A stretch of DNA of 64,000 nt. It comes from Posidonia oceanica (Eukaryota > Streptophyta > Magnoliopsida > Alismatales > Posidoniaceae). Positions 1 through 64,000 of this stretch are shown piece by piece. The notes beneath the pieces were generated by a model that was not told where the DNA came from, ran no database searches, and saw only the letters and a list, made by a program, of their open reading frames with translations. Position 1 is the stretch's first letter, and each line of letters starts with the position of its first letter. Both the position numbers and the translations under genes were made by a program. The DNA lies in assembly GCA_037176725.1 (NCBI GenBank), contig JAZBRS010000039.1:23720001-23784000 (forward strand). Reading direction: 5' to 3'.

Positions 1-2210
1 GCTTGATAAGTTTCCTGGCTTATCAACCATGATCGGATAGTTTACGGTGCTATCAACCGGATGCAATGATTGGCATCATAAGTTTTCAGGCCTATCAACC
101 AAGATCGTATAGTTTACAGTCCAATCAGCCAGAACTGATGATTAGCATGATAATTTTTCAGGCTTATCAGCCTAGCTCGGATAGTTTACGGTCCTATCGA
201 CCGGAAGAAATGATTGGCAAGACATGTTTCCAGGCTTATCAACCTTGATCGGGTAGTTTTCGGTCCTATCAACCCGAAGCGATGATTGGCAACGTAAGTT
301 TTTTGGCGGATCAACCAAGATCGGATAGTTTACGTTCCTACCTACTCGAAGTGATAGTTGGCTTGATAATTTTTCTGGCTTATCAACCAAAATCGGATAG
401 TTTACAGTCCTATCAACCGGGTGAAATGATTGGCAAGATAAGTTTTCAGGCTTATCAACCAAGATCGGATAGTTTACGGTCCTCTCAAATGAAGCGATGA
501 TTGGCATGATAAGTTTTCAAGCTTATCAACCTAGATCTGATAGTTTATGGTCCTATCAACTGGAAGCGATGATAGGTATGATATGTTTTCAGGCTTATCA
601 ACCAAGATCGGATAGTTTACGGTCCTGTCAACTGGGCGCGATGATTGGCAGGATAAGTATTCTGGCCTATCAACCAAGATCGAATAATTTACGGTCCTAT
701 CCAACGAAAGCGATGATTGGCATGATAAGTTCTCTGGGTTATCTTCCAAGATAGGATAGTTTACGGTCCTAGCAAATGGAAGCGATGATTGGCATGATAA
801 GTTTCCAGGCTTATCAACCAAGATCGGATAGTTTACGGTCCTATCAACTAGAAGCGATGATTGGCTGGTTAAGTGTTCTGGCTTTTCAACCAAGATCGGA
901 TACTTTATGGTCCTATCAACCAGAAGCGATGATTGGCATCATTAGTTTTCTGGCTTATCAACCAAGATTGGATAGTTAACGGTCCTATCAGCCTGAAGCG
1001 ATGATTGGCAAGATAATTTTTCTGGCTTATCGACCTAGCTCGATTAGTTTACGATCCTATCAACAGGAAGCGATGATTGGCATGATAAGTTTCCAGGCTT
1101 ATCAACCAAGAACGGATAGTTTACGGTCTTATCAACCGAAAGTAATGATTGGCATCATAAGTTTTCAGGCTTATCAACCTAGATCGGATAGTTTATGGTC
1201 CTATCAGCCAAAAGTGATGATTGGCATGATAATTTTTCTGGCTTATCAACCAAAATAGGATAGTTTACGGTCCTATCAACTGGAAACGATGATTGGCATG
1301 GTAAGTTTTCAAGCTAATCAAGCAAGATCGGATAGTTTACTATCCTATCAACTAGAAGCGATGATTGGCATGATAAGTTTTCTGGCTTATCAACCTTGAT
1401 CAGATAGTTTACAGTCCTATCAACCGGAAGCTATGCCTGGCATGATAATTTATCTGACTTAGCAACCAAGATCGGATAGTTTACGGTCCAATCAAATGGA
1501 AGCGATGATTGGCAAGATAAGTTTTTAGGCTTATCAACCAAGATCGGATAGTTTACGGCACTATCAACTGGAAGCGATGATTGGCATGACAAGTTTTCAG
1601 GATTATCAACCAATATCGGATAGTTTACGATACTATCAACCGGAAGCAATAGTTTACGGTCCAATCAACCGGGAACGATGATTGGCAAGTTAACTTTTCA
1701 GGCTTATCAACCAAGATCGGATAGTTTATGGTCCTATCAAACGGAGGCGATGATTGGCATGATAAGTTTTCGGGCTTATCAACCAGGATCGGATAGTTTG
1801 TGGTCCTATCAACCGGAAGCGATGATTGGCGTGATATGTTTCAGGCTTATCAACCATGATCGGATTGTTTTGGGTCCTATCAATCGGAAGCGATGATTGG
1901 CATGATAAGTTTTCCTGCTTATTACCCAAGATCGGGTAGTTTACGGTCCTATCAACCGGGAGTGATGATTGGTTGGATATGTTTTCTGGCTTATTAACCA
2001 TGATCGGAAAGTTTACGATCCGACCAACCGGAAGCGATGATTTGCAAGATAAGTTTTTAGGATTATCAACCGAGATCAGATAGTTTACGGTCCTATCAAC
2101 CGGAAGCGATGATTGGCTTGACAAGTTTTCAGGCTTATCAACGAAGATCGGATAGTTTATGGTCCTATCAATCGGAAGTGATGATTGGCATGATAAGTTT
2201 TCAGGCTTAT
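1..2210 (+). repeat. 72-bp satellite array, left segment
   Basis: Head-to-tail tandem repeat with a 72-bp period, about 30 monomers; the left end is outside the window. Each monomer has two landmarks: GGATAGTTTACGGTCCTATC and, after a spacer with GAAGCGATGATTGGCAT, GATAAGTTTTCAGGCTTATC. Both are small hairpins (GATAG/CTATC with a 9-nt loop and GATAAG/CTTATC with an 8-nt loop). Because 72 is divisible by 3, the array is open over long stretches on both strands, but these frames are a by-product of the period. The array stops in mid-monomer at the element 1 insertion and resumes at 24418 in phase. Confidence 0.97.
2206..2210. repeat. Left target-site duplication of element 1 (CTTAT)
   Basis: CTTAT lies directly before the TG of the 5' LTR and is repeated at 24418-24422, directly after the CA of the 3' LTR. 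Removing the element and one copy restores a normal satellite monomer. Confidence 0.96.
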
Positions 2211-2639
2211 TGTAGACACCCCATTTTGACAGGCTAAATTGGTGGAATCTCTCTCTCTGGTGGCTTCTGGACCAAACCAACACCAAAACCCAAACCTATG
2301 TTAAAACTTACACAATCCTTTTCATCCTACTCCTCAAAACAAGCCTAAACTTGACCTAAACCTACACCCCTTTCCCGAACCCGAAAACTATCCAAAATCC
2401 ATAGGAAAACTCACCATCCCTGACTTAACAAATCCACCAAAAAGTCCTTAAAATCTCAGACCAAAACCACTCCCAAAAATCCTTTGAAACTTAGGTAAAA
2501 CTACCCTTTTTCTACACCTCAAAACCCTCCAAAACTTTCTCAAAACTGAACCAAAACTCCAGGACCAAGACTAGAAATCCTAGACCCCACACCCGCCAAA
2601 TTTCACCCCTTTCCGAGACCTCTAAGACCCCCTTTTGGC

Positions 2640-3620
2640 CAAATTATCGTTTTCTCTCTCCTGGATTATCATTTTCTCTCTCCTCTCTCTCTCCTGATTA
2701 TCCTCCTCCTTTTCATCCCCTTTTCTCCCACTTTCTGGCCTGGCTGTAGGCCCCCTCTCTGCTTCTGTCCTTCCTCTATCTTATTCCTATTTTTACTTTA
2801 TTTTTAACACTTTCCCTAATTTTCAAAAAATCTTTTTCCTTCAACCTATCTCTTTTCCTTTTATCTCCCTCTTTTTTCCATTTCTTTCCTCCTTCTCTTT
2901 TCCTTTTCCCTCTCTTGCAAAAATCCATAAAAACCCCTAAAAATCTGTAAAACCCCAAAACATAAAAGAAACAAATCAGAACCCTAAGAAAAACAATTAA
3001 AAAACATTAAACAAGCAATTAAGAACCTAAACTTAACTAAAGCAAGCTAAAAAAGAAAATCAAGAATGCAAACTAAAAAATGCAAAACAAACTAAAACAA
3101 AATACTGTAAAATCAAGTAAAAAACTGAAATAAAGTCAGAACCTACCAAAGATAAAAACCCCACTAAAAGAGTTAAAAAAAACAAACCCTAAAGAGAAGA
3201 ATTAAAAATCAAATACTAAAACAGGTAATTAAAGAAAACAAAAGACTTAACCTAACGAACATAAGGAAAATAACATAAAACTTAATTAAAAGAAAAAGAA
3301 AATATAGTTGGAAGACTTAAGAACACTTAATCAAACCAGGAAAAAACCAACTAAAAAATATCAAGAAGAATTAACAAATAAAAAAAAAAAAAAACATAGT
3401 TCAAAAGACTTAAAGGAGAAAAACATAAAAGACTAGAACTAAAAAGCCCAAAACCCACTCTAATTAACCTAAAAATAAATCTTAAAAATCCTAATTAACA
3501 TCCTAAGCACTTAACAAGAAAAACATAATTAAAAAAAAAACAACTTAAAAGACTTAACAAACATTTAATCAAAATAAAAAAACAAATTAAAAACAAAGAG
3601 AGCCAAAAAACCCTAAAACC
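2640..3620. other. Low-complexity LTR segment (pyrimidine-rich, then A-rich)
   Basis: 2640-2930 is dominated by CTCTC/TTTCC runs on the plus strand. 2935-3620 is A-rich with few G. No coding signal. The same two blocks occur at 19845-20825 in the 3' LTR and, diverged, at 39420-40450 in element 2. Probably the upstream part of U3. Confidence 0.75.
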
Positions 3621-3635
3621 CTAATCCCATCCCCA

Positions 3636-3643
3636 TTTAAAAG
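3636..3643 (+). promoter_or_regulatory. TATA-like box of the element 1 LTR
   Basis: TTTAAAAG at the end of the A-rich block, followed 25-35 bp later by CACAACCAAGG-type sequence that could hold the transcription start. The 3' LTR has the same box at 20842-20849. Inferred from position and composition; the start site is not shown by the sequence. Confidence 0.45.
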
Positions 3644-4486
3644 GACAAAAGCCCTCACAACCAAGGGAGCCACACACAACACAGCCGTCCCTCTCCCTCT
3701 CTTTTTTTTCTCCTTCAAAAAAACCCAACAGACCTCTCACCTTCCTCCTCTCCAACACAGCAGACCACCAACACAGCCGTCCCTCTCCCTCTCTCTTTTT
3801 TTTTTTTTTTTTCTCCTTTAGAAGCCAACAGCCCTCCTACCAAAAGCCTCCCACCAACAGCCGTCCCTCCCTCTCTTTTTTTTTCTCCTTCCAAAAGCAA
3901 CCAACAGCCAACCTCCTCCCCTCCACTCTCTCTTCTTTCTCCTTTGAACAACCACCCAACAGCCCACTCCCACCATACCACAGCCTCCATCATCTCTCCA
4001 GACCTCCACCATACCCATCCCCAACCCAGAAGCCAGAGAGAAGAAGAAAAAACCAGAGGAAGAAGAAACCAGAGGAGAGAGAAAAATAGCCAAACTTCTC
4101 TATTTTTCTGCGACCACTTCGGCGCACGAAAAATTTATCCGAGCCCACCACTAGATCCGTCTCGTTCTCCCGTCCAACCCCATATTTTTTTTTTCGCGTT
4201 TCGAGCCCCGTGGCGCCCGCAGCGGCTCGCCGGAGTTGGCCTTCTTCCCCGGCGCCGTTCGCCGGAGCAGCGACCACGCCGCCTCCCCGCGCCGCCACGC
4301 CGCTCCACAGGCTCGCCCAAACCTCGCCGTGCCTCCGCCAGACCTCCCACAGGCCAGCCGAGCCGCCAGCAAGCCGTTCCGCCGCCTCCCCCGCCGTGCA
4401 ACGGCTCGCCGGCGTCAGCCCTCCCTCTTCCCCGGCGAACCACCCGCATGCTACTGTGCATGCTACAGTAAGCCCCCTTCGTTTCC

Positions 4487-4518
<32 letters not shown>

Positions 4519-5601
4519 CCTTATCTTAGTAACTTTACCACATATTGCATTTCCATCTCATAGTTTTAATTATTTGCACTTAGCTCCTTCATCTGTTTAA
4601 ATTCATTTAACTTTGAATTAAAACCATATTAAATTGCATAAACTGTTTGTATTTTTCTGTATTTGCATGATAGTCCATTTACTGTGTGTTTCAGTTATAA
4701 AATATTATGCTTTAGCCCCTCTGCTTTACATTATTGCACTTAGGTCCTATTTTAAATCAGTCTATTTAATTACATGCATTTTACTATGCTGCATTGCATT
4801 CTAAGTCCCTGCATGTTTCTGTTTTTTCATTTAGGTCTAACACACTGTAGTAACTTAGGTTTTGATTTTAATTTTTGGTTGATGCATTGCACTTTTGCCC
4901 CTCTGTTTTTTCATTTTTGCATATAGGTCCATTTTAAATGGACAGTAACTCTTGCATGCATTTTTAGCTCATTACATTGCATTTTTGACCCTGATCTTTT
5001 TAAAAATCACATTGCAGTCCTGTAATCTATTTTTCAGAGCATGTTTTCCATATGAAATTGCATATTTGACCCCTGCATGATTTGAAAATCATACATAGAG
5101 CCTTGCATCTTTCAAAAAACCATGTGAAAAGACTATTTTGCCCCTAAGTTGCATTTCAACTCCTATGCTTGCAAAAATTGCATGTAGGCTCTCCACTTGC
5201 ATTCCCGGACTCCCCAGAACCCCTGTTTTCTGGAAAATTTGCATTTTAGCCCCTTTCTTTCTTCAAAAATGTTTTTGAATCCCTGTTCTTCCCAAATTGC
5301 TTTTCTTTGTCTTTTCTCGCTTTGCATGCATCCTGCATTCATCTAGTCTAGCATTTTAGCTCCCCTTTGCATACACTAAGCACTTTTAACTCCCCTTCAC
5401 TTGGGAGGACCTTCAGCACACCCCTAGGACCTCCTGAACACTTAGATCTGTTCCTCTCTCCTATTCTGGCTCTTCCGCTCCGAAGCTGCGATATCTTCCA
5501 ATCCGACCGTTTGATCTCCTCAAATAAGCTGCCCAGGCGACCGCAGCGAAGCGCTCTTCAGCATGGACCAAGCAGATCTCCGATCAGACTCCCGGATCTC
5601 C

Positions 5602-5609
5602 AGGTATAT
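5602..5609 (+). promoter_or_regulatory. Candidate 5' splice site in the LTR
   Basis: CAG|GTATAT (cut after 5603). Element 2 has CAG|GTATGT at 43404-43412 in the same context, after the shared GACCGCAGCGAAGCG region. Paired with an acceptor just before gag (8758-8789) it would remove a 3.2-kb leader intron containing the minisatellite and the PBS. Confidence 0.4.
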
Positions 5610-5639
5610 CTTCCTGAACCCCTGCACTGCATTCATTTG

Positions 5640-6650
5640 CATGCCATTTGCATCGTTTTGCGTGCCCTTTAGTTTTTTTTCGCCCCGCTTTGCGTGTTTT
5701 CATATTTTCTCGCTCCGTTTTGCGCGCCGCTTCTTTGCCTTGCACCGTTTTGCGTGTCTTTTAGTTTTCTCGCCCCGTTTTGCGTGTTTTCATGTTTTCT
5801 CGCTCCGTTTCGCGCGCCGCTTCTTTGTTTTGCACCGTTTTGCGTGCCTTCTAGTTTTTCCGCTCCGTTTTGCGTGCCTTCACGTTTTCTCGCTCCGATT
5901 TGCCCGTCGCTTCTTTGTTTTGCCCCGTTTTGCGTGCCCTTCAGTTTTTCCGCTCCGTTTCGCGCGCCGCCTCTTTGTCTTGCACCGTCTTGCGTGCCCC
6001 TTAGTTTTCCGCTCTGTTTTACGTGCCTTCATGTTTTCTCGCTCCGTTTTGCGCGCCGCTTCTTTGTTTTGCACCGTTTTGCGTGCCCTTTAGTTTTTTT
6101 TGCCTCGTTTTGCGTGCAGTCTTGTTTTCTCGCTCCGTTTTGCGCGCCACTTCTTTGTTTTGCACCGTTTTACGTGCCCTTTAGTTTTTTCGCCCCATTT
6201 TGCGTGCCTTTTAGTTTTCTCGCCCCGTTTTGCGTGTTTTCGTGTTTTCTCGCTCCGTTTTGCGTGCCCTTTAGTTTTCTTGCACTGTTTCGCATACTTT
6301 CAAGTATTCTCGCTCCGTTTTGCGTGCCGCTTCCTTGTCTTGCACCGTTTTGCGTGCCCTTTAGTCTTCTCGCCCCGTTTTGCATATTTCCAAGTTTTCT
6401 CGCTCCGTTTTGCGTGCCGCTTCTTTGTCTTGCCTCGTTTTGCATGCAGTCTTGTTTTCCTGCACCGTTTTGCGTGCCCTTTCGTTTTCTCGTCTCGTCT
6501 TGCGTGCCCTGGTGTTTTCTTGCCCAGTTTTGCGTCCTTCTTTCGTTTTCTTGCACGGTTTTGCGTTCTTGTTCCGTTTCTTGCCCCATTTTGCATGTCA
6601 ACCTTGTTCTCGCATCTTTTTGCATACTTGTCTCGTTCCTCGCATTGTTT
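5640..6650 (+). repeat. LTR minisatellite, TTTTGCGTGCC family
   Basis: Imperfect tandem repeats of about 24-50 bp built from CCGTTTTGCGTGCC, TTTAGTTTTCTCG and CGCCGCTTCTTTG pieces. About 1.0 kb here and about 0.9 kb in the 3' LTR (22846-23735), so copy number changed after or during insertion. Element 2 has only a short relative at 43855-44110. It makes long open frames on both strands that are not genes. Confidence 0.9.
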
Positions 6651-6939
6651 TACGCCGTTTTCCCTTGCATGTCGATTGCATTGCATCGTTTTCTCGCTGT
6701 TTTGTTTTATCGCCCGCATTTGCATATAGGGCATTGATGCTTACTGTCCGGAGTTCTCACGAGCCAGGTTTCGCCCGGTTCGGAACACAGACAGCGTTGC
6801 TGAGCGCTTAGATTGCACGTTTACTTTCTTGCTTTGTCTTTCATCACCTAGAGCACACCTTTGAGCATTTAGATAGACATTCATTGGCACTTAGGCATTC
6901 AAAGTCTGCATTTCCCTGCATATGCGAGCGTAAGCCTAG

Positions 6940-7045
6940 AAAGACCGATTCTCGGGCGTGTCGGGGGTGCCTAACACCTTCCCTGTGCGTAACAGGAGTC
7001 CTTACCCTCTCTTGGCCCGCAATGACCATCTTGCCCTTGTCCTAG
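6940..7045 (+). promoter_or_regulatory. Conserved block near the LTR 3' end, with hairpin
   Basis: Around GACCGATTCTCGGGCGTGTC and GGGGGTGCCTAACACC the two elements are nearly identical (element 2 at 44410-44500), although most of the LTR has diverged. GGTG (6966-6969) and CACC (6975-6978) form a hairpin with loop CCTAA. It resembles a block I know from LTR ends of several plant Tat-type elements. Role unknown; RNA end formation or strand transfer are options. Confidence 0.55.
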
Positions 7046-7180
7046 GCACGAGTCACATCATTTGCATTCATTTGCATCTTATTTCTTTTGCATTGCTTTG
7101 CTTTGCATCCTTTGCTTGGTTTTGCGTGATTATTCACGCATTTCTCCGGTTTTCCTCGTCTCCCGATTTAATAGACTTGG

Positions 7181-7191
7181 TGGCGACTCCG
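7181..7191 (+). other. PBS-like fragment inside the LTR
   Basis: TGGCGACTCCG, the first 11 nt of the primer-binding site, lies 175 bp upstream of the true PBS and inside the LTR (also at 24244-24254 in the 3' LTR). Element 2 has TGGCGACTCTG at 44648-44658. May mark an older LTR boundary. Confidence 0.6.
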
Positions 7192-7354
7192 ATTTTGTCT
7201 TATCTTCTTCTTTTCTTCCCCCTTTTCCTCTTTTAAATGTTTTCGAGTTAGGTCTTCCTTCTCGGACATAGCCGCTTATAGTGAGCCTGATTCCGATCGG
7301 TGCACGCGAGCTTTGGCATCGTGCATGGACGATCCGAACACCGGGATTACTACA

Positions 7355-7700
7355 GTGGCGACTCCGCTGGGGATACTAGACTCCGGCTTTCGCCTCTGCT
7401 TTCGTTCGCTTGCTTTGCGTCTTTGTTTGCCTTTGTGCCTTTGTCTGCCTTGTCTGTTTGCTTGTCTGCCTGTGTCGGCTCCCAGCGAGTCACACAGTGG
7501 CGACTCCGCTGGGGATACTAGACTCCGGCTTTCGCCTCCGCTTTCGTTCGCTTGCTTTGCGTCTTTGTTTGCCTTTGTGCCTTTGTCTGCCTTGTCTGTT
7601 TGCTTGTCTGCCTGTGTCGGCTCCCAGCGAGTCGCACAGTGGCGACTCCGCTGGGGATACTAGACTCCGGCTTTCGCCTCCGCTTTCGCTCGCTTGGGAT
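7355..7700 (+). repeat. 142-bp tandem repeat carrying three PBS copies
   Basis: The PBS occurs at 7356, 7498 and 7640, exactly 142 bp apart, in two full repeats and one partial. The units are almost identical (pieces such as CTAGACTCCGGCTTTCGCC). Element 2 has a single PBS. The reading frames across the repeat are not genes. Confidence 0.93.
7356..7374 (+). promoter_or_regulatory. Primer-binding site, tRNA-Arg type
   Basis: TGGCGACTCCGCTGGGGAT, two bases after the terminal CA of the 5' LTR. It is complementary to the 3' end of plant tRNA-Arg including CCA, the usual primer of Ogre-type elements. Assignment to tRNA-Arg rests on my knowledge of that tRNA. Confidence 0.88.
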
Positions 7701-8374
7701 TTGCTTTCTTTGTTTGCCTTGGTGTTTCCTTTGTCTGTTTTGCTCGTTTTCCTGTGCAAACTCCTAGCAAGTCGCCTCGCGGTCACTTCGCCTAGGTTTT
7801 GCACCCCCTTCCGGCTGCTTTCGCCTTAGTTTAGCTCTGCCTTGCTCAGTTTTGTCTAATTTGCTTGTTTATTTACTTGTTTCCTTGCTTCTGCTCTTAC
7901 TTCCTTTACAGCTTACTTGTCTTTATTTTCTTTGCCTTACTTGCTTACTATTGCTTTAATTCTCGCACATTACATGTCTACATACTTGTTTGGCAATAAT
8001 GCATGCTTTTTGAATGATGAATGCTTCCTTTTACACATTTGCTATGACACTACGCACGCACATACTTCGCATACATGCCTTTTGACTTGATGAATGTTTT
8101 TCTTCACCATTATGCTCACAAACACTTGCACATGCCATGCACATGCCTTTTGTTGTGTTCTATGATTGTTTGCTTGCCATGCTTGACTGATTTTCTTCCC
8201 TTTCGCACTTGCCATGCTTAGGATAGTAGAAACTTGTCTGTTCTCCCCATGGTTAACTAAAAACCGCAAGTAAAAGAACTCCTAGGAGCAACTAGAGACT
8301 CTGAACAATCCTTCACTCCCTTTTGGTTAATAAAATGTGCAAGATAAAAAACTTTAATCATTTGCATAAGCATC

Positions 8375-8700
8375 ATATAGGGCATGCATTCTTCTCCTCT
8401 GAGTCCACCTACTAGTCTGCGAAGGACGGTTCCAGCTTCTCACCCTGATGCTTTGGCATGGTGTGAGTCAGTCGGTCTGTCCCCCCTTGTCCGGGGTCGT
8501 GTCGGTGTTAGTGGAGGGTACCACCCACGCTTTGGCGGGGTAGAGGCCACCAACGCACCACCCTGTCATTACCTGAGCTTTGGGCCGGGAGTTAGACAGG
8601 GAGCCTACTTTTCTGACTTGAGTCGGTGACCCGTACACCCAGGGATACCCGAAGTAGACAACCTTGCTAGGAAACACTAGTTAGGTGAGGGGGGCATACT
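8375..8700 (+). other. Conserved leader block (candidate packaging or structure signal)
   Basis: Includes GGCATGCATTCTTCTCCTCT, GGGTACCACCCACGCTTTGG and CTAGGAAACACTAGTTAGGT. Element 2 has the same block at 45505-45845 with few changes, clearly better kept than the leader on either side. No open frame is shared, so conservation is not for protein. Confidence 0.55.
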
Positions 8701-8757
8701 AGAAAGCATGCATGTCATCCATGCCATAACTTAATGCATTTTGCATTTCTTCTTCTT

Positions 8758-8789
8758 CTAACCCTAGTTTCCTGTTGTGTCTTTAACAG
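8758..8789 (+). promoter_or_regulatory. Candidate 3' splice site before gag
   Basis: CTAAC branch-point match at 8758-8762, then a pyrimidine-rich stretch, then CAG ending at 8789; branch A to AG is about 27 nt. Element 2 has the same layout at 45895-45923. Confidence 0.4.
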
Positions 8790-8968
8790 AGTTCAGTAAG
8801 CGATCTCCTTAGCCGGAGCTCGGGTCTCTCCTTTGCTGACATCTCTGCTGAGACACCTGTACTCGACCATCTCTTTCTAAGCTACTCGTCTTTGCGAGCA
8901 TAGCTCCTCGTAGAGCCCGTCCCCTTTTCCCTCGTCGCAGCCCCGTTTTGACTCGCTCTCGGTCAGCA

Positions 8969-11900
8969 ATGGCCCAGCGCACTGTCGAGACCCCCCTCAC
9001 CCTTGCCTCGGAGGTGGTTCCCGCTCCGGCCCCTCCGGTTCCCGTTTCTAACCCCTCTGTGCCCTCTGTGATGCCAGGCTTTTCCCCTCTGTCGTCCGGG
9101 GCACCCCAGTTTGCTGTGGGACAGTGGCAGACGCTCGCTCCTCCTGACCCGGTCGCCGAGTCCATCTTGATGGCCACTTCACGTGTTCTGGAGGCACCAC
9201 TGACCCCACCTTCTCAGGGTTTTGTCACTTTTGACCCTTCTGCTGCGGCGACTCTCGCCTTAGGATTCCAGTCTCCCGGACAGTCTGGATCTCTTGGTTC
9301 TGGTTCCTCGCCGGCACTGCAATTCAGTGTTCCCACTGACGGGACACCTGAAGAGCAGTACCAGCAACTGATGGACACTATCCAGCGGCTGCAGGGTATA
9401 GCTCTATTAGTCCGCCCTCCTTCCTCTCCTGTTGTTCCTGAGGTTCCTGTGCGGCCTGCTCCCGCACATCTTGCATTGCACTCTGCACTTCCGCCTAGAC
9501 CATCGTCCCAACTGCTCACGGTTCCGATGATGGGGGCACGTGTTCCGCCTCTTGCATCAGCACCACACCTCACACAGCATGCACCTCCGCCACCTGGTGG
9601 CCAGTCATTCGGACTGGTGGGAGCACAGTATCTCGCAGGCCCGTCCCCCGGCACCGCCCCGGTACGGCCGTTGATGCTCCAGCATCCTGCACCCACCGCA
9701 CAGCATACCGTCTACCCTCCCCCTTTGCATCAGGCTCAGAATTCCACATGCATCCCTCCTTGCACTCCACCACAGCACGGGTATGCCGGCCATCACCTTG
9801 CATCACCAGGCGACGTGATGGTGGATCCGGAGGAGTACCTCGGTGCGACCCAATCGGCATACGTGGTCCCTGCCCCCGCTGCCCCATCTCCTGTAGCAGC
9901 TATTCCAGACCCCATCAACAACAGAATGGATGTTCTAGAGAAGGCACTGCGTCTAGTGCAGGGCACGGACCACCAGACCTACCAGTTCCGAGACCTCTGC
10001 TGTTTCCCAGAGGCTGTACTCCCCCCGAAGTTCAAAATACCAGACTTCGAGAAGTATGATGGTAGGGGCTGCCCCATAGCCCATCTGAAGGCGTACTGCG
10101 GTGATCTCGCCCAACTCCAGGCGGACGAGAGGTTGCTGATCCGCCTGTTCCAGAAGAGTTTGTCTGGTCCGGCCCTCAAGTGGTTCACCTCGCTTGACAT
10201 GGCTACGATCAAGACTTGGAACGACCTAAGCCAGGCGTTCTTGGAACAGTACTCCTTCAACCTCGATCTGGTCCCAAAGCGCGCGGACTTGATCGCAACC
10301 AAGCAGAATCCAGGCGAGCCGTTCGGGGAGTACGTCGGCCGCTGGCGTGCCCTTGCCTCGCAAGTTCGAGATAGGCCCTCCGACGAGGAGTCTATCGAGA
10401 TCGTCATAAAAGGGGCACAGCCATCTACCGGAGCTCTGCTTAGCATCCAACCCGTCACAACCTTCACTGCTTTGATCCGAGCTGGCACTCGCGTAGAGAG
10501 TTTGTTGCGGAGTGGCAACTTCCCCGCACTCTCTGTGCTTGCCAGGCAGGCCCCCACCAGCAACGACGGTAGTAGCAGCAGCGCCATCAACAACAACAGC
10601 AGTCTCAACAACAACCGTCCCAAGAGGAAGGATCCGCCGAAGCCCGTTGTCGCATACGTCGACTCCCCCGCTGCGCCCGTCCGTCTGGCGTCCCGGCCTG
10701 CCCCTCCTCAGATCTATTACGCACCTGCACCTAAGGCACACCCTACACCACAGATCACTACCACCGCTCGACCGGTCTATCCTGCCGCACCGATTCAGCA
10801 AGGACAATTCCAGAGGTCGAGACGGCCACCCATGGAGAAGCGGAAGTTTGCCCCACTGGTGGAACCGCTCACTGCCGTCCTCCCGAAGGTTGCGTCGCTC
10901 CTGAGATTTCCGGAGGTTCGCCCGCCACCAAACGCACTACCGTATTGGTTTAAGGCGAACCTTTTCTGCGACTTTCATCGAAGCGTCGGGCATTCGACTG
11001 ATAGTTGTTTCACTCTCCGGAATGCTATCCAGGACTTGATCGAATCGGGAACGATTGTGATCGACACGCACGAGGCATCCACTTCTGCACCATCTCATGC
11101 ACCTGCATCAGCATCTACCCCAGCCAATGTTGTCCGCTGACCCCTGCTGGAGCACTCCTATTCAGGAGGCGCAGGGACCTCAGGAATTCACTCCTTGTTT
11201 CCTTCTGGGTCTCTCACATCAGTGGTAGATCCTTCCGAGCTTATCCATGATGTTTCTACTCCCTTTCCAGTCTCTCTCTATCTTGCAGCTATCGCCGGTT
11301 CCGAGTCGGGCGTCCATATGATCCGACCGAGTGCCAGGCCGGAGCGTTCTCCTGCATCAGCCGCCATGCTTTCCCGGGCCCAAGCCCCAATACATCTCCT
11401 AGTCAGACCTCAGCTAGAGCTTCCTGTGCACCTACTAGCAAGACCTCAGTCCCCACCTAGCTTGTCTTCCCAACTACCCTCCTACCCATGCCCTCCTCAG
11501 CCTGTAGCCCCCCTCGTGCTCGCCGCACGCGCTCCCGTGGTTATTAACCTAACCCGGGATACCCATCGCGTACCCTACAGCTACGCCACAGAAATGTGTG
11601 CGGAAGTGATGCGATCGGGGAGGGTCTACAGACCTCCAGCTCCAGTAACCAGACCTAGTCATCCACAACCTGCAGGACCATTGCCTTTGGTCCAGCCTGT
11701 AGTCCCACTACCTTCAGGCCAGCCTCTTGAGCCCACCATAGCTGAACCTGTCCCCACAACTGCACCACCTGCTACCAAGAAATGCCAGCCTAAAGCCGAC
11801 ATCACATCCCAGCTCAAAAAAGTTAAAGCCGACATATCCATCTGGGACCTGATACACACCTCGGCTGAGCACCGCGAAGCTTTCCTTCGTGTGTTCCAAG

Positions 11901-14152
11901 CCGCCCGTGTGTCCCAAGCCATAGAACCCGCCGCCTTGGAAAGCATGGTTGGGATGATCGCGGAGCCCCAGGTCATCACTTTCACGAGTGATGAGCTGCC
12001 TCCGGCGGGGATTAATTACAATCAACCCTTATTCGTCACGGTACAATTCAAGAACTTTCGCATTCCCCTTGCACTGGTCGATAATGGGTCAGGCCTTAAT
12101 GTCTGTCCCTTGCGAACAGCAACCAAGCTCGGATTCAAGGCCGAGGACATTACTCCAGCTGTAAAGGGAATGACAGCTTTTGATAATACTCACCATGACG
12201 CTCTAGGGATTTTGATTATTCCTCTTACCATTGGTCCGGTCACATTCGATGTGGAATTCTACGTCGTCGACTTGGAACCTAACTTCAACTTTCTGCTTGG
12301 GCGCCCTTGGCTCCACAAGCATCAGGTTATCCCCTCGACCCTCCATCGCATGATCAAGTTCCGCCGAGGCGACGATGTAATCGTTGTCATGGCGGAGAAT
12401 TTTGAGAAGGAGCGGATCGAGGCGGTTTCTTCTATCTCTTCACGGACTGTCCCCTTTGACCCTGAACTTTCGAACGCTTTGTATCGCGTTAATCGGTGCG
12501 AGCCGGTTAACTTTTTGCCAGATCTTGAACGTGTCAACTCCTTGGCCGTTCACAGCAACCCCTTTCGGATGGTCGAGAACGTTTGTCACCGATGGGGCTA
12601 CGTCAAAGGGACACCGCTCGGGCGACATGGCCAAGTAATCGCTGAACCAATCATGGCGGAAGAACGAAGAGACAACGAGGGTCTAGGTTACGACCCTCAC
12701 TCCGATAAAGGCAAGTGCCCGCAAGCAAAGAATCAGAGATTGGTCATACCTCAGAGCTTAGCTAACTTTACAAGTGCAGGTATCCTAGACTCAAGCGCAG
12801 TTCAAACCATAGTGCCGTCGGAGCCGTGTCAAAGCCCTCCCCCACAGGAGGAGGACTGGGTCTGCGTTGAGGACTATTACTCGGACGAGGAACAGTCGGG
12901 CACAACAGGGGCAGTTCAGACTTGCAGTGAAAGCCAGCCAAGCCCAACAGCACATCAGTCGGTTTATCTGGCCACTCCTTCCACGGATCATGAAGCAGCA
13001 GTCTTGGCAGAACCCTTGGCAGATTTGGCAGTCTTTGACTCTCCTGCAGCCATGTCAGCAATACCAGCACCAATTCAAGCACAGTCAGTCAGTTCGCAGG
13101 CAACCGTTGTCGCATCAGTGCAACTACCACCTTCGCAGAAAGGTCAATCGCTGAGTTCAGTCAGCAGCACAGCTCAGCCCTCTTCAGAGGCTACATCATA
13201 GGCAATACAGCCAGTTCAGTCAGTCACACTTCCCCTTGCCGCAGACCGGCAACCTTCATGGCCAGATCCTATGGTATCGGAGGCCGTGCTCTCATCATCA
13301 TCACCAGTCACGGAGAACCAGCTGAGCATCGCGGTCTCCCGGCCTTCGGGCCTTCAAGAGAGCACCTCCGCCCATCCTCTAACAGCAGCAGTCACTCTGG
13401 CAGCATATCCATCTGCAATCCCTCTGACTAGACCATCTGGGTCTCCCTTGCCAGGACAGTTGCAATCAGGCGCGCCCGTGAGTCAGAAGATACAGGTACC
13501 GGAGACAGTAATCCATCTCGCAGCCGAGCCAGTGCCTCAGGCCCTCGGCGCCCACTATGTCGATTCACCCCCAGATGAGGAAGAAGAAGGGGCGGTAGAA
13601 GCCCAAGTCGATTCGTGGATGTCTGATTTGGAGCTGCTTTACCAAGAACAGCTCGAATCCATAGTGGAAGACCTGGCACAGCACCAAGCCGCGGAAAGGA
13701 AAGGAAAAGCCGTAGTTACGGATCCTCCTCTGCGAGAGGGCTCCACCTCCATCATGGCCCTGGAAGACAACTCAAGAATGACGGACTCCTCTAGACCCGA
13801 TGAGCTCATCGCCATTCAACCTGAAGGTGGGTCTAGTGGGCTTGTGCAGCACATGCCTCATTCGGGGAGGATAGCAAGGGGCGGCGGTATCCAAGTCATC
13901 CGCCAGTCCGATACGCCCTCCACAAGCATGTCAGCAGACTCAGAAGAAGAGACACCAGTGGATCACACAACAATGGCAACAGAACAGAAAGCAGAATCAA
14001 TGACGGAGTTGCCAGAAGTTTCAGTGGCAAAGTCAATAGCAGTATCAGTTGCAGAGTCAGTAAGGCCTTTAGTAGTATCAGCAGAACATGCAGCAGTGTC
14101 ATCAGCAGCAGAGCATACGGGAGAAGTTGTCAGAACAGAGGCAGCGCAGTGA
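8969..14152 (+). pseudogene. gag-pro: Element 1 gag-protease polyprotein, interrupted
   Basis: Start chosen at ATG 8969 because Met-Ala-Gln follows a shared GGTCAGC context in both elements. A Pro-rich N-terminal part (to about 9900) precedes the Gag core (9915-10470; FKIPDFEKYDGRGCP, WNDLSQAFLEQYSFN) and a zinc knuckle of form CX2HX4HX4C (about 10970-11010). Protease follows with active-site DNGSG (Asp codon 12080-12082) and LGRPWLH. A degenerate G-patch-like segment (about 12590-12690) and an acidic, Gln/Ser-rich linker complete it. All lie in one frame, broken by TGA at 11138-11140 and TAG at 13199-13201. The frame ends at TGA 14150-14152, created where the pol deletion shifted frame. Would have supplied particle protein and processing protease. 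Confidence 0.9.
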
Positions 14153-14226
14153 CTCTTGAGGACATGGACCGGGTCGAGCAGTCTGAGCCGGTCAACATAT
14201 GCTACCTCAAGAAGTATTATCAGTAG
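14130..14226 (+). pseudogene. Pol deletion junction and last codons of integrase
   Basis: The linker that normally leads into RT runs directly into VTLEDMDRVEQSEPVN and ends at TAG 14224-14226 (frame from 14149). These residues match the extreme C-terminus of the element 2 polyprotein at 54806-54884. The missing part corresponds to about 51350-54805 of element 2. A GAGGC is present near both breakpoints, consistent with a microhomology deletion. Confidence 0.88.
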
Positions 14227-15587
14227 CTGGGAGTAGCCATTGGGGATTCATCCTCCCATTTGGCATACCTTCACCACTTGCATATCTTTGCATCTCTTTT
14301 TGCTCTATCTCCTCCATACTTTACTTCATCCACTCTCTTGCCTTTCCCGACATCACAACACTCCTGTGCATCCCTGCTCATTCCGTTCATATTCCCTTAT
14401 CAAATCATGCATTGCATGTTGCCCGGTGATGAAAACCGGAGGTGCTTGCCTGCTGCGAAAGGAGTCTCCCGACCTCACCTGGTACTACTTAGATGTCTTG
14501 ACTAGTGAGGGAGCCACCACTCAATGAGAGCGGGCGAAGTGCCCAAACCCCTAAGGACTTACACCCTTTAGAAGAGTGCTAGGTGTTAGTCAGAAAGCAG
14601 TACATATCCCAGCCTAGATGTGCGGAAAAAGAGAAAGAAAGAGAAAGCGAAAAGCGCGTACCCGAAAGACCCTAACGCCCATCTCCCCTGAGGGAGGGGA
14701 CAGCGGAAACCTGCAAGCCCAAAAAAAAAGAGAGCAAGGAAAATGAAAAAAAAAAGGAACAAAAAAGGAAAAAAAAACAAACAAAAAGAGAATGATAGAA
14801 AAGAAAGGAAGGGAGACAAATGCCCCATTCCCGCAAAAAAAAAAACCAAAAAAAAAAGGCAAAAAAAAGAAAAAGAGAAAAAAAAGAAGAAGAGAATAAA
14901 GGCAAGCAGCGTAACCCCGCACCTCTCACCTACCCCAGAAAAGAGTCAAAGCCCGGGGCGAGTCCTCCTCGCTTCCAAAATGGGGACGAGGAGAGCCCTG
15001 TACACCGACATAAAAAGGGAAAAAAGAGGTAGGAGTGAGTGTAAGTCCTTGAGAGTTTGACATGGAGCCCGTCCCCTCTACACCACCACCAAACATCACC
15101 AACATCCTTTCCTCGAGTGCCACCAACAAGTCAGGAGTCCGAGTAGAGTTCGGTGAGTCAAGGACCGCTCCCTTTCTATACAGCAGGCACCAAAGCACCC
15201 CGATACTGAGGGCAAACTGCACCAAATCATGCACGCATCTGCATTTTCCAGTCATCTCCACCCTTCTGATCATCCTACTCTGCAAAGGCTTACTCCAGCG
15301 CTGAGACAGTACCTCTACTTAGCATGCGTTGGCACCGTCAGGCTGCGACAACCCAGGGTTCCCGACGGTCCCCGCCACATCAACAGAATGTCCTTATGCT
15401 TATACATGTTCAATTGCCATAGTCTGAATGTGTACTGCTAAATGTGCTGCACTGTTTCTACCAGTTTCAAAATCTGCTTTCCTATGATGGTTTTGCGCTT
15501 ATATAGGCTCTGATAATTCACAGTCTTGGCAACAAGTACCTGAAGACTCTTGTGACAGCCGTCTGCCCACATCCTGCAATCTGTGCA
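14227..15587 (+). other. Spacer between pol remnant and extra ORF
   Basis: Non-coding. Conserved with element 2 at 14418-14560 (GGTGATGAAAACCGGAGGTG; ACTACTTAGATGTCTT) and 15150-15215 (GTGAGTCAAGGACC; CAGCAGGCACCAAAGCA). 14733-14905 is an A-rich simple tract that makes open frames but looks non-coding. The rest is diverged. Confidence 0.7.
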
Positions 15588-16790
15588 ATGGGTTTCCCCA
15601 CCTTGGTAACCCCCACACACTGCTCCGAGATCCTGCGAGAATGGATCGGCAAGCTGACAAGAGATGACTGTGAGAAGCTGTGCCTGTGGGGCATTCCGAC
15701 CAAACTGCTCAAGGCTGCTAATGTAGAAGTAAGCCGCCATCTTCTGTGTGCTGCTGCGCGATTCTGGAAACCAGCACAGCATGTCTTCCGTTTCGGCAGA
15801 ACTGAACTGACACCCACGCTGGAAGAAGTGCGCCGAATCTGCGGCTTTTCCAAGATCTTGGGGCCGCCCATCTTCATGAGGCGTGACGGATACATGGCAG
15901 TCTTGAGACAGCTGACCGGCCTCTCTACCCAAAGTTGCCAGCAGAAGCTGATTTGTACTAGCGGGCCCACGCCTCTGCTTCGCCTAGCGTACTTTGATGA
16001 TATTGTGGAAAAACGCGCTGAACTCGGAGACGAGCTGTGGCTCCGAGGGTTTGTCACCCGTTTCCTAGGCGAGCTGGTCTTTACTCATGGCAAGGTAACA
16101 GTGGCCATCGAGGTTGCAGAGATTGCATTAACGGTGGTGACCCAGCACATAGACCTGGCACCGGTTGTCTTGGCAGAGACCTACCGCGGCCTGGACCGCA
16201 TCTCGCATCGCTGCCGCCACTTTCATGGTTGCGGATCATTTATTCAGGTCTGGTTAGCGGCGCACACTGAGATAGACCTTCTGCGCCCCCAAGTGCATGC
16301 TTTCGAGGCCTACTGCAGCAGCGGCCATGCTAAGGCAATCAAGAGCGTCAAGGAAGAATATGAAAGGCTATCGGGACTGACAGACGACGCAGTCACATGG
16401 CGCATCATTCCTTCTGCAGCCGAAGCATTCACTGTCTTCTTCGATACGCGCGACATGCGTCTGGTTGTGCTACCAGGATTTACTGCGGGTGTAGAATATC
16501 ACCCTATCAGAGTCATGCGCCAGTTCGGCTTCCAGCAGGGCGCCTTTGTCGACAGCGCAGCGCCTAAGCTTCTTCAAGAATATCCACTCAGTACAATTGC
16601 CCCCACGAAGGAGCTGGCCAACCTGATGCAGCATGGTGTGCAATCAACAGACATCGCTGCAATAAAAGGTGTAGGATGTACCCCTGAGTACATCACTGAA
16701 GTGCAGGACCTCTAGCCCATTGACGAAATCCCGCCGAGCGGTCCCTTATTCCCTGACTCTGGAAAATCAAAGAAGGCCCGAATCAGCTAG
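15588..16790 (+). pseudogene. Extra ORF downstream of pol, plant-mobile-domain-like, one stop
   Basis: Start ATG at 15588 chosen because MGFPTL opens both copies. The 375 residues to TAG 16713-16715 align throughout with the element 2 copy. Beyond it the frame continues to TAG 16788-16790 (PLFPDSGKSKKARIS), and the internal TAG replaces a Trp codon (TGG) of element 2. Motifs: WGIPTKLL, FWKPAQHVFRF, TPTLEEVRRICGF, DELWLRGFVTRFLGEL, YRGLDRISHRCRHFHGCG. The pattern of an aromatic FRF segment followed by a TxTLEEV helix resembles plant mobile domain (PMD/DUF7745-type) proteins. Function is unknown. It lies directly upstream of the hairpin region in both elements. Confidence 0.72.
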
Positions 16791-17039
16791 AGCCATCATG
16801 CCGCTGTCATTCTGTCTTCCTTTCAAGTTGTGCTGTACCTTTTTGGCCTGACACGGGCATGTAACCAACAATTCTATCAATGCAAAACTGTTTTGTGCTG
16901 GCTGTTCACATTTCAAAGCTGATCATGCATTTCATGCTCCTCGCCGCTCACATCCGGAGGCCCCTTGGCCCGACTGATTGCTCGCATGATGCAGGAAAGT
17001 CCTCAGCAAACGACCCAGGCTCCAGGACCTTCGCGAACC
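16791..17039 (+). other. Start of element 1 3' untranslated region
   Basis: T-rich unique sequence of about 250 bp; nothing recognised. It is followed by the structured region. Confidence 0.5.
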
Positions 17040-17350
17040 CGTGCCGTCCGACCTGCTACCGGACATACCCGGCTGAGTCTCCTTTGGGCTGGTACCCCAA
17101 ACTACTCGTCTGACAAACACGTCAGTTTTGTCCACCCTTCGCTTTTCTCGATACCAGGGACGTTTCGACCAACCCCTGGTATCATCCTGATACCAGGGGC
17201 ATCTTTTCAGATGCCCCACGGAATCTCACCCTTTATCTCATCTCCTCTTTGCCGGCCGATAAGTCCGATATCTTATCACCATTCCCAATCAATCAATCTC
17301 ATCATTATCTCATCTCCTCCTTGCCGGCTGATAAGTCCGATATCTTATCA
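17040..17350 (+). other. Hairpin cluster A of the element 1 3' UTR
   Basis: Consecutive hairpins: GGTA/TACT (17091-17106), GACAAA/TTTGTC (17112-17132), GATACCAGG/CCTGGTATC (17150-17183), CCTGGTATC/GATACCAGG (17175-17197, an alternative partner), GGGGCATCT/AGATGCCCC (17196-17217), and two GATAAG/CTTATC hairpins with loop TCCGATAT (17258-17277 and 17330-17349). Element 2 has the same order with compensating changes. Confidence 0.8.
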
Positions 17351-17760
17351 CCTTTTTCAACCAAGCTCTCATCATTACCTCATCCCCCTTCTTTAGCATT
17401 AGTTCTCATCATTACCTCATCTCCCTTCTTTAGCATTAGTTCTCATCATTACCTCATCCCCCTTCTTTAGTATTAGTTCTCATCATTACCTCACCCCCTT
17501 CTTTAGCATTAGCTCTCATCATTACCTCACCCCCCTTCTTTAGCATTAGCTCTCATCATTACCTCATCCCCCTTCTTTAAGCATTAGCTCTCATCATTAC
17601 CTCATCCCCCTCCTTTAGCAGTAGCTCTCATCATTACCTCATCCCCCTTCTTTAGCATTAGCTCTCATCATTACCTCACCCCCTTCTTTAGCATTAGTTC
17701 TCATCATGATCTCATCCCCCTCTTTAGCTTAATTTCTCATCATGATCTCATCCCCTCTTA
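17351..17760 (+). repeat. 36-37-bp tandem repeat (TCTCATCATTACCTCA type)
   Basis: About eleven imperfect units of TCTCATCATTACCTCATCCC plus CCTTCTTTAGCATTAG. The counterpart in element 2 (59115-59905) is longer and has TCATCATGATCTCAT, with a perfect ATCATGAT palindrome. Non-coding. Confidence 0.9.
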
Positions 17761-18025
17761 TCAAGCAATCAAGCACTCCCCAATCAATCACTCATCAATC
17801 AATCATTCAGCATTCAATCACTCATCACTCGATCATTCATCAATCAAGCACCCTTAGGCTGATATCCTAAACTATCAACAATCAAGCACTCTCAGGCTGA
17901 TATCCTAAACTATCTATTCTCAGGCTGATATTCCTAAACTATCGACCCAGGCTGATATCCTAAACTATCTATTCTCAGGCTGATATTCCTAAACTATCTA
18001 TCTTTTGGCCGATCCATGGTTGGCC
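17761..18025 (+). other. CAATCACTCATC-rich spacer and first GATA hairpins
   Basis: 17761-17860 is simple CAATCA/ATCATTC sequence. From about 17862 the GCTGATATYCCTAAACTATC module repeats. GGCC (18007-18010) and GGCC (18022-18025) flank GATCCATGG next to the rosette; element 2 has GGTC/GGCC, which still pairs with one wobble. Confidence 0.65.
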
Positions 18026-18866
18026 CGCAGTTGTGTTATACGGCTGACATCCAGTAACTGTCCCTCGCAGTGCCGCCAGGCTGATAACCTAAACTATCTA
18101 TCTAGGCTGATATCCTAAACTATCTAGGCTGATATCCTAAACTATCTATCTAGGCTGATATCCTAAACTATCCGGCATCTGCGTTATACGGCTGACATCC
18201 AGTAACTGTCCCTCGTAATTGCCCTTTCCAGGCTGATAACCTAAACTATCTATCTAGGCTGATATCCTAAACTATCTAGGCTGATATCCTAAACTATCGA
18301 TCTAGGCTGATAACCTAAACTATCGATCTAGGCTGATATCCTAAACTATCTATGGCAATTACGTTATACGGCTGATATCCAGTAACTATCCCTTGCAATT
18401 GCTCTTTCTAGGCTGATAACCTAAACTATCTATCTAGGCTGATATCCTAAACTATCTAGGCTGATATCCTAAACTATCGATCTAGGCTGATAACCTAAAC
18501 TATCGATCTAGGCTGATATCCTAAACTATCTATCGCAATTGCATTATACGGCTGACATCCAGTAACTGTCCCTCGCAATGCCGCCAGGCTGATAACCTAA
18601 ACTATCTATCTAGGCTGATAACCTAAACTATCTAGGCTGATATCCTAAACTATCTATCTAGGCTGATATCCTAAACTATCCGGCACTTGCGTTATACGGC
18701 TGATATCCAGTAACTATCCCTCATGGTTTGCCCTTTCCAGTTGATAGGACTGTAAACTATCTATCTAGGCTGATAACCTAAACTATCTATCTAGGCTGAT
18801 ATCCTAAACTATCTATGGCAACCATGTTATACGGCTGATATCCAGTAACTATCACTCACAACTGCG
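18026..18866 (+). other. Six-hub hairpin rosette of element 1
   Basis: Six hubs (TATACGGCTGAYATCC then AGTAACTRTCC) have stems GACA/TGTC at 18046, 18194 and 18554 and GATA/TATC at 18374, 18702 and 18837. Arms between hubs close by pairing: 18066-18075 with 18173-18183; 18214-18223 with 18354-18363 (10/10); 18394-18402 with 18535-18543 (9/9); 18574-18583 with 18681-18691; 18722-18732 with 18817-18826. The outer stem 18026-18035 pairs with 18857-18866 (10/10). Each arm holds 3-5 GCTGATATCCTAAACTATC mini-hairpins. Pairings were read by eye; folding energy was not computed. Confidence 0.82.
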
Positions 18867-18975
18867 CCTTCCGGTTGATAGGACCGTAAACTATCGCCAG
18901 GCTGATAACCTAAACTATCGCCCTCGGCTGATGATCCGAAACTCATCCGGTCGATAAGTCCGACAACTTATCACC
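18867..18975 (+). other. Terminal hairpins after the rosette, satellite-like
   Basis: GATAG/CTATC (18877-18895), GATA/TATC, GATGA/TCATC (18930-18947) and GATAAG/CTTATC (18953-18972, loop TCCGACAA). The first and last are the two hairpin types that make up the 72-bp satellite, on the opposite strand; the last matches the satellite at 20 of 24 positions. Confidence 0.8.
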
Positions 18976-19400
18976 TCCCCGCGCGACTTCGTCCCAAAAG
19001 ACGGAGCCCCGCATTCTTCCGCGTCTGGGAAAAGGTTTGCCTCTCCCGTCGCGCCTTTGTGACCTTGGCTATCCTTCTTTTCGTGGCAGGTCTGGACCTC
19101 CTCGTCAAGCTCCGCGGTGCACCGCAACGTCCCTCTTCAGCGTCGTCAACATCGCCAGCGTCACCCGCGTCGCTTCGGCCCCCCGGTCGGTACTAACTCT
19201 AGTACTAACTTTTGCATTGCATCCGCATTAGCATGCATCGCATACATTGCATCTCATCCATTTGCACCTGCACTTTGCATTGCGGCAACGATCCACGATG
19301 TTCGGCGCATCCGCCGAATAAGTGGCTCACGCCGATAGCGAACCCTCTGCTCTTGCCGGTCAAATGGGGTGTCCCGTCAACCCTGAGCAGCGGCCTCGCT
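18976..19400 (+). other. Region before the polypurine tract, two conserved hairpins
   Basis: Mostly unique, moderately GC-rich then TGCAT-rich. TTCGGCG/CGCCGAA (19301-19318, loop CATC) and CCCTGAGC/GCTCAGGG (19381-19405) are kept in element 2 at 61512-61529 (one G-U) and 61591-61630 (longer loop). Confidence 0.75.
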
Positions 19401-19401
19401 C

Positions 19402-19414
19402 AGGGAGGGGCATC
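19402..19414 (+). promoter_or_regulatory. Polypurine tract of element 1
   Basis: AGGGAGGGG followed by CATC and then the TG of the 3' LTR. Element 2 has the identical tract at 61627-61639. Primes plus-strand DNA synthesis. Confidence 0.85.
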
Positions 19415-22400
19415 TGTAGACACCCCATTTTGACAGGCTAAATTGGTGGAATCTCTCTCTCTGGTGGCTTCTGGACCAAACCAACACCTAAACCCAAACC
19501 TATGTTAAAACTTACACAATCCTTTTCATCCTATTCCTCAAAACAAGCTTAAACTTGACCTAAACCTACACCCCTTTCCCGAACCCGAAAACTATCCAAA
19601 ATCCATAGGAAAACTCACCATCCCTGACTTAACAAATCCACCAAAAAGTCCATAAAATCTCAGACCAAAACCACTCCCAAAAACCCTTTGAAACTTAGGT
19701 AAAACTACCCTTTTTCTACACCTCAAAACCCTCCAAAACTTTCTCAAAACTGAACCAAAACTCTAGGACCAAGACTAGAAACCCTAGACCCCACATCCGC
19801 CAAATTTCACCCCTTTCCGAGACCTCTAAGACCCCCTTTTGGCCAAATTATCGTTTTCTCTCTCCTGGATTATCATTTTCTCTCTCCTCTCTCTCTCCTG
19901 ATTATCCTCCTCCTTTTCATCCCCTTTTCTCCCACTTTCTGGCCTGGCTGTGGGCCCCCTCTCTGCTTCTATCCTTCCTCTATCTTATTCCTATTTTTAC
20001 TTTATTTTTAACACTTTCCCTAATTTTCAAAAAATCTTTTTCCTTCAACCTATCTCTTTTCCTTTTATCTCCCTCTTTTTTCCATTTCTTTCCTCCTTCT
20101 CTTTTCCTTTTCCCTCTCTTGCAAAAATCCATAAAAACCCCTAAAAATCTGTAAAACCCCAAAACATAAAAGAAACAAATCAGAACCCTAAGAAAAACAA
20201 TTAAAAAACATTAAACAAGCAATTAAGAACCTAAACTTAACTAAAGCAAGCTAAAAAAGAAAATCAAGAATGCAAACTAAAAAATGCAAAACAAACTAAA
20301 ACAAAATACTGTAAAATCAAGTAAAAAACTGAAATAAAGTCAGAACCTACCAAAGATAAAAACCCCACTAAAAGAGTTAAAAAAAACAAACCCTAAAGAG
20401 AAGAATTAAAAATCAAATACTAAAACAGGTAATTAAAGAAAACAAAAGACTTAACCTAACGAACATAAGGAAAATAACATAAAACTTAATTAAAAGAAAA
20501 AGAAAATACAGTTGGAAGACTTAAGAACACTTAATCAAACCAGGAAAAAACCAACTAAAAAATATCAAGAAGAATTAACAAATAAAAATAAAAAAAAAAC
20601 ATAGTTCAAAAGACTTAAAGGAGAAAAACATAAAAGACTAGAACTAAAAAGCCCAAAACCCACTCTAATTAACCTAAAAATAAATCTTAAAAATCCTAAT
20701 TAACATCCTAAGCACTTAACAAGAAAAACATAATTAAAAAAAAAAACAACTTAAAAGACTTAACAAACATTTAATCAAAATAAAAAAACAAATTAAAAAC
20801 AAAGAGAGCCAAAAAACCCTAAAACCCTAATCCCATCCCCATTTAAAAGGACAAAAGCCCTCACAACCAAGGGAGCCACACACAACACAGCCGTCCTTCT
20901 CCCTCTCTTTTTTTTCTCCTTCAAAAAAACCCAACAGACCTCTCACCTTCCTCCTCTCCAACACAGCAGACCACCAACACAGCCGTCCCTCTCCCTCTCT
21001 CTTTTTTTTTTTTTTTCTCCTTCAGAAGCCAACAGCCCTCCTACCAAGAGCCTCCCACCAACAGCCGTCCCTCCCTCTCTTTTTTTTTCTCCTTCCAAAA
21101 GCAACCAACAGCCAACCTCCTCCCCTCCACTCTCTCTTCTTTCTCCTTTGAACAACCACCCAACAGCCCACTCCCACCATACCACAGCCTCCATCATCTC
21201 TCCAGACCTCCACCATATCCATCCCCAACCCAGAAGCCAGAGAGAAGAAGAAAAAACCAGAGGAAGAAGAAACCAGAGGAGAGAGAAAAACAGCCAAACT
21301 TCTCCATTTTTCTGCGACCACTTCGGCGTACGAAAAATTTATCCGAGCCCACCACTAGATCCGTCTCGTTCTCCCGTCCAACCCCATATTTTTTTTTTCG
21401 CGTTTCGAGCCCCGTGGCGCCCGCAGCGGCTCGCCGGAGTTGGCCTTCTTCCCCGGCGCCGTTCGCCGGAGCAGCGGCCACGCCGCCTCCCCGCGCCGCC
21501 ACGCCGCTCCACAGGCCCGCCCAAACCTCGCCGTGCCTCCGCCGGACCTCCCACAGGCCAGCCGAGCCACCAGCAAGCCGTTCCGCCGCCTCCCCCGCCG
21601 TGCAATGGCTCGCCGGCGTCAGCCCTCCCTCTTCCCCGGCGAACCACCCGCATGCTACTGTGCATGCTACAGTAAGCCCCCTTCGTTTCCTTTTTTTTTT
21701 TTTTTTTTTTTTTAATTTTTCCTTATCTTAGTAACTTTACCACATATTGCATTTCCATCTTATAGTTTTAATTATTTGCACTTAGCTCCTTCATCTGTTT
21801 AAATTCATTTAACTTTGAATTAAAACCATATTAAATTGCATAAACTGTTTGTATTTTTCTGTATTTGCATGATAGTCCATTTACTGTGTGTTTCAGTTAT
21901 AAAATATTATGCTTTAGCCCCTCTGCTTTACATTATTGCACTTAGGTCCTATTTTAAATCAGTCTATTTAATTACATGCATTTTACTATGCTGCATTGCA
22001 TTCTAAGTCCCTGCATGTTTCTGTTTTTTCATTTAGGTCTAACACACTGTAGTAACTTAGGTTTTGATTTTAATTTTTGGTTGATGCATTGCACTTTTGC
22101 CCCTCTGTTTTTTCATTTTTGCATATAGGTCCATTTTAAATGGACAGTAACTCTTGCATGCATTTTTAGCTCATTACATTGCATTTTTGACCCTGATCTT
22201 TTTAAAAATCACATTGCAGTCCTGTAATCTATTTTTCAGAGCATGTTTTCCATATGAAATTGCATATTTGACCCCTGCATGATTTGAAAATCACACATAG
22301 AGCCTTGCATCTTTCAAAAAACCATGTGAAAAGACTATTTTGCCCCTAAGTTGCATTTCAACTCCTATGCTTGCAAAAATTGCATGTAGGCTCTCCACTT

Positions 22401-24417
22401 GCATTCCCGGACTCCCTAGAACCCCTGTTTTCTGGAAAATTTGCATTTTAGCCCCTTTCTTTCTTCAAAAATGTTTTTGAATCCCTGTTCTTCCCAAATT
22501 GCTTTTCTTTGTCTTTTCTCGCTTTGCATGCATCCTGCATTCATCTAGTCTGGCATTTTAGCTCCCCTTTGCATACACTAAGCACTTTTAACTCCCCTTC
22601 ACTTGGGAGGACCTTCAGCACACCCCTAGGACCTCCTGAACACTTAGATCTGTTCCTCTCTCCTGTTCTGGCTCTTCCGCTCCGAAGCTGCGATATCTTC
22701 CAATCCGACCGTTTGATCTCCTCAAATAAGCTGCCCAGGCGACCGCAGCGAAGCGCTCTTCAGCATGGACCAAGCAGATCTCCGATCAGACTCCCGGATC
22801 TCCAGGTATATCTTCCTGAACCCCTGCACTGCATTCATTTGCATGCCATTTGCATCATTTTGCGTGCCCTTTAGTTTTTTTCGCCCCGCTTTGCGTGTTT
22901 TCATGTTTTCTCGCTCCGTTCTGCGCGCCGCTTCTTTGCCTTGCACCGTTTTGCGTGCCTTTTAGTTTTCTCGCCCCGTTTTGCGTGTTTTCATGTTTTC
23001 TCGCTCCGTTTCGCGCGCTGCTTCTTTGTTTTGCACCGTTTTGCGTGCCTTCTAGTTTTTCCGCTCCGTTTTGCGTGCCTTCACGTTTTCTCGCTCCGAT
23101 TTGCGCGCCGTTTCTTTGTTTCGCCCCGTTTTGCGTGCCCTTCAGTTTTTCCGCTCCGTTTCGCCCGCCGCCTCTTTGTCTTGCACCGTCTTGCGTGCCC
23201 CTTAGTTTTCCGCTCCGTTTTACGTGCCTTCATGTTTTCTCGCTCCGTTTTGCGCGCCGCTTCTTTGTTTTGCACCGTTTTGCGTGCCCTTTAATTTTCT
23301 CGCCCCGTTTTGCGTGTTTTCGTGTTTTCTTTCTCCGTTTTGCGTGCCCTTTAGTTTTCTTGCACCGTTTCGCATACTTTCAAGTTTTCTCGCTCCGTTT
23401 TGCGTGCCGCTTCCTTGTCTTGTACCGTTTTGCGTGCCCTTTAGTCTTCTGGCCCCGTTTTGCGTATTTCCAAGTTTTCTCGCTCCGTTTTGCGTGCCGC
23501 TTCTTTGTCTTGCCTCGTTTTGCGTGCAGTCTTGTTTTCCTGCACCGTTTTGCTGCCCTTTCGTTTTCTCGTCTCGTCTTGCGTGCCCTGGTGTTTTCTT
23601 GCCCAGTTTTGCGTCCTTCTTTCGTTTTCTTGCACGGTTTTGCGTTCTTTTTCCGTTTCTTGCCCCATTTTGCATGTCAACCTTGTTCTCGCATCTTTTT
23701 GCATACTTGTCTCGTTCCTCGCATTGTTTTACGCCGTTTTCCCTTGCATGTTGATTGCATTGCATGGTTTTCTCGCTGTTTTGTTTTATCGCCCGCATTT
23801 GCATATAGGGCAATGATGCTTACTGTCCGGAGTTCTCACGAGCCAGGTTTCGCCCGGTTCGGAACACAGACAGCGTTGCTGAGCGCTTAGATTGCACGTT
23901 TACTTTCTTGCTTTGTCTTTCATCACCTAGAGCACACCTTTGAGCATTTAGATAGACATTCATTGGCACTTAGGCATTCAAAGTCTGCATTTCCCTGCAT
24001 ATGCGAGCGTAAGCCTAGAAAGACCGATTCTCGGGCGTGTCGGGGGTGCCTAACACCTTCCCCGCGCGTAACAAGAGTCCTTACCCTCTCTTGGCCCGCA
24101 ATGACCATCTTGCCCTTGTCCTAGGCACGAGTCACATCATTTGCATTCTTTTGCATTGCTTTGCTTTGCATCCTTTGCTTGGTTTTGCGTGATTATTCAC
24201 GCATTTCCCCGGTTTTCCTCGTCTCCCGATTTAATAGACTTGGTGGCGACTCCGATTTTGTCTTATCTTCTTCTTTTCTTCCCCCTTTTCCTCTTTTAAA
24301 TGTTTTCGAGTTAGGTCTTCCTTCTCGGACATAGCCGCTTATAGTGAGCCTGATTCCGATCGGTGCACGCGAGCTTTGGCATCGTGCATGGACGATCCGA
24401 ACACCGGGATTACTACA
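19415..24417 (+). repeat. Element 1 3' LTR (5003 bp)
   Basis: Same contents as the 5' LTR: TATA-like box 20842-20849, candidate splice donor at 22803-22810, minisatellite 22846-23735, conserved block near 24015-24110, PBS-like fragment 24244-24254, end TACTACA. Scattered substitutions against the 5' copy are most obvious in the first 400 bp. A CGCGCG near 24062 reads TGTGCG in the 5' LTR, a likely deamination. Confidence 0.95.
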
Positions 24418-24422
24418 CTTAT
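24418..24422. repeat. Right target-site duplication of element 1 (CTTAT)
   Basis: Matches 2206-2210 and continues in phase into the satellite monomer. Confidence 0.96.
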
Positions 24423-27400
24423 CGATCAAAATCGTATAGTTTACGGTCCAGTCAACCGGAAATGATGATTAGCATGATAAGTTCTCTGGCTTTTCAATGA
24501 AGATCGGATAGTTTTTCGGTCCTATCAACAGGAAGCGATGATTGGCTTTATTAGTCTCCAGGCTTATCAACCAGGATCGGATAGTTTACAGTCCTATCAA
24601 CCGGAAGCGATGATTGGCATGACAAGTTTTTAGGCTTATCAACCAAGATCTTATAGTTTACGGTCTTATCAACTGGAGCCGAAACTTTACGATCCTATCA
24701 ACCGGAAGCGTTAGTTTACGGTCCTCTCAGGAGGAAGCGATGATTGGCATGATAAGTTTTCAGGCTCATCAACCAAGATCGGATAGTTTATGGTCCTATC
24801 TACCGGAAGCGATGATTGGCAAGATAATTTATCAGGCTTATCAACCAAGATCGGATAGTTTACGGTCCTATCAACTGGGAGCGATGATTAGCAGGATAAG
24901 TACTCTGGCATATCAACCAAGATCAGATAGTTTTCGGTCCTATCGATCGGAAGCTATGATTGGCATGATAAGTTCTCAGGCTAATCTACCAAGATCGGAT
25001 AGTTTACGGTCCTATCAACCAGAAGCGTTGATAGGCATGATAAGTTTCCAGCCTTATCAACCCAGATCGGATAGTTTACGGTCCTATCAATCGGAAGCGA
25101 CGATTGGCTTCACAAGTTTTCAGGCTTATCAACCAAGATCGGAAAGTTTACGGTCCTATCAGCTAGAAGTGATGATTGGGATGATAATTTTTCCTGCTTA
25201 TCAACCAAAATCGGATTGTTTACGGTCCTATCAACCGGAAGCAATATTTGCCGAGATAAGTTTCCAGGCTTATCAACCAAGATCGGATAGTATACGGTCC
25301 TATCAACTGGAAGTGATGATTGGCATGGCAAGCTTTCAGGCTTATCAACCAAAATCGGATAGTCTACGGTCCAATCAACTGTGAGCGATGATTGGCAGGA
25401 CAACTTTTCTGAGTTATCAACCAAGATCGGATTATTTAAGGTCCTACCAATCAGAAGCGTTGATTGGGATGACACGTTTCCGGACTTATCAACCTAGATC
25501 GGATAGTTTACGGTCCAATCAACCGGAAGCGATGATTGGCATGATAAATTTTCAGGCATATCAACCAAGATCTGATAGTTTACGGTCCTATCAACCGGAA
25601 GCGATGATTGGCATGATCAGTTTTAAAGCTTATCAACTAGGATCGGATAGTTAACAGTCCCATCAACAGGAAGCTAAAGTTTATGGTCCTATCAACCGGA
25701 AGTAAGAGTTTACGGTCCTATCAACTAGGAGAGATGACTGGGATGATAAGTTTTCAGGCTTATCAAACATGATCGGATAGTTTACAGTCCCATCATCCGG
25801 AAACGATGATTGGCATGATAAGTTTTAAGGCTTATCAACCTAAATCGGATAGTTTGTGGTCCAATCAACCGGAAGCGATGATTGGCAAGATAAGTTTACC
25901 AGCTTATCAACCAAGATCGGATAGTTTACTGTCCTACCAACCGAAAGCGATGATTGGCAGGTTAAGTATTCCAGCTTATCAACCAAGATCGGATAGTTTA
26001 TGGTCCTATCAACCGGAAGCAATGATAGGCATGATAAGTTCTCAGGCTTATCAACGAAGATCGGAAAGTTTGCTGTCCTATCAACCGAAAGCGATGATTG
26101 GCTTTATTAGTCTCCAGGCTTATCAACCATGATCGGATAGTTTACGGTCCTATCAACTGGAAGCGATGATTGGCATCTTAAGTTTTCAGGCTTATCAACC
26201 AAGATCGGGAAGTTTACATTCCAATCAGCCAGAACTGATGATTGGCATGATAATTCTTCTGGCTTATCAGCCCAGCACGGATAGTTTACGGTCCTATCAA
26301 CCTGAAGAAATGATTGGCATGACAAGTTTGCAGGCTAATCAGCCATGATCGGATAGTTTTCAGTCCTATCAACCAGAATAGATGATTGGCATCATACGTT
26401 TTCGGCTTATCAACAAAGATCGGATAGTTTACGGTCCTATCAATTGGGAGCGATGATGGGCTGGATAAGCATTCTGGTATATCAACCAAGATCGGATAGT
26501 TTACGGTCCTACCAACCGGAGGCGATGATTGGCATGATAAGTTTTCAAGCTTATCAACCAAGATCGGATAGTTGAAGGTCCTGTCAACCGGAAGCGATGA
26601 TTGGCATGATAATTTTTCAGGCTTATCAACCAAGAACGGATAGTTTACGGTCCTATCAACCTGAAGCGATGATTGACATGATAGGTTTTCAGGCTTATCA
26701 ACGAAGATCGAACAGTTTATGGTCCTTTCAACGGGAAGCGATGATTGGCATGATGAGTTTTCAGGCTTATCAACCCTGATTGGATAGTTTACGGTCCTAT
26801 CAACCGGAGTCGAAACTTTACGATCCTACCAACAGGAAGCGACGATTGGCATGATAAGTTTTCTGGCTTATCAACCAAGATCGGACAGTTTACGGTCCTA
26901 TCAACTGGAAGCGATGATTGGCATGATATGTTTTCAGGCTTATCAACCAAGATCGGATAGTTTACGATCCTATCAAACGGACGCGATGATTGGCTGGATA
27001 AGTATTCTGGCTTATCAAATAAGATCGGATAGTTTACAGTCCGATTAACCGGAAACGATGATTAGCTTGATAATTTCTCAGGCTTATCAACCAAGATCGG
27101 ATAGTTTACAGTCCAATCAACTGGAAGCGATGGTTGGCATGATAAGTTTCCTGGCTTACCAACCAAGATCGGATAGTTTACAGTCCTATCAACCGGAAGT
27201 GACGATTGGCATCATTAGTTTTCAGGCTTATCAACCAATATCGGATAGTTTACGGTCCTTTTAGCCAGAAGTGATGATTGGCATGATAATTTTTCAGGCT
27301 TATCAAAGTAGCTCGGATTTTTTACGGTCCTATCAACAGGAAGCGACGATTGGCAAGATAAGTTTCCAAGCTTATCAACCAGGATCGCATAGTTTACGTT

Positions 27401-30400
27401 CCTATCAACCGGATTCATCGATTAGCATCATAAGTATTCAGGCTTATCAACCAAGATCAGATAGTTTACGGTCCTATCAGCCAGATGTGATGATTGGCAT
27501 GATAATTTTTCTGGCTTATCAACCAAGATCGGATAGTTTACGGTCCTATCAACCGAAGCCGAAACTTTACGATCCGATCACCGGATGCGTTAGTTTACGG
27601 TCTAGTCAACTAGGAGCGATGATTGGCAGGATGGTCTTTCAGGCTTATCAACCAAGATCGGATGGTTTACGGTCCTATCACGAGGAAGCGTTGTTTAGCA
27701 TGATAAGTTTTTAGGCTTATCAACCAAGATCGGATAGTTTACGGTCCTACCAACCGGAAGCGATGATTGGCATGATAAGTTTTCAGGATTACCAACCGAG
27801 ATCGGATAGTTTACAGTCCTATCAACCGGAAGCGAAGATTGGCATTACAAGTTTTCAGGCTTATCAACGAAGATCGGATAGTTTACGGTCCGATCAGCCG
27901 GAAGTGATAATTGGCGTGATAAGTTTTCAGGCTTATCAACCAAGATCGGATAGTTTACGGTCCTATCAACCGGAGCCAAAACTTTACGATCCTTTCAACC
28001 GGAAGCGTTAGTTTACGGTCTTGTCAACTAGGAGCAATGATTGGCATGATCATTTTTCAGGCTTATCAACCAAGATCGGATAGTTTACGGTCCTATCAAC
28101 TGGAAGTGACGATTGACATCATTAGTTTTCAAGCTTATCAACCATGATCGGATAGTTTACGGTCCTTTCTGCCAGAAGTGATGATTGGCATGATAATTTT
28201 TTTGGCTTATCAACCTAGCTCGGACATTTTACGGTCCTATCAAGAGGAAGCGTTGATTGGCATGATAAGTTTCCAGGCTTATCAAACAGGATCGCATAGT
28301 TTACGTTCCTATCAACCGGATTCATTGACTGGCATCATAAGTTTCCAAGCTTATCAACCAAGATCGGATAGTTTGCGGTCCTATCAGCCTGAAGTGATGA
28401 TCGGCATGATAATTTTTCTGGCTTATCAACCAAAATCGGATAGTTTACGGTCCTATCAACCGGAAGTGACGATTGGCGTGATAAATTTTCAGGCTTATCA
28501 AGCAAGATCGGAAAGTTTATGGTCCTATCAACCGTAAGCGATGATTGGCACGAAACGTTTTCAGGATCATCAACCGAGATCGGATAGTTTACGGTCCTTT
28601 CAACTGGGAGCGATGATTGGTAGGATATGTTTTCTGGCTTATTAAACAAGATCGGATAGTTTACGGTCCTACCAACTGGAAGCGATGACTGGCATGATAA
28701 TTCATCATACTTAGCATCCAAGATCGGATAGTTTACGGTCCAATCAAATGGAAGCGATGATTGGCATGATAAGTTTTTATGCTTATCAACCAAGATCGGA
28801 TAGTTTACGTCACTATCAACTGGAAGCAATGATTGGCATGACAAGTTTTCAGGATTATTAACCAAGATCGGATAGTCTACGGTCCTATCATTGGGAAAAG
28901 ATGATTGGCAAGATAAGTTTTCAGGCTTATCAGCCTAGATCGGATAGTTTATGGTCCAATCAACGAGAAGCGATGATTGGCTTGATTAGTTTACAGGCTT
29001 ATCAACCCAGATCGGATAGTTTACGGTCCTATCTACCAGAAGCGATGATTGGCAGGTTAAGTATTCTGTCTTATCAACCAAGATCGGATTGTCTGTGGTC
29101 CAATCAACCGGAAATGATGATTGGCATGGTAAGTTCGTAGGCTTATCAACGAAGATCGGATAGTTTGCGGTCCTATCAACCAGAAGCGATGATTGGCTTG
29201 ATAAGTTTCCTGGCATATCAACCAAGATCGGATAGTTTACGGTGCTATCAACCGGATGCGATGATTGGCATCATAAGTTTTCAGGCCTATCAACCAAGAT
29301 CGTATAGTTTACTGTCCAATCTGCCAGAACTGATGATTAGCATGATAATTTTTCTGGCTTATCAGCCTAGCTTGGATAGTTTACGGTCCTATCGACCGGA
29401 AGAAATGATTGGCAAGACATGTTTCAAGGCTTATCAACCTTGATCGGGTAGTTTTCAGTCCTATCAATCGGAAGCGATGATTGGCAACGTAAGTTTTCTG
29501 GCGGATCAACCAAGATCGGATAGTTTACGTTCCTACCTACTCGAAGTGATAATTGGCTTGATAATTTTTCAGGCTTATCCACCAAAATCGGATAGTTTAC
29601 ACTCCTATCAATCGGGAGAAATGATTGGCAAGATAAGTTTTCAGGCTTATCAACCAAGATCGGATAGCTTACGGTCCTATCAAACGAAGCGATGATTGGC
29701 ATGATGAGTTTTCAAGCTTATCAACCTAGATCTGATAGTTTATGGTCCTATCAACTGGAAGCGATGATAGGCATGATAAGTTTTCAGGCTTATCAACCAA
29801 GATCGGATAGTTCACGGTCCTGTCAACAGGGCGCGATGATTGGCAGGATTAGTATTCTGGCTTATCAACCAAAATCGAATAGTTTACGGTCCTATCCACC
29901 GAAAGCGATGATTGGCATGATATGTTCTATGGCTTATCTACCAAGATAGGATAGTTTACGGTCCTAGCAAATGGAAGCGATGATTGGCATGATAAGTTTC
30001 CAAGCTTTTCAACCAAGATCGGATAGTTTACAGTCCTATCAACCTGAAGCGATGATTGGTAGGTTAAGTATTCTGGCTTATCAACCAAGATCGGATACTT
30101 TATGGTCCTATCAACCGGAAGTGATGATTGGCATCATTAGTTTTCTAGCTTATCAATCAAGATCGGATAGTTAACGGTCATATTAGCCTGAAGTGATGAT
30201 TGGCAAGATAATTTTTATGGCTTATCGACCTAGCTCGATTAGTTTACGGTCCTATTAACAGGAAGCGATGATTGGCATGATAAGTTTCTAGGCTTATCAA
30301 CCAAGAACGGATAGTTTACGGTCCTATCAACCGGAAGTAATGATTGGCATCGTAAGTTTTCAGGCTTATCAACCAAGATCGGATAGTTTACGGTCCTATC

Positions 30401-33400
30401 TGTCAAAAGTGATGATTGGCATGATAATTTTTCTGGCTTATCAACCAAAATAGCATAGTTAACGGTCCTATCAACTGGAAATGATGATTGGCATGGTAAG
30501 TTTTCTGGCTTATCAAGCAAGATCGGATAGTTTACTGTCCTATCGACTGGAAGCGATGATTGGCATGATAAGTTATCTGGCTTAGCAACCATGATCGGAT
30601 AGTTTACGGTCCTATCAACCGGAAGCGATAGTTTACGGTCCTATCAACTGGGAATGATGATTGGCAAGATAAGTTCTCAGGCTTATCAACCAAGATCGGA
30701 TAGTTTACGGTCCTATCAAACGGAAGCGATGATTGGCATGATATGTTTTCGGGCTTATCAACCAAGATCAGATAGTTTGTGATCCTATCAACCAGAAGCG
30801 ATGATTGGCGTGATAAGTTTTCAGGCTTATCAACCATGATCGGATAGTTTAAGGTCCTATCAACCGGAAGCGATGATTGGCACGATAAGTTTTCCGGCTT
30901 ATTAACCAAGATTGGATAGTTTACGGTCCTTTCAACCGGGAGCGATGATTGGTAGGATATGTTTTCTGGCTTATCATGCAAGACCGGATAGTTTACGGTC
31001 CTACCAACCGGAAGTGATGATTGGCATGATAAGTTTTCAGGATTATCAACCGAGATCAGATAGTTTACGGTCCTATTAACCGGAAGCGATGCTTGGCATG
31101 ATAAGTTTTCAGGCTTATTTACGATGATCGGATAGTTTACGGTCCAATCAACTGGAAGCGATGATTGGCATGATAAGTTTTCAAGCTTATCAACCAAGAT
31201 CTGATAGTTTACAGTCCTATCAACCGGAGCCGAAACTTTACGGTCCTATCAACCGGAAGCGTTAGTTTACGGTCTAGTTAACTACGAGCGATGATTGGCA
31301 TGATAGTTTTTCTAGCTTATCAACCAAGATCGGATAGTTTACGGTCCTATCAAGAGGAGGCAATGATTGGCTTGATAAGTTATCAGGCTTATCAACCAAG
31401 ATCGGATAGTTTACGGTCCTATCAACTGGGAGCGATGATTAATAGAATAAGTACTCTAGCTTATCAACCAAGATCAGATAGTTTTCGGTCCTATTGATCG
31501 GAAGCTTTGATTGGCATGATAATTTCTTAGGCAAATCTACCAAGATCGGATAGTCTACGGTCCTGTCAACCAGAAGCATTGATAGGCATGATAAGTTTCC
31601 AGCTTTATCAACCCAGAACGGATAGTTTACGGTCCTATCAACCGGAAGCGACGATTGGCATCACAAGTTTTCAGGCTTATCAACCAAGATCGAAAACTTT
31701 ACGGTCCTATCAGCCAGAAGTAATGATTGGCATGATAATTTTTCAGGCTTATCAACCAAAATCGGATTGTTTACGGTCCTATCAACCGGAAGCAATGATT
31801 GCCATGATAAGTTTCCAGGCTTATCAAGCAAGATCGGATAGTACACGGTCCTATCAACCGAAAGCGATGATTGGCATGATAAGTTTTCAGGCTTATCAAC
31901 CAAGATCGGATAGTCTACGGTCCAATCAACTGCCAGCGATGATTGGCAGGACAAGTTTTCAGACTTATCAACCAAGATCTGATAGTTCACGGTCCTACCA
32001 ACCGGAAGCGTTGATTGGCATGATAAGTTTTCAGGCTTATCTACCAAGATCCAATAGTTTACGGTCCTATCAACCGGAAGCGATGATTGGCATGATAAAT
32101 TTTCAAGCTTACCAACCAAGATCTGATAGTTTACAGTCCTATCAACCGGAAGCGATGATTGGCATGATCTGTTTTCCAGTATATCAACCAAGACCGAAGA
32201 GTTTACAGTCCTATCAACCGGAATCTAAAGTTTACAGTCCTATCAACAGGAAGCGAGAGTTTACGGTCCTATCAACTAGGAGCGATGATTGGGACGACAA
32301 GTTTTCAGGCTTATCAAACAAGATCGGATAGTCAACGATCCTGTCATCGGGAAAAGATGATTGGCATGATAAGTTTTCAGGCTTATCAACCTAGATCGGA
32401 TAGTTTATGGTCCAATCAACCAGAAGCGATGATTAGCTTGATTAGTTTACAGGCTTATCAACCCAGATCGGATAGTTTACGGTCCTATCAACCGGAAGCG
32501 ATGATTGGCAGGTTAAGTATTCTGTCTTATCAACCTAGATCGGATAGTCTGTGGTCCAATCAATCGGAAACGATGATTGGCATGATAAGTTCCTAGGCTT
32601 ATCAACGAAGATCGGATAGTTTGCGGTCCTATCAACTGGAAGCGATGATTGGGTTGATAAGTTTCCAGCTTATCAACGAAGATCGGATAGTTTACAGTGC
32701 TATCAACCGAATGTGATGATTGGCATCATAAGTTTTCAGGCCTATCAACCAAGAACGTACAGTTTACAGTCCAATCAGCCAGAACTGATGATTAGCTTGA
32801 TAATTTTTCTGGCTTATCAGCCTAGCTCGGATAGTTTACGGTCCTATCGACCGGAAGAAATGATTGGCAAGACATGTTTCCAAGCTTATCAACCTTGATA
32901 GGGTAGTTTTCGGTCCTATCAACCCAAAGCGATGATTGGCAACGTAAGTTTTCTGGCAGATCAACCAAGATCAGATAGTTTACGTTCCTACCTACTCGAA
33001 GTGATAATTGGCTTGATAATTTTTCAGGCTTATCTACCAAAATCGGATAGTTTACAGTCCTATCAACCGGGAGAAATGATTCGCAAGATAAGTTTTCTGG
33101 CTTATCAACCAAGATCGGATAGTTTACGGTCCTATCAAACGAAGCGATGATTGGCATGATAAGTTTTCAAGCTTATCAACCTAGATCTGATAGTTTATGG
33201 TCCTATCAACTGGAAGTGATGATAGGCATGATAAGTTTTCAGGCTCATCAACCAAGATCGGATAGTTTATGGTCCTATCTACCGGAAGCGATGATTAGCA
33301 AGATAAGTTATCAGGCTTATCAAACAAGATCGGATAGTTTACGGTCCTATCAACTGGGAGTGATGATTAGCAGGATAAGTACTCTAGCATATCGACCAAG

Positions 33401-36400
33401 ATCAGATAGTTTTCGGTCCAATCGATCGGAAGCTATGATTGGCATGATAAGTTCTCAGGCTAATCTACCAAGATCGGATAGTTTACGGTCCTATCAACCA
33501 GAAGCATTGATAGGCATGATAAGTTTCCAGCCTTATCAACCCAGATCGGATAGTTTACGGTCCTATCAACCGGAAGCGACGATTGGCTTCACAAGTTTTC
33601 AGGCTTATCAACCAAGATCGGAAATTTACGGTCCTATCAGCCAGAAGTGATGATTGGCAAGATAATTTTTCCTGCTTATCAACCAAAATCGGATTGTTTA
33701 CGGTCCTATCAACCGGAACCAATAATTGCCGAGATACGTTTCTAGGCTTATCAACCAAGATCGAATAGTATACGGTCCTATCAACCGGAAGTGATGATTG
33801 GCATGATAAGTTTTCAGGCTTATCAACCAAAATCGGATAGTCTACGGTCCAATCAACTGTGAGCGATGATTGGCAGGACAAGTTTTTTGACTTATCAACC
33901 AAGATCGAATTATTTATGGTCCTACCAATCGGAAGCGTTGATTGGGATGACACGTTTTCTGACTTATCAACCTAGATCGGATAGTTTACGGTCCAATCAA
34001 CCGGATGCGTTGATTGGCATGATAAATTTTCAGGCATATCAACCAAGATCTGATAGTTTACGGTCCAATCAACCGGAAGTGATGATTGGCATGATCAGTT
34101 TTCAAGCATATCAACCAGGATCGGATAGTTAACAGTCCTATCAACGGGAAGCTAAAGTTTACGGTCCTATCAACCGGAAGCGAGAGTTTACGGTCCTATC
34201 AACTAGGAGCGATGATTGGGATGATATGTTTTCAGGCTTATCAAACAAGATCGGATAGTTTACGGTCCTATCATCAGGAAACGATGATTGGCATGATAAG
34301 TTTTAAGGCTTATCAACCTAAATCAGAGAGTTTATGGTCCAATCAACTGGAAGCGATGATTGGCAAGATAAGTTAACCGGCTTATCAACCAAGATCGGAT
34401 AGTTTACTGTCCTTCCTACCGAAAGCGATGATTGGTAGGTTAAGTATTCCAGCTTATCAACCAAGAACGGATAGTTTATGGTCCTATCAACCGGAAGCGA
34501 TGATAAGCATGATAAGTTCTCAGGCTAATCAACGAAGATCGGATAGTTTGCGGTCCTATCAACTGGAAGCGATGATTGGCTTTATTAGTCTCTAGGCTTA
34601 TCAACCAAGATCGGATAGTTTACGGTCCAATCAACTGGAAGCGATGATTGGCATCTTAAGTTTTCAGGCTTATCAACCAAGATCGGTTAGTTTACATTCC
34701 AATCAGCCAGAACTGATGATTGGCATGATAATTTTTCTGGATTATCAGCCCAACACGGATAGTTTATGGTCCTATCAACCTGAAGAAATGATTGTCATGA
34801 CAAGTTTGCAGGCTAATCGGCCATGATCGGATAGTTTTCGGTCCTATCAACCAGAAGAGATGATTGGCATGATAAGTTTTCTGCTTATCAACAAAGATCG
34901 GATAGTTTACGGTCCTATCAATTGGGAGCGATGATGGGCAGGATAAGCATTCTGGCATATCAACCAAGACCGGATAGATTACGGTCCTACCAACCGGAGG
35001 CGACGATTGGCATGATAAGTTTTCAGGCTTATCAACCAAGATCGAATAGTTGAAGGTCCTCTCAACCGGAAGCGATGATTGGCATGATAAGTTTTCAGGC
35101 TTATCAACCAAGAACGGATAGTTTACGGTCCTATCAACCAGAAGCGATGATTGGCATGATATGTTTTCAGGCTTATCAACCAAGATCGGATAGTTTACGG
35201 TCCTATCAACCGGAAATGATGATTAGCATGATAAGTTCTCAGGCTTGTCAACCTAGATCGGATAGTCTACAGTCCGATCCACTGGAAGCGATGATTGGCA
35301 TGATAAGTTTCCTGGCTTACCAACCAAGATCGGATAGTTTACAGTCCTATCAACCGGAAGTGACGATTGGCATCATTAGTTTTCAGGCTTATCAACCAAT
35401 ATCGGATAGTTTACGGTCCTTTCAGCCAGAGGTGATGATTGGCATGATAATTTTTCAGGCTTATCAAACTTGCTCGGATATTTTACGGTCCTATCAACTG
35501 GAAGCGATGATTGGCATGATAAGTTTCTTGGCTTATCAACCAGGATCGCATAGTTTACGTTCCAATCAACTGGATTCATTGATTGGCATCATAAGTTTTC
35601 AGGCTTATCAACCAAGATCGGATTGTTTGCGGTCTTATCAGCCAGAAGTGATGATTGGCAAGATAATTTTTCAGGCTTATCAACCAAAATAGGATAGTTT
35701 ATGGTCCAATCAACCGGAAGTGATGATTGGCATGATAAGTTTTCAGGCTTATGAAGCAAGATTGGATAGTTTACGGTCTTATCAACCGAAGCGATGATTG
35801 GCATGATAAGTTTTCCAGCTTACCATCCAAGATCGGATAGTTTACCCTCCTACCAATCGGAAGCGATGATTGGCGGGATAAGCTTTCAGGATTATCAACA
35901 GTGATCGAATAGTTTACGGTCCTATCAACTGGAAGCGAAGATTGACATGACAGGTTTTCAGGCTTATCAACGAAGATCGGACAGTTTATGTTCCTTTCAA
36001 CGGGAAGCGATGATTGGCATGATGAGTTTTCAGGCTTATCAACCAAGATCGGATAGTTTACGGTCCTATCAACCAGAGTTGAAACTTTACGTTCCTACCA
36101 ACCGGAAGCGACGATTGGCATGATAAGTTTTCTAGCTTATCAACCAAGATCGGACAGTTTACGGTCCTATCAATTGGAAGCGATGATTGGCATGATAAGT
36201 TTTCAGGCTTATCAACCAAGATCGGATAGTTTACGGTCCTATCAACCGAACGCGATGATTGGCAGGACAAGTATTCTGGCTTATCAAATAAGATTGGATA
36301 GTTTACAGTCCTATTAACCGAAAACGATGATTAGCTTGATAATTTCTCAAGCTTATCAACCAAGATCGGATAGTTTACGGTCCGATCAACTAGAAGCAAT

Positions 36401-39000
36401 GATTGCCATGATAAGTTTCCTGACTTACCAACCAAGATCGGATAGTTTACGGTCCTATCAACCGGAAGTGACGATTGGCATCATTAGTTTTCAGGCTTAT
36501 CAACCAAGATCGGATAGTTTACGGTCCTTTCAGCCAGAAGTGAGGATTGGCATGATAATTTTTCAGGCTTATGAACTTAGCTCGGATATTTTACGGTCCT
36601 ATCAGCAGGAAGCGATGATTGGCTTGATAGGTTCCCAGGCTTATCAACCAGGATCGCAAAGTTTACGTTCCTATCAACCGGATTCATCGATTGGCATCAT
36701 AAGTATTCAGGCTTATCAACCAAGATCGGATAGTTTACGGTCCTATCAGCCAGATGTGATGATTGGCATGATAATTTTTCTGGCTTATCAACCAAGATCG
36801 GATAGTTTAAGGTCCTATCAACCGAAGCCGAAACATTACGATCCGATCAACCGGATGCGTTAATTTACGGTCCTGTCAACTTGGAGCGATGATTGGCATG
36901 ATGGTCTTTCAGGCTTATCAACCAAGATCGGATAGTTTACGGTCCTATCATGAGTAAGCGTTGTTTAGCATGATAAGTTTTTAGGCTTATCAACCAAGAT
37001 CGGATAGTTTACGGTCCTACCAACCGGAAGCGATGATTGGCATGATAAGTTTTCCGGATTACCAACCGATATCGGATAGTTTACGGTCCTATCAACCGGA
37101 AGCGATGATTGGCATGACAAGCTTTCAGGCTTATCAACGAAGATCGGATAGTTTACGGTCCGATCAGCCGGAAGTGGTGATTGGCGTGATAAGTTTTCAG
37201 GCTTATCAACCAAGATCGGATTGTTTACGGTCCTATCAACTGGAGCCGAAACTTTACAATCCTTTCAACCGGAAGCGTTAGTTTACGGTCTTGTCAACTA
37301 GGAACGATGATTGGCATGATCGTTTTTCAGGCTTATCAACCAAGATCGGATAGTTTACGGTCCTATCAACCGGTAGTGACAATTGACATCATTAGTTTTG
37401 AAGCTTATCAACCAAGATCGGATTGTTTACGGTCCTTTCAGCCAGAAGTGATGATTGGCAAGATAGTTTTTCTGGCTTCTCAACCTAGCTCGGATATTTA
37501 CGGTCCTATCAACCTGAAGAAATGATTGTCGTGACAAGTTTGCTGGCTAATCTACCATGATCGGATAGTTTTCGGTCCTATCAACCAGAAGAGATGATTG
37601 GCATGATAAGTTTTCTGCTAATCAACAAAGATCGGATAGTTTACGGTCCTATCAATTGGGAGCGATGATGGGCAGGATAAGCATTCTGGCATATCAACCA
37701 AGATCGGATAGATTACGGTCCTACCAACCGGAGGCGATGATTGGCATGATAAGTTTTCAGGCTTATCAACCAAGATCGGATAGTTGAAGGTCCTCTCAAC
37801 CGGAAGCGATGATTGGCATGATAAGTTTTCAAGCTTATCAACCAAGAACGGATAGTTTACGGTCCTATCAACCAGAAGCGATGATTGGCATGATATGTTT
37901 TCAGGCTTATCAACCAAGATCGGATAGTTTACTGTTCTATCAACCGGAAATGATGATTGGCATGATAAGTTCTCAGGCTTATCAACCTAGATCAGATAGT
38001 CTACAGTCCGATCAACTGGAAGCAATGATTGGCATGATAAGTTCCCGGGCATATCAACCAAGATCGTATAGTTTACGGTCCTATCAACCGGAAGTGACGA
38101 TTGGCATCATTAGTTTTCAGGCTTATCAACCAAGATCGTACAGTTTACGGTCCTTTCAGCTAGAGGTGATGATTGGCATGATAATTTTTCAGGCTTATCA
38201 ACCTTGCTCGGATATTTTACGGTCCTATCAACTGGAAGCGATGATTGGCATGATAAGTGTCATGGCTTATCAACCCGGATCGCATAGTTTACGTTCCAAT
38301 CAACTGGATTCCTTGATTGGCATCATAAGTTTCCAAGCTTATCAACCAAGTTCGGATTGTTTGCGGTCTTATCAGCCAGAAGTGATGATTGGCATGATAA
38401 TTTTTCAGGCTTATCAACCAAAATCGGATAGTTTACGGTCCAATCAACCGGATGTGATGATTGGCATGATACGTTTTCAGGCTTATGAAGCAAGATTGGA
38501 TAGTTTACGGTCTTATCAACTGAAGCGATGATTGGCATGATAAGTTTTCAGGCTTACCAAACAAGATCGGATAGTTTACCCTCCTACCAACCGGAAGCGA
38601 TGATTGGCAGGATAAGCTTTCAGGATTATCAACAGTGATCGGATAGTTTACGGTCCGATCAACCGGAAGTGAAGATTGACATGACAGGTTTTCAGGCTTA
38701 TCAACGAAGATCGGACAGTTTATGGTCCTTTCAACGGGAAGCGATGATTGGCATGATGAGTTTTCAGGCTTATCAACCATGATCGGATAGTTTACGGTCC
38801 TATCAACCAGAGTCGAAACTTTACGATCCTACCAACCGGAAGCGACGATTGGCATGATAAGTTTTCTGGCTTATCAACCTAGATCGGACAGTTTACGGTC
38901 CTATCAACTGGAAGCGATGATTGGCATGATAAGTTTTCAGGCTTATCAACCAAGATCGGATAGTTTACGGTCCTATCAACTGGACGCGATGATTGGCAGG
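24418..39000 (+). repeat. 72-bp satellite array, main segment
   Basis: About 200 head-to-tail monomers, same strand and type as 1-2210. Most monomers are full length. Recurrent short units keep only the TTTACGGTCCTATCAACCGG half (near 24675, 25670, 27550, 27970, 31230, 32220, 34150, 36830, 37245). Long blocks are duplicated inside the array (see findings). Point variants are common and often break a hairpin arm without compensation, e.g. GGACAG with CTATC near 26884, 36153 and 38887. Confidence 0.97.
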
Positions 39001-40873
39001 TGTTGACACCCCATCTTGGCCGGCCCGTACCCTTGGAGCCCTCTTGGTGATTGCTGGATCAAACCCCGACCAAACCCTAACCCTAACCCTCCTCTCTACC
39101 CTCCAAAATCAGCCTGTCTTGGCCCAGACCTTTGCCCCCCTTCCCAACCTCAAAACCCAACCAAAATCCATAGGAAAACCCACCACCATCCACCCAACAA
39201 ACCTACCTAAAGACCTAGGAATTTCCAAGCCTAACCCATTCCCAAAAACCCTAGAAAACTTAGGTGAAACTACCCTTTTTGTACACCTTGAAACCCCTCC
39301 AAAACCTCCTTAGAATCAACCAAAACTTTGGAACCAAGACTTCAAACCCTAGACTACCCACTCACCAATTCTCACCCCATTCCGAGACCATTAAGACCCT
39401 CTTCCACCCAAATTATCCTTTTCTCTCTCCGGGATTATCGTTTTCTCTCTCCTCTCTCTCTCCTGATTATCATCTCTCCTTTCATCCCCTTCTCATCCTT
39501 TTTCTGGTCTGGCTGTGGGCCCCCTCTGTGCTTCTATCCTTCCTCTATCTTATCCCTATTTTTACTTTATTTTTAACCCTTTTTCTGAATTTTAAAAATC
39601 ATTTTCCTCCAACCTATCCCTTTTCCTCTTATCTCCCTCTTTTTCCATTTCTTTCCTCCTTCTCTTTTCCTTTTCTCCTTTTTGCAAAAAATCCACAAAA
39701 ACCCATAAAAATCTGTAAAATCTCAAAACACAAAAGAAACAAATCAGAACACTAAGAAAAACAATCAAAAAAATGTTAAACAAGCAATTAACAACTTAAA
39801 CTTAACTAAAGCAAGCTAAAAAGAAAACCAAACATGCAAACTAAAAAATGCAAAACAAATCAAAAGAAAACACTGAAAAATCAAGGAAAAAGCAAAAATA
39901 AAATCAAAACCCACCAAAAATAAAAACCCCATCAGAAGAATTAAAAGACAAACCCTAAAAAGGAGAATTAAAAATCAAACACTAAAACAAATAATTAAAG
40001 AAGGCAAGAGACTTAACCTAATAAACATAAGAAAAACAAGTTAAAAACTTAATTAAAAAAAGAAGAGAAAAACACATCTGAAAGGCTTAAGAAACACCCT
40101 ATCAAACCAGAAAAATCCAACCAAAAACTTCAAGAAAAATCAACAAATAAAAATCAAAACATAACTTAAAAGACTTAAGAAGGAAAAAACCCTAAGAAGA
40201 CTACAACTTAAAAATCTAAAATCAACCCTGATTAATAGGAAAATAAATCCTAAAAAATCCTAATTAATATCCTAAGTGTCCAACAAGGGAAATACAATTT
40301 TTAAAACAATTTAAAAAAGTCTTAACAAACATTTAATCAAGTGAAAACCAATTAAGAACAAAACCAAAGCCCTAAAACCCTAATCAAGCCCAAAACACAT
40401 TAATCAACTCAAAATAACCATTAAAAATCTTAATTAAAATTCTAATCTACAGCACAACTCTTCTAATATTTTTATTTATTTTTAGTTTATTTTTACCTAT
40501 TTTATTTCTCCATTCTACCCTCTCTTTCTCTCTTACTTCTCTTTTTCGTTCTTCCCTTTCTTCACTCGGCCCTCCAGCCCGTTTCTTCTTTTTATTCTTT
40601 TATTTTTCTTCGGCCCGCAGCACAGTCCGGCCCACACACTCCGTCTTCCTCCTTCTCCTTCTGCAAACTTCTTCTGCAGTTCTTCCCACGACGGCCGGCT
40701 ACCATTCCCTCCTCCCATTTGAATTTTAAAGCTCCATCATTTCAGTCTACAACAGCCCACCGTCTCCTCCATCTCAGCACCAAATCCAGAGCCGGTCGCC
40801 CCGTCCCCTCCGCTGCAGTGATCGCCGGCCGAGTTTGAATTCCCAGCTCGCACCTAGCAGCAGCAGCTCCGGA

Positions 40874-40879
40874 TATAAG
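40874..40879 (+). promoter_or_regulatory. TATA-like box of the element 2 LTR
   Basis: TATAAG in a GC-rich context (CTCCGGATATAAGCC); the 3' LTR copy is at 63497-63502 (GGCTATAAGCC). It lies about 1.9 kb into the LTR, not at the site of the element 1 box. Prediction only. Confidence 0.4.
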
Positions 40880-43403
40880 CCTCCCACTCCTTCCTTTCAA
40901 TCGGGGGTGCCAGGGTGAGCAAGCCAGAGTGAGCAATCTAGAGCAATCAGAGCAAACCCAGAGAGAGACCAGAATCCGGATTTTCCTTCCACCTGTGCGA
41001 CCTTCCTTCTCCTCTGCACTTCTTTCAATTCCAGAAAAAAGAGAGAGCAGAAGAGAGTGTTTGAGAGTCTTCGACGCCCCGGAGAGAGGCCACCCATCTG
41101 AGCCCAATCCCCACACCCAGTTCTCTTTTCTTCTCTGAAAAATTCAGCAAACGTCCTTCTTTCTTTTCCAATCCCCCAGCACCACTTCAGACCCCCATCC
41201 ACCTCCCAATTACTCCCCCAACTTCACTCAACGCACTGCCATCTTCACTTCACCCTTTCACGGCCTTCCCACCACTGGAACCACCCCCGATCACCCGACA
41301 CCCCAACTGCAAACCCAACTCAGATCCCTCCAGAATTCCCTTCACTCCAGCCCACCACCTTCTCCCAAATTCTACCCAGAAGTTCACCATACACCCACCT
41401 CTCCAGAGCCCCTGATCTCCGGCCCTAACTCCCACCACAGATCCCAAACAACACAACAAACACCTGCATCAGCCACTGACCAGAATTTCGACCCAGCTCC
41501 AATTCCACTCCACACCTTCTAGAAACCTAAGCCAGTCATCCAAATCCACTCCCCGCACCTCCAGCAACCTCCCGGAGGGCTTCGCTCCGCCAGATGAGCA
41601 GCAACAACTTCTCCCCACCTCCGGCAGTATCCTCTGAACCCAAAAGTGCCGAATCCTCCTCCGAGCTGTAGAGCTCCAGTCCGGATGTCTGGGAAGCTCC
41701 GGAGGATCATCCTGAATAGACACCAGCCCTCGCGAGCAGCCGACAGCACCCGCAGCTATCAGAGGACTCCACCGGCGACCTCAGGAACCACTGACGTCGG
41801 GGGAACATCTCAGGCACGGAAAAAGGTAGACCTTGCTTCCCTTAGCCTCCTCTTCCTCTTCTCTTGCTTCCCCAGCCTTTAGAATAGGTTTTCCGGTCCT
41901 CCTGCTCCGTCCTCGACTCGCCGGACAGCGTCTCTTCTCCGGCGCCGGCTGCTGTTCCTTCGGACGCTCCGACCAGCAAAAAGGTCCCCGGTTGGTTCCC
42001 TGAGCACCGCACGGTCGCCGGCCACGCTCTCCCCGGTCTGTGCCTCCTCAGCCTCCCCTGTCGGCGGCCACGAGCTCTGGAAGCTTTCTGCTACAGTGCT
42101 CGTCGCTGTCGACGAACTACTGTTCATTTATTTTTTCTTCAGTATAGTTTTAGATGTGAATATTGCATGTTTAGCTTAAGTTTTTCAATTTTTGCACTTT
42201 AGTCCTCCTGCCATTTATTCTGCTTAGTTTTTAATTAAATACTATGCTAAATTGCTGTTTTTATTTATGTGTTTCAGTATTTGCAATCTGGCCCATTTAC
42301 TGTGCTGTGCTGTTATAATATTTTGCATTTTAGCCCCTCTGTTTTCGTTTTTTGCATATAAGTCCTGCACTAAATCAGTTCATTTATTTGCATATATTTT
42401 ACCATACTGCATTGCATTCTAGGTCCCTGCATGTTTCTGATTTTGCATGTAAGTCCATTGCACTGTAGAACTTAGGGTTTATTTTCTTATTTTGCATACT
42501 GCATTGCATATTTTACCTTCTAGTTTTGCATTTTTGCAGTTGGGTCCATTTTAAATGGACAGTAACTGTGCTGCATGAATTTTAGCTTATTATATTGCAT
42601 TTTCAACCCCGATCTTTTTAAAAATTGCACTGCGGTCTTGTCCTTTATTTTTCAGAGCATGTTTTCCATACTAAATTGCATTTTCAGCCCCTGCATGATT
42701 TCAAAATCACACATAGGTCCTTGCATCTTTAAAAAAAAAATCATGTGAAAAGACCATTTTGCCCCTAGGTTGCATTCTAGCTCCTATGCCTACCAAATTG
42801 CATATAGACCTTCCACTAGTATTCCCGGACTCCCCAGAACCCTGTTTTCTGGAAAATTTGTATTTTAGACCCTAGTTTTTTTCAAAATTGCACTCTGACT
42901 TCCTTTTGGTTTCAAAACCTCTTTTAAAGCATACCTTCTTTTCAAAACAACTTTCTAAGCCTAGTTTTTTGCCAAATAGACCTCTGTCTTCCCCTGTTTT
43001 CAAAATCCCTTCCCATGGAACCCTGTTTTCTGGAAAATTTGCATTTTTAGCCCCTTTTCTTTTCCAAAATGCTTTCTGAACTCCTGGCTTTTCCCAGTTT
43101 CTTATCATTGCTTTTTCTTGCTTTTGCATGCATCCTGCACTCATCTAGTCTTGCATTCTAGCATCCTCTTGCACACACTAAGCACCTTTAGCTCCCTTTC
43201 ACTTGGGAGAACCCTTCTGCACACCCCTAGGACCTCCTGAACACCTAGATCTGTTCTTCTCCCCTGTTCTGGCCCTTCTGCCTTGAAGCTGCGATATCTT
43301 CCAATCCGGCCGTTGGATCTTCTCAAGTAAGCTGCCCAGGCGACCGCAGCGAAGCGTTCTTCAGCGTGGACCAGACAGATTTCAGATCAGGTACCCTGAT
43401 TTC

Positions 43404-43412
43404 CAGGTATGT
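43404..43412 (+). promoter_or_regulatory. Candidate 5' splice site in the element 2 LTR
   Basis: CAG|GTATGT, a good plant donor, in the same context as 5602-5609. With the acceptor at 45922-45923 it defines a 2.5-kb leader intron. Confidence 0.42.
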
Positions 43413-43854
43413 CCTCCTGAACCCTTGCATTGCGTTTGCATACCATTTGCACAGTTTTCTTTGTTTTCGCTTTCTGTCTCTTTGAGCATGTAGAATAGGG
43501 CCTTCCCTTTCTGCTTGTATCTTCCAATCTCCGTTTCACGTATTCCTGTGTGTTTTGTGTTGAGTTTTCCCTGGATCTATGTGGCTTTCTTCTCCCTTTT
43601 CCACGATCCGATCGCATCGCGAGCTTTGGGCAGCATGCGAGACACACCGTGGAACGGTTTAGTGGGAAACAGTCGCTAAGAAGTGGTAGTCCCTCCATTT
43701 GCACACTCTCCCCTCGGTAGGTCTTCACACCTACTCCGAGTGGTCCTAAACGACGTCTGTTCTTACACACATGTTGTTTTACCCCCCTTTGGCCTCTTTT
43801 GATCTTTTCTGCATTCTTGCAATTCGCATGGCTTTTCTGAGGTTTTTGCTTCGC

Positions 43855-44110
43855 TGTTTTGGCACCGTTTCGCGTGCCCGCTCTCGCTTTTGCACCGTTT
43901 CGTGTGCCCTTCTGTTTTCTTGCCTTGTTTTGTGCGCTGCCTTGTTTTCTCGCTTGTTTTGCGTGTCGGTTTCGTTCTTTTGCACCGTTTCGCGTGCCCT
44001 TCTGTTTTCTTGCCTTGTTTTGTGCGCTGCCTTGCTTTCTCGCTAGTTTTACGTGCCGGTTTTGATCTTTTGCTCCGTTCTACGTGCCTTGCTCTTTTCT
44101 CATCTAGTTT
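43855..44110 (+). repeat. Short LTR minisatellite, relative of the element 1 array
   Basis: A few units of TTTTGCACCGTTTCGCGTGC and CCTTCTGTTTTCTTGCC; about a quarter of the length of the element 1 array. Confidence 0.75.
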
Positions 44111-44775
44111 TGCGCATTTTACACCGTTTTCCCTTGCATGTCGATTGCATTGCATGGTTTCCTCGTTGTTTTGCTTTCTCGCCTGCATTTGCATATAGGG
44201 CTGTGATGCTTACTGTTTGGAGTTCTCACGAGCTAGGTTTCGCCTAATTCGGAACACGGACAGCGCAGCTGAGCACTTAGAGAGCACGTTTACTTCCCTG
44301 CTTTGTTTCTTCCCACTTAGAGCACACCTTGAGCATTCATTCAGGCATTTATAGGCACATAGGCATTCAATCCTGTATTTTTCTGCGTATGCGAGCGTAA
44401 GCCTAGAAAGACCGATTCTCGGGCGTGTCGGGGGTGCCTAACACCTTCCCCGCGCGTAACAGGAGTCCTTACCCTGTCTTTTGGCCCGCAATGACCGTAC
44501 TGCCCTTATCCTAGGCTAGAGTCATCTCATTTGCATTTGTTTGCATTTGTTTTCCTTTGCATTGCTTTGCTTTGCATTTCTTGCTCGGTTTTGCGTGGTA
44601 ATTCACGCATTTCCCCGGTTTTCCTTGTCTCCCGTTAATAGACATGGTGGCGACTCTGATTTGTCTTATCTTTCCTTTTCCTCCTCGATTTCAAGTGTTT
44701 TCGAGTTGAGCCTCTTCCTCGGATCTCAATCGCCGCTGAATCCAGCGAGCCTGATTCCGAACGGGATCGCTACAG

Positions 44776-44794
44776 TGGCGACTCTGCTGGGGAT
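44776..44794 (+). promoter_or_regulatory. Element 2 primer-binding site
   Basis: TGGCGACTCTGCTGGGGAT, two bases after the LTR. One difference from element 1 (CTC-T-G for CTC-C-G), also present in the PBS-like fragment within this LTR (44648-44658). Single copy. Confidence 0.86.
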
Positions 44795-46106
44795 GTAGAG
44801 ACTAGACTCCGGCTTTCGTTCCCGGCTTTTCGCTCGCTTGTCTTGCAGCTTTGTCTGCCTTGTGTGCCTTCCTCGCCTGTTTTGCTCGCTTTTCTGTGCA
44901 AACTCCTAGCAAGTCGCTTCGTGGCTACTTTGCTTAGGTTTTTGCACCTCTTTTGCCTCGGTTTGCGCTTTCTTTTGCTTGGCTTTGCTCCTTTGCTTGT
45001 TTATTTACTTCTTGCCTTGCTTATGCTCTTATTTCCTTTACAGTCTGCTTACTTTTACCTTGCTTTACCTTACTTGCTCATTCTTGCTTTAATTCTTGCG
45101 CATTGCATGTCTACATACTTTGTTTGGCTAAAATACATGCTTTTTGGATGTTGAATGCTTCTTTTACACTCTTGCTATGTCACTACACACGCACATACTA
45201 TGCTTACATGCCTTTTGACTTGATGAATGTTTCTTTTTCACCATCATATTCACAAACACTCACACATGCCATGAACATGCCTTTTGTTGTGTTGTATGAT
45301 GGTTGCTTGCCATTTTGACTGATTTTCTTCCCTTTTGCACTTGCCATGCTTAGGATAGTAGAGACTTGTCTGCTTCCCCCATGGTTAACAAAAATGCAAG
45401 TAAAAAGAACTTCTAGGGGCAACTAGAGACTACAAACAATCCTTCACTCCCTTTGGTTAATAAAATATGCAAGATAAAAAACTCTAATCATTTTGAATAA
45501 GCATCATATAGGGCATGCATTCTTCTCCTCTGAGTCCACCTGCTAGTCTGCGAAGGACGGTTCCAGCCTCTTGTTCCACTGCTTTGGGCGTGGCATGAGT
45601 TGGTCGGTCCGTCCCCTCCTTGTCCGGGGGTCGTGTCGGTGTTAGTAGAGGGTACCACCCACGCTTTGGTGGGGTAGAGGCCACCAACGCACCACCCTGT
45701 CATTACCTGAGCTTTGGGCCGGGAGTTAGACAGGGGACCTACTTTTTCTGACCTGAGTCGGTGACCCGTACATCAAGGGATACCCGGAGTAGACAGCCTT
45801 GCTAGGAAACACTAGTTAGGTAAGGGGGCATACTAGAAAGCATGCACGTCATTCATGCCACTTAACTAACTCATTTGCATTCATCTTTTAGTTTCTAACC
45901 CTATCTTCCTTCTGTTGTGTCAGCGTGATCGGTAAGCGAGTTTCCCTTTGCCAGAGCTCGAGTATCGACCCTCGTTGACCTCCTTTTGCGACCTAGTTCA
46001 CGACCATTCTCCTTCCGAGCTATCCGTACTTGCGACGATAGCTCCTCTTAGGAAGCACCGCTTGAATACTCGTCGCAGCCCTGTTCTCGCACGCTCTAGG
46101 TCAGCG
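44795..46106 (+). other. Element 2 untranslated leader
   Basis: T-rich to about 45150, then the conserved block 45505-45845 shared with element 1, a candidate branch point (45895-45899) and acceptor (CAG ending 45923), and about 180 nt before the gag ATG. No upstream ORF. Confidence 0.78.
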
Positions 46107-48300
46107 ATGGCCCAGTACGTTAGTGAGTCTTCTTTTACTTCTGCCACGGAGGGTGTTTCCGTTCCGACCCATCCGGTTGCTCCTTCTATCCCCCTTGTTC
46201 CCCCTCCGACGCCAGGGTTTCCTCCTCTGACGTCTCTAGGTTCTCAGTACACCCCGGGACAGTGGCAAGCCTCCCTTCCTCCGGATCCAGTCGCCGAGTC
46301 TATCTTGACGGCCGTTACCCGCATTCCGGAGACGCCACTGCCCCCTCCGTCCCAGGGATACGTCGCTTTCGACATCCCTTCCACCGCTGCTGCGACTTTT
46401 TTCGTAGAAACCTTCCTTCCTGGACCATCTGTGTCCGTGCCCCTTGCTTCTCAATCCCTGCCGGCACTGCACTTCAGCGTCCCCACTGCCGAGACGCCCG
46501 AAGCGCAGTACCAGCACCTGATGGAGCTTGCCCAGAGACTGCAGGGCATGGCTCTATCAGTTCGTCCTTCTTCTGTCCCTGTCGTTCCTGAGGCTCCTCC
46601 GAGGCCAGTTCCTGCATTCCTTGCATCAACCTCTGCACCTCCGCCTCGACCATCGTCTCAACTGCTCACGGTTCCGACGATGGGGGCCCGTCTACCGCCT
46701 CCTGCACAACACTTGGCACAGCATGCTCCACTTCCTTCTGGTGGTCAAACCTTTGGACCGGCTGGAGCCCAGTACCTCACTGGCTCGCTGTCTGGCACCC
46801 CGCCTGTACAGCAACTGGTGCTCCGTCATCCTCCCCCTGTCCCGGCACAGCATGGCATTTATTCTTCTCCTCTCCACCAAGTCCAGCATCCTGCATACAC
46901 TCCTGCATACACTATCCCCCAGCACGGATACGCCGGCCATCCCGTTGCTCCACCAGGCGACGCTATGGTAGATCCGGAGGAGCACTTAGGTGCGACCCAT
47001 TCGGCGTATGTGCTCACTACCCCTGCTGATCCCTCTCCTACAGCAGCAATCCTAGACCCCATCAATAACCGGATGGACGTCTTGGAGAAGGCACTACGAC
47101 TAGTGCAGGGTACCGAGCACCAGACCTACCAATTCCGGGACCTCTGTTGCTTTCCAGAGGCGGTACTCCCTCCGAAGTTCAAAATCCCAGACTTCGAGAA
47201 GTATAATGGTAGGGGCTGCCCCGTAGCACACCTGAAGGCGTATTGCGGTGATCTCGCTCAGCTTCAGGCTGACGAGAGGTTGCTAATCCGCTTGTTCCAG
47301 AAGAGTTTGACCGGGCCGGCACTCAAGTGGTTCACATCACTCGATATGTCAGCCATCAAGACTTGGAACGACCTCAGTCAGGCGTTCCTGGAGCAGTACT
47401 CCTTCAACCTCGATCTTGTCCCAAAGAGGGCGGACTTGATCGCCATCAAGCAGAACTCCGGCGAGCCGTTCGGGGAGTACGTCGGCCGCTGGCGCGCCCT
47501 TGCCTCTCAGGTTCGAGATAGACCCTCTGACGAGGAATCTATCGAGATCGTTATCAAAGGGTCGCAGCCGTCTCTCGGGGCTTTGCTTAGCATTCAGCCA
47601 GTCACTACTTTCGCGGCACTCATCAGAGCTGGAGCGCGCGTAGAGAGTTCTTTGCGGAGTGGCAACTTCCCGGCTCTCTCTGCGTTCGCTAAGCAGGCAG
47701 CGATAAGCAGCAACAGTGTCAACAACAGCACCTTCAACAACAACAACAGCGGCAGCAACAACAACCGCCCGAAGAGGAAGGACTCGCCGAAGCCTGCTGT
47801 TGCATTCGTCGATTCTCCTGCTGTGCCTGTTCGCTTGCCGTCTCGGCCTGCCCCAGCTCAGATGGTGTACGCTCCTGCACCTAGGAACCCACACACACCG
47901 CACATCACTACCACTGCTAGACCGGTCTATCCTGTCGCACCGGTTCAGCAAGGCTCACACCCAAGGCAAAGAAGACCACCTGCTGAGAGGAGGAATTTCA
48001 CCCCACTGGTGGAACCACTCACGGACATCTTGCCGAAGGTGGCATCGCTCCTGAAGTTCCCGGAGGTTCGTCCGCCGTCAAGCCCTCTGCCGCATTGGTT
48101 TAGGCCGGACCTCTTCTGCAATTTCCATCGAAGCGTCGGGCATTCGACGGATAATTGTTTCTCCCTGCGGAACGCAATTCAGGACCTGATCGAATCGGGA
48201 ACGATTGTGATCGACACGCACGAGGCTTCCACTCAAGCACGCACTCATGCATCTGCATCTCCAGCTGTTCCCCCGCATTCTGGCATCGTCCACCAACCTT
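46107..48300 (+). other. gag: Gag region of element 2
   Basis: Pro-rich N-terminal third, then the capsid-like retrotransposon gag core from about 47050 to 47620 (FKIPDFEKYNGRGCP, LKWFTSLDMSAIKTWNDL, FGEYVGRWRALASQ). An Asn-rich low-complexity stretch (about 47705-47770) and a knuckle CX2HX4HX4C (about 48115-48160) follow. The knuckle has His in place of the second Cys, as is usual in this lineage. Forms the particle and binds element RNA. Confidence 0.9.
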
Positions 48301-49219
48301 TACCGGAGCACTCTTATCCGGGAGGGGCGGGAACCTTAGGCGTCCACTCTGTCTTTCCTTCCGGGCCTGCTACTTCTGTAGTAGACCCTTCTGATCTTAT
48401 CTCTGACATCTCTGAGCCTTTCCCGGTCAGTCTCTATCTTGCGGCAGTTGCCGGCTCCGAGTCGGGAATCCATTTGATCCGACCGCGTGCTAGGCCGGAG
48501 CGCCCTCTCGCGCCTCCCACCATGCTCCCTCAGGCTCAATCCCCTGTACACCTCTTAGCTAGAGCCCAGCCTAGTTCTCCCATTCACCTTTTAGGGCGAC
48601 CTCAGCCACACCTTCTAGGCAGACCTCAACCTACCCCAGCCTTCCCACCCCAACAACCATATCCACTAGATAGACCTCAACATCCTGTAGGTCCCCCTGT
48701 AACCCCTCCTGTGCTCGCAGCACATGCTCCAGTCGTCATTAATTTGACCCTGGACACCCATCGTGTCCCTTACAGCTACGCCACAGAAATGTGTGCGGAA
48801 GTAACGCGATCGGGGAGGGTTTACAGGCCCCCAATACCGGCAGCTAGGCCAACTCACCCTGGACCTGTTATATCCCCACCCTCGGGCCAACCCTTAGCAG
48901 ATCCAACTCCAGATCAGCCCATAGCTAGACAAATCCCTAGCCAGCCTGTAGTAACCCAGCCTCCTGCCACTACCCCTTTAGAACCTGCTAGAATCACCCC
49001 TCCGGCTGCTAGGAGAAGCCAACCTAAAGCAGACCTAACTTCCCAGCTTAAGAAGGTTAAAGCCGACATCTCCATCTGGGATTTGATCCACACTTCTGCC
49101 GAGCACCGCGAGGCTTTTCTTCGTGTGTTCCAGGCTATTCGTGTGTCCCAGTCCATTGAGCCTTCTGCCTTGGAGAGCATGGTTGGGTTAATCGCGGAGC
49201 CCTAGGTCATCTCTTTCAC

Positions 49220-49680
49220 GAGTGATGAGCTGCCTCCGGCAGGGATTAATCACAACCAGCCCCTATTCGTCACGGTGCAGTTCAAAAGCTTTCGCATTCC
49301 CCTAACGCTGGTTGATAACGGGTCAGGCCTTAATGTCTACCCCTTGCGAACAGCAACCAAGCTCGGATTCAAAGCCGAGGATATCACGCCAGTCGTGAAG
49401 GGAATGACTGCATTTGACAACACTCACCATGACGCTCTAGGGATTCTGATTATCCCTCTGGCTATCGGTCCGGTCGTCTTCGACGTAGAATTTTATGTCG
49501 TCGACTTGAAGCCCAACTTCAATCTTCTGCTTGGGCGCCCTTGGCTCCACAAGCATCAGGTCCTTCCTTCGACCCTCCATCGAATGATAAAGTACCGTCG
49601 TGGCGATGATGTCATTGTCGTCATGGCAGAGAACTTTGAGAAGGAGCGGATTGAAGCAGTCTCCCCCGTGTCTTCACAAT
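49220..49680 (+). other. pro: Protease domain of element 2
   Basis: Aspartic protease with LVDNGSGLNV (catalytic Asp codon 49314-49316) and the conserved LLGRPWLH near its end. A stop (49203) lies just upstream. A G-patch-like segment (about 49800-49930; GYIKGMPLGRHGQ, GLGYEP) follows. Confidence 0.88.
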
Positions 49681-51639
49681 CCATCCCGTTTGACCCCGAG
49701 ACTTCTGAAGCCCTATATCGCGTTAACCGGTGCGAGCCAGTTAACTTCGTTCCTGATCTTGAACATGTCAACTCCTTGACCGTTCACAATAGCCCCTTTC
49801 GAATGGTCGAGAATGTATGTCACAGGTGGGGTTACATAAAGGGTATGCCGCTCGGGCGCCACGGCCAAGGGATCGCGGAGCCGATCGTAGCAGTGGAGCG
49901 AAGGAAATCTGAAGGTCTCGGCTACGAACCAAAGCTCAGCGAAGATCACTGCTTCCAGCTCAGAGATCGTACACCAGCCTTTCCCAGAGACCTCACTAAC
50001 TTTACCAGTGCAGGAATTCTGGGATCAACCGATTACCAAGCCACAGCGCCGACAGAGGATTGGGTGTGTATTGAGGACTACTACTCGGATGAGGAGCAGT
50101 CTGATGCAACAGAGGCAGTCCCAATCAACTCAGCAGAAACAGTGGTCAGAGCAGAGGCCCCACAGTCAGTTTATTTAGCTCTCCCTTTGGCAGAAACAGC
50201 AGGCAGCTCAGCAGGCCCTGTGGCAGATGCAAGTTCTCATCCTTTTGCAGCCACACCAGCTTCTCAAGATCAGACAGCAGCAGTGCAGGAGTCAGAGACA
50301 CTCCTTCTGGCAGAACCAAGCATGCTACCAGCGGTCACAGCAACATCAGTGCCACTGCCCCCATCTCTGGAGGGGCAGTCCATCAACTCAGTCGGCAGCG
50401 TGGCCCAGCCCGCTCCCTCAGCATCATCTTCAGGAATGCAGCTGGCCCAGTCCGCTCCGCATTCTCCTGACGACCTGCAGCAGCTCTCATGGCAAGACCC
50501 CATGGCGTCAGTGGCTGCGCTCTCTCAGTTACGGCCTGATACAAAAGGCCAACTGAGCACTACACTCTCTGGGCCCTTGAGCCCTCCAAAGAGCACCCCT
50601 GCTTATTCTCCAGCAGTGACCCTGGAAGCTTATTCATCAGCAGCACCGCTGGCCTGTCTATTTGGGCCTTCTACATCTGAACTGTCATCAGCGGACGCGC
50701 CCGTGAACCAGATCATGTAGACTCCAAGGGCAGCAATCTGTCTTGCAGCCGGGCCAGTGCCGCAGGCCCCCGGCGCCTACTACGTCGACTCCCCCTCAGA
50801 CGAAGAAGAAGGAGTGGCGATAGAAGCCCAGGTTGATTCTTGGATGTCTGACTTAGAGCTACTCTATCAAGAACAGATCAAGTCAATAACAGAAGACCTG
50901 GCAGAGCATCAAGCTGCAGAATGGAAAGGAAAAGCCGTAGTCACGGATCCTCCTCTGCAAGAGGACCATGCTTCTATCATGGTCCTAGAAGACTCAGCAG
51001 CGCCGGACTCCCCTAGACTAGATGAGCTCATCACTCTTCAACCAGAAGGCGGGTCTAGGTGGTTTGTGCAACCCATGCCTCACCTGAGCAATGCATCGAG
51101 CGGCAGTGACCAGATCAGCCGCCAGTCCGGCACATCCTCCACGAGCATACTAGAAGACCCAAACGGGGGAGCATCGGCAGTAGATGCAGCAGCAGCAGAG
51201 CAGAATGCCTCAGCAGCCTCAGCAGCACAGTCAGCAGAGCAGTCAGCAGTATCAGCAGCAGAGTCAGTTGAGCCCTCAGCAGAATCAGCAGAGCACTCAG
51301 CAAAACCAGTCAGGCCAGAGCAAACAGCAGAAGGAGTTGCCGGGACGGAGGTCGCACACCGAGGCTACAAGAATACTCGAGTGAACGTGACCATCCTGAA
51401 GCATCACCAGGGCCAAGCAGCGGAACACATGCACTCTTTCGACGTCACAAGTCCTTCTTTTGAGAAAGAGATCCTCTCAGAACTTGTTGCTTATGGAGAA
51501 GAGGATGATACGGGCACAGATGAGACTGACGAACCTTTGCCCGAGTTCCGGCCCCACGACGACAACCCAGAAGGCCCCAACCTCCATGTTGAAGAAGAAA
51601 CGGAGGTTGTCAACATTGGCACAGCTGAGGAAGTCAAAG

Positions 51640-52690
51640 AAGTTTGCATCAGTGCCCAGCTGTCCGCCCAGGCTCGAGCTGAATTCATCGCGTTCCTGAA
51701 AGAATATGCGGATGTCTTCGCCTGGAGTTATGAAGATATGGTCGGCCTTGACATAGAGATAGTGGTGCACAATCTGCCCTTAAATCCGGATGCCAAGCCA
51801 GTAAAGCAGAAGCTAAGAAGATGGCGACCGCAGTGGCTGCTCATGATCAAAGAAGAGATAATGAAGAAGCTTGGAGTCAACTTTCTGAAGGTCGTTCTTT
51901 ACCCTGAATGGCTGGCAAATATTGTACTTGTGCCCAAGAAAGATGGCCGAATCTGGATCTGTATCGACTATAGGGACCTGAACAAGGCGAGTCCCAAGGA
52001 CGACTTTCCATTGCCTCACATTGACGTCCTAGTCGACAATACAGCGGGCCACAAAATGCTCTCCTTCATGGACGGCTTCTCTGGATACAATCAGATCAAA
52101 ATGGCAGAAGAAGACATGGAAAAGACCTCATTCATCACCCCTTGGGGAGTCTTCTGCTACCAAGTCATGCCGTTCGGCCTGAAGAATGCTGGTGCAACCT
52201 ATCAGAGGGCCATGACTGCGCTGTTCCACGACCTCATGCACCAAGAAGTGGAGGTCTATGTAGACGATATGATTGCCAAAACCAAAGAGCCCGAGGATCA
52301 TCTTGCCTGTCTCAGAAAGCTCTTTGACCGTCTACGGAAGTACAAGCTGCGCTTGAATCCCAAGAAGTGCGTATTCGGGGTGTCTTCTGGCAAATTGCTC
52401 GGCTACATTGTTAGCCAAAGGGGGATTGAAGTGGACCCGTTGAAAGCACAAGCCATCGTGGACATGCCACCCCCTAAGACTGAAAAAGAAGTCAGAAGTC
52501 TGCTTGGGCGTTTACAATATATCAGTCGCTTCATTGCACAGCTTACGCCCATCTGCGAACCCATATTCAAGCTCTTGAAGAAGAATGCGCAGATTCACTG
52601 GAGCGAGGAGTGTCAGGCTGCATTTGCCAAGATCAAGCAGCTGTTGATCAAGCCTCCTGTCCTGGTCCCGCCTACGCCGGGGAGACCTTT
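51640..52690 (+). other. RT: Reverse transcriptase domain
   Basis: Shows LANIVLVPKKDGR, DYRDLNKASPKDDFPLP, catalytic Asp in FMDGFSGYNQIKM (52071-52073), MPFGLKNAGATYQRAM and YVDD (52257-52268). All catalytic Asp codons are intact and no stop lies inside the domain. Copies element RNA into DNA. Confidence 0.95.
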
Positions 52691-53060
52691 GCTTCTCTAC
52701 CTTTCTACCACGCAGCATTCCATGGGCGCCGTCTTGGGCCAACATGACGAATCTGGTAGGAAGGAGCGCGCCATCTACTACCTGAGCAAGAAGTTTAATG
52801 AATGCGAAGCCAGGTACACAACACTAGAGAAGACTTGCTTGTCACTTGTCTGGGCTGCACAGAAGCTAAGGCACTACCTGATGGCATACCCAGTGCAGCT
52901 CTTATGCCGGCATGATCCTATCAAGTTCCTCTTTCAGAAGCCGGCCATGGTGGGCAGATGTGCTAAGTGGCAGGTGTTATTGTCTCAGTACGACATCACC
53001 GTTGTCACACAGAAGTCCATGAAGGGTCAAGCAATGGCAGACCATCTTGCTGACCTCCCT
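52691..53060 (+). other. RNH: First RNase H domain, catalytic residues lost
   Basis: Recognisable from GAVLGQ, AIYYLSKKFNECEARYTTLEKTCL and KLRHYLMAY. The first catalytic Asp position reads LYLSTTQ and the third reads LLCRHDP; only the Glu remains. It is therefore a structural remnant. Loss of this domain's activity is known in elements that gained a second RNase H. Confidence 0.82.
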
Positions 53061-53159
53061 CTGCCTGAATACCAACCCCTCCAGACGCAGTTCCCTGATG
53101 AAGACATTCTTTTTGCGATGGAGGACTTTGAGTAGAAAGATCCTGAAGAAGCAGAGGAA

Positions 53160-53560
53160 TGGCAGCTCTACTTTGATGGTGCAGTCAACAAGAAGGGCCG
53201 AGGCATAGGCGTAGTGCTGACCACGCCCCAAGGACAGATGACTCCTTTTGCAAGGAAGCTGACTTTCACCTGCACAAACAACGAAGCAGAATACGAAGTG
53301 TGCATCCTGGGGTTGAAAGTCGCCCTCGAGCATGAGGCGCAGAAGCTGCATGTGCACGGCGATGCCATGCTGGTGATTTCTCAAGTGAACGGCGATTGGA
53401 AGACAAAAGATCCCAAACTTGTGCCGTATCACGAACACCTGCTGAGGCTGATGGAAAAATTCAAGAGCATCCGCTTCACATACCTGAATAGAGCAAAGAA
53501 CGCGTATGCAGACGCACTAGCAACCCTGGCATCCTGGCTCACCATTTCAGAAGACAGCAC
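53160..53560 (+). other. aRNH: Second, archaeal-like RNase H (aRNH)
   Basis: LYFDGAVNKKGRGIG (Asp 53175-53177), TNNEAEYE, HGDAMLVI (Asp 53361-53363) and NAYADALA give the full D-E-D-D set. This extra domain marks the Ogre/Tat group. A TAG at 53133 lies just upstream. Removes RNA from RNA-DNA hybrids. Confidence 0.9.
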
Positions 53561-53799
53561 TGTGGATGTATCAGTCACTCGCATTGAACAACCTGCATAC
53601 TGCATGAGCATAGAGGAAGCGGATCCCGCAGAGGGGCAGCCCTGGTATCAAGACATAAAGTCTTTTCTGGAGTCTGGTAGCTTTCCTCCTGATACCACAG
53701 CAACAGACAAGAGAACCTTGGCGCGTCTGGCGTCAAAATATGTGTTAGGGGCCAGGCAGCTGTACAGAAGGTCATACAATCAGATGCTACTGCGCTGCC

Positions 53800-54884
53800 T
53801 GAACAAATCAGAGGCTGACACGCTGATGCTTCAAGTGCATGCGGGGACCTGCGGCCCGCACATGAACAGCGTCCTCCTGGCCAAGAAGATCATGCTGCAA
53901 GGTTATTTCTGGCAGACCATGGAAGCCGACTGCTGCCGGTTCGTGCGTAGATGCCACAACTGTCAAATCCATGGAAACTTCATCAAGGCCCCTCCGCATC
54001 AGCTGCACAACATGTCTTCGCCAAGGCCTTTCTCCACCTGGGGGATCGATGTCATCGGCGCCATCCACCCTGCTGCTTCAAATGGTCATCGTTACATTCT
54101 GGTAGCGATCGATTACTTTACCAAATGGGTGGAAGCAGCCTCTTGCAGGACAGTCACCGCTGCGGCAACAGAAAAATTTATCAGAAACAATATCGTTGCC
54201 CGATATGGGGTCCCGCACTCAGTCATCTCTGATAACGGCTCAAACTTTATTGCCAAAAGGATCGAAGAATACCTGCAAAGTCTCAAGATCAAGCACCATC
54301 GATCCTCGCCCTATCGGCCTTAGATGAACGGAGCAGTGGAATCTGCAAACAAGAACATCATCAAAATCCTGAAGAAAATGGCAGAAACCCACAAGGATTG
54401 GCACGACAAGCTCCCGTACGCGCTCTGGGCATACAGGACATCAATTCGGACCTCTACAGGAGCCACCCCGTACTCTCTGGTGTACGGAATGGAAGCGGTG
54501 TTACCTGTTGAAGTGGAGATCCCCTCTCTGCGGATCCTGCGGGAAGCTGAGTTGGAAGAAGCAGAATGGGTCGAAGACCGCTGCGTCCAACTGAACTTGA
54601 TTGATGAGCGCAGATTGCAAGCCATGCACAACGCTCACTGCTATCAGAAGCGGATAGCCAGAGCATTCTTGAAGAAGGTCCAGCCCAGAAGCTTCCAGCT
54701 AGGGGACCTTGTCTTGCGCGCCTTTCATTTGCCTGACGGTCGAGGGAAATTCCGACCCAATTGGCGTGGCCCCTTTGTGGTCAAGCAAATCTTTTCGGGA
54801 GGCGCTGTAACTCTTGAGGATATGGTCCAGGTCGAGCAGTCTGAGCCCGTCAACCTCTGCTATCTGAAGAAGTACTATCAGTAG
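53800..54884 (+). other. INT: Integrase domain and C-terminus
   Basis: Zinc-binding HHCC segment (VHAGTCGPH ... CHNCQ), then the DDE core: Asp 54048-54050 (WGIDVIG), Asp 54231-54233 (ISDNGSN) and Glu 54339-54341 (NGAVESANK), spacing D-35-E. TAG 54321-54323 falls six codons before the Glu. The C-terminal part has RSFQLGDLVLR and WRGPFVV and ends LCYLKKYYQ; I see no chromodomain. Confidence 0.92.
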
Positions 54885-56408
54885 CCGAAAGCGGCCCCGT
54901 TGCAGATGCCCTTCTCCCGCTTGCACTTGCATTCTCGCCTCCTTACTTCATCTCCTTTCAGATCATCATCATCATCCTCTCAGCCCTTGCACCTTTTCTT
55001 TTCAAATCATCATCATCATCCTTTCAGCTCTTGCACCCTTTCTTTTCAAATCATCATCGTCATCCTCTCAAACATCACATCTTTTGCCCGGTGATGACAA
55101 CCGGAAGTGCTTGCCTGCTCTGGAAAGAGTCACCCTGCCTCACCTGGCACTACTTAGATGTCTTAGCAAGTGAGGGAGCCACCACCAATAAGGACAGGCG
55201 AACCGCCCAATCTCACAAGGACTTACACCTCTGAGGGAGAAAAAATGTTAGGTTGTGAGCTTGAAAAAAGTGAGAATAGACATCTAGGTTTGGGCACATC
55301 CAAGGAACAGAAGACGAAGACAGAAGCTGGCCCTAGAGATAGGGGTGTGCAGTCTAACCCTGCTCCTTCTACCCATCACACAGCAGACCCAAAACCTGAA
55401 TCCATTACATTTCAAGCACCCTTCTTTTGCCACCAGAATGGGGATAGTAAAAGCCAAAAAAAAGAGGAAAAAGGTCAAGCAAAAAAATAAAAAGAAGGAA
55501 AAAGAGATCGAACAAAAACAAAAACAAAAAAAGGAGAAAAGCAAGCAACACAAAAAAAGAAGAAGAGGAAAAAGGCAAAGGCAGCCTGAAAAACACAGGC
55601 ACCGTTATCCCCCATACTTTACTAGAGATCCCCAGCATGTCAAGTCGGGAAAAGGGGTCTACCACATCCTCCCAAAAGCAAACACATACCTTCTCCTAGC
55701 TAGGGGCAGAGAAAGACTGCATACCTATGAGGGAGAAACCTTTCAAAAAAAAAGAGAGCTGAAAGAATAGGTGTAGGTCCTGAAAGTGCAGCCAGTAGCC
55801 TGTCCTCGCCACATCACCACCTGTATAATGCCAACGACCTGTTCCGGAGCGCCACCAGTAAGCCGAGAGTCTGAGTAGGGCCCAGTGAGTCAAGGACCAC
55901 TCCCTTCCTCTGCAGCAGGCACCAAAGCACTCCGTATGCTGAGGGCACCCTAGCATACCCATCCACCCAAGCATACCCATCCATTCAAACATACTTATTC
56001 ATCCAATAATATTCATCCTCATAAGCATATCACTAGCATCTTGCATTCATGCATCTTCCTTCTTTCCTTTCCCCTTCCGCCAATCTCTCCGCTCTGCAAC
56101 ACGCTCAGGTCCTGAGGCAGTACTTCTCCCTAGCAGAGGCGCGTCGACGACACTCAAGCTGCGCTGGTCCAGATTCCCTGCCAACCCTCGCCCCCGTGTC
56201 CGCAAGACTGCTGCAAAATCCCCCTGCTTATCAGTGCTTAATTGCTATGTTCTGTTATCACTTTGCCTAGATGCATATTGGAACTACATTTTCAGTCTCA
56301 GTTTCTGCTTGTTGTTAGTGATTACATACCTGCGAGATCTGACTGTTTATTGATAGCAGGTACTTTCAAGCCTTGCAGTAATCAGCCTGTCTTCTGCAAT
56401 CAAGTACA
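54885..56408 (+). other. Spacer between integrase and extra ORF, element 2
   Basis: 54950-55080 has three ATCATCATC-rich repeats. 55085-55240 is conserved with 14418-14560 of element 1. 55450-55580 is A-rich. 55880-55950 is conserved with element 1. The rest is diverged and non-coding. Confidence 0.7.
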
Positions 56409-57611
56409 ATGGGTTTTCCTACTCTGCTGACTCCCGCACATTGCTCGGAAACCCTGCGAGAATGGATCGGCAGGCTCACTCAAGTAGACTGTGAACAGTT
56501 GCGCCTGTGGGGTATACCAACCAAGCTGCTAAAGGCTGCTGATGTGGAGGTCAGCCGTCACCTTCTGTGTGCCGCCGCGAGATTCTGGAAGCCGGTGCAT
56601 CATGTCTTCCGCTTCAACAAGACTGAGCTGACACCTACACTGGAAGAGGTGCGTCGGATCTGCGGCTTTTCAAAGATATTGGGGCCGCCTGTCTTTATGA
56701 GGCGCGACGGATATCTCCGGGTCCTGAGCCAACTGACTGGGCTCTCCACTCAAGAATGCCAACAAAAGCTAATCTGCGCCAGTGGACCAGAACCTATGCC
56801 TCGCCTTGCACACTTTGATGATATCTTGAACAAGCGTGCTGACCTCGGAGACGAGCTGTGGCTCCGAGGGTTTGTTATCTGCTTTCTGGGCGAACTAATC
56901 TTTACTCATGGCCGACAGACAGTGGCCATCGAGGTCGCAGAGATTGCACTAGCTGTGGTGACCCAGCACATAGACCTGGCACCAGTCATCTTGGCAGAGA
57001 CTTATCGCGGGCTGGACCGCATTTCTCATCGCTGCCGCCACTTCCACGGTTGCGGAGCACTTATACAAGTCTGGCTAACCGCGCACTTAGAGATGGACCT
57101 TCTGCGCCCTCAAGTGCATGCTTTCGAAGCTTACTACAGCAGCGCCCGTACCAGAGCAGACAAGAGCGTCAAAGACGAGTACGAGAGGCTGTCAGCACTG
57201 ACTGACGACGCTGTGATCTGGCGCATCATTCCCTCTGCAGCAGAGCCATTCACAATCTTCTTCAGCGCGCGTGACACGCGGCTGATCATTCTTCTGGGCT
57301 TCACAGCAGGCGTAGAGCACCATCCAATCAGGGTCATGCGCCAGTTCGGCTTCCAGCAGGGCGCCTTCATTGACAGCACAGCGCCCGAGCTTCTACAGAC
57401 TTATCCTCTCAGCACCACTGCCCCAACCAAGAAGCTTGCTGGTCTGATGCAGCATGGGGTCCGATCTACAGACGTTGCAGCTGTGAGAGGTACTGGATGC
57501 ACTCCTGATTATGAAGCGGAGGTCCGACAATTCTGGCCAATCACTGAAGTCCCGCCAGGCGGCCCCCTATTCCCCGACTCCAGGCAGCCAAAGAAGGCCC
57601 GAGTTGACTAG
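56409..57611 (+). CDS. Extra ORF downstream of integrase, plant-mobile-domain-like, intact
   Basis: 400 residues from ATG (MGFPTLLTPAHCSETL) to TAG, uninterrupted, co-linear with the element 1 copy and mostly identical to it by eye. Residues about 30-95 carry WGIPTKLLKAADVEVS, FWKPVHHVFRF and LTPTLEEVRRICGF. About 148-225 carry DELWLRGFVICFLGEL, ETYRGLDRISHRCRHFHGCG and IQVWLTAHLEMDLL. It ends in a basic KKARVD tail. Resembles plant mobile domain/DUF7745-type proteins, which occur in plant transposons and in host silencing proteins; this is recognition by motif, not by search. It is not part of the gag-pol frame and would need its own mRNA (spliced or internal promoter). Sits 0.2 kb upstream of the structured 3' UTR. 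Confidence 0.75.
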   Translation: MGFPTLLTPAHCSETLREWIGRLTQVDCEQLRLWGIPTKLLKAADVEVSRHLLCAAARFWKPVHHVFRFNKTELTPTLEEVRRICGFSKILGPPVFMRRDGYLRVLSQLTGLSTQECQQKLICASGPEPMPRLAHFDDILNKRADLGDELWLRGFVICFLGELIFTHGRQTVAIEVAEIALAVVTQHIDLAPVILAETYRGLDRISHRCRHFHGCGALIQVWLTAHLEMDLLRPQVHAFEAYYSSARTRADKSVKDEYERLSALTDDAVIWRIIPSAAEPFTIFFSARDTRLIILLGFTAGVEHHPIRVMRQFGFQQGAFIDSTAPELLQTYPLSTTAPTKKLAGLMQHGVRSTDVAAVRGTGCTPDYEAEVRQFWPITEVPPGGPLFPDSRQPKKARVD

Positions 57612-57825
57612 GCCCTTGTGCGATCATCATGTGGTCTTCTTTCAAATTGTGCTGTACATCTCTGGCTTGCCGCAGGCATTGTACTTATCAAGATCATATC
57701 AATGGAAATTGTTTCTGCTTTTTGCTTGCACATCAAGACTCCTTGCTGCATTGCATATCATCATCATCATTATCTTGGGCCCTCTAATCAGACTTGCAGA
57801 CATCCCAACGCGGCGAAGTCCCTAG
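57612..57825 (+). other. Start of element 2 3' UTR
   Basis: T-rich unique sequence with a CATCATCATCATTATC run near 57755; nothing else recognised. Confidence 0.5.
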
Positions 57826-58950
57826 CACCCAATCCGGAGCCCAGAGCATCTGCAGGCCCGTGACACTCAGCTCCGCTGTCCGGCGTCCCCAGCTGGTCAT
57901 CCCCGGCTGGACCGCTGCCCTCTGCGGGCTGGCACCCCAAACTGCCCGGCGAAAGGTCCGTCAACCTGTTATCCTCCTTAGCTGTTCATCCTCAGCTGAG
58001 TCCCTTGCGGGCTGGCACCCCAAACTGCTCGGCGATGGGTTCGTCAACCTATCATCCATCCACTTGCTTATCTATCTTTGCATCCTGATGCCAGGGGCGC
58101 ATCGGCCATGCCCTGGTATCATCCTGATGCCAGGGGCGCATCGGCCATGCCCTGGTATCATCCTGATACCAGGGGCATCTTTTGGCCGCCCTGTGGTATC
58201 ATCCCCAGCTGAGTTCTCTACGGGCTGGCACCCCAAACTGCCCGGCGAAAGGTCCGTCAACCAGTTATCCTCCTCAGCTATTCATCCTTAGCTGAGTCCC
58301 TTGCGGGCTGGCACCCCAAACTGCTCGGCGAAAGGTCCGTCAACCTGACACCCTTCTCGACTGGTCATCCCAGTCGAGTCCCCAGTTGGTCGCCCCCAGT
58401 TGGATCATTATCTCTGCGGGCTGGCACCCCAAACTGCCCGGCGAAAGGTCTGTCAACCTGTTATCCTCCTCAGCTGTTCATCCTCAGCTGAGTCTCTCTG
58501 CGGGCTGGCACCCTAAACTGCTCGGCGAAAGGTCCGTCAACCTGACACTCATCTCGGCTGGTCATCCCCAGCTGATCACCCTCAGCTGAGTCTCTCTGCG
58601 GGCTGGCACCCCAAACTGCTCGGCGAAAGGTCCGTCAACCTGACACCCCTCTCGGCTGGTCATCCCCAGTCGAGTCTCCAGTTGGTCGCCCCCAGCTGGA
58701 TCATTATCTCTGCGGGCTGGCACCCCAAACTGCTCGGCGAAAGGTCCGTCAACCTGACACCCTTCTCGGCTGGTCATCCCCAGCTGAGTCCCCAGCTGAT
58801 CGCCCTCAGCTGAGACCCTTGCGGGCTGGTACCCCAAACTACTCGTCTGACAAGCACGACACTCTTGTCATCACTCTCTGCTTTCGATGCCATGGACGCG
58901 CTGGCCAACCCCTGGTGTCATCCCGACACCAGGGGCATCTTTTGATCGCC
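57826..58950 (+). repeat. Hairpin cluster A of element 2: GGCA and CTCAGCTG modules
   Basis: About nine imperfect repeats (spacing mostly 80-110 bp) begin GCGGGCTGGCACCCCAAACTG. Stems: GGCA/TGCC or GGCA/TGCT around loop CCCCAAAC (first at 57931-57946), GGTA/TACT (58828-58843), GACAAG/CTTGTC (58849-58869). A second class pairs around loop TCATCC: CTCAGCTG/CAGCTGAG (58469-58492), CTCAGCTA/TAGCTGAG (58273-58296), CTCGACTG/CAGTCGAG (58356-58378). GATGCCAGGG/CCCTGGTATC (58087-58120) and CCTGGTGTC/GACACCAGG (58911-58933) follow the element 1 pattern. Confidence 0.82.
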
Positions 58951-59035
58951 CTGTGGTATCATTCTCTCCCCCTTTCCCCTATGACGTTCTTGGCGTCATG
59001 GGATGATTTCTTCTCATCATTCCCTTACCCCTTCT

Positions 59036-59114
59036 TTGCCGGCTGATAAGTCCGATATCTTATCATTCTCATCATTCCCTCACCCCCTCTTTGCCGGCCA
59101 ATAAGTCCGATATC
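59036..59114 (+). other. Two GATAAG/CTTATC hairpins
   Basis: Each reads GATAAG or AATAAG, loop TCCGATAT, then CTTATC, preceded by GCCGGC. The first copy is GATAAG; the second copy (near 59100) has A for the first G, one lost pair. A third copy follows the 36-bp array near 59910. Confidence 0.75.
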
Positions 59115-59905
59115 TTATCATTCTCATCATTCCCTCATCCCCCTCTTTAGCTTAATTTCTCATCATGATCTCATCTCCCTCTTTAGCCTAATTTCTCATC
59201 ATGATCTCATCTCCCTCTTTAGCTTAATTTCTCATCATGATCTCACCCCCCTCTTTAGCTTAGCTTCTCATCATGATCTCATCCCCCTCTTTAGCTTAGC
59301 TTCTCATCATGATCTCATCCCCCTCTTTAGCTTAATTTCTCATCATGATCTCATCTCCCTCTTTAGCCTAATTTCTCATCATGATCTCATCTCCCTCTTT
59401 AGCTTAATTTCTCATCATGATCTCACCCCCCCTCTTTAGCTTAATTTCTCATCATGATCTCACCCCCCTCTTTAGCTTAACTTCTCATCATGATCTCATC
59501 CCCCTCTTTAGCTTAGTTTCTCATCATGATCTCACCTCCCTCTTTAGCTTTAACTTCTCATCATGATCTCACCCCCCTCTTTAGCTTAGCTTCTCATCAT
59601 GATCTCATCCCCCTCTTTAGCTTAGCTTCTCATCATGATCTCATCCCCCTCTTTAGCTTAATTTCTCATCATGATCTCATCCCCCTCTTTAGCTTAGTTT
59701 CTCATCATGATCTCACCTCCCTCTTTAGCTTTAACTTCTCATCATGATCCCACCCCCCTCTTTAGCTTAGCTTCTCATCATGATCTCATCTCCCTCTTTA
59801 GCTTAACTTCTCATCATGATCTCATCCCCCTCTTTAGCTTAATTTCTCATCATGATCTCATCCCCCTCTTTAGATCAACTTCTCATCATTATCTCATCCC
59901 CTCTT
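59115..59905 (+). repeat. 36-bp tandem repeat array of element 2
   Basis: About 21 units of TTTCTCATCATGATCTCATC plus CCCCTCTTTAGCTTAA, period 36 bp. Each unit holds the palindrome ATCATGAT. Non-coding despite an open frame. Confidence 0.93.
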
Positions 59906-60183
59906 TGCCGGCCGATAAGTCCGATATCTTATCATTCTCATCATGATCTTGCCCCCTCTTATCAATCAATCAATCACTCGTGCTAGGCTGATATCCGAAA
60001 CTATCTCAGGCTGATATTCCTAAACTATCATCTATCAATCACTCGTGCTAGGCTGATATCCGAAACTATCTCAGGCTGATATTCCTAAACTATCATCTAT
60101 CAATCACTCGTGCTAGGCTGATATTCGAAACTATCTCAGGCTGATATTCCTAAACTATCTTCTGGTCGATCCATGGTCGGCCC
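59906..60183 (+). repeat. GATAAG hairpin and GCTGATATCC repeats before the rosette
   Basis: A GATAAG/CTTATC hairpin, then three near-identical units of about 61 bp, each with GCTGATATCCGAAACTATC and GCTGATATTCCTAAACTATC (GATA/TATC stems), then the GATCCATGG piece also found before the element 1 rosette. Confidence 0.82.
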
Positions 60184-61015
60184 GCAGTTGTGTTATACGG
60201 CTGACATCCAGTAACTGTCCCTCGTAATTGCACTTTTCTAGTTGATAGGTCTGTAAACTATCCACCGGTTGACAGGACCGTAAACTGTCGCTCCAGATGA
60301 TAGACTGTAAACTATCGCGTGCAATTACGTTATACGGCTGACATCCAGTAACTGTCCCTTGCAATTGCGGTTTCCAGTTGATAGGTCTGTAAACTATCCT
60401 CCAGTTGATAGGTCTGTAAACTATCCACTAGTTGACAGGACCGTAAACTGTCGTTAGGCTGATACTCCTAAACTATCACCCGCAATTGCATTATACGGCT
60501 GATATCCAGTAACTATCCCTCATCATTGCGCGTTTCCAGTTGATAGGTCTGTAAACTATCCGCCGGTTGACAGGACCGTAAACTGTCGCTCCAGTTGATA
60601 GGTCTGTAAACTATCCGCCAGTTGGTAGGACTGTAAACTACCACGCGCAATCATGTTATACGGCTGACATCCAGTAACTGTCCCTCGCAATGCCGTTTCC
60701 AGTTGATAGGACTGTAAACTATCCTCCAGTTGATAGGTCTGTAAACTATCCACCGGTTGACAGGACCGTAAACTGTCGCTCCAGATGATAGACTGTAAAC
60801 TATCCGGCATTGCGTTATACGGCTGATATCCAGTAACTATCCCTCATGGTTTGTGGGTTCCAGTTGATAGGTCTGTAAACTATCCTCCAATTGATAGGTC
60901 TGTAAACTATCCACCGGTTGACAGGACCGTAAACTGTCGTTAGGCTGATACTCCTAAACTATCACCCACAACCATGTTATACGGCTGATATCCAGTAACT
61001 ATCACTCACAACTGC
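60184..61015 (+). other. Six-hub hairpin rosette of element 2
   Basis: Hubs with stems GACA/TGTC at 60203, 60340 and 60666 and GATA/TATC at 60501, 60825 and 60987, the same C-C-T-C-T-T order as element 1. Arm stems: 60223-60232 with 60320-60329 (10/10); 60360-60369 with 60481-60490 (10/10); 60521-60532 with 60644-60655 (11/12); 60686-60695 with 60805-60814 (10/10); 60845-60857 with 60965-60976 (one bulge). Outer stem 60184-60192 with 61007-61015 (9/9). Arms hold 3-4 mini-hairpins each, mainly GATAG/CTATC, GACAG/CTGTC (60271-60289) and one GGTAG/CTACC (60624-60642). Confidence 0.85.
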
Positions 61016-61096
61016 CTCCGGTTGACAGGACTGTAAACTGTCACTCCCGGTTGATAGGACCGTAAACTATCCGGACGATAAGCCCGTCACCTTATC
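61016..61096 (+). other. Terminal hairpins of element 2, closest match to the satellite
   Basis: GACAG/CTGTC (61024-61042), GATAG/CTATC (61053-61071) and GATAAG/CTTATC (61077-61096). 61047-61073 is identical over 27 nt to the reverse complement of satellite positions such as 27947-27973, and the two last hairpins stand in the same order as in a satellite monomer. Confidence 0.88.
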
Positions 61097-61626
61097 ATTT
61101 TTTTTCTCCTTTTCGGCGTGGCCTTGTCCCAGGAAGGCGAAGTCACGCACCCCCTTTCTGCGATAGGAGAGTTGGCCTCTCTCCCCTCGCGCCCCTTTCT
61201 CTTCTCTCTGCTAGCTTGCTCCCCGAGCGGGGACCAGCTGCACCCTGCTTTCCCTTGCTTTGTCGCGCAAGTCTGGCCTCCCTGCCAGATATTCGCGCCA
61301 CATCGCGCCTTTTTATCTTTCCTGCATCATCTCTACACTTTCTTAGCTAGCACTGCATATTACTTCAGTATCACTTGCACAGCATCAGCATTTTCTTCTA
61401 GCTGCACTAACTGTTATACTAACTCTTGCATTGCATTTGCATCAGCATGCATACACACAGCACAGCATCCATCTGCACTGGCATCTTGCATTGCGGCAAC
61501 GGGCTACGATCTTCGGTGCATCCGCCGAATAAGTAGCTCACGCCCATAGCAACCCGCTGCTCCCGTCGGTCAGATAGGGTGTCTTGTCAACCCTGAGCAG
61601 TGGCCACGCTCCACTTGCCCTCGCTC
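61097..61626 (+). other. Region before the element 2 polypurine tract
   Basis: T-rich, then unique sequence rich in TGCAT. Two conserved hairpins: TTCGGTG/CGCCGAA (61512-61529) and CCCTGAGC/GCTCAGGG (61591-61598 with 61623-61630). No gene. Confidence 0.72.
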
Positions 61627-61639
61627 AGGGAGGGGCATC
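61627..61639 (+). promoter_or_regulatory. Polypurine tract of element 2
   Basis: AGGGAGGGG then CATC directly before the 3' LTR; identical to element 1. Confidence 0.86.
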
Positions 61640-64000
61640 TGTTGACACCCCATCATGGCAGGCCCGGACCCTTGGAGCCCTCTTGGTGATTGCTGGATCA
61701 AACCCCGACCAAACCCTAACCCTAACCCTCCTCTCTACCCTCCAAAATCAGCCTGTCTTGGCCCAGACCTTTGCCCCCCTTCCCAACCTCAAAACCCAAC
61801 CAAAATCCATAGGAAAGCCCACCACCATCCACCCAACAAACCTACCCAAAGACCTAGGAATTTCCAAGCCTAACCCATTCCCAAAAACCCTAGAAAACTT
61901 AGGTGAAACTACCTTTTTCTACACCTTGAAACCCCTCCAAAACCTCCTTAGAATCAAACCAAAACTTTGGAACCAAGACTTCAAACCCTAGACTACCCAC
62001 TCACCAATTCTCACCCCATTCCGAGACCATTAAGACCCTCTTCCACCCAAATTATCCTTTTCTCTCTCCGGGATTATTGTTTTCTCTCTCCTCTCTCTCT
62101 CCTTTCATCCCCTTCTCATCCTTTTTCTGGTCTGGTTGTGGGCCCCCTCTGTGCTTCTATCCTTCCTCTATCTTATCCCTATTTTTACTTTATTTTTAAC
62201 CCTTTTTCTGAATTTTAAAAATCATTTTCCTCCAACCTATCCCTTTTCCTCTTATCTCCCTCTTTTTCCATTTCTTTCCTCCTTCTCTTTTCCTTTTCTC
62301 CTTTTTGCAAAAAATCCACAAAAACCCATAAAAATCTGTAAAATCTCAAAACACAAAAGAAACAAATCAGAACCCTAAGAAAAACAATCAAAAAAATGTT
62401 AAACAAGCAATTAACAACTTAAACTTAACTAAAGCAAGCTAAAAAGAAAACCAAACATGCAAACTAAAAAATGCAAAACAAATCAAAAGAAAACACTGAA
62501 AAATCAATGAAAAAGCTAAAATAAAATCAAAACCCACCAAAAATAAAAACTCCATCAGAAGAATTAAAAGACAAACCCTAAAAAGGAGAATTAAAAATCA
62601 AACACTAAAACAAATAATTAAAGAAGGCAAGAGACTTAACCTAATAAACATAAGAAAAACAAGTTAAAAACTTAATTAAAAAAAGAAGAGAAAAACACAT
62701 CTGAAAGGCTTAAGAAACACCCTATCAAACCAGAAAAACCCAACCAAAAACTTCAAGAAAAATCAACAAATAAAAATCAAAACATAACTTAAAAGACTTA
62801 AGAAGGAAAAAACCCTAAGAAGACTACAACTTAAAAATCTAAAATCAACCCTGATTAATAGGAAAATAAATCCTAAAAAATCCTAATTAATATCCTAAGT
62901 GTCCAACAAGGGAAATACAATTTTTAAAACAATTTAAAAAAGGCTTAACAAACATTTAATCAAGTGAAAACCAATTAAGAACAAAACCAAAGCCCTAAAA
63001 CCCTAATCAAGCCCAAAACACATTAATCAACTCAAAATAACCATTAAAAATCTTAATTAAAATCCTAATCTACAGCACAACTCTTCTAATATTTTTATTT
63101 ATTTTTAGTTTATTTTTACCTATTTTATTTCTCCATTCTACCCTCTCTTTCTCTCTTACTTCTCTTTTTCTTTCTTCCCTTTCTTCACTGGGCCCTCCAG
63201 CCCGTTTCTTCTTTTTATTCTTTTATTTTTCTTCGGCCCGCAGCACAGTCCGGCCCACGCACTCCGTCTTCCTCCTTCTCCTTCTGCAAACTTCTTCTGC
63301 AGTTCTTCCCGCGACGGCCGGCTACCATTCCCTCCTCCCATTTGAATTTTAAAGCTCCATCATTTCAGTCTACAGCAGCCCGCCGTCTCCTCCATCTCAG
63401 CACCAAATCCGGAGCCGGTCGCCCCGTCCCCTCCGCTGCAGTGATCGCCAGCCGAGTTTGAATTCCCAGCTCGCGCCCAGCAGCAGCAGCTCCGGCTATA
63501 AGCCTCCCGCTCCTTCCTTTCAATCGGGGGTGCCAGGGTGAGCAAGCCAGAGTGAGCAATCCAGAGCAATCAGAGCAAACCCAGAGAGAGACCAGAATCT
63601 GGATTTTCCTTCCACCTGTGCGACCTTCCTTCTCCTCTGCACTTCTTTCAATTCCAGAAAAAAGAGAGAGCAGAAGAGAGTGTTTGAGAGTCTTCGACGC
63701 CCCGGAGAGAGGCCACCCATCTGAGCCCAATCCCCACACCCAGTTCTCCTCTTTTCTTCTCTGAAAAATTCAGCAAACGTCCTTCTTTCTTTTCCAATCC
63801 CCCAGCACCACTTCAGACCCCCATCCACCTCCCAATTACTCCCCCAACTTCACTCAACGCACTGCCATCTTCACTTCACCCTTTCACGGCCTTCCCACCA
63901 CTGGAACCACCCCCGATCACCCGACACCCCAACTGCAAACCCAACTCAGATCCCTCCAGAATTCCCTTCACTCCAGCCCACCACCTTCTCCCAAATTCTA
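61640..64000 (+). repeat. Element 2 3' LTR, first 2361 bp
   Basis: Begins TGTTGACACC and follows the 5' LTR from 39001 closely, with scattered substitutions and a deletion of about 18-20 bp near 62100. Telomere-like motif near 61714, A-rich block 62330-63060, TATA-like box 63497-63502. The window ends inside the LTR. Confidence 0.94.

Follow-up and report, generated by a model that had tools for sequence, protein, structure and literature searches.

A closed ring of hubs and pseudoknot-bearing arms predicted in the 3' UTR of Ogre-type retrotransposons of Posidonia oceanica

The window, a 64,000-nt stretch of the Posidonia oceanica genome, holds two retrotransposons, E1 and E3, whose 3' UTR repeats can pair into a closed ring of hubs alternating with arms, each arm filled with units that are better read as H-type pseudoknots than as hairpins. 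Possible pairings, compensatory variation and survival of the figure in copies with five, six and seven hubs are all visible in the letters. Because pairs are kept while letters change, the tail repeats look like a working part of the RNA, not junk, and on this comparative basis we put the probability that the domain is a conserved cis-acting structure of the sense RNA, kept by selection in an Ogre-type 3' UTR, at roughly 0.8.

E1 lies inside a satellite array and is flanked by a 5-bp target duplication, CTTAT (2206–2210 and 24418–24422). Its LTRs of ~5 kb each, placed on the + strand at 2211–7354 (5') and 19415–24417 (3') from a blastn comparison of the two LTRs and from the flanking letters, are 96.9% identical over 4.2 kb, and their repeat-rich end 91.1% over an overlapping 1.6 kb (both by blastn). 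On the same strand E1 encodes gag (8948–11140, PF03732), an ORF with aspartyl protease and G-patch domains (11195–13201; PF13650, PF01585) and an extra ORF with a plant mobile domain (15552–16715, PF10536). The + strand of E3 carries an RT/RNase H ORF (50757–53135; PF00078, PF17919, PF17917), an ORF with a second RNase H (RVT_3) and then integrase (53214–54323; PF13456, PF17921, PF00665), and likewise an extra ORF with a plant mobile domain (56409–57611, PF10536). Gag, the protease with G-patch and the plant mobile domain ORF are common to both elements in Pfam searches. An aspartyl protease followed by a G-patch domain, seen at 11195–13201 in E1 and 49275–50720 in E3, also occurs in some betaretroviruses. 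This G-patch domain could be an RNA-binding partner for the 3' UTR domain.

As a rule, Ogre-clade elements have an additional RNase H of archaeal type, placed after the first RNase H and before integrase, and 57% of Ogre elements carry an extra ORF with a plant mobile domain, according to the account of the clade in PMC6317226. RVT_3 (PF13456) stands between RT/RNase H and integrase in E3, a placement for which Pfam does not distinguish archaeal-type RNase H and whose domain order is also that of Retand elements, and PF10536 occurs in both E1 and E3. The domain set fits Ogre-type Ty3/gypsy elements of the Tat lineage as that account describes them. A search with the RT protein gave 2864 relatives; among the best 120 of these, the plant-named ones come from many flowering plants, mostly at 56–67% identity over 60–70% of the query; a further one bears a Salmonella label, presumably through contamination. 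No plasmid relatives of the element were found by DNA search, and a plasmid search with the RT protein returned three records, each below 60% identity (best 36%). In RT-based locus searches a pattern matched in 3, 26 and 180 stretches, with no relatives among them.

In the 3' UTR of E1, six 27-nt hubs start at 18036, 18184, 18364, 18544, 18692 and 18827, each an exact match to TTATACGGCTGAYATCCAGTAACTRTC. The sequence-only reading had proposed six hubs and five arms here, with the bases before hub 1 complementary to those after hub 6, and all six stems pair as it claimed. On the + strand, the 5' strand of the closing stem (18026–18035) pairs at 10 of 10 positions with its 3' strand (18857–18866). 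Between the two strands lie, in order, hub 1 (18036–18062, GACA/TGTC); arm 1 (18066–18183, stem 18066–18075/18173–18183) with four pseudoknot units; hub 2 (18184–18210, GACA/TGTC); arm 2 (18214–18363, stem 18214–18223/18354–18363) with five units; hub 3 (18364–18390, GATA/TATC); arm 3 (18394–18543, stem 18394–18402/18535–18543) with five; hub 4 (18544–18570, GACA/TGTC); arm 4 (18574–18691, stem 18574–18583/18681–18691) with four; hub 5 (18692–18718, GATA/TATC); arm 5 (18722–18826, stem 18722–18732/18817–18826) with three; and hub 6 (18827–18853, GATA/TATC). Every arm stem comprises 9 or 10 pairs, with a single bulged base in the 3' strand of arms 1 and 4 and in the 5' strand of arm 5.

E3 carries a second ring on the + strand (60184..61015; hubs at 60193, 60330, 60491, 60656, 60815 and 60977), and its six hubs follow the same type order as those of E1 (C C T C T T), with 550 of 784 aligned columns of ring DNA identical. 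Among the 720 permutations of flank pairing the ring order is tied best in E1 and the sole best in E3. When both elements are pooled, the best assignment of the 12 five-prime to the 12 three-prime flanks is the ring order (12/12), with a score that none of 200,000 random permutations reaches. Between E1 and E3, both partners have changed in 13 arm-stem pairs that still form a standard pair, and one arm-stem pair is broken, with the register counted from the hub and the count uncertain where a bulge shifts it; the far extension of the closing stem, itself doubtful, gives 2 double changes, 1 single and 4 broken, and 45 pairs are unchanged. Arm stems measure 9–13 bp across E1 and E3, with a minimum of 7 in one further copy (L044).

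Further copies are abundant. A first search of the 2.96-Gb genome gave 1574 candidates, of which 40 places, including the window's own copy, scored near full length at 94–100% identity. The 28 E1-type loci that we examined represent 26 distinct places (L027 equals L006, and L028 equals L008), with six hubs in 25 and seven in one, and at each locus the ring order ranks first or second among all permutations. These loci are too alike for covariation. The seven-hub ring (L010), a close relative of E1, carries an extra 148-nt hub-plus-arm module and keeps its closure. Reading on for 200 kb to the right of the window, in a sample independent of ring similarity, we found five additional rings. Three, among them a five-hub ring, are of E3 type; the other two are more distant and have five and six hubs. 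The ring order ranked first in all five, the core of the closing stem is retained in all five, and they contain stems absent from the window, such as CGCAAACCC/GGGTTTGCG and CATAATTGCA/TGCAATTATG. Because five-, six- and seven-hub copies all close, closure is kept while the number of modules varies; the closed ring of the sequence-only reading holds, and its number six is inessential.

Within the hubs, GACA/TGTC and GATA/TATC halves are never crossed in the 12 hubs of the window, and pairing types are uncrossed in 39 of 40 hubs over seven rings (two pre-ring E1 units that a looser threshold also called hubs were left out of the seven-ring counts) and in all E1-type loci. The S1 of the hub, the first of the two stems described below for the smaller units, is bulged and invariant. 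Two other arrangements of the ring were rejected: the score of stems that enclose their own hub is attained by 597 of the 720 permutations for E1 and by 528 for E3, and pairing of hub halves with the next hub would match types for 2 of 6 neighbours (4 of 6 with G.U) versus 6 of 6 within the hub, although minimum-energy folds nonetheless include some pairs between one hub and the next. Elsewhere in the elements no stretch of 9 to 11 nt is exactly complementary to the hub, and the hub pattern had no match in the viral contigs and genome contigs collections.

The arms had been said to enclose three to five mini-hairpins each; the counts of four, five, five, four and three agree with this, and the hairpins themselves are better read, from their letters, as H-type pseudoknots. 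Each kind of unit has a second complementarity that crosses the first, as in TAGG-ct-GATA-t-CCTA-aac-TATC and CGGT-t-GACAG-g-ACCG-taaa-CTGTC, so that a stem S1 of 3–4 bp and a stem S2 of 4–7 bp interlock, with a loop L1 of 1–2 nt and a loop L3 of 3–5 nt, mostly A-rich. The arms and the stretches beside the ring together hold some 23 to 31 units, the majority of which could fold as H-type pseudoknots. Plain mini-hairpins were rejected as a full account, given this crossing complementarity and the fact that only 24 of 58 non-hub mini-hairpins have an energy below 0 kcal/mol on their own; the S2 hairpin of the GATA kind alone is unstable, at +0.2 to +1.4 kcal/mol.

A letter-free pseudoknot descriptor, some of whose matches are not family units, matched 30 times in E1 and 26 times in E3, against shuffle means of 5.45 and 7.1 and maxima of 10 and 12 among 20 shuffles. 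Because units were listed by S2 alone, pairing in S1 is an independent test. Of the 21 distinct non-hub units of the window (anchors 18007 and 61074 left out as non-family, unit 61077 added), 15 have a fully paired S1 core, against a permutation mean of 6.2 and with none of 20,000 permutations reaching the observed value. Over seven rings S1 is fully paired in 27 of 50 distinct units, a set that includes a few non-family matches such as GGCC and GGAGAG; here the permutation mean is 9.5 and the maximum 21, and again 0 of 20,000 reach it. Among all 188 units of the seven rings S1 is paired in 148, needs G.U in 12 and is unpaired in 28, and some of these 28 without the standard core are non-family matches. 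S1 pairs inside its own unit in 25 of 25 cases in E1 and 18 of 22 in E3, versus 19 of 24 with the neighbouring unit on either side in E1 and 7 and 10 of 21 in E3. Pairing between adjacent units was rejected for this reason, pairing within the unit being more frequent.

Both stems vary in compensatory fashion. In the seven rings S1 occurs as AGG/CCT, CGG/CCG, CAG/CTG and TGG/CCA, joined by GGG/CCC and CGT/ACG in the upstream array, and its first pair is A-T, C-G or T-A, and G-C in the upstream array. S2 occurs in the rings as GATA, GATAG, GACAG, GGTAG, GATGA and GATAAG, each with its complement, and upstream as GGCA/TGCC and as GACAAA/TTTGTC in E1, where E3 has GACAAG/CTTGTC at the corresponding position. 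The units combine what is expected of an H-type pseudoknot, namely two crossing complementarities with compensatory change, a short L1 and a longer L3. Within the ring regions of E1 and E3 we found no unit-like sequence whose S2 is broken; among five further, upstream units of the GATAAG kind, one (59095) has a broken pair. The unit pattern had 0 matches in the viral contigs collection.

Structured RNA probably extends beyond the ring, further than the sequence-only reading described. On the + strand of E1, two pseudoknots at 17085–17132 combine GGG/CCC with GGTA/TACT (one G.U) and CGT/ACG with GACAAA/TTTGTC, the latter having its GACAAG/CTTGTC counterpart in E3 at 58843. Two more at 17253–17350 pair CGG/CCG and GATAAG/CTTATC, and five pre-ring units (AGG/CCT with GATA/TATC) occupy 17854–17998. 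Behind the ring, 18872–18972 holds pseudoknots of CGG/CCG with GATAG/CTATC, AGG/CCT with GATA/TATC, CGG/CCG with GATGA/TCATC and CGG/CCG with GATAAG/CTTATC. The upstream structured part of E3 (57889–59002, + strand) contains pseudoknots of GGG/CCC with GGCA/TGCC or TGCT (seven listed) and covarying hairpins of the CAGCTGAG type. At 58260–58800 similar hairpin loops (ttcatcct, tcatcc) lie among the GGG/CCC pseudoknots, on the covarying stems CTCGACTGG/CCAGTCGAG, CTCAGCTG/CAGCTGAG, CTCAGCTA/TAGCTGAG and CTCGGCTGG/CCAGTCGAG. Linear CT-rich repeats of 36–37 bp lie between the ring and the structured part upstream of it (17364–17755 in E1, 59121–59906 in E3), and the E3 copies contain the palindrome ATCATGAT.

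A natural control is provided by the 72-bp satellite, whose arrays flank E1 at 4–2210 and 24418–38998 on the - strand, antisense to the elements, and consist of degenerate units of the ring kind. The satellite unit resembles the post-ring pseudoknots of E1. Among 243 satellite units S2 is intact in 100 and S1 in 58, so that in the majority of copies at least one of the two stems is gone. With a looser threshold that caught both unit types, S1 and S2 show fewer double changes than expected under independence; a pair group outside S1 and S2 shows 11 double changes versus 5.3 expected. Since the satellite has no covariation in S1 and S2, common repeat ancestry alone does not yield it.

Substitution rates are relevant to the same question. 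Among eight E1 copies, picked by ring similarity, the ring shows 1.29% substitution, compared with 7.56% in the upstream flank and 10.70% in the downstream one, and tandem repeats in the upstream flank make alignment less sure there, so divergence may be overstated. Of four E3-type copies, three were located by place and not by ring similarity; the four differ by 1.6–5.0% in the ring (last four arms), 5.4–12.8% upstream and 2.0–10.3% downstream; in one of the six pairs, E3 versus L048, ring (1.6%) and downstream flank (2.0%) are nearly equal. The ring thus appears, from these alignments, to evolve mostly more slowly than its flanks. The ring copies compared are related by descent, and our permutation statistics ignore phylogeny. 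Hairpin-prone units might also have spread by template switching with no selection at all, a hairpin arm copied onto the other giving functionless compensatory change; tandem repeats of Tat-lineage 3' UTRs are attributed to illegitimate recombination or abnormal strand transfer in PMC7004042, and the length of arm 5 in E1-type loci moves in steps of 26 nt (131, 157 and 183; also 135). However, arm copying would not be expected to give two crossing stems, nor would closure in five-, six- and seven-hub copies or a rate below that of the flanks be expected without selection, and we regard this explanation as very unlikely.

The sequence-only reading had proposed folding 18020–18870 against shuffled controls. 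In the sense strand RNAfold gives z = -3.77 there and -3.78 for E3, relative to dinucleotide shuffles, with 0 of 20 shuffles reaching either value. The unconstrained minimum-energy folds of E1 and E3 hold every ring stem, with 8 to 12 pairs each; the sequence-only reading was right to see, in this retrotransposon 3' UTR, hubs arranged in a ring and arms that themselves branch. The GAYA/TRTC hairpin of the hub itself appears in these folds at 0 of 12 hubs (E1 and E3 together), which slightly lowers our confidence in the structural part. Hubs 1 to 4 instead form an invariant GCTG/CAGT hairpin around AYATC, and hub 5 pairs with hub 6 in both elements; these pairings may represent an alternative state of the hub. 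Antisense nested folds are as good or better (z = -6.95 in E1, -3.83 in E3), and nested folding does not decide the strand. Antisense folding and the missing hub hairpin, together with the 28 of 188 units without a standard S1 and the satellite pair group, stand against the structure.

Loop geometry bears more directly on strand. In an H-type pseudoknot 1–2 nt suffice to span the deep groove of S2, with 3–5 nt for the shallow groove of S1, and the reverse arrangement, 1–2 nt across the shallow groove of a stem of 4–7 bp, is not feasible. This favours the sense strand. A feature of DNA or of the antisense strand (a cruciform, single-stranded DNA during reverse transcription or an antisense transcript) would accommodate the antisense folds and the 25 (E1) and 16 (E3) matches of the pseudoknot descriptor on that strand, but its pseudoknots would need exactly that infeasible loop, and odd pairs also lean the other way, with G.U exceeding A.C by 13 to 7 in S1 of distinct units and by 8 to 2 in the upstream helices of E3, although the same scan of the E1 stretch gave 2 versus 6, mostly in chance-like helices. 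We consider such a feature very unlikely, and pseudoknot geometry does not favour the action as single-stranded DNA that the sequence-only reading had offered as one option. A conserved sense-RNA structure remains the better account, and the fold probably forms in sense RNA inside cells.

What such a structure would do is a separate matter. One shape is repeated many times with varying letters, the ring closes compactly and copy number is tolerated, all of which suggests avidity. We therefore propose, as possible though less likely than not, that full-length genomic RNA uses the domain as a multivalent platform on which the Gag/nucleocapsid protein of the element docks. Arms clamped by stems would alternate with hubs, and the closing stem would join the ends into a ring that holds the sites compact and the ends together; each pseudoknot would offer one shape, and a single RNA could nucleate a particle. 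The number of units may drift, since avidity would matter and not the exact count. Localisation and packaging of Ty3 RNA need both UTRs and POL, as described in PMC11381356. By analogy, Gag binding is conceivable, and we would rank candidate partners with the element's own Gag first, export factors second and translation or stability factors third. A broader synthesis, in which a closed RNA carousel gains and loses hub-plus-arm modules, interchangeable pseudoknots bind one protein, the hypervariable repeats are structural modules and the satellites their fossils, seems to us plausible but short of even odds.

Export elements sit likewise between the last ORF and the 3' LTR, a placement that we count towards a nuclear-export role for the domain, in which a host factor would bind the pseudoknots and carry unspliced genomic RNA, in the manner of the musD MTE or the IAP RTE. 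The MTE resembles the present domain as a structured RNA of an LTR retroelement that acts on full-length RNA and has pseudoknot and kissing-loop motifs (PMC12786077); it differs in belonging to an animal element and, in what that source says of it, in having no tandem array described. Medicago Ogre elements carry introns, so that their full-length RNA must leave unspliced, and the export of LTR retrotransposon RNA in plants has had no direct study, both according to the same source. Rfam gave nine matches up to E 5 in E1 17200–19450 (best E 1.1), none at the gathering threshold and none to a tRNA-like family, which weighs against export, a role we think unlikely, and against the alternative drawn from plant viruses as well.

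That alternative is a translation or stability domain like the tobamovirus upstream pseudoknot domain, recruiting eEF1A or blocking decay. The tobamoviruses, which are plant viruses, likewise have pseudoknots in series in their 3' UTR; TMV has three, interacting with eEF1A/GTP, in the description given in PMC4683447, versus tens in E1 and E3, several times more. The tobamovirus domain adjoins a tRNA-like 3' end; such an end was not found beside the E1 domain, which precedes the 3' LTR and does not stand at the end of an RNA that is presumably capped and polyadenylated. On balance we doubt this role slightly more than a role in export. The docking platform for Gag heads the candidate functions. 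Ty3, whose genomic RNA structure offers another comparison, is also a Ty3/gypsy element; however, both pseudoknots predicted in its RNA (PMC11381356) are within GAG and POL and thus outside the 3' UTR.

The Tat lineage is already known for hypervariable repeats in the 3' UTR and for satellites that descend from them (PMC7004042). Neither 'hairpin' nor 'secondary structure' appears anywhere in the main text of this paper on the Ogre repeats, and, unlike that account, we read the repeats of E1 and E3 as structural modules in a closed ring. Among the literature matches listed we recognised no report of a pseudoknot array or ring in 3' UTRs of plant LTR retrotransposons, and a search with the unit letters gave no paper whose title concerned the E1/E3 repeat. 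If the fold is true, the 3' UTR tandem repeats of abundant plant retrotransposons would be evolving RNA structure and not by-products, with a testable reason for their existence and for their continued seeding of satellites. RNA structure would then tolerate gain and loss of modules, rings of five, six and seven hubs would be a natural experiment in RNA modularity, and the fold would point to an RNA-binding partner, the element's Gag or a host factor.

The satellite-type unit pattern occurs in antisense in 15 of the 20 10-kb stretches that make up the 200 kb to the right of the window (L029–L048), four of which also hold antisense rings or ring parts, and in sense orientation in the two stretches bearing sense rings. 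These counts suggest an alternation of satellite with inserted Ogre elements over ~260 kb. Within the LTRs of E1, 30-bp repeats (TTTTGCGTGCC...) are present at 5648–6566 and 22858–23673, with similar ones in E3 at 43887–44100.
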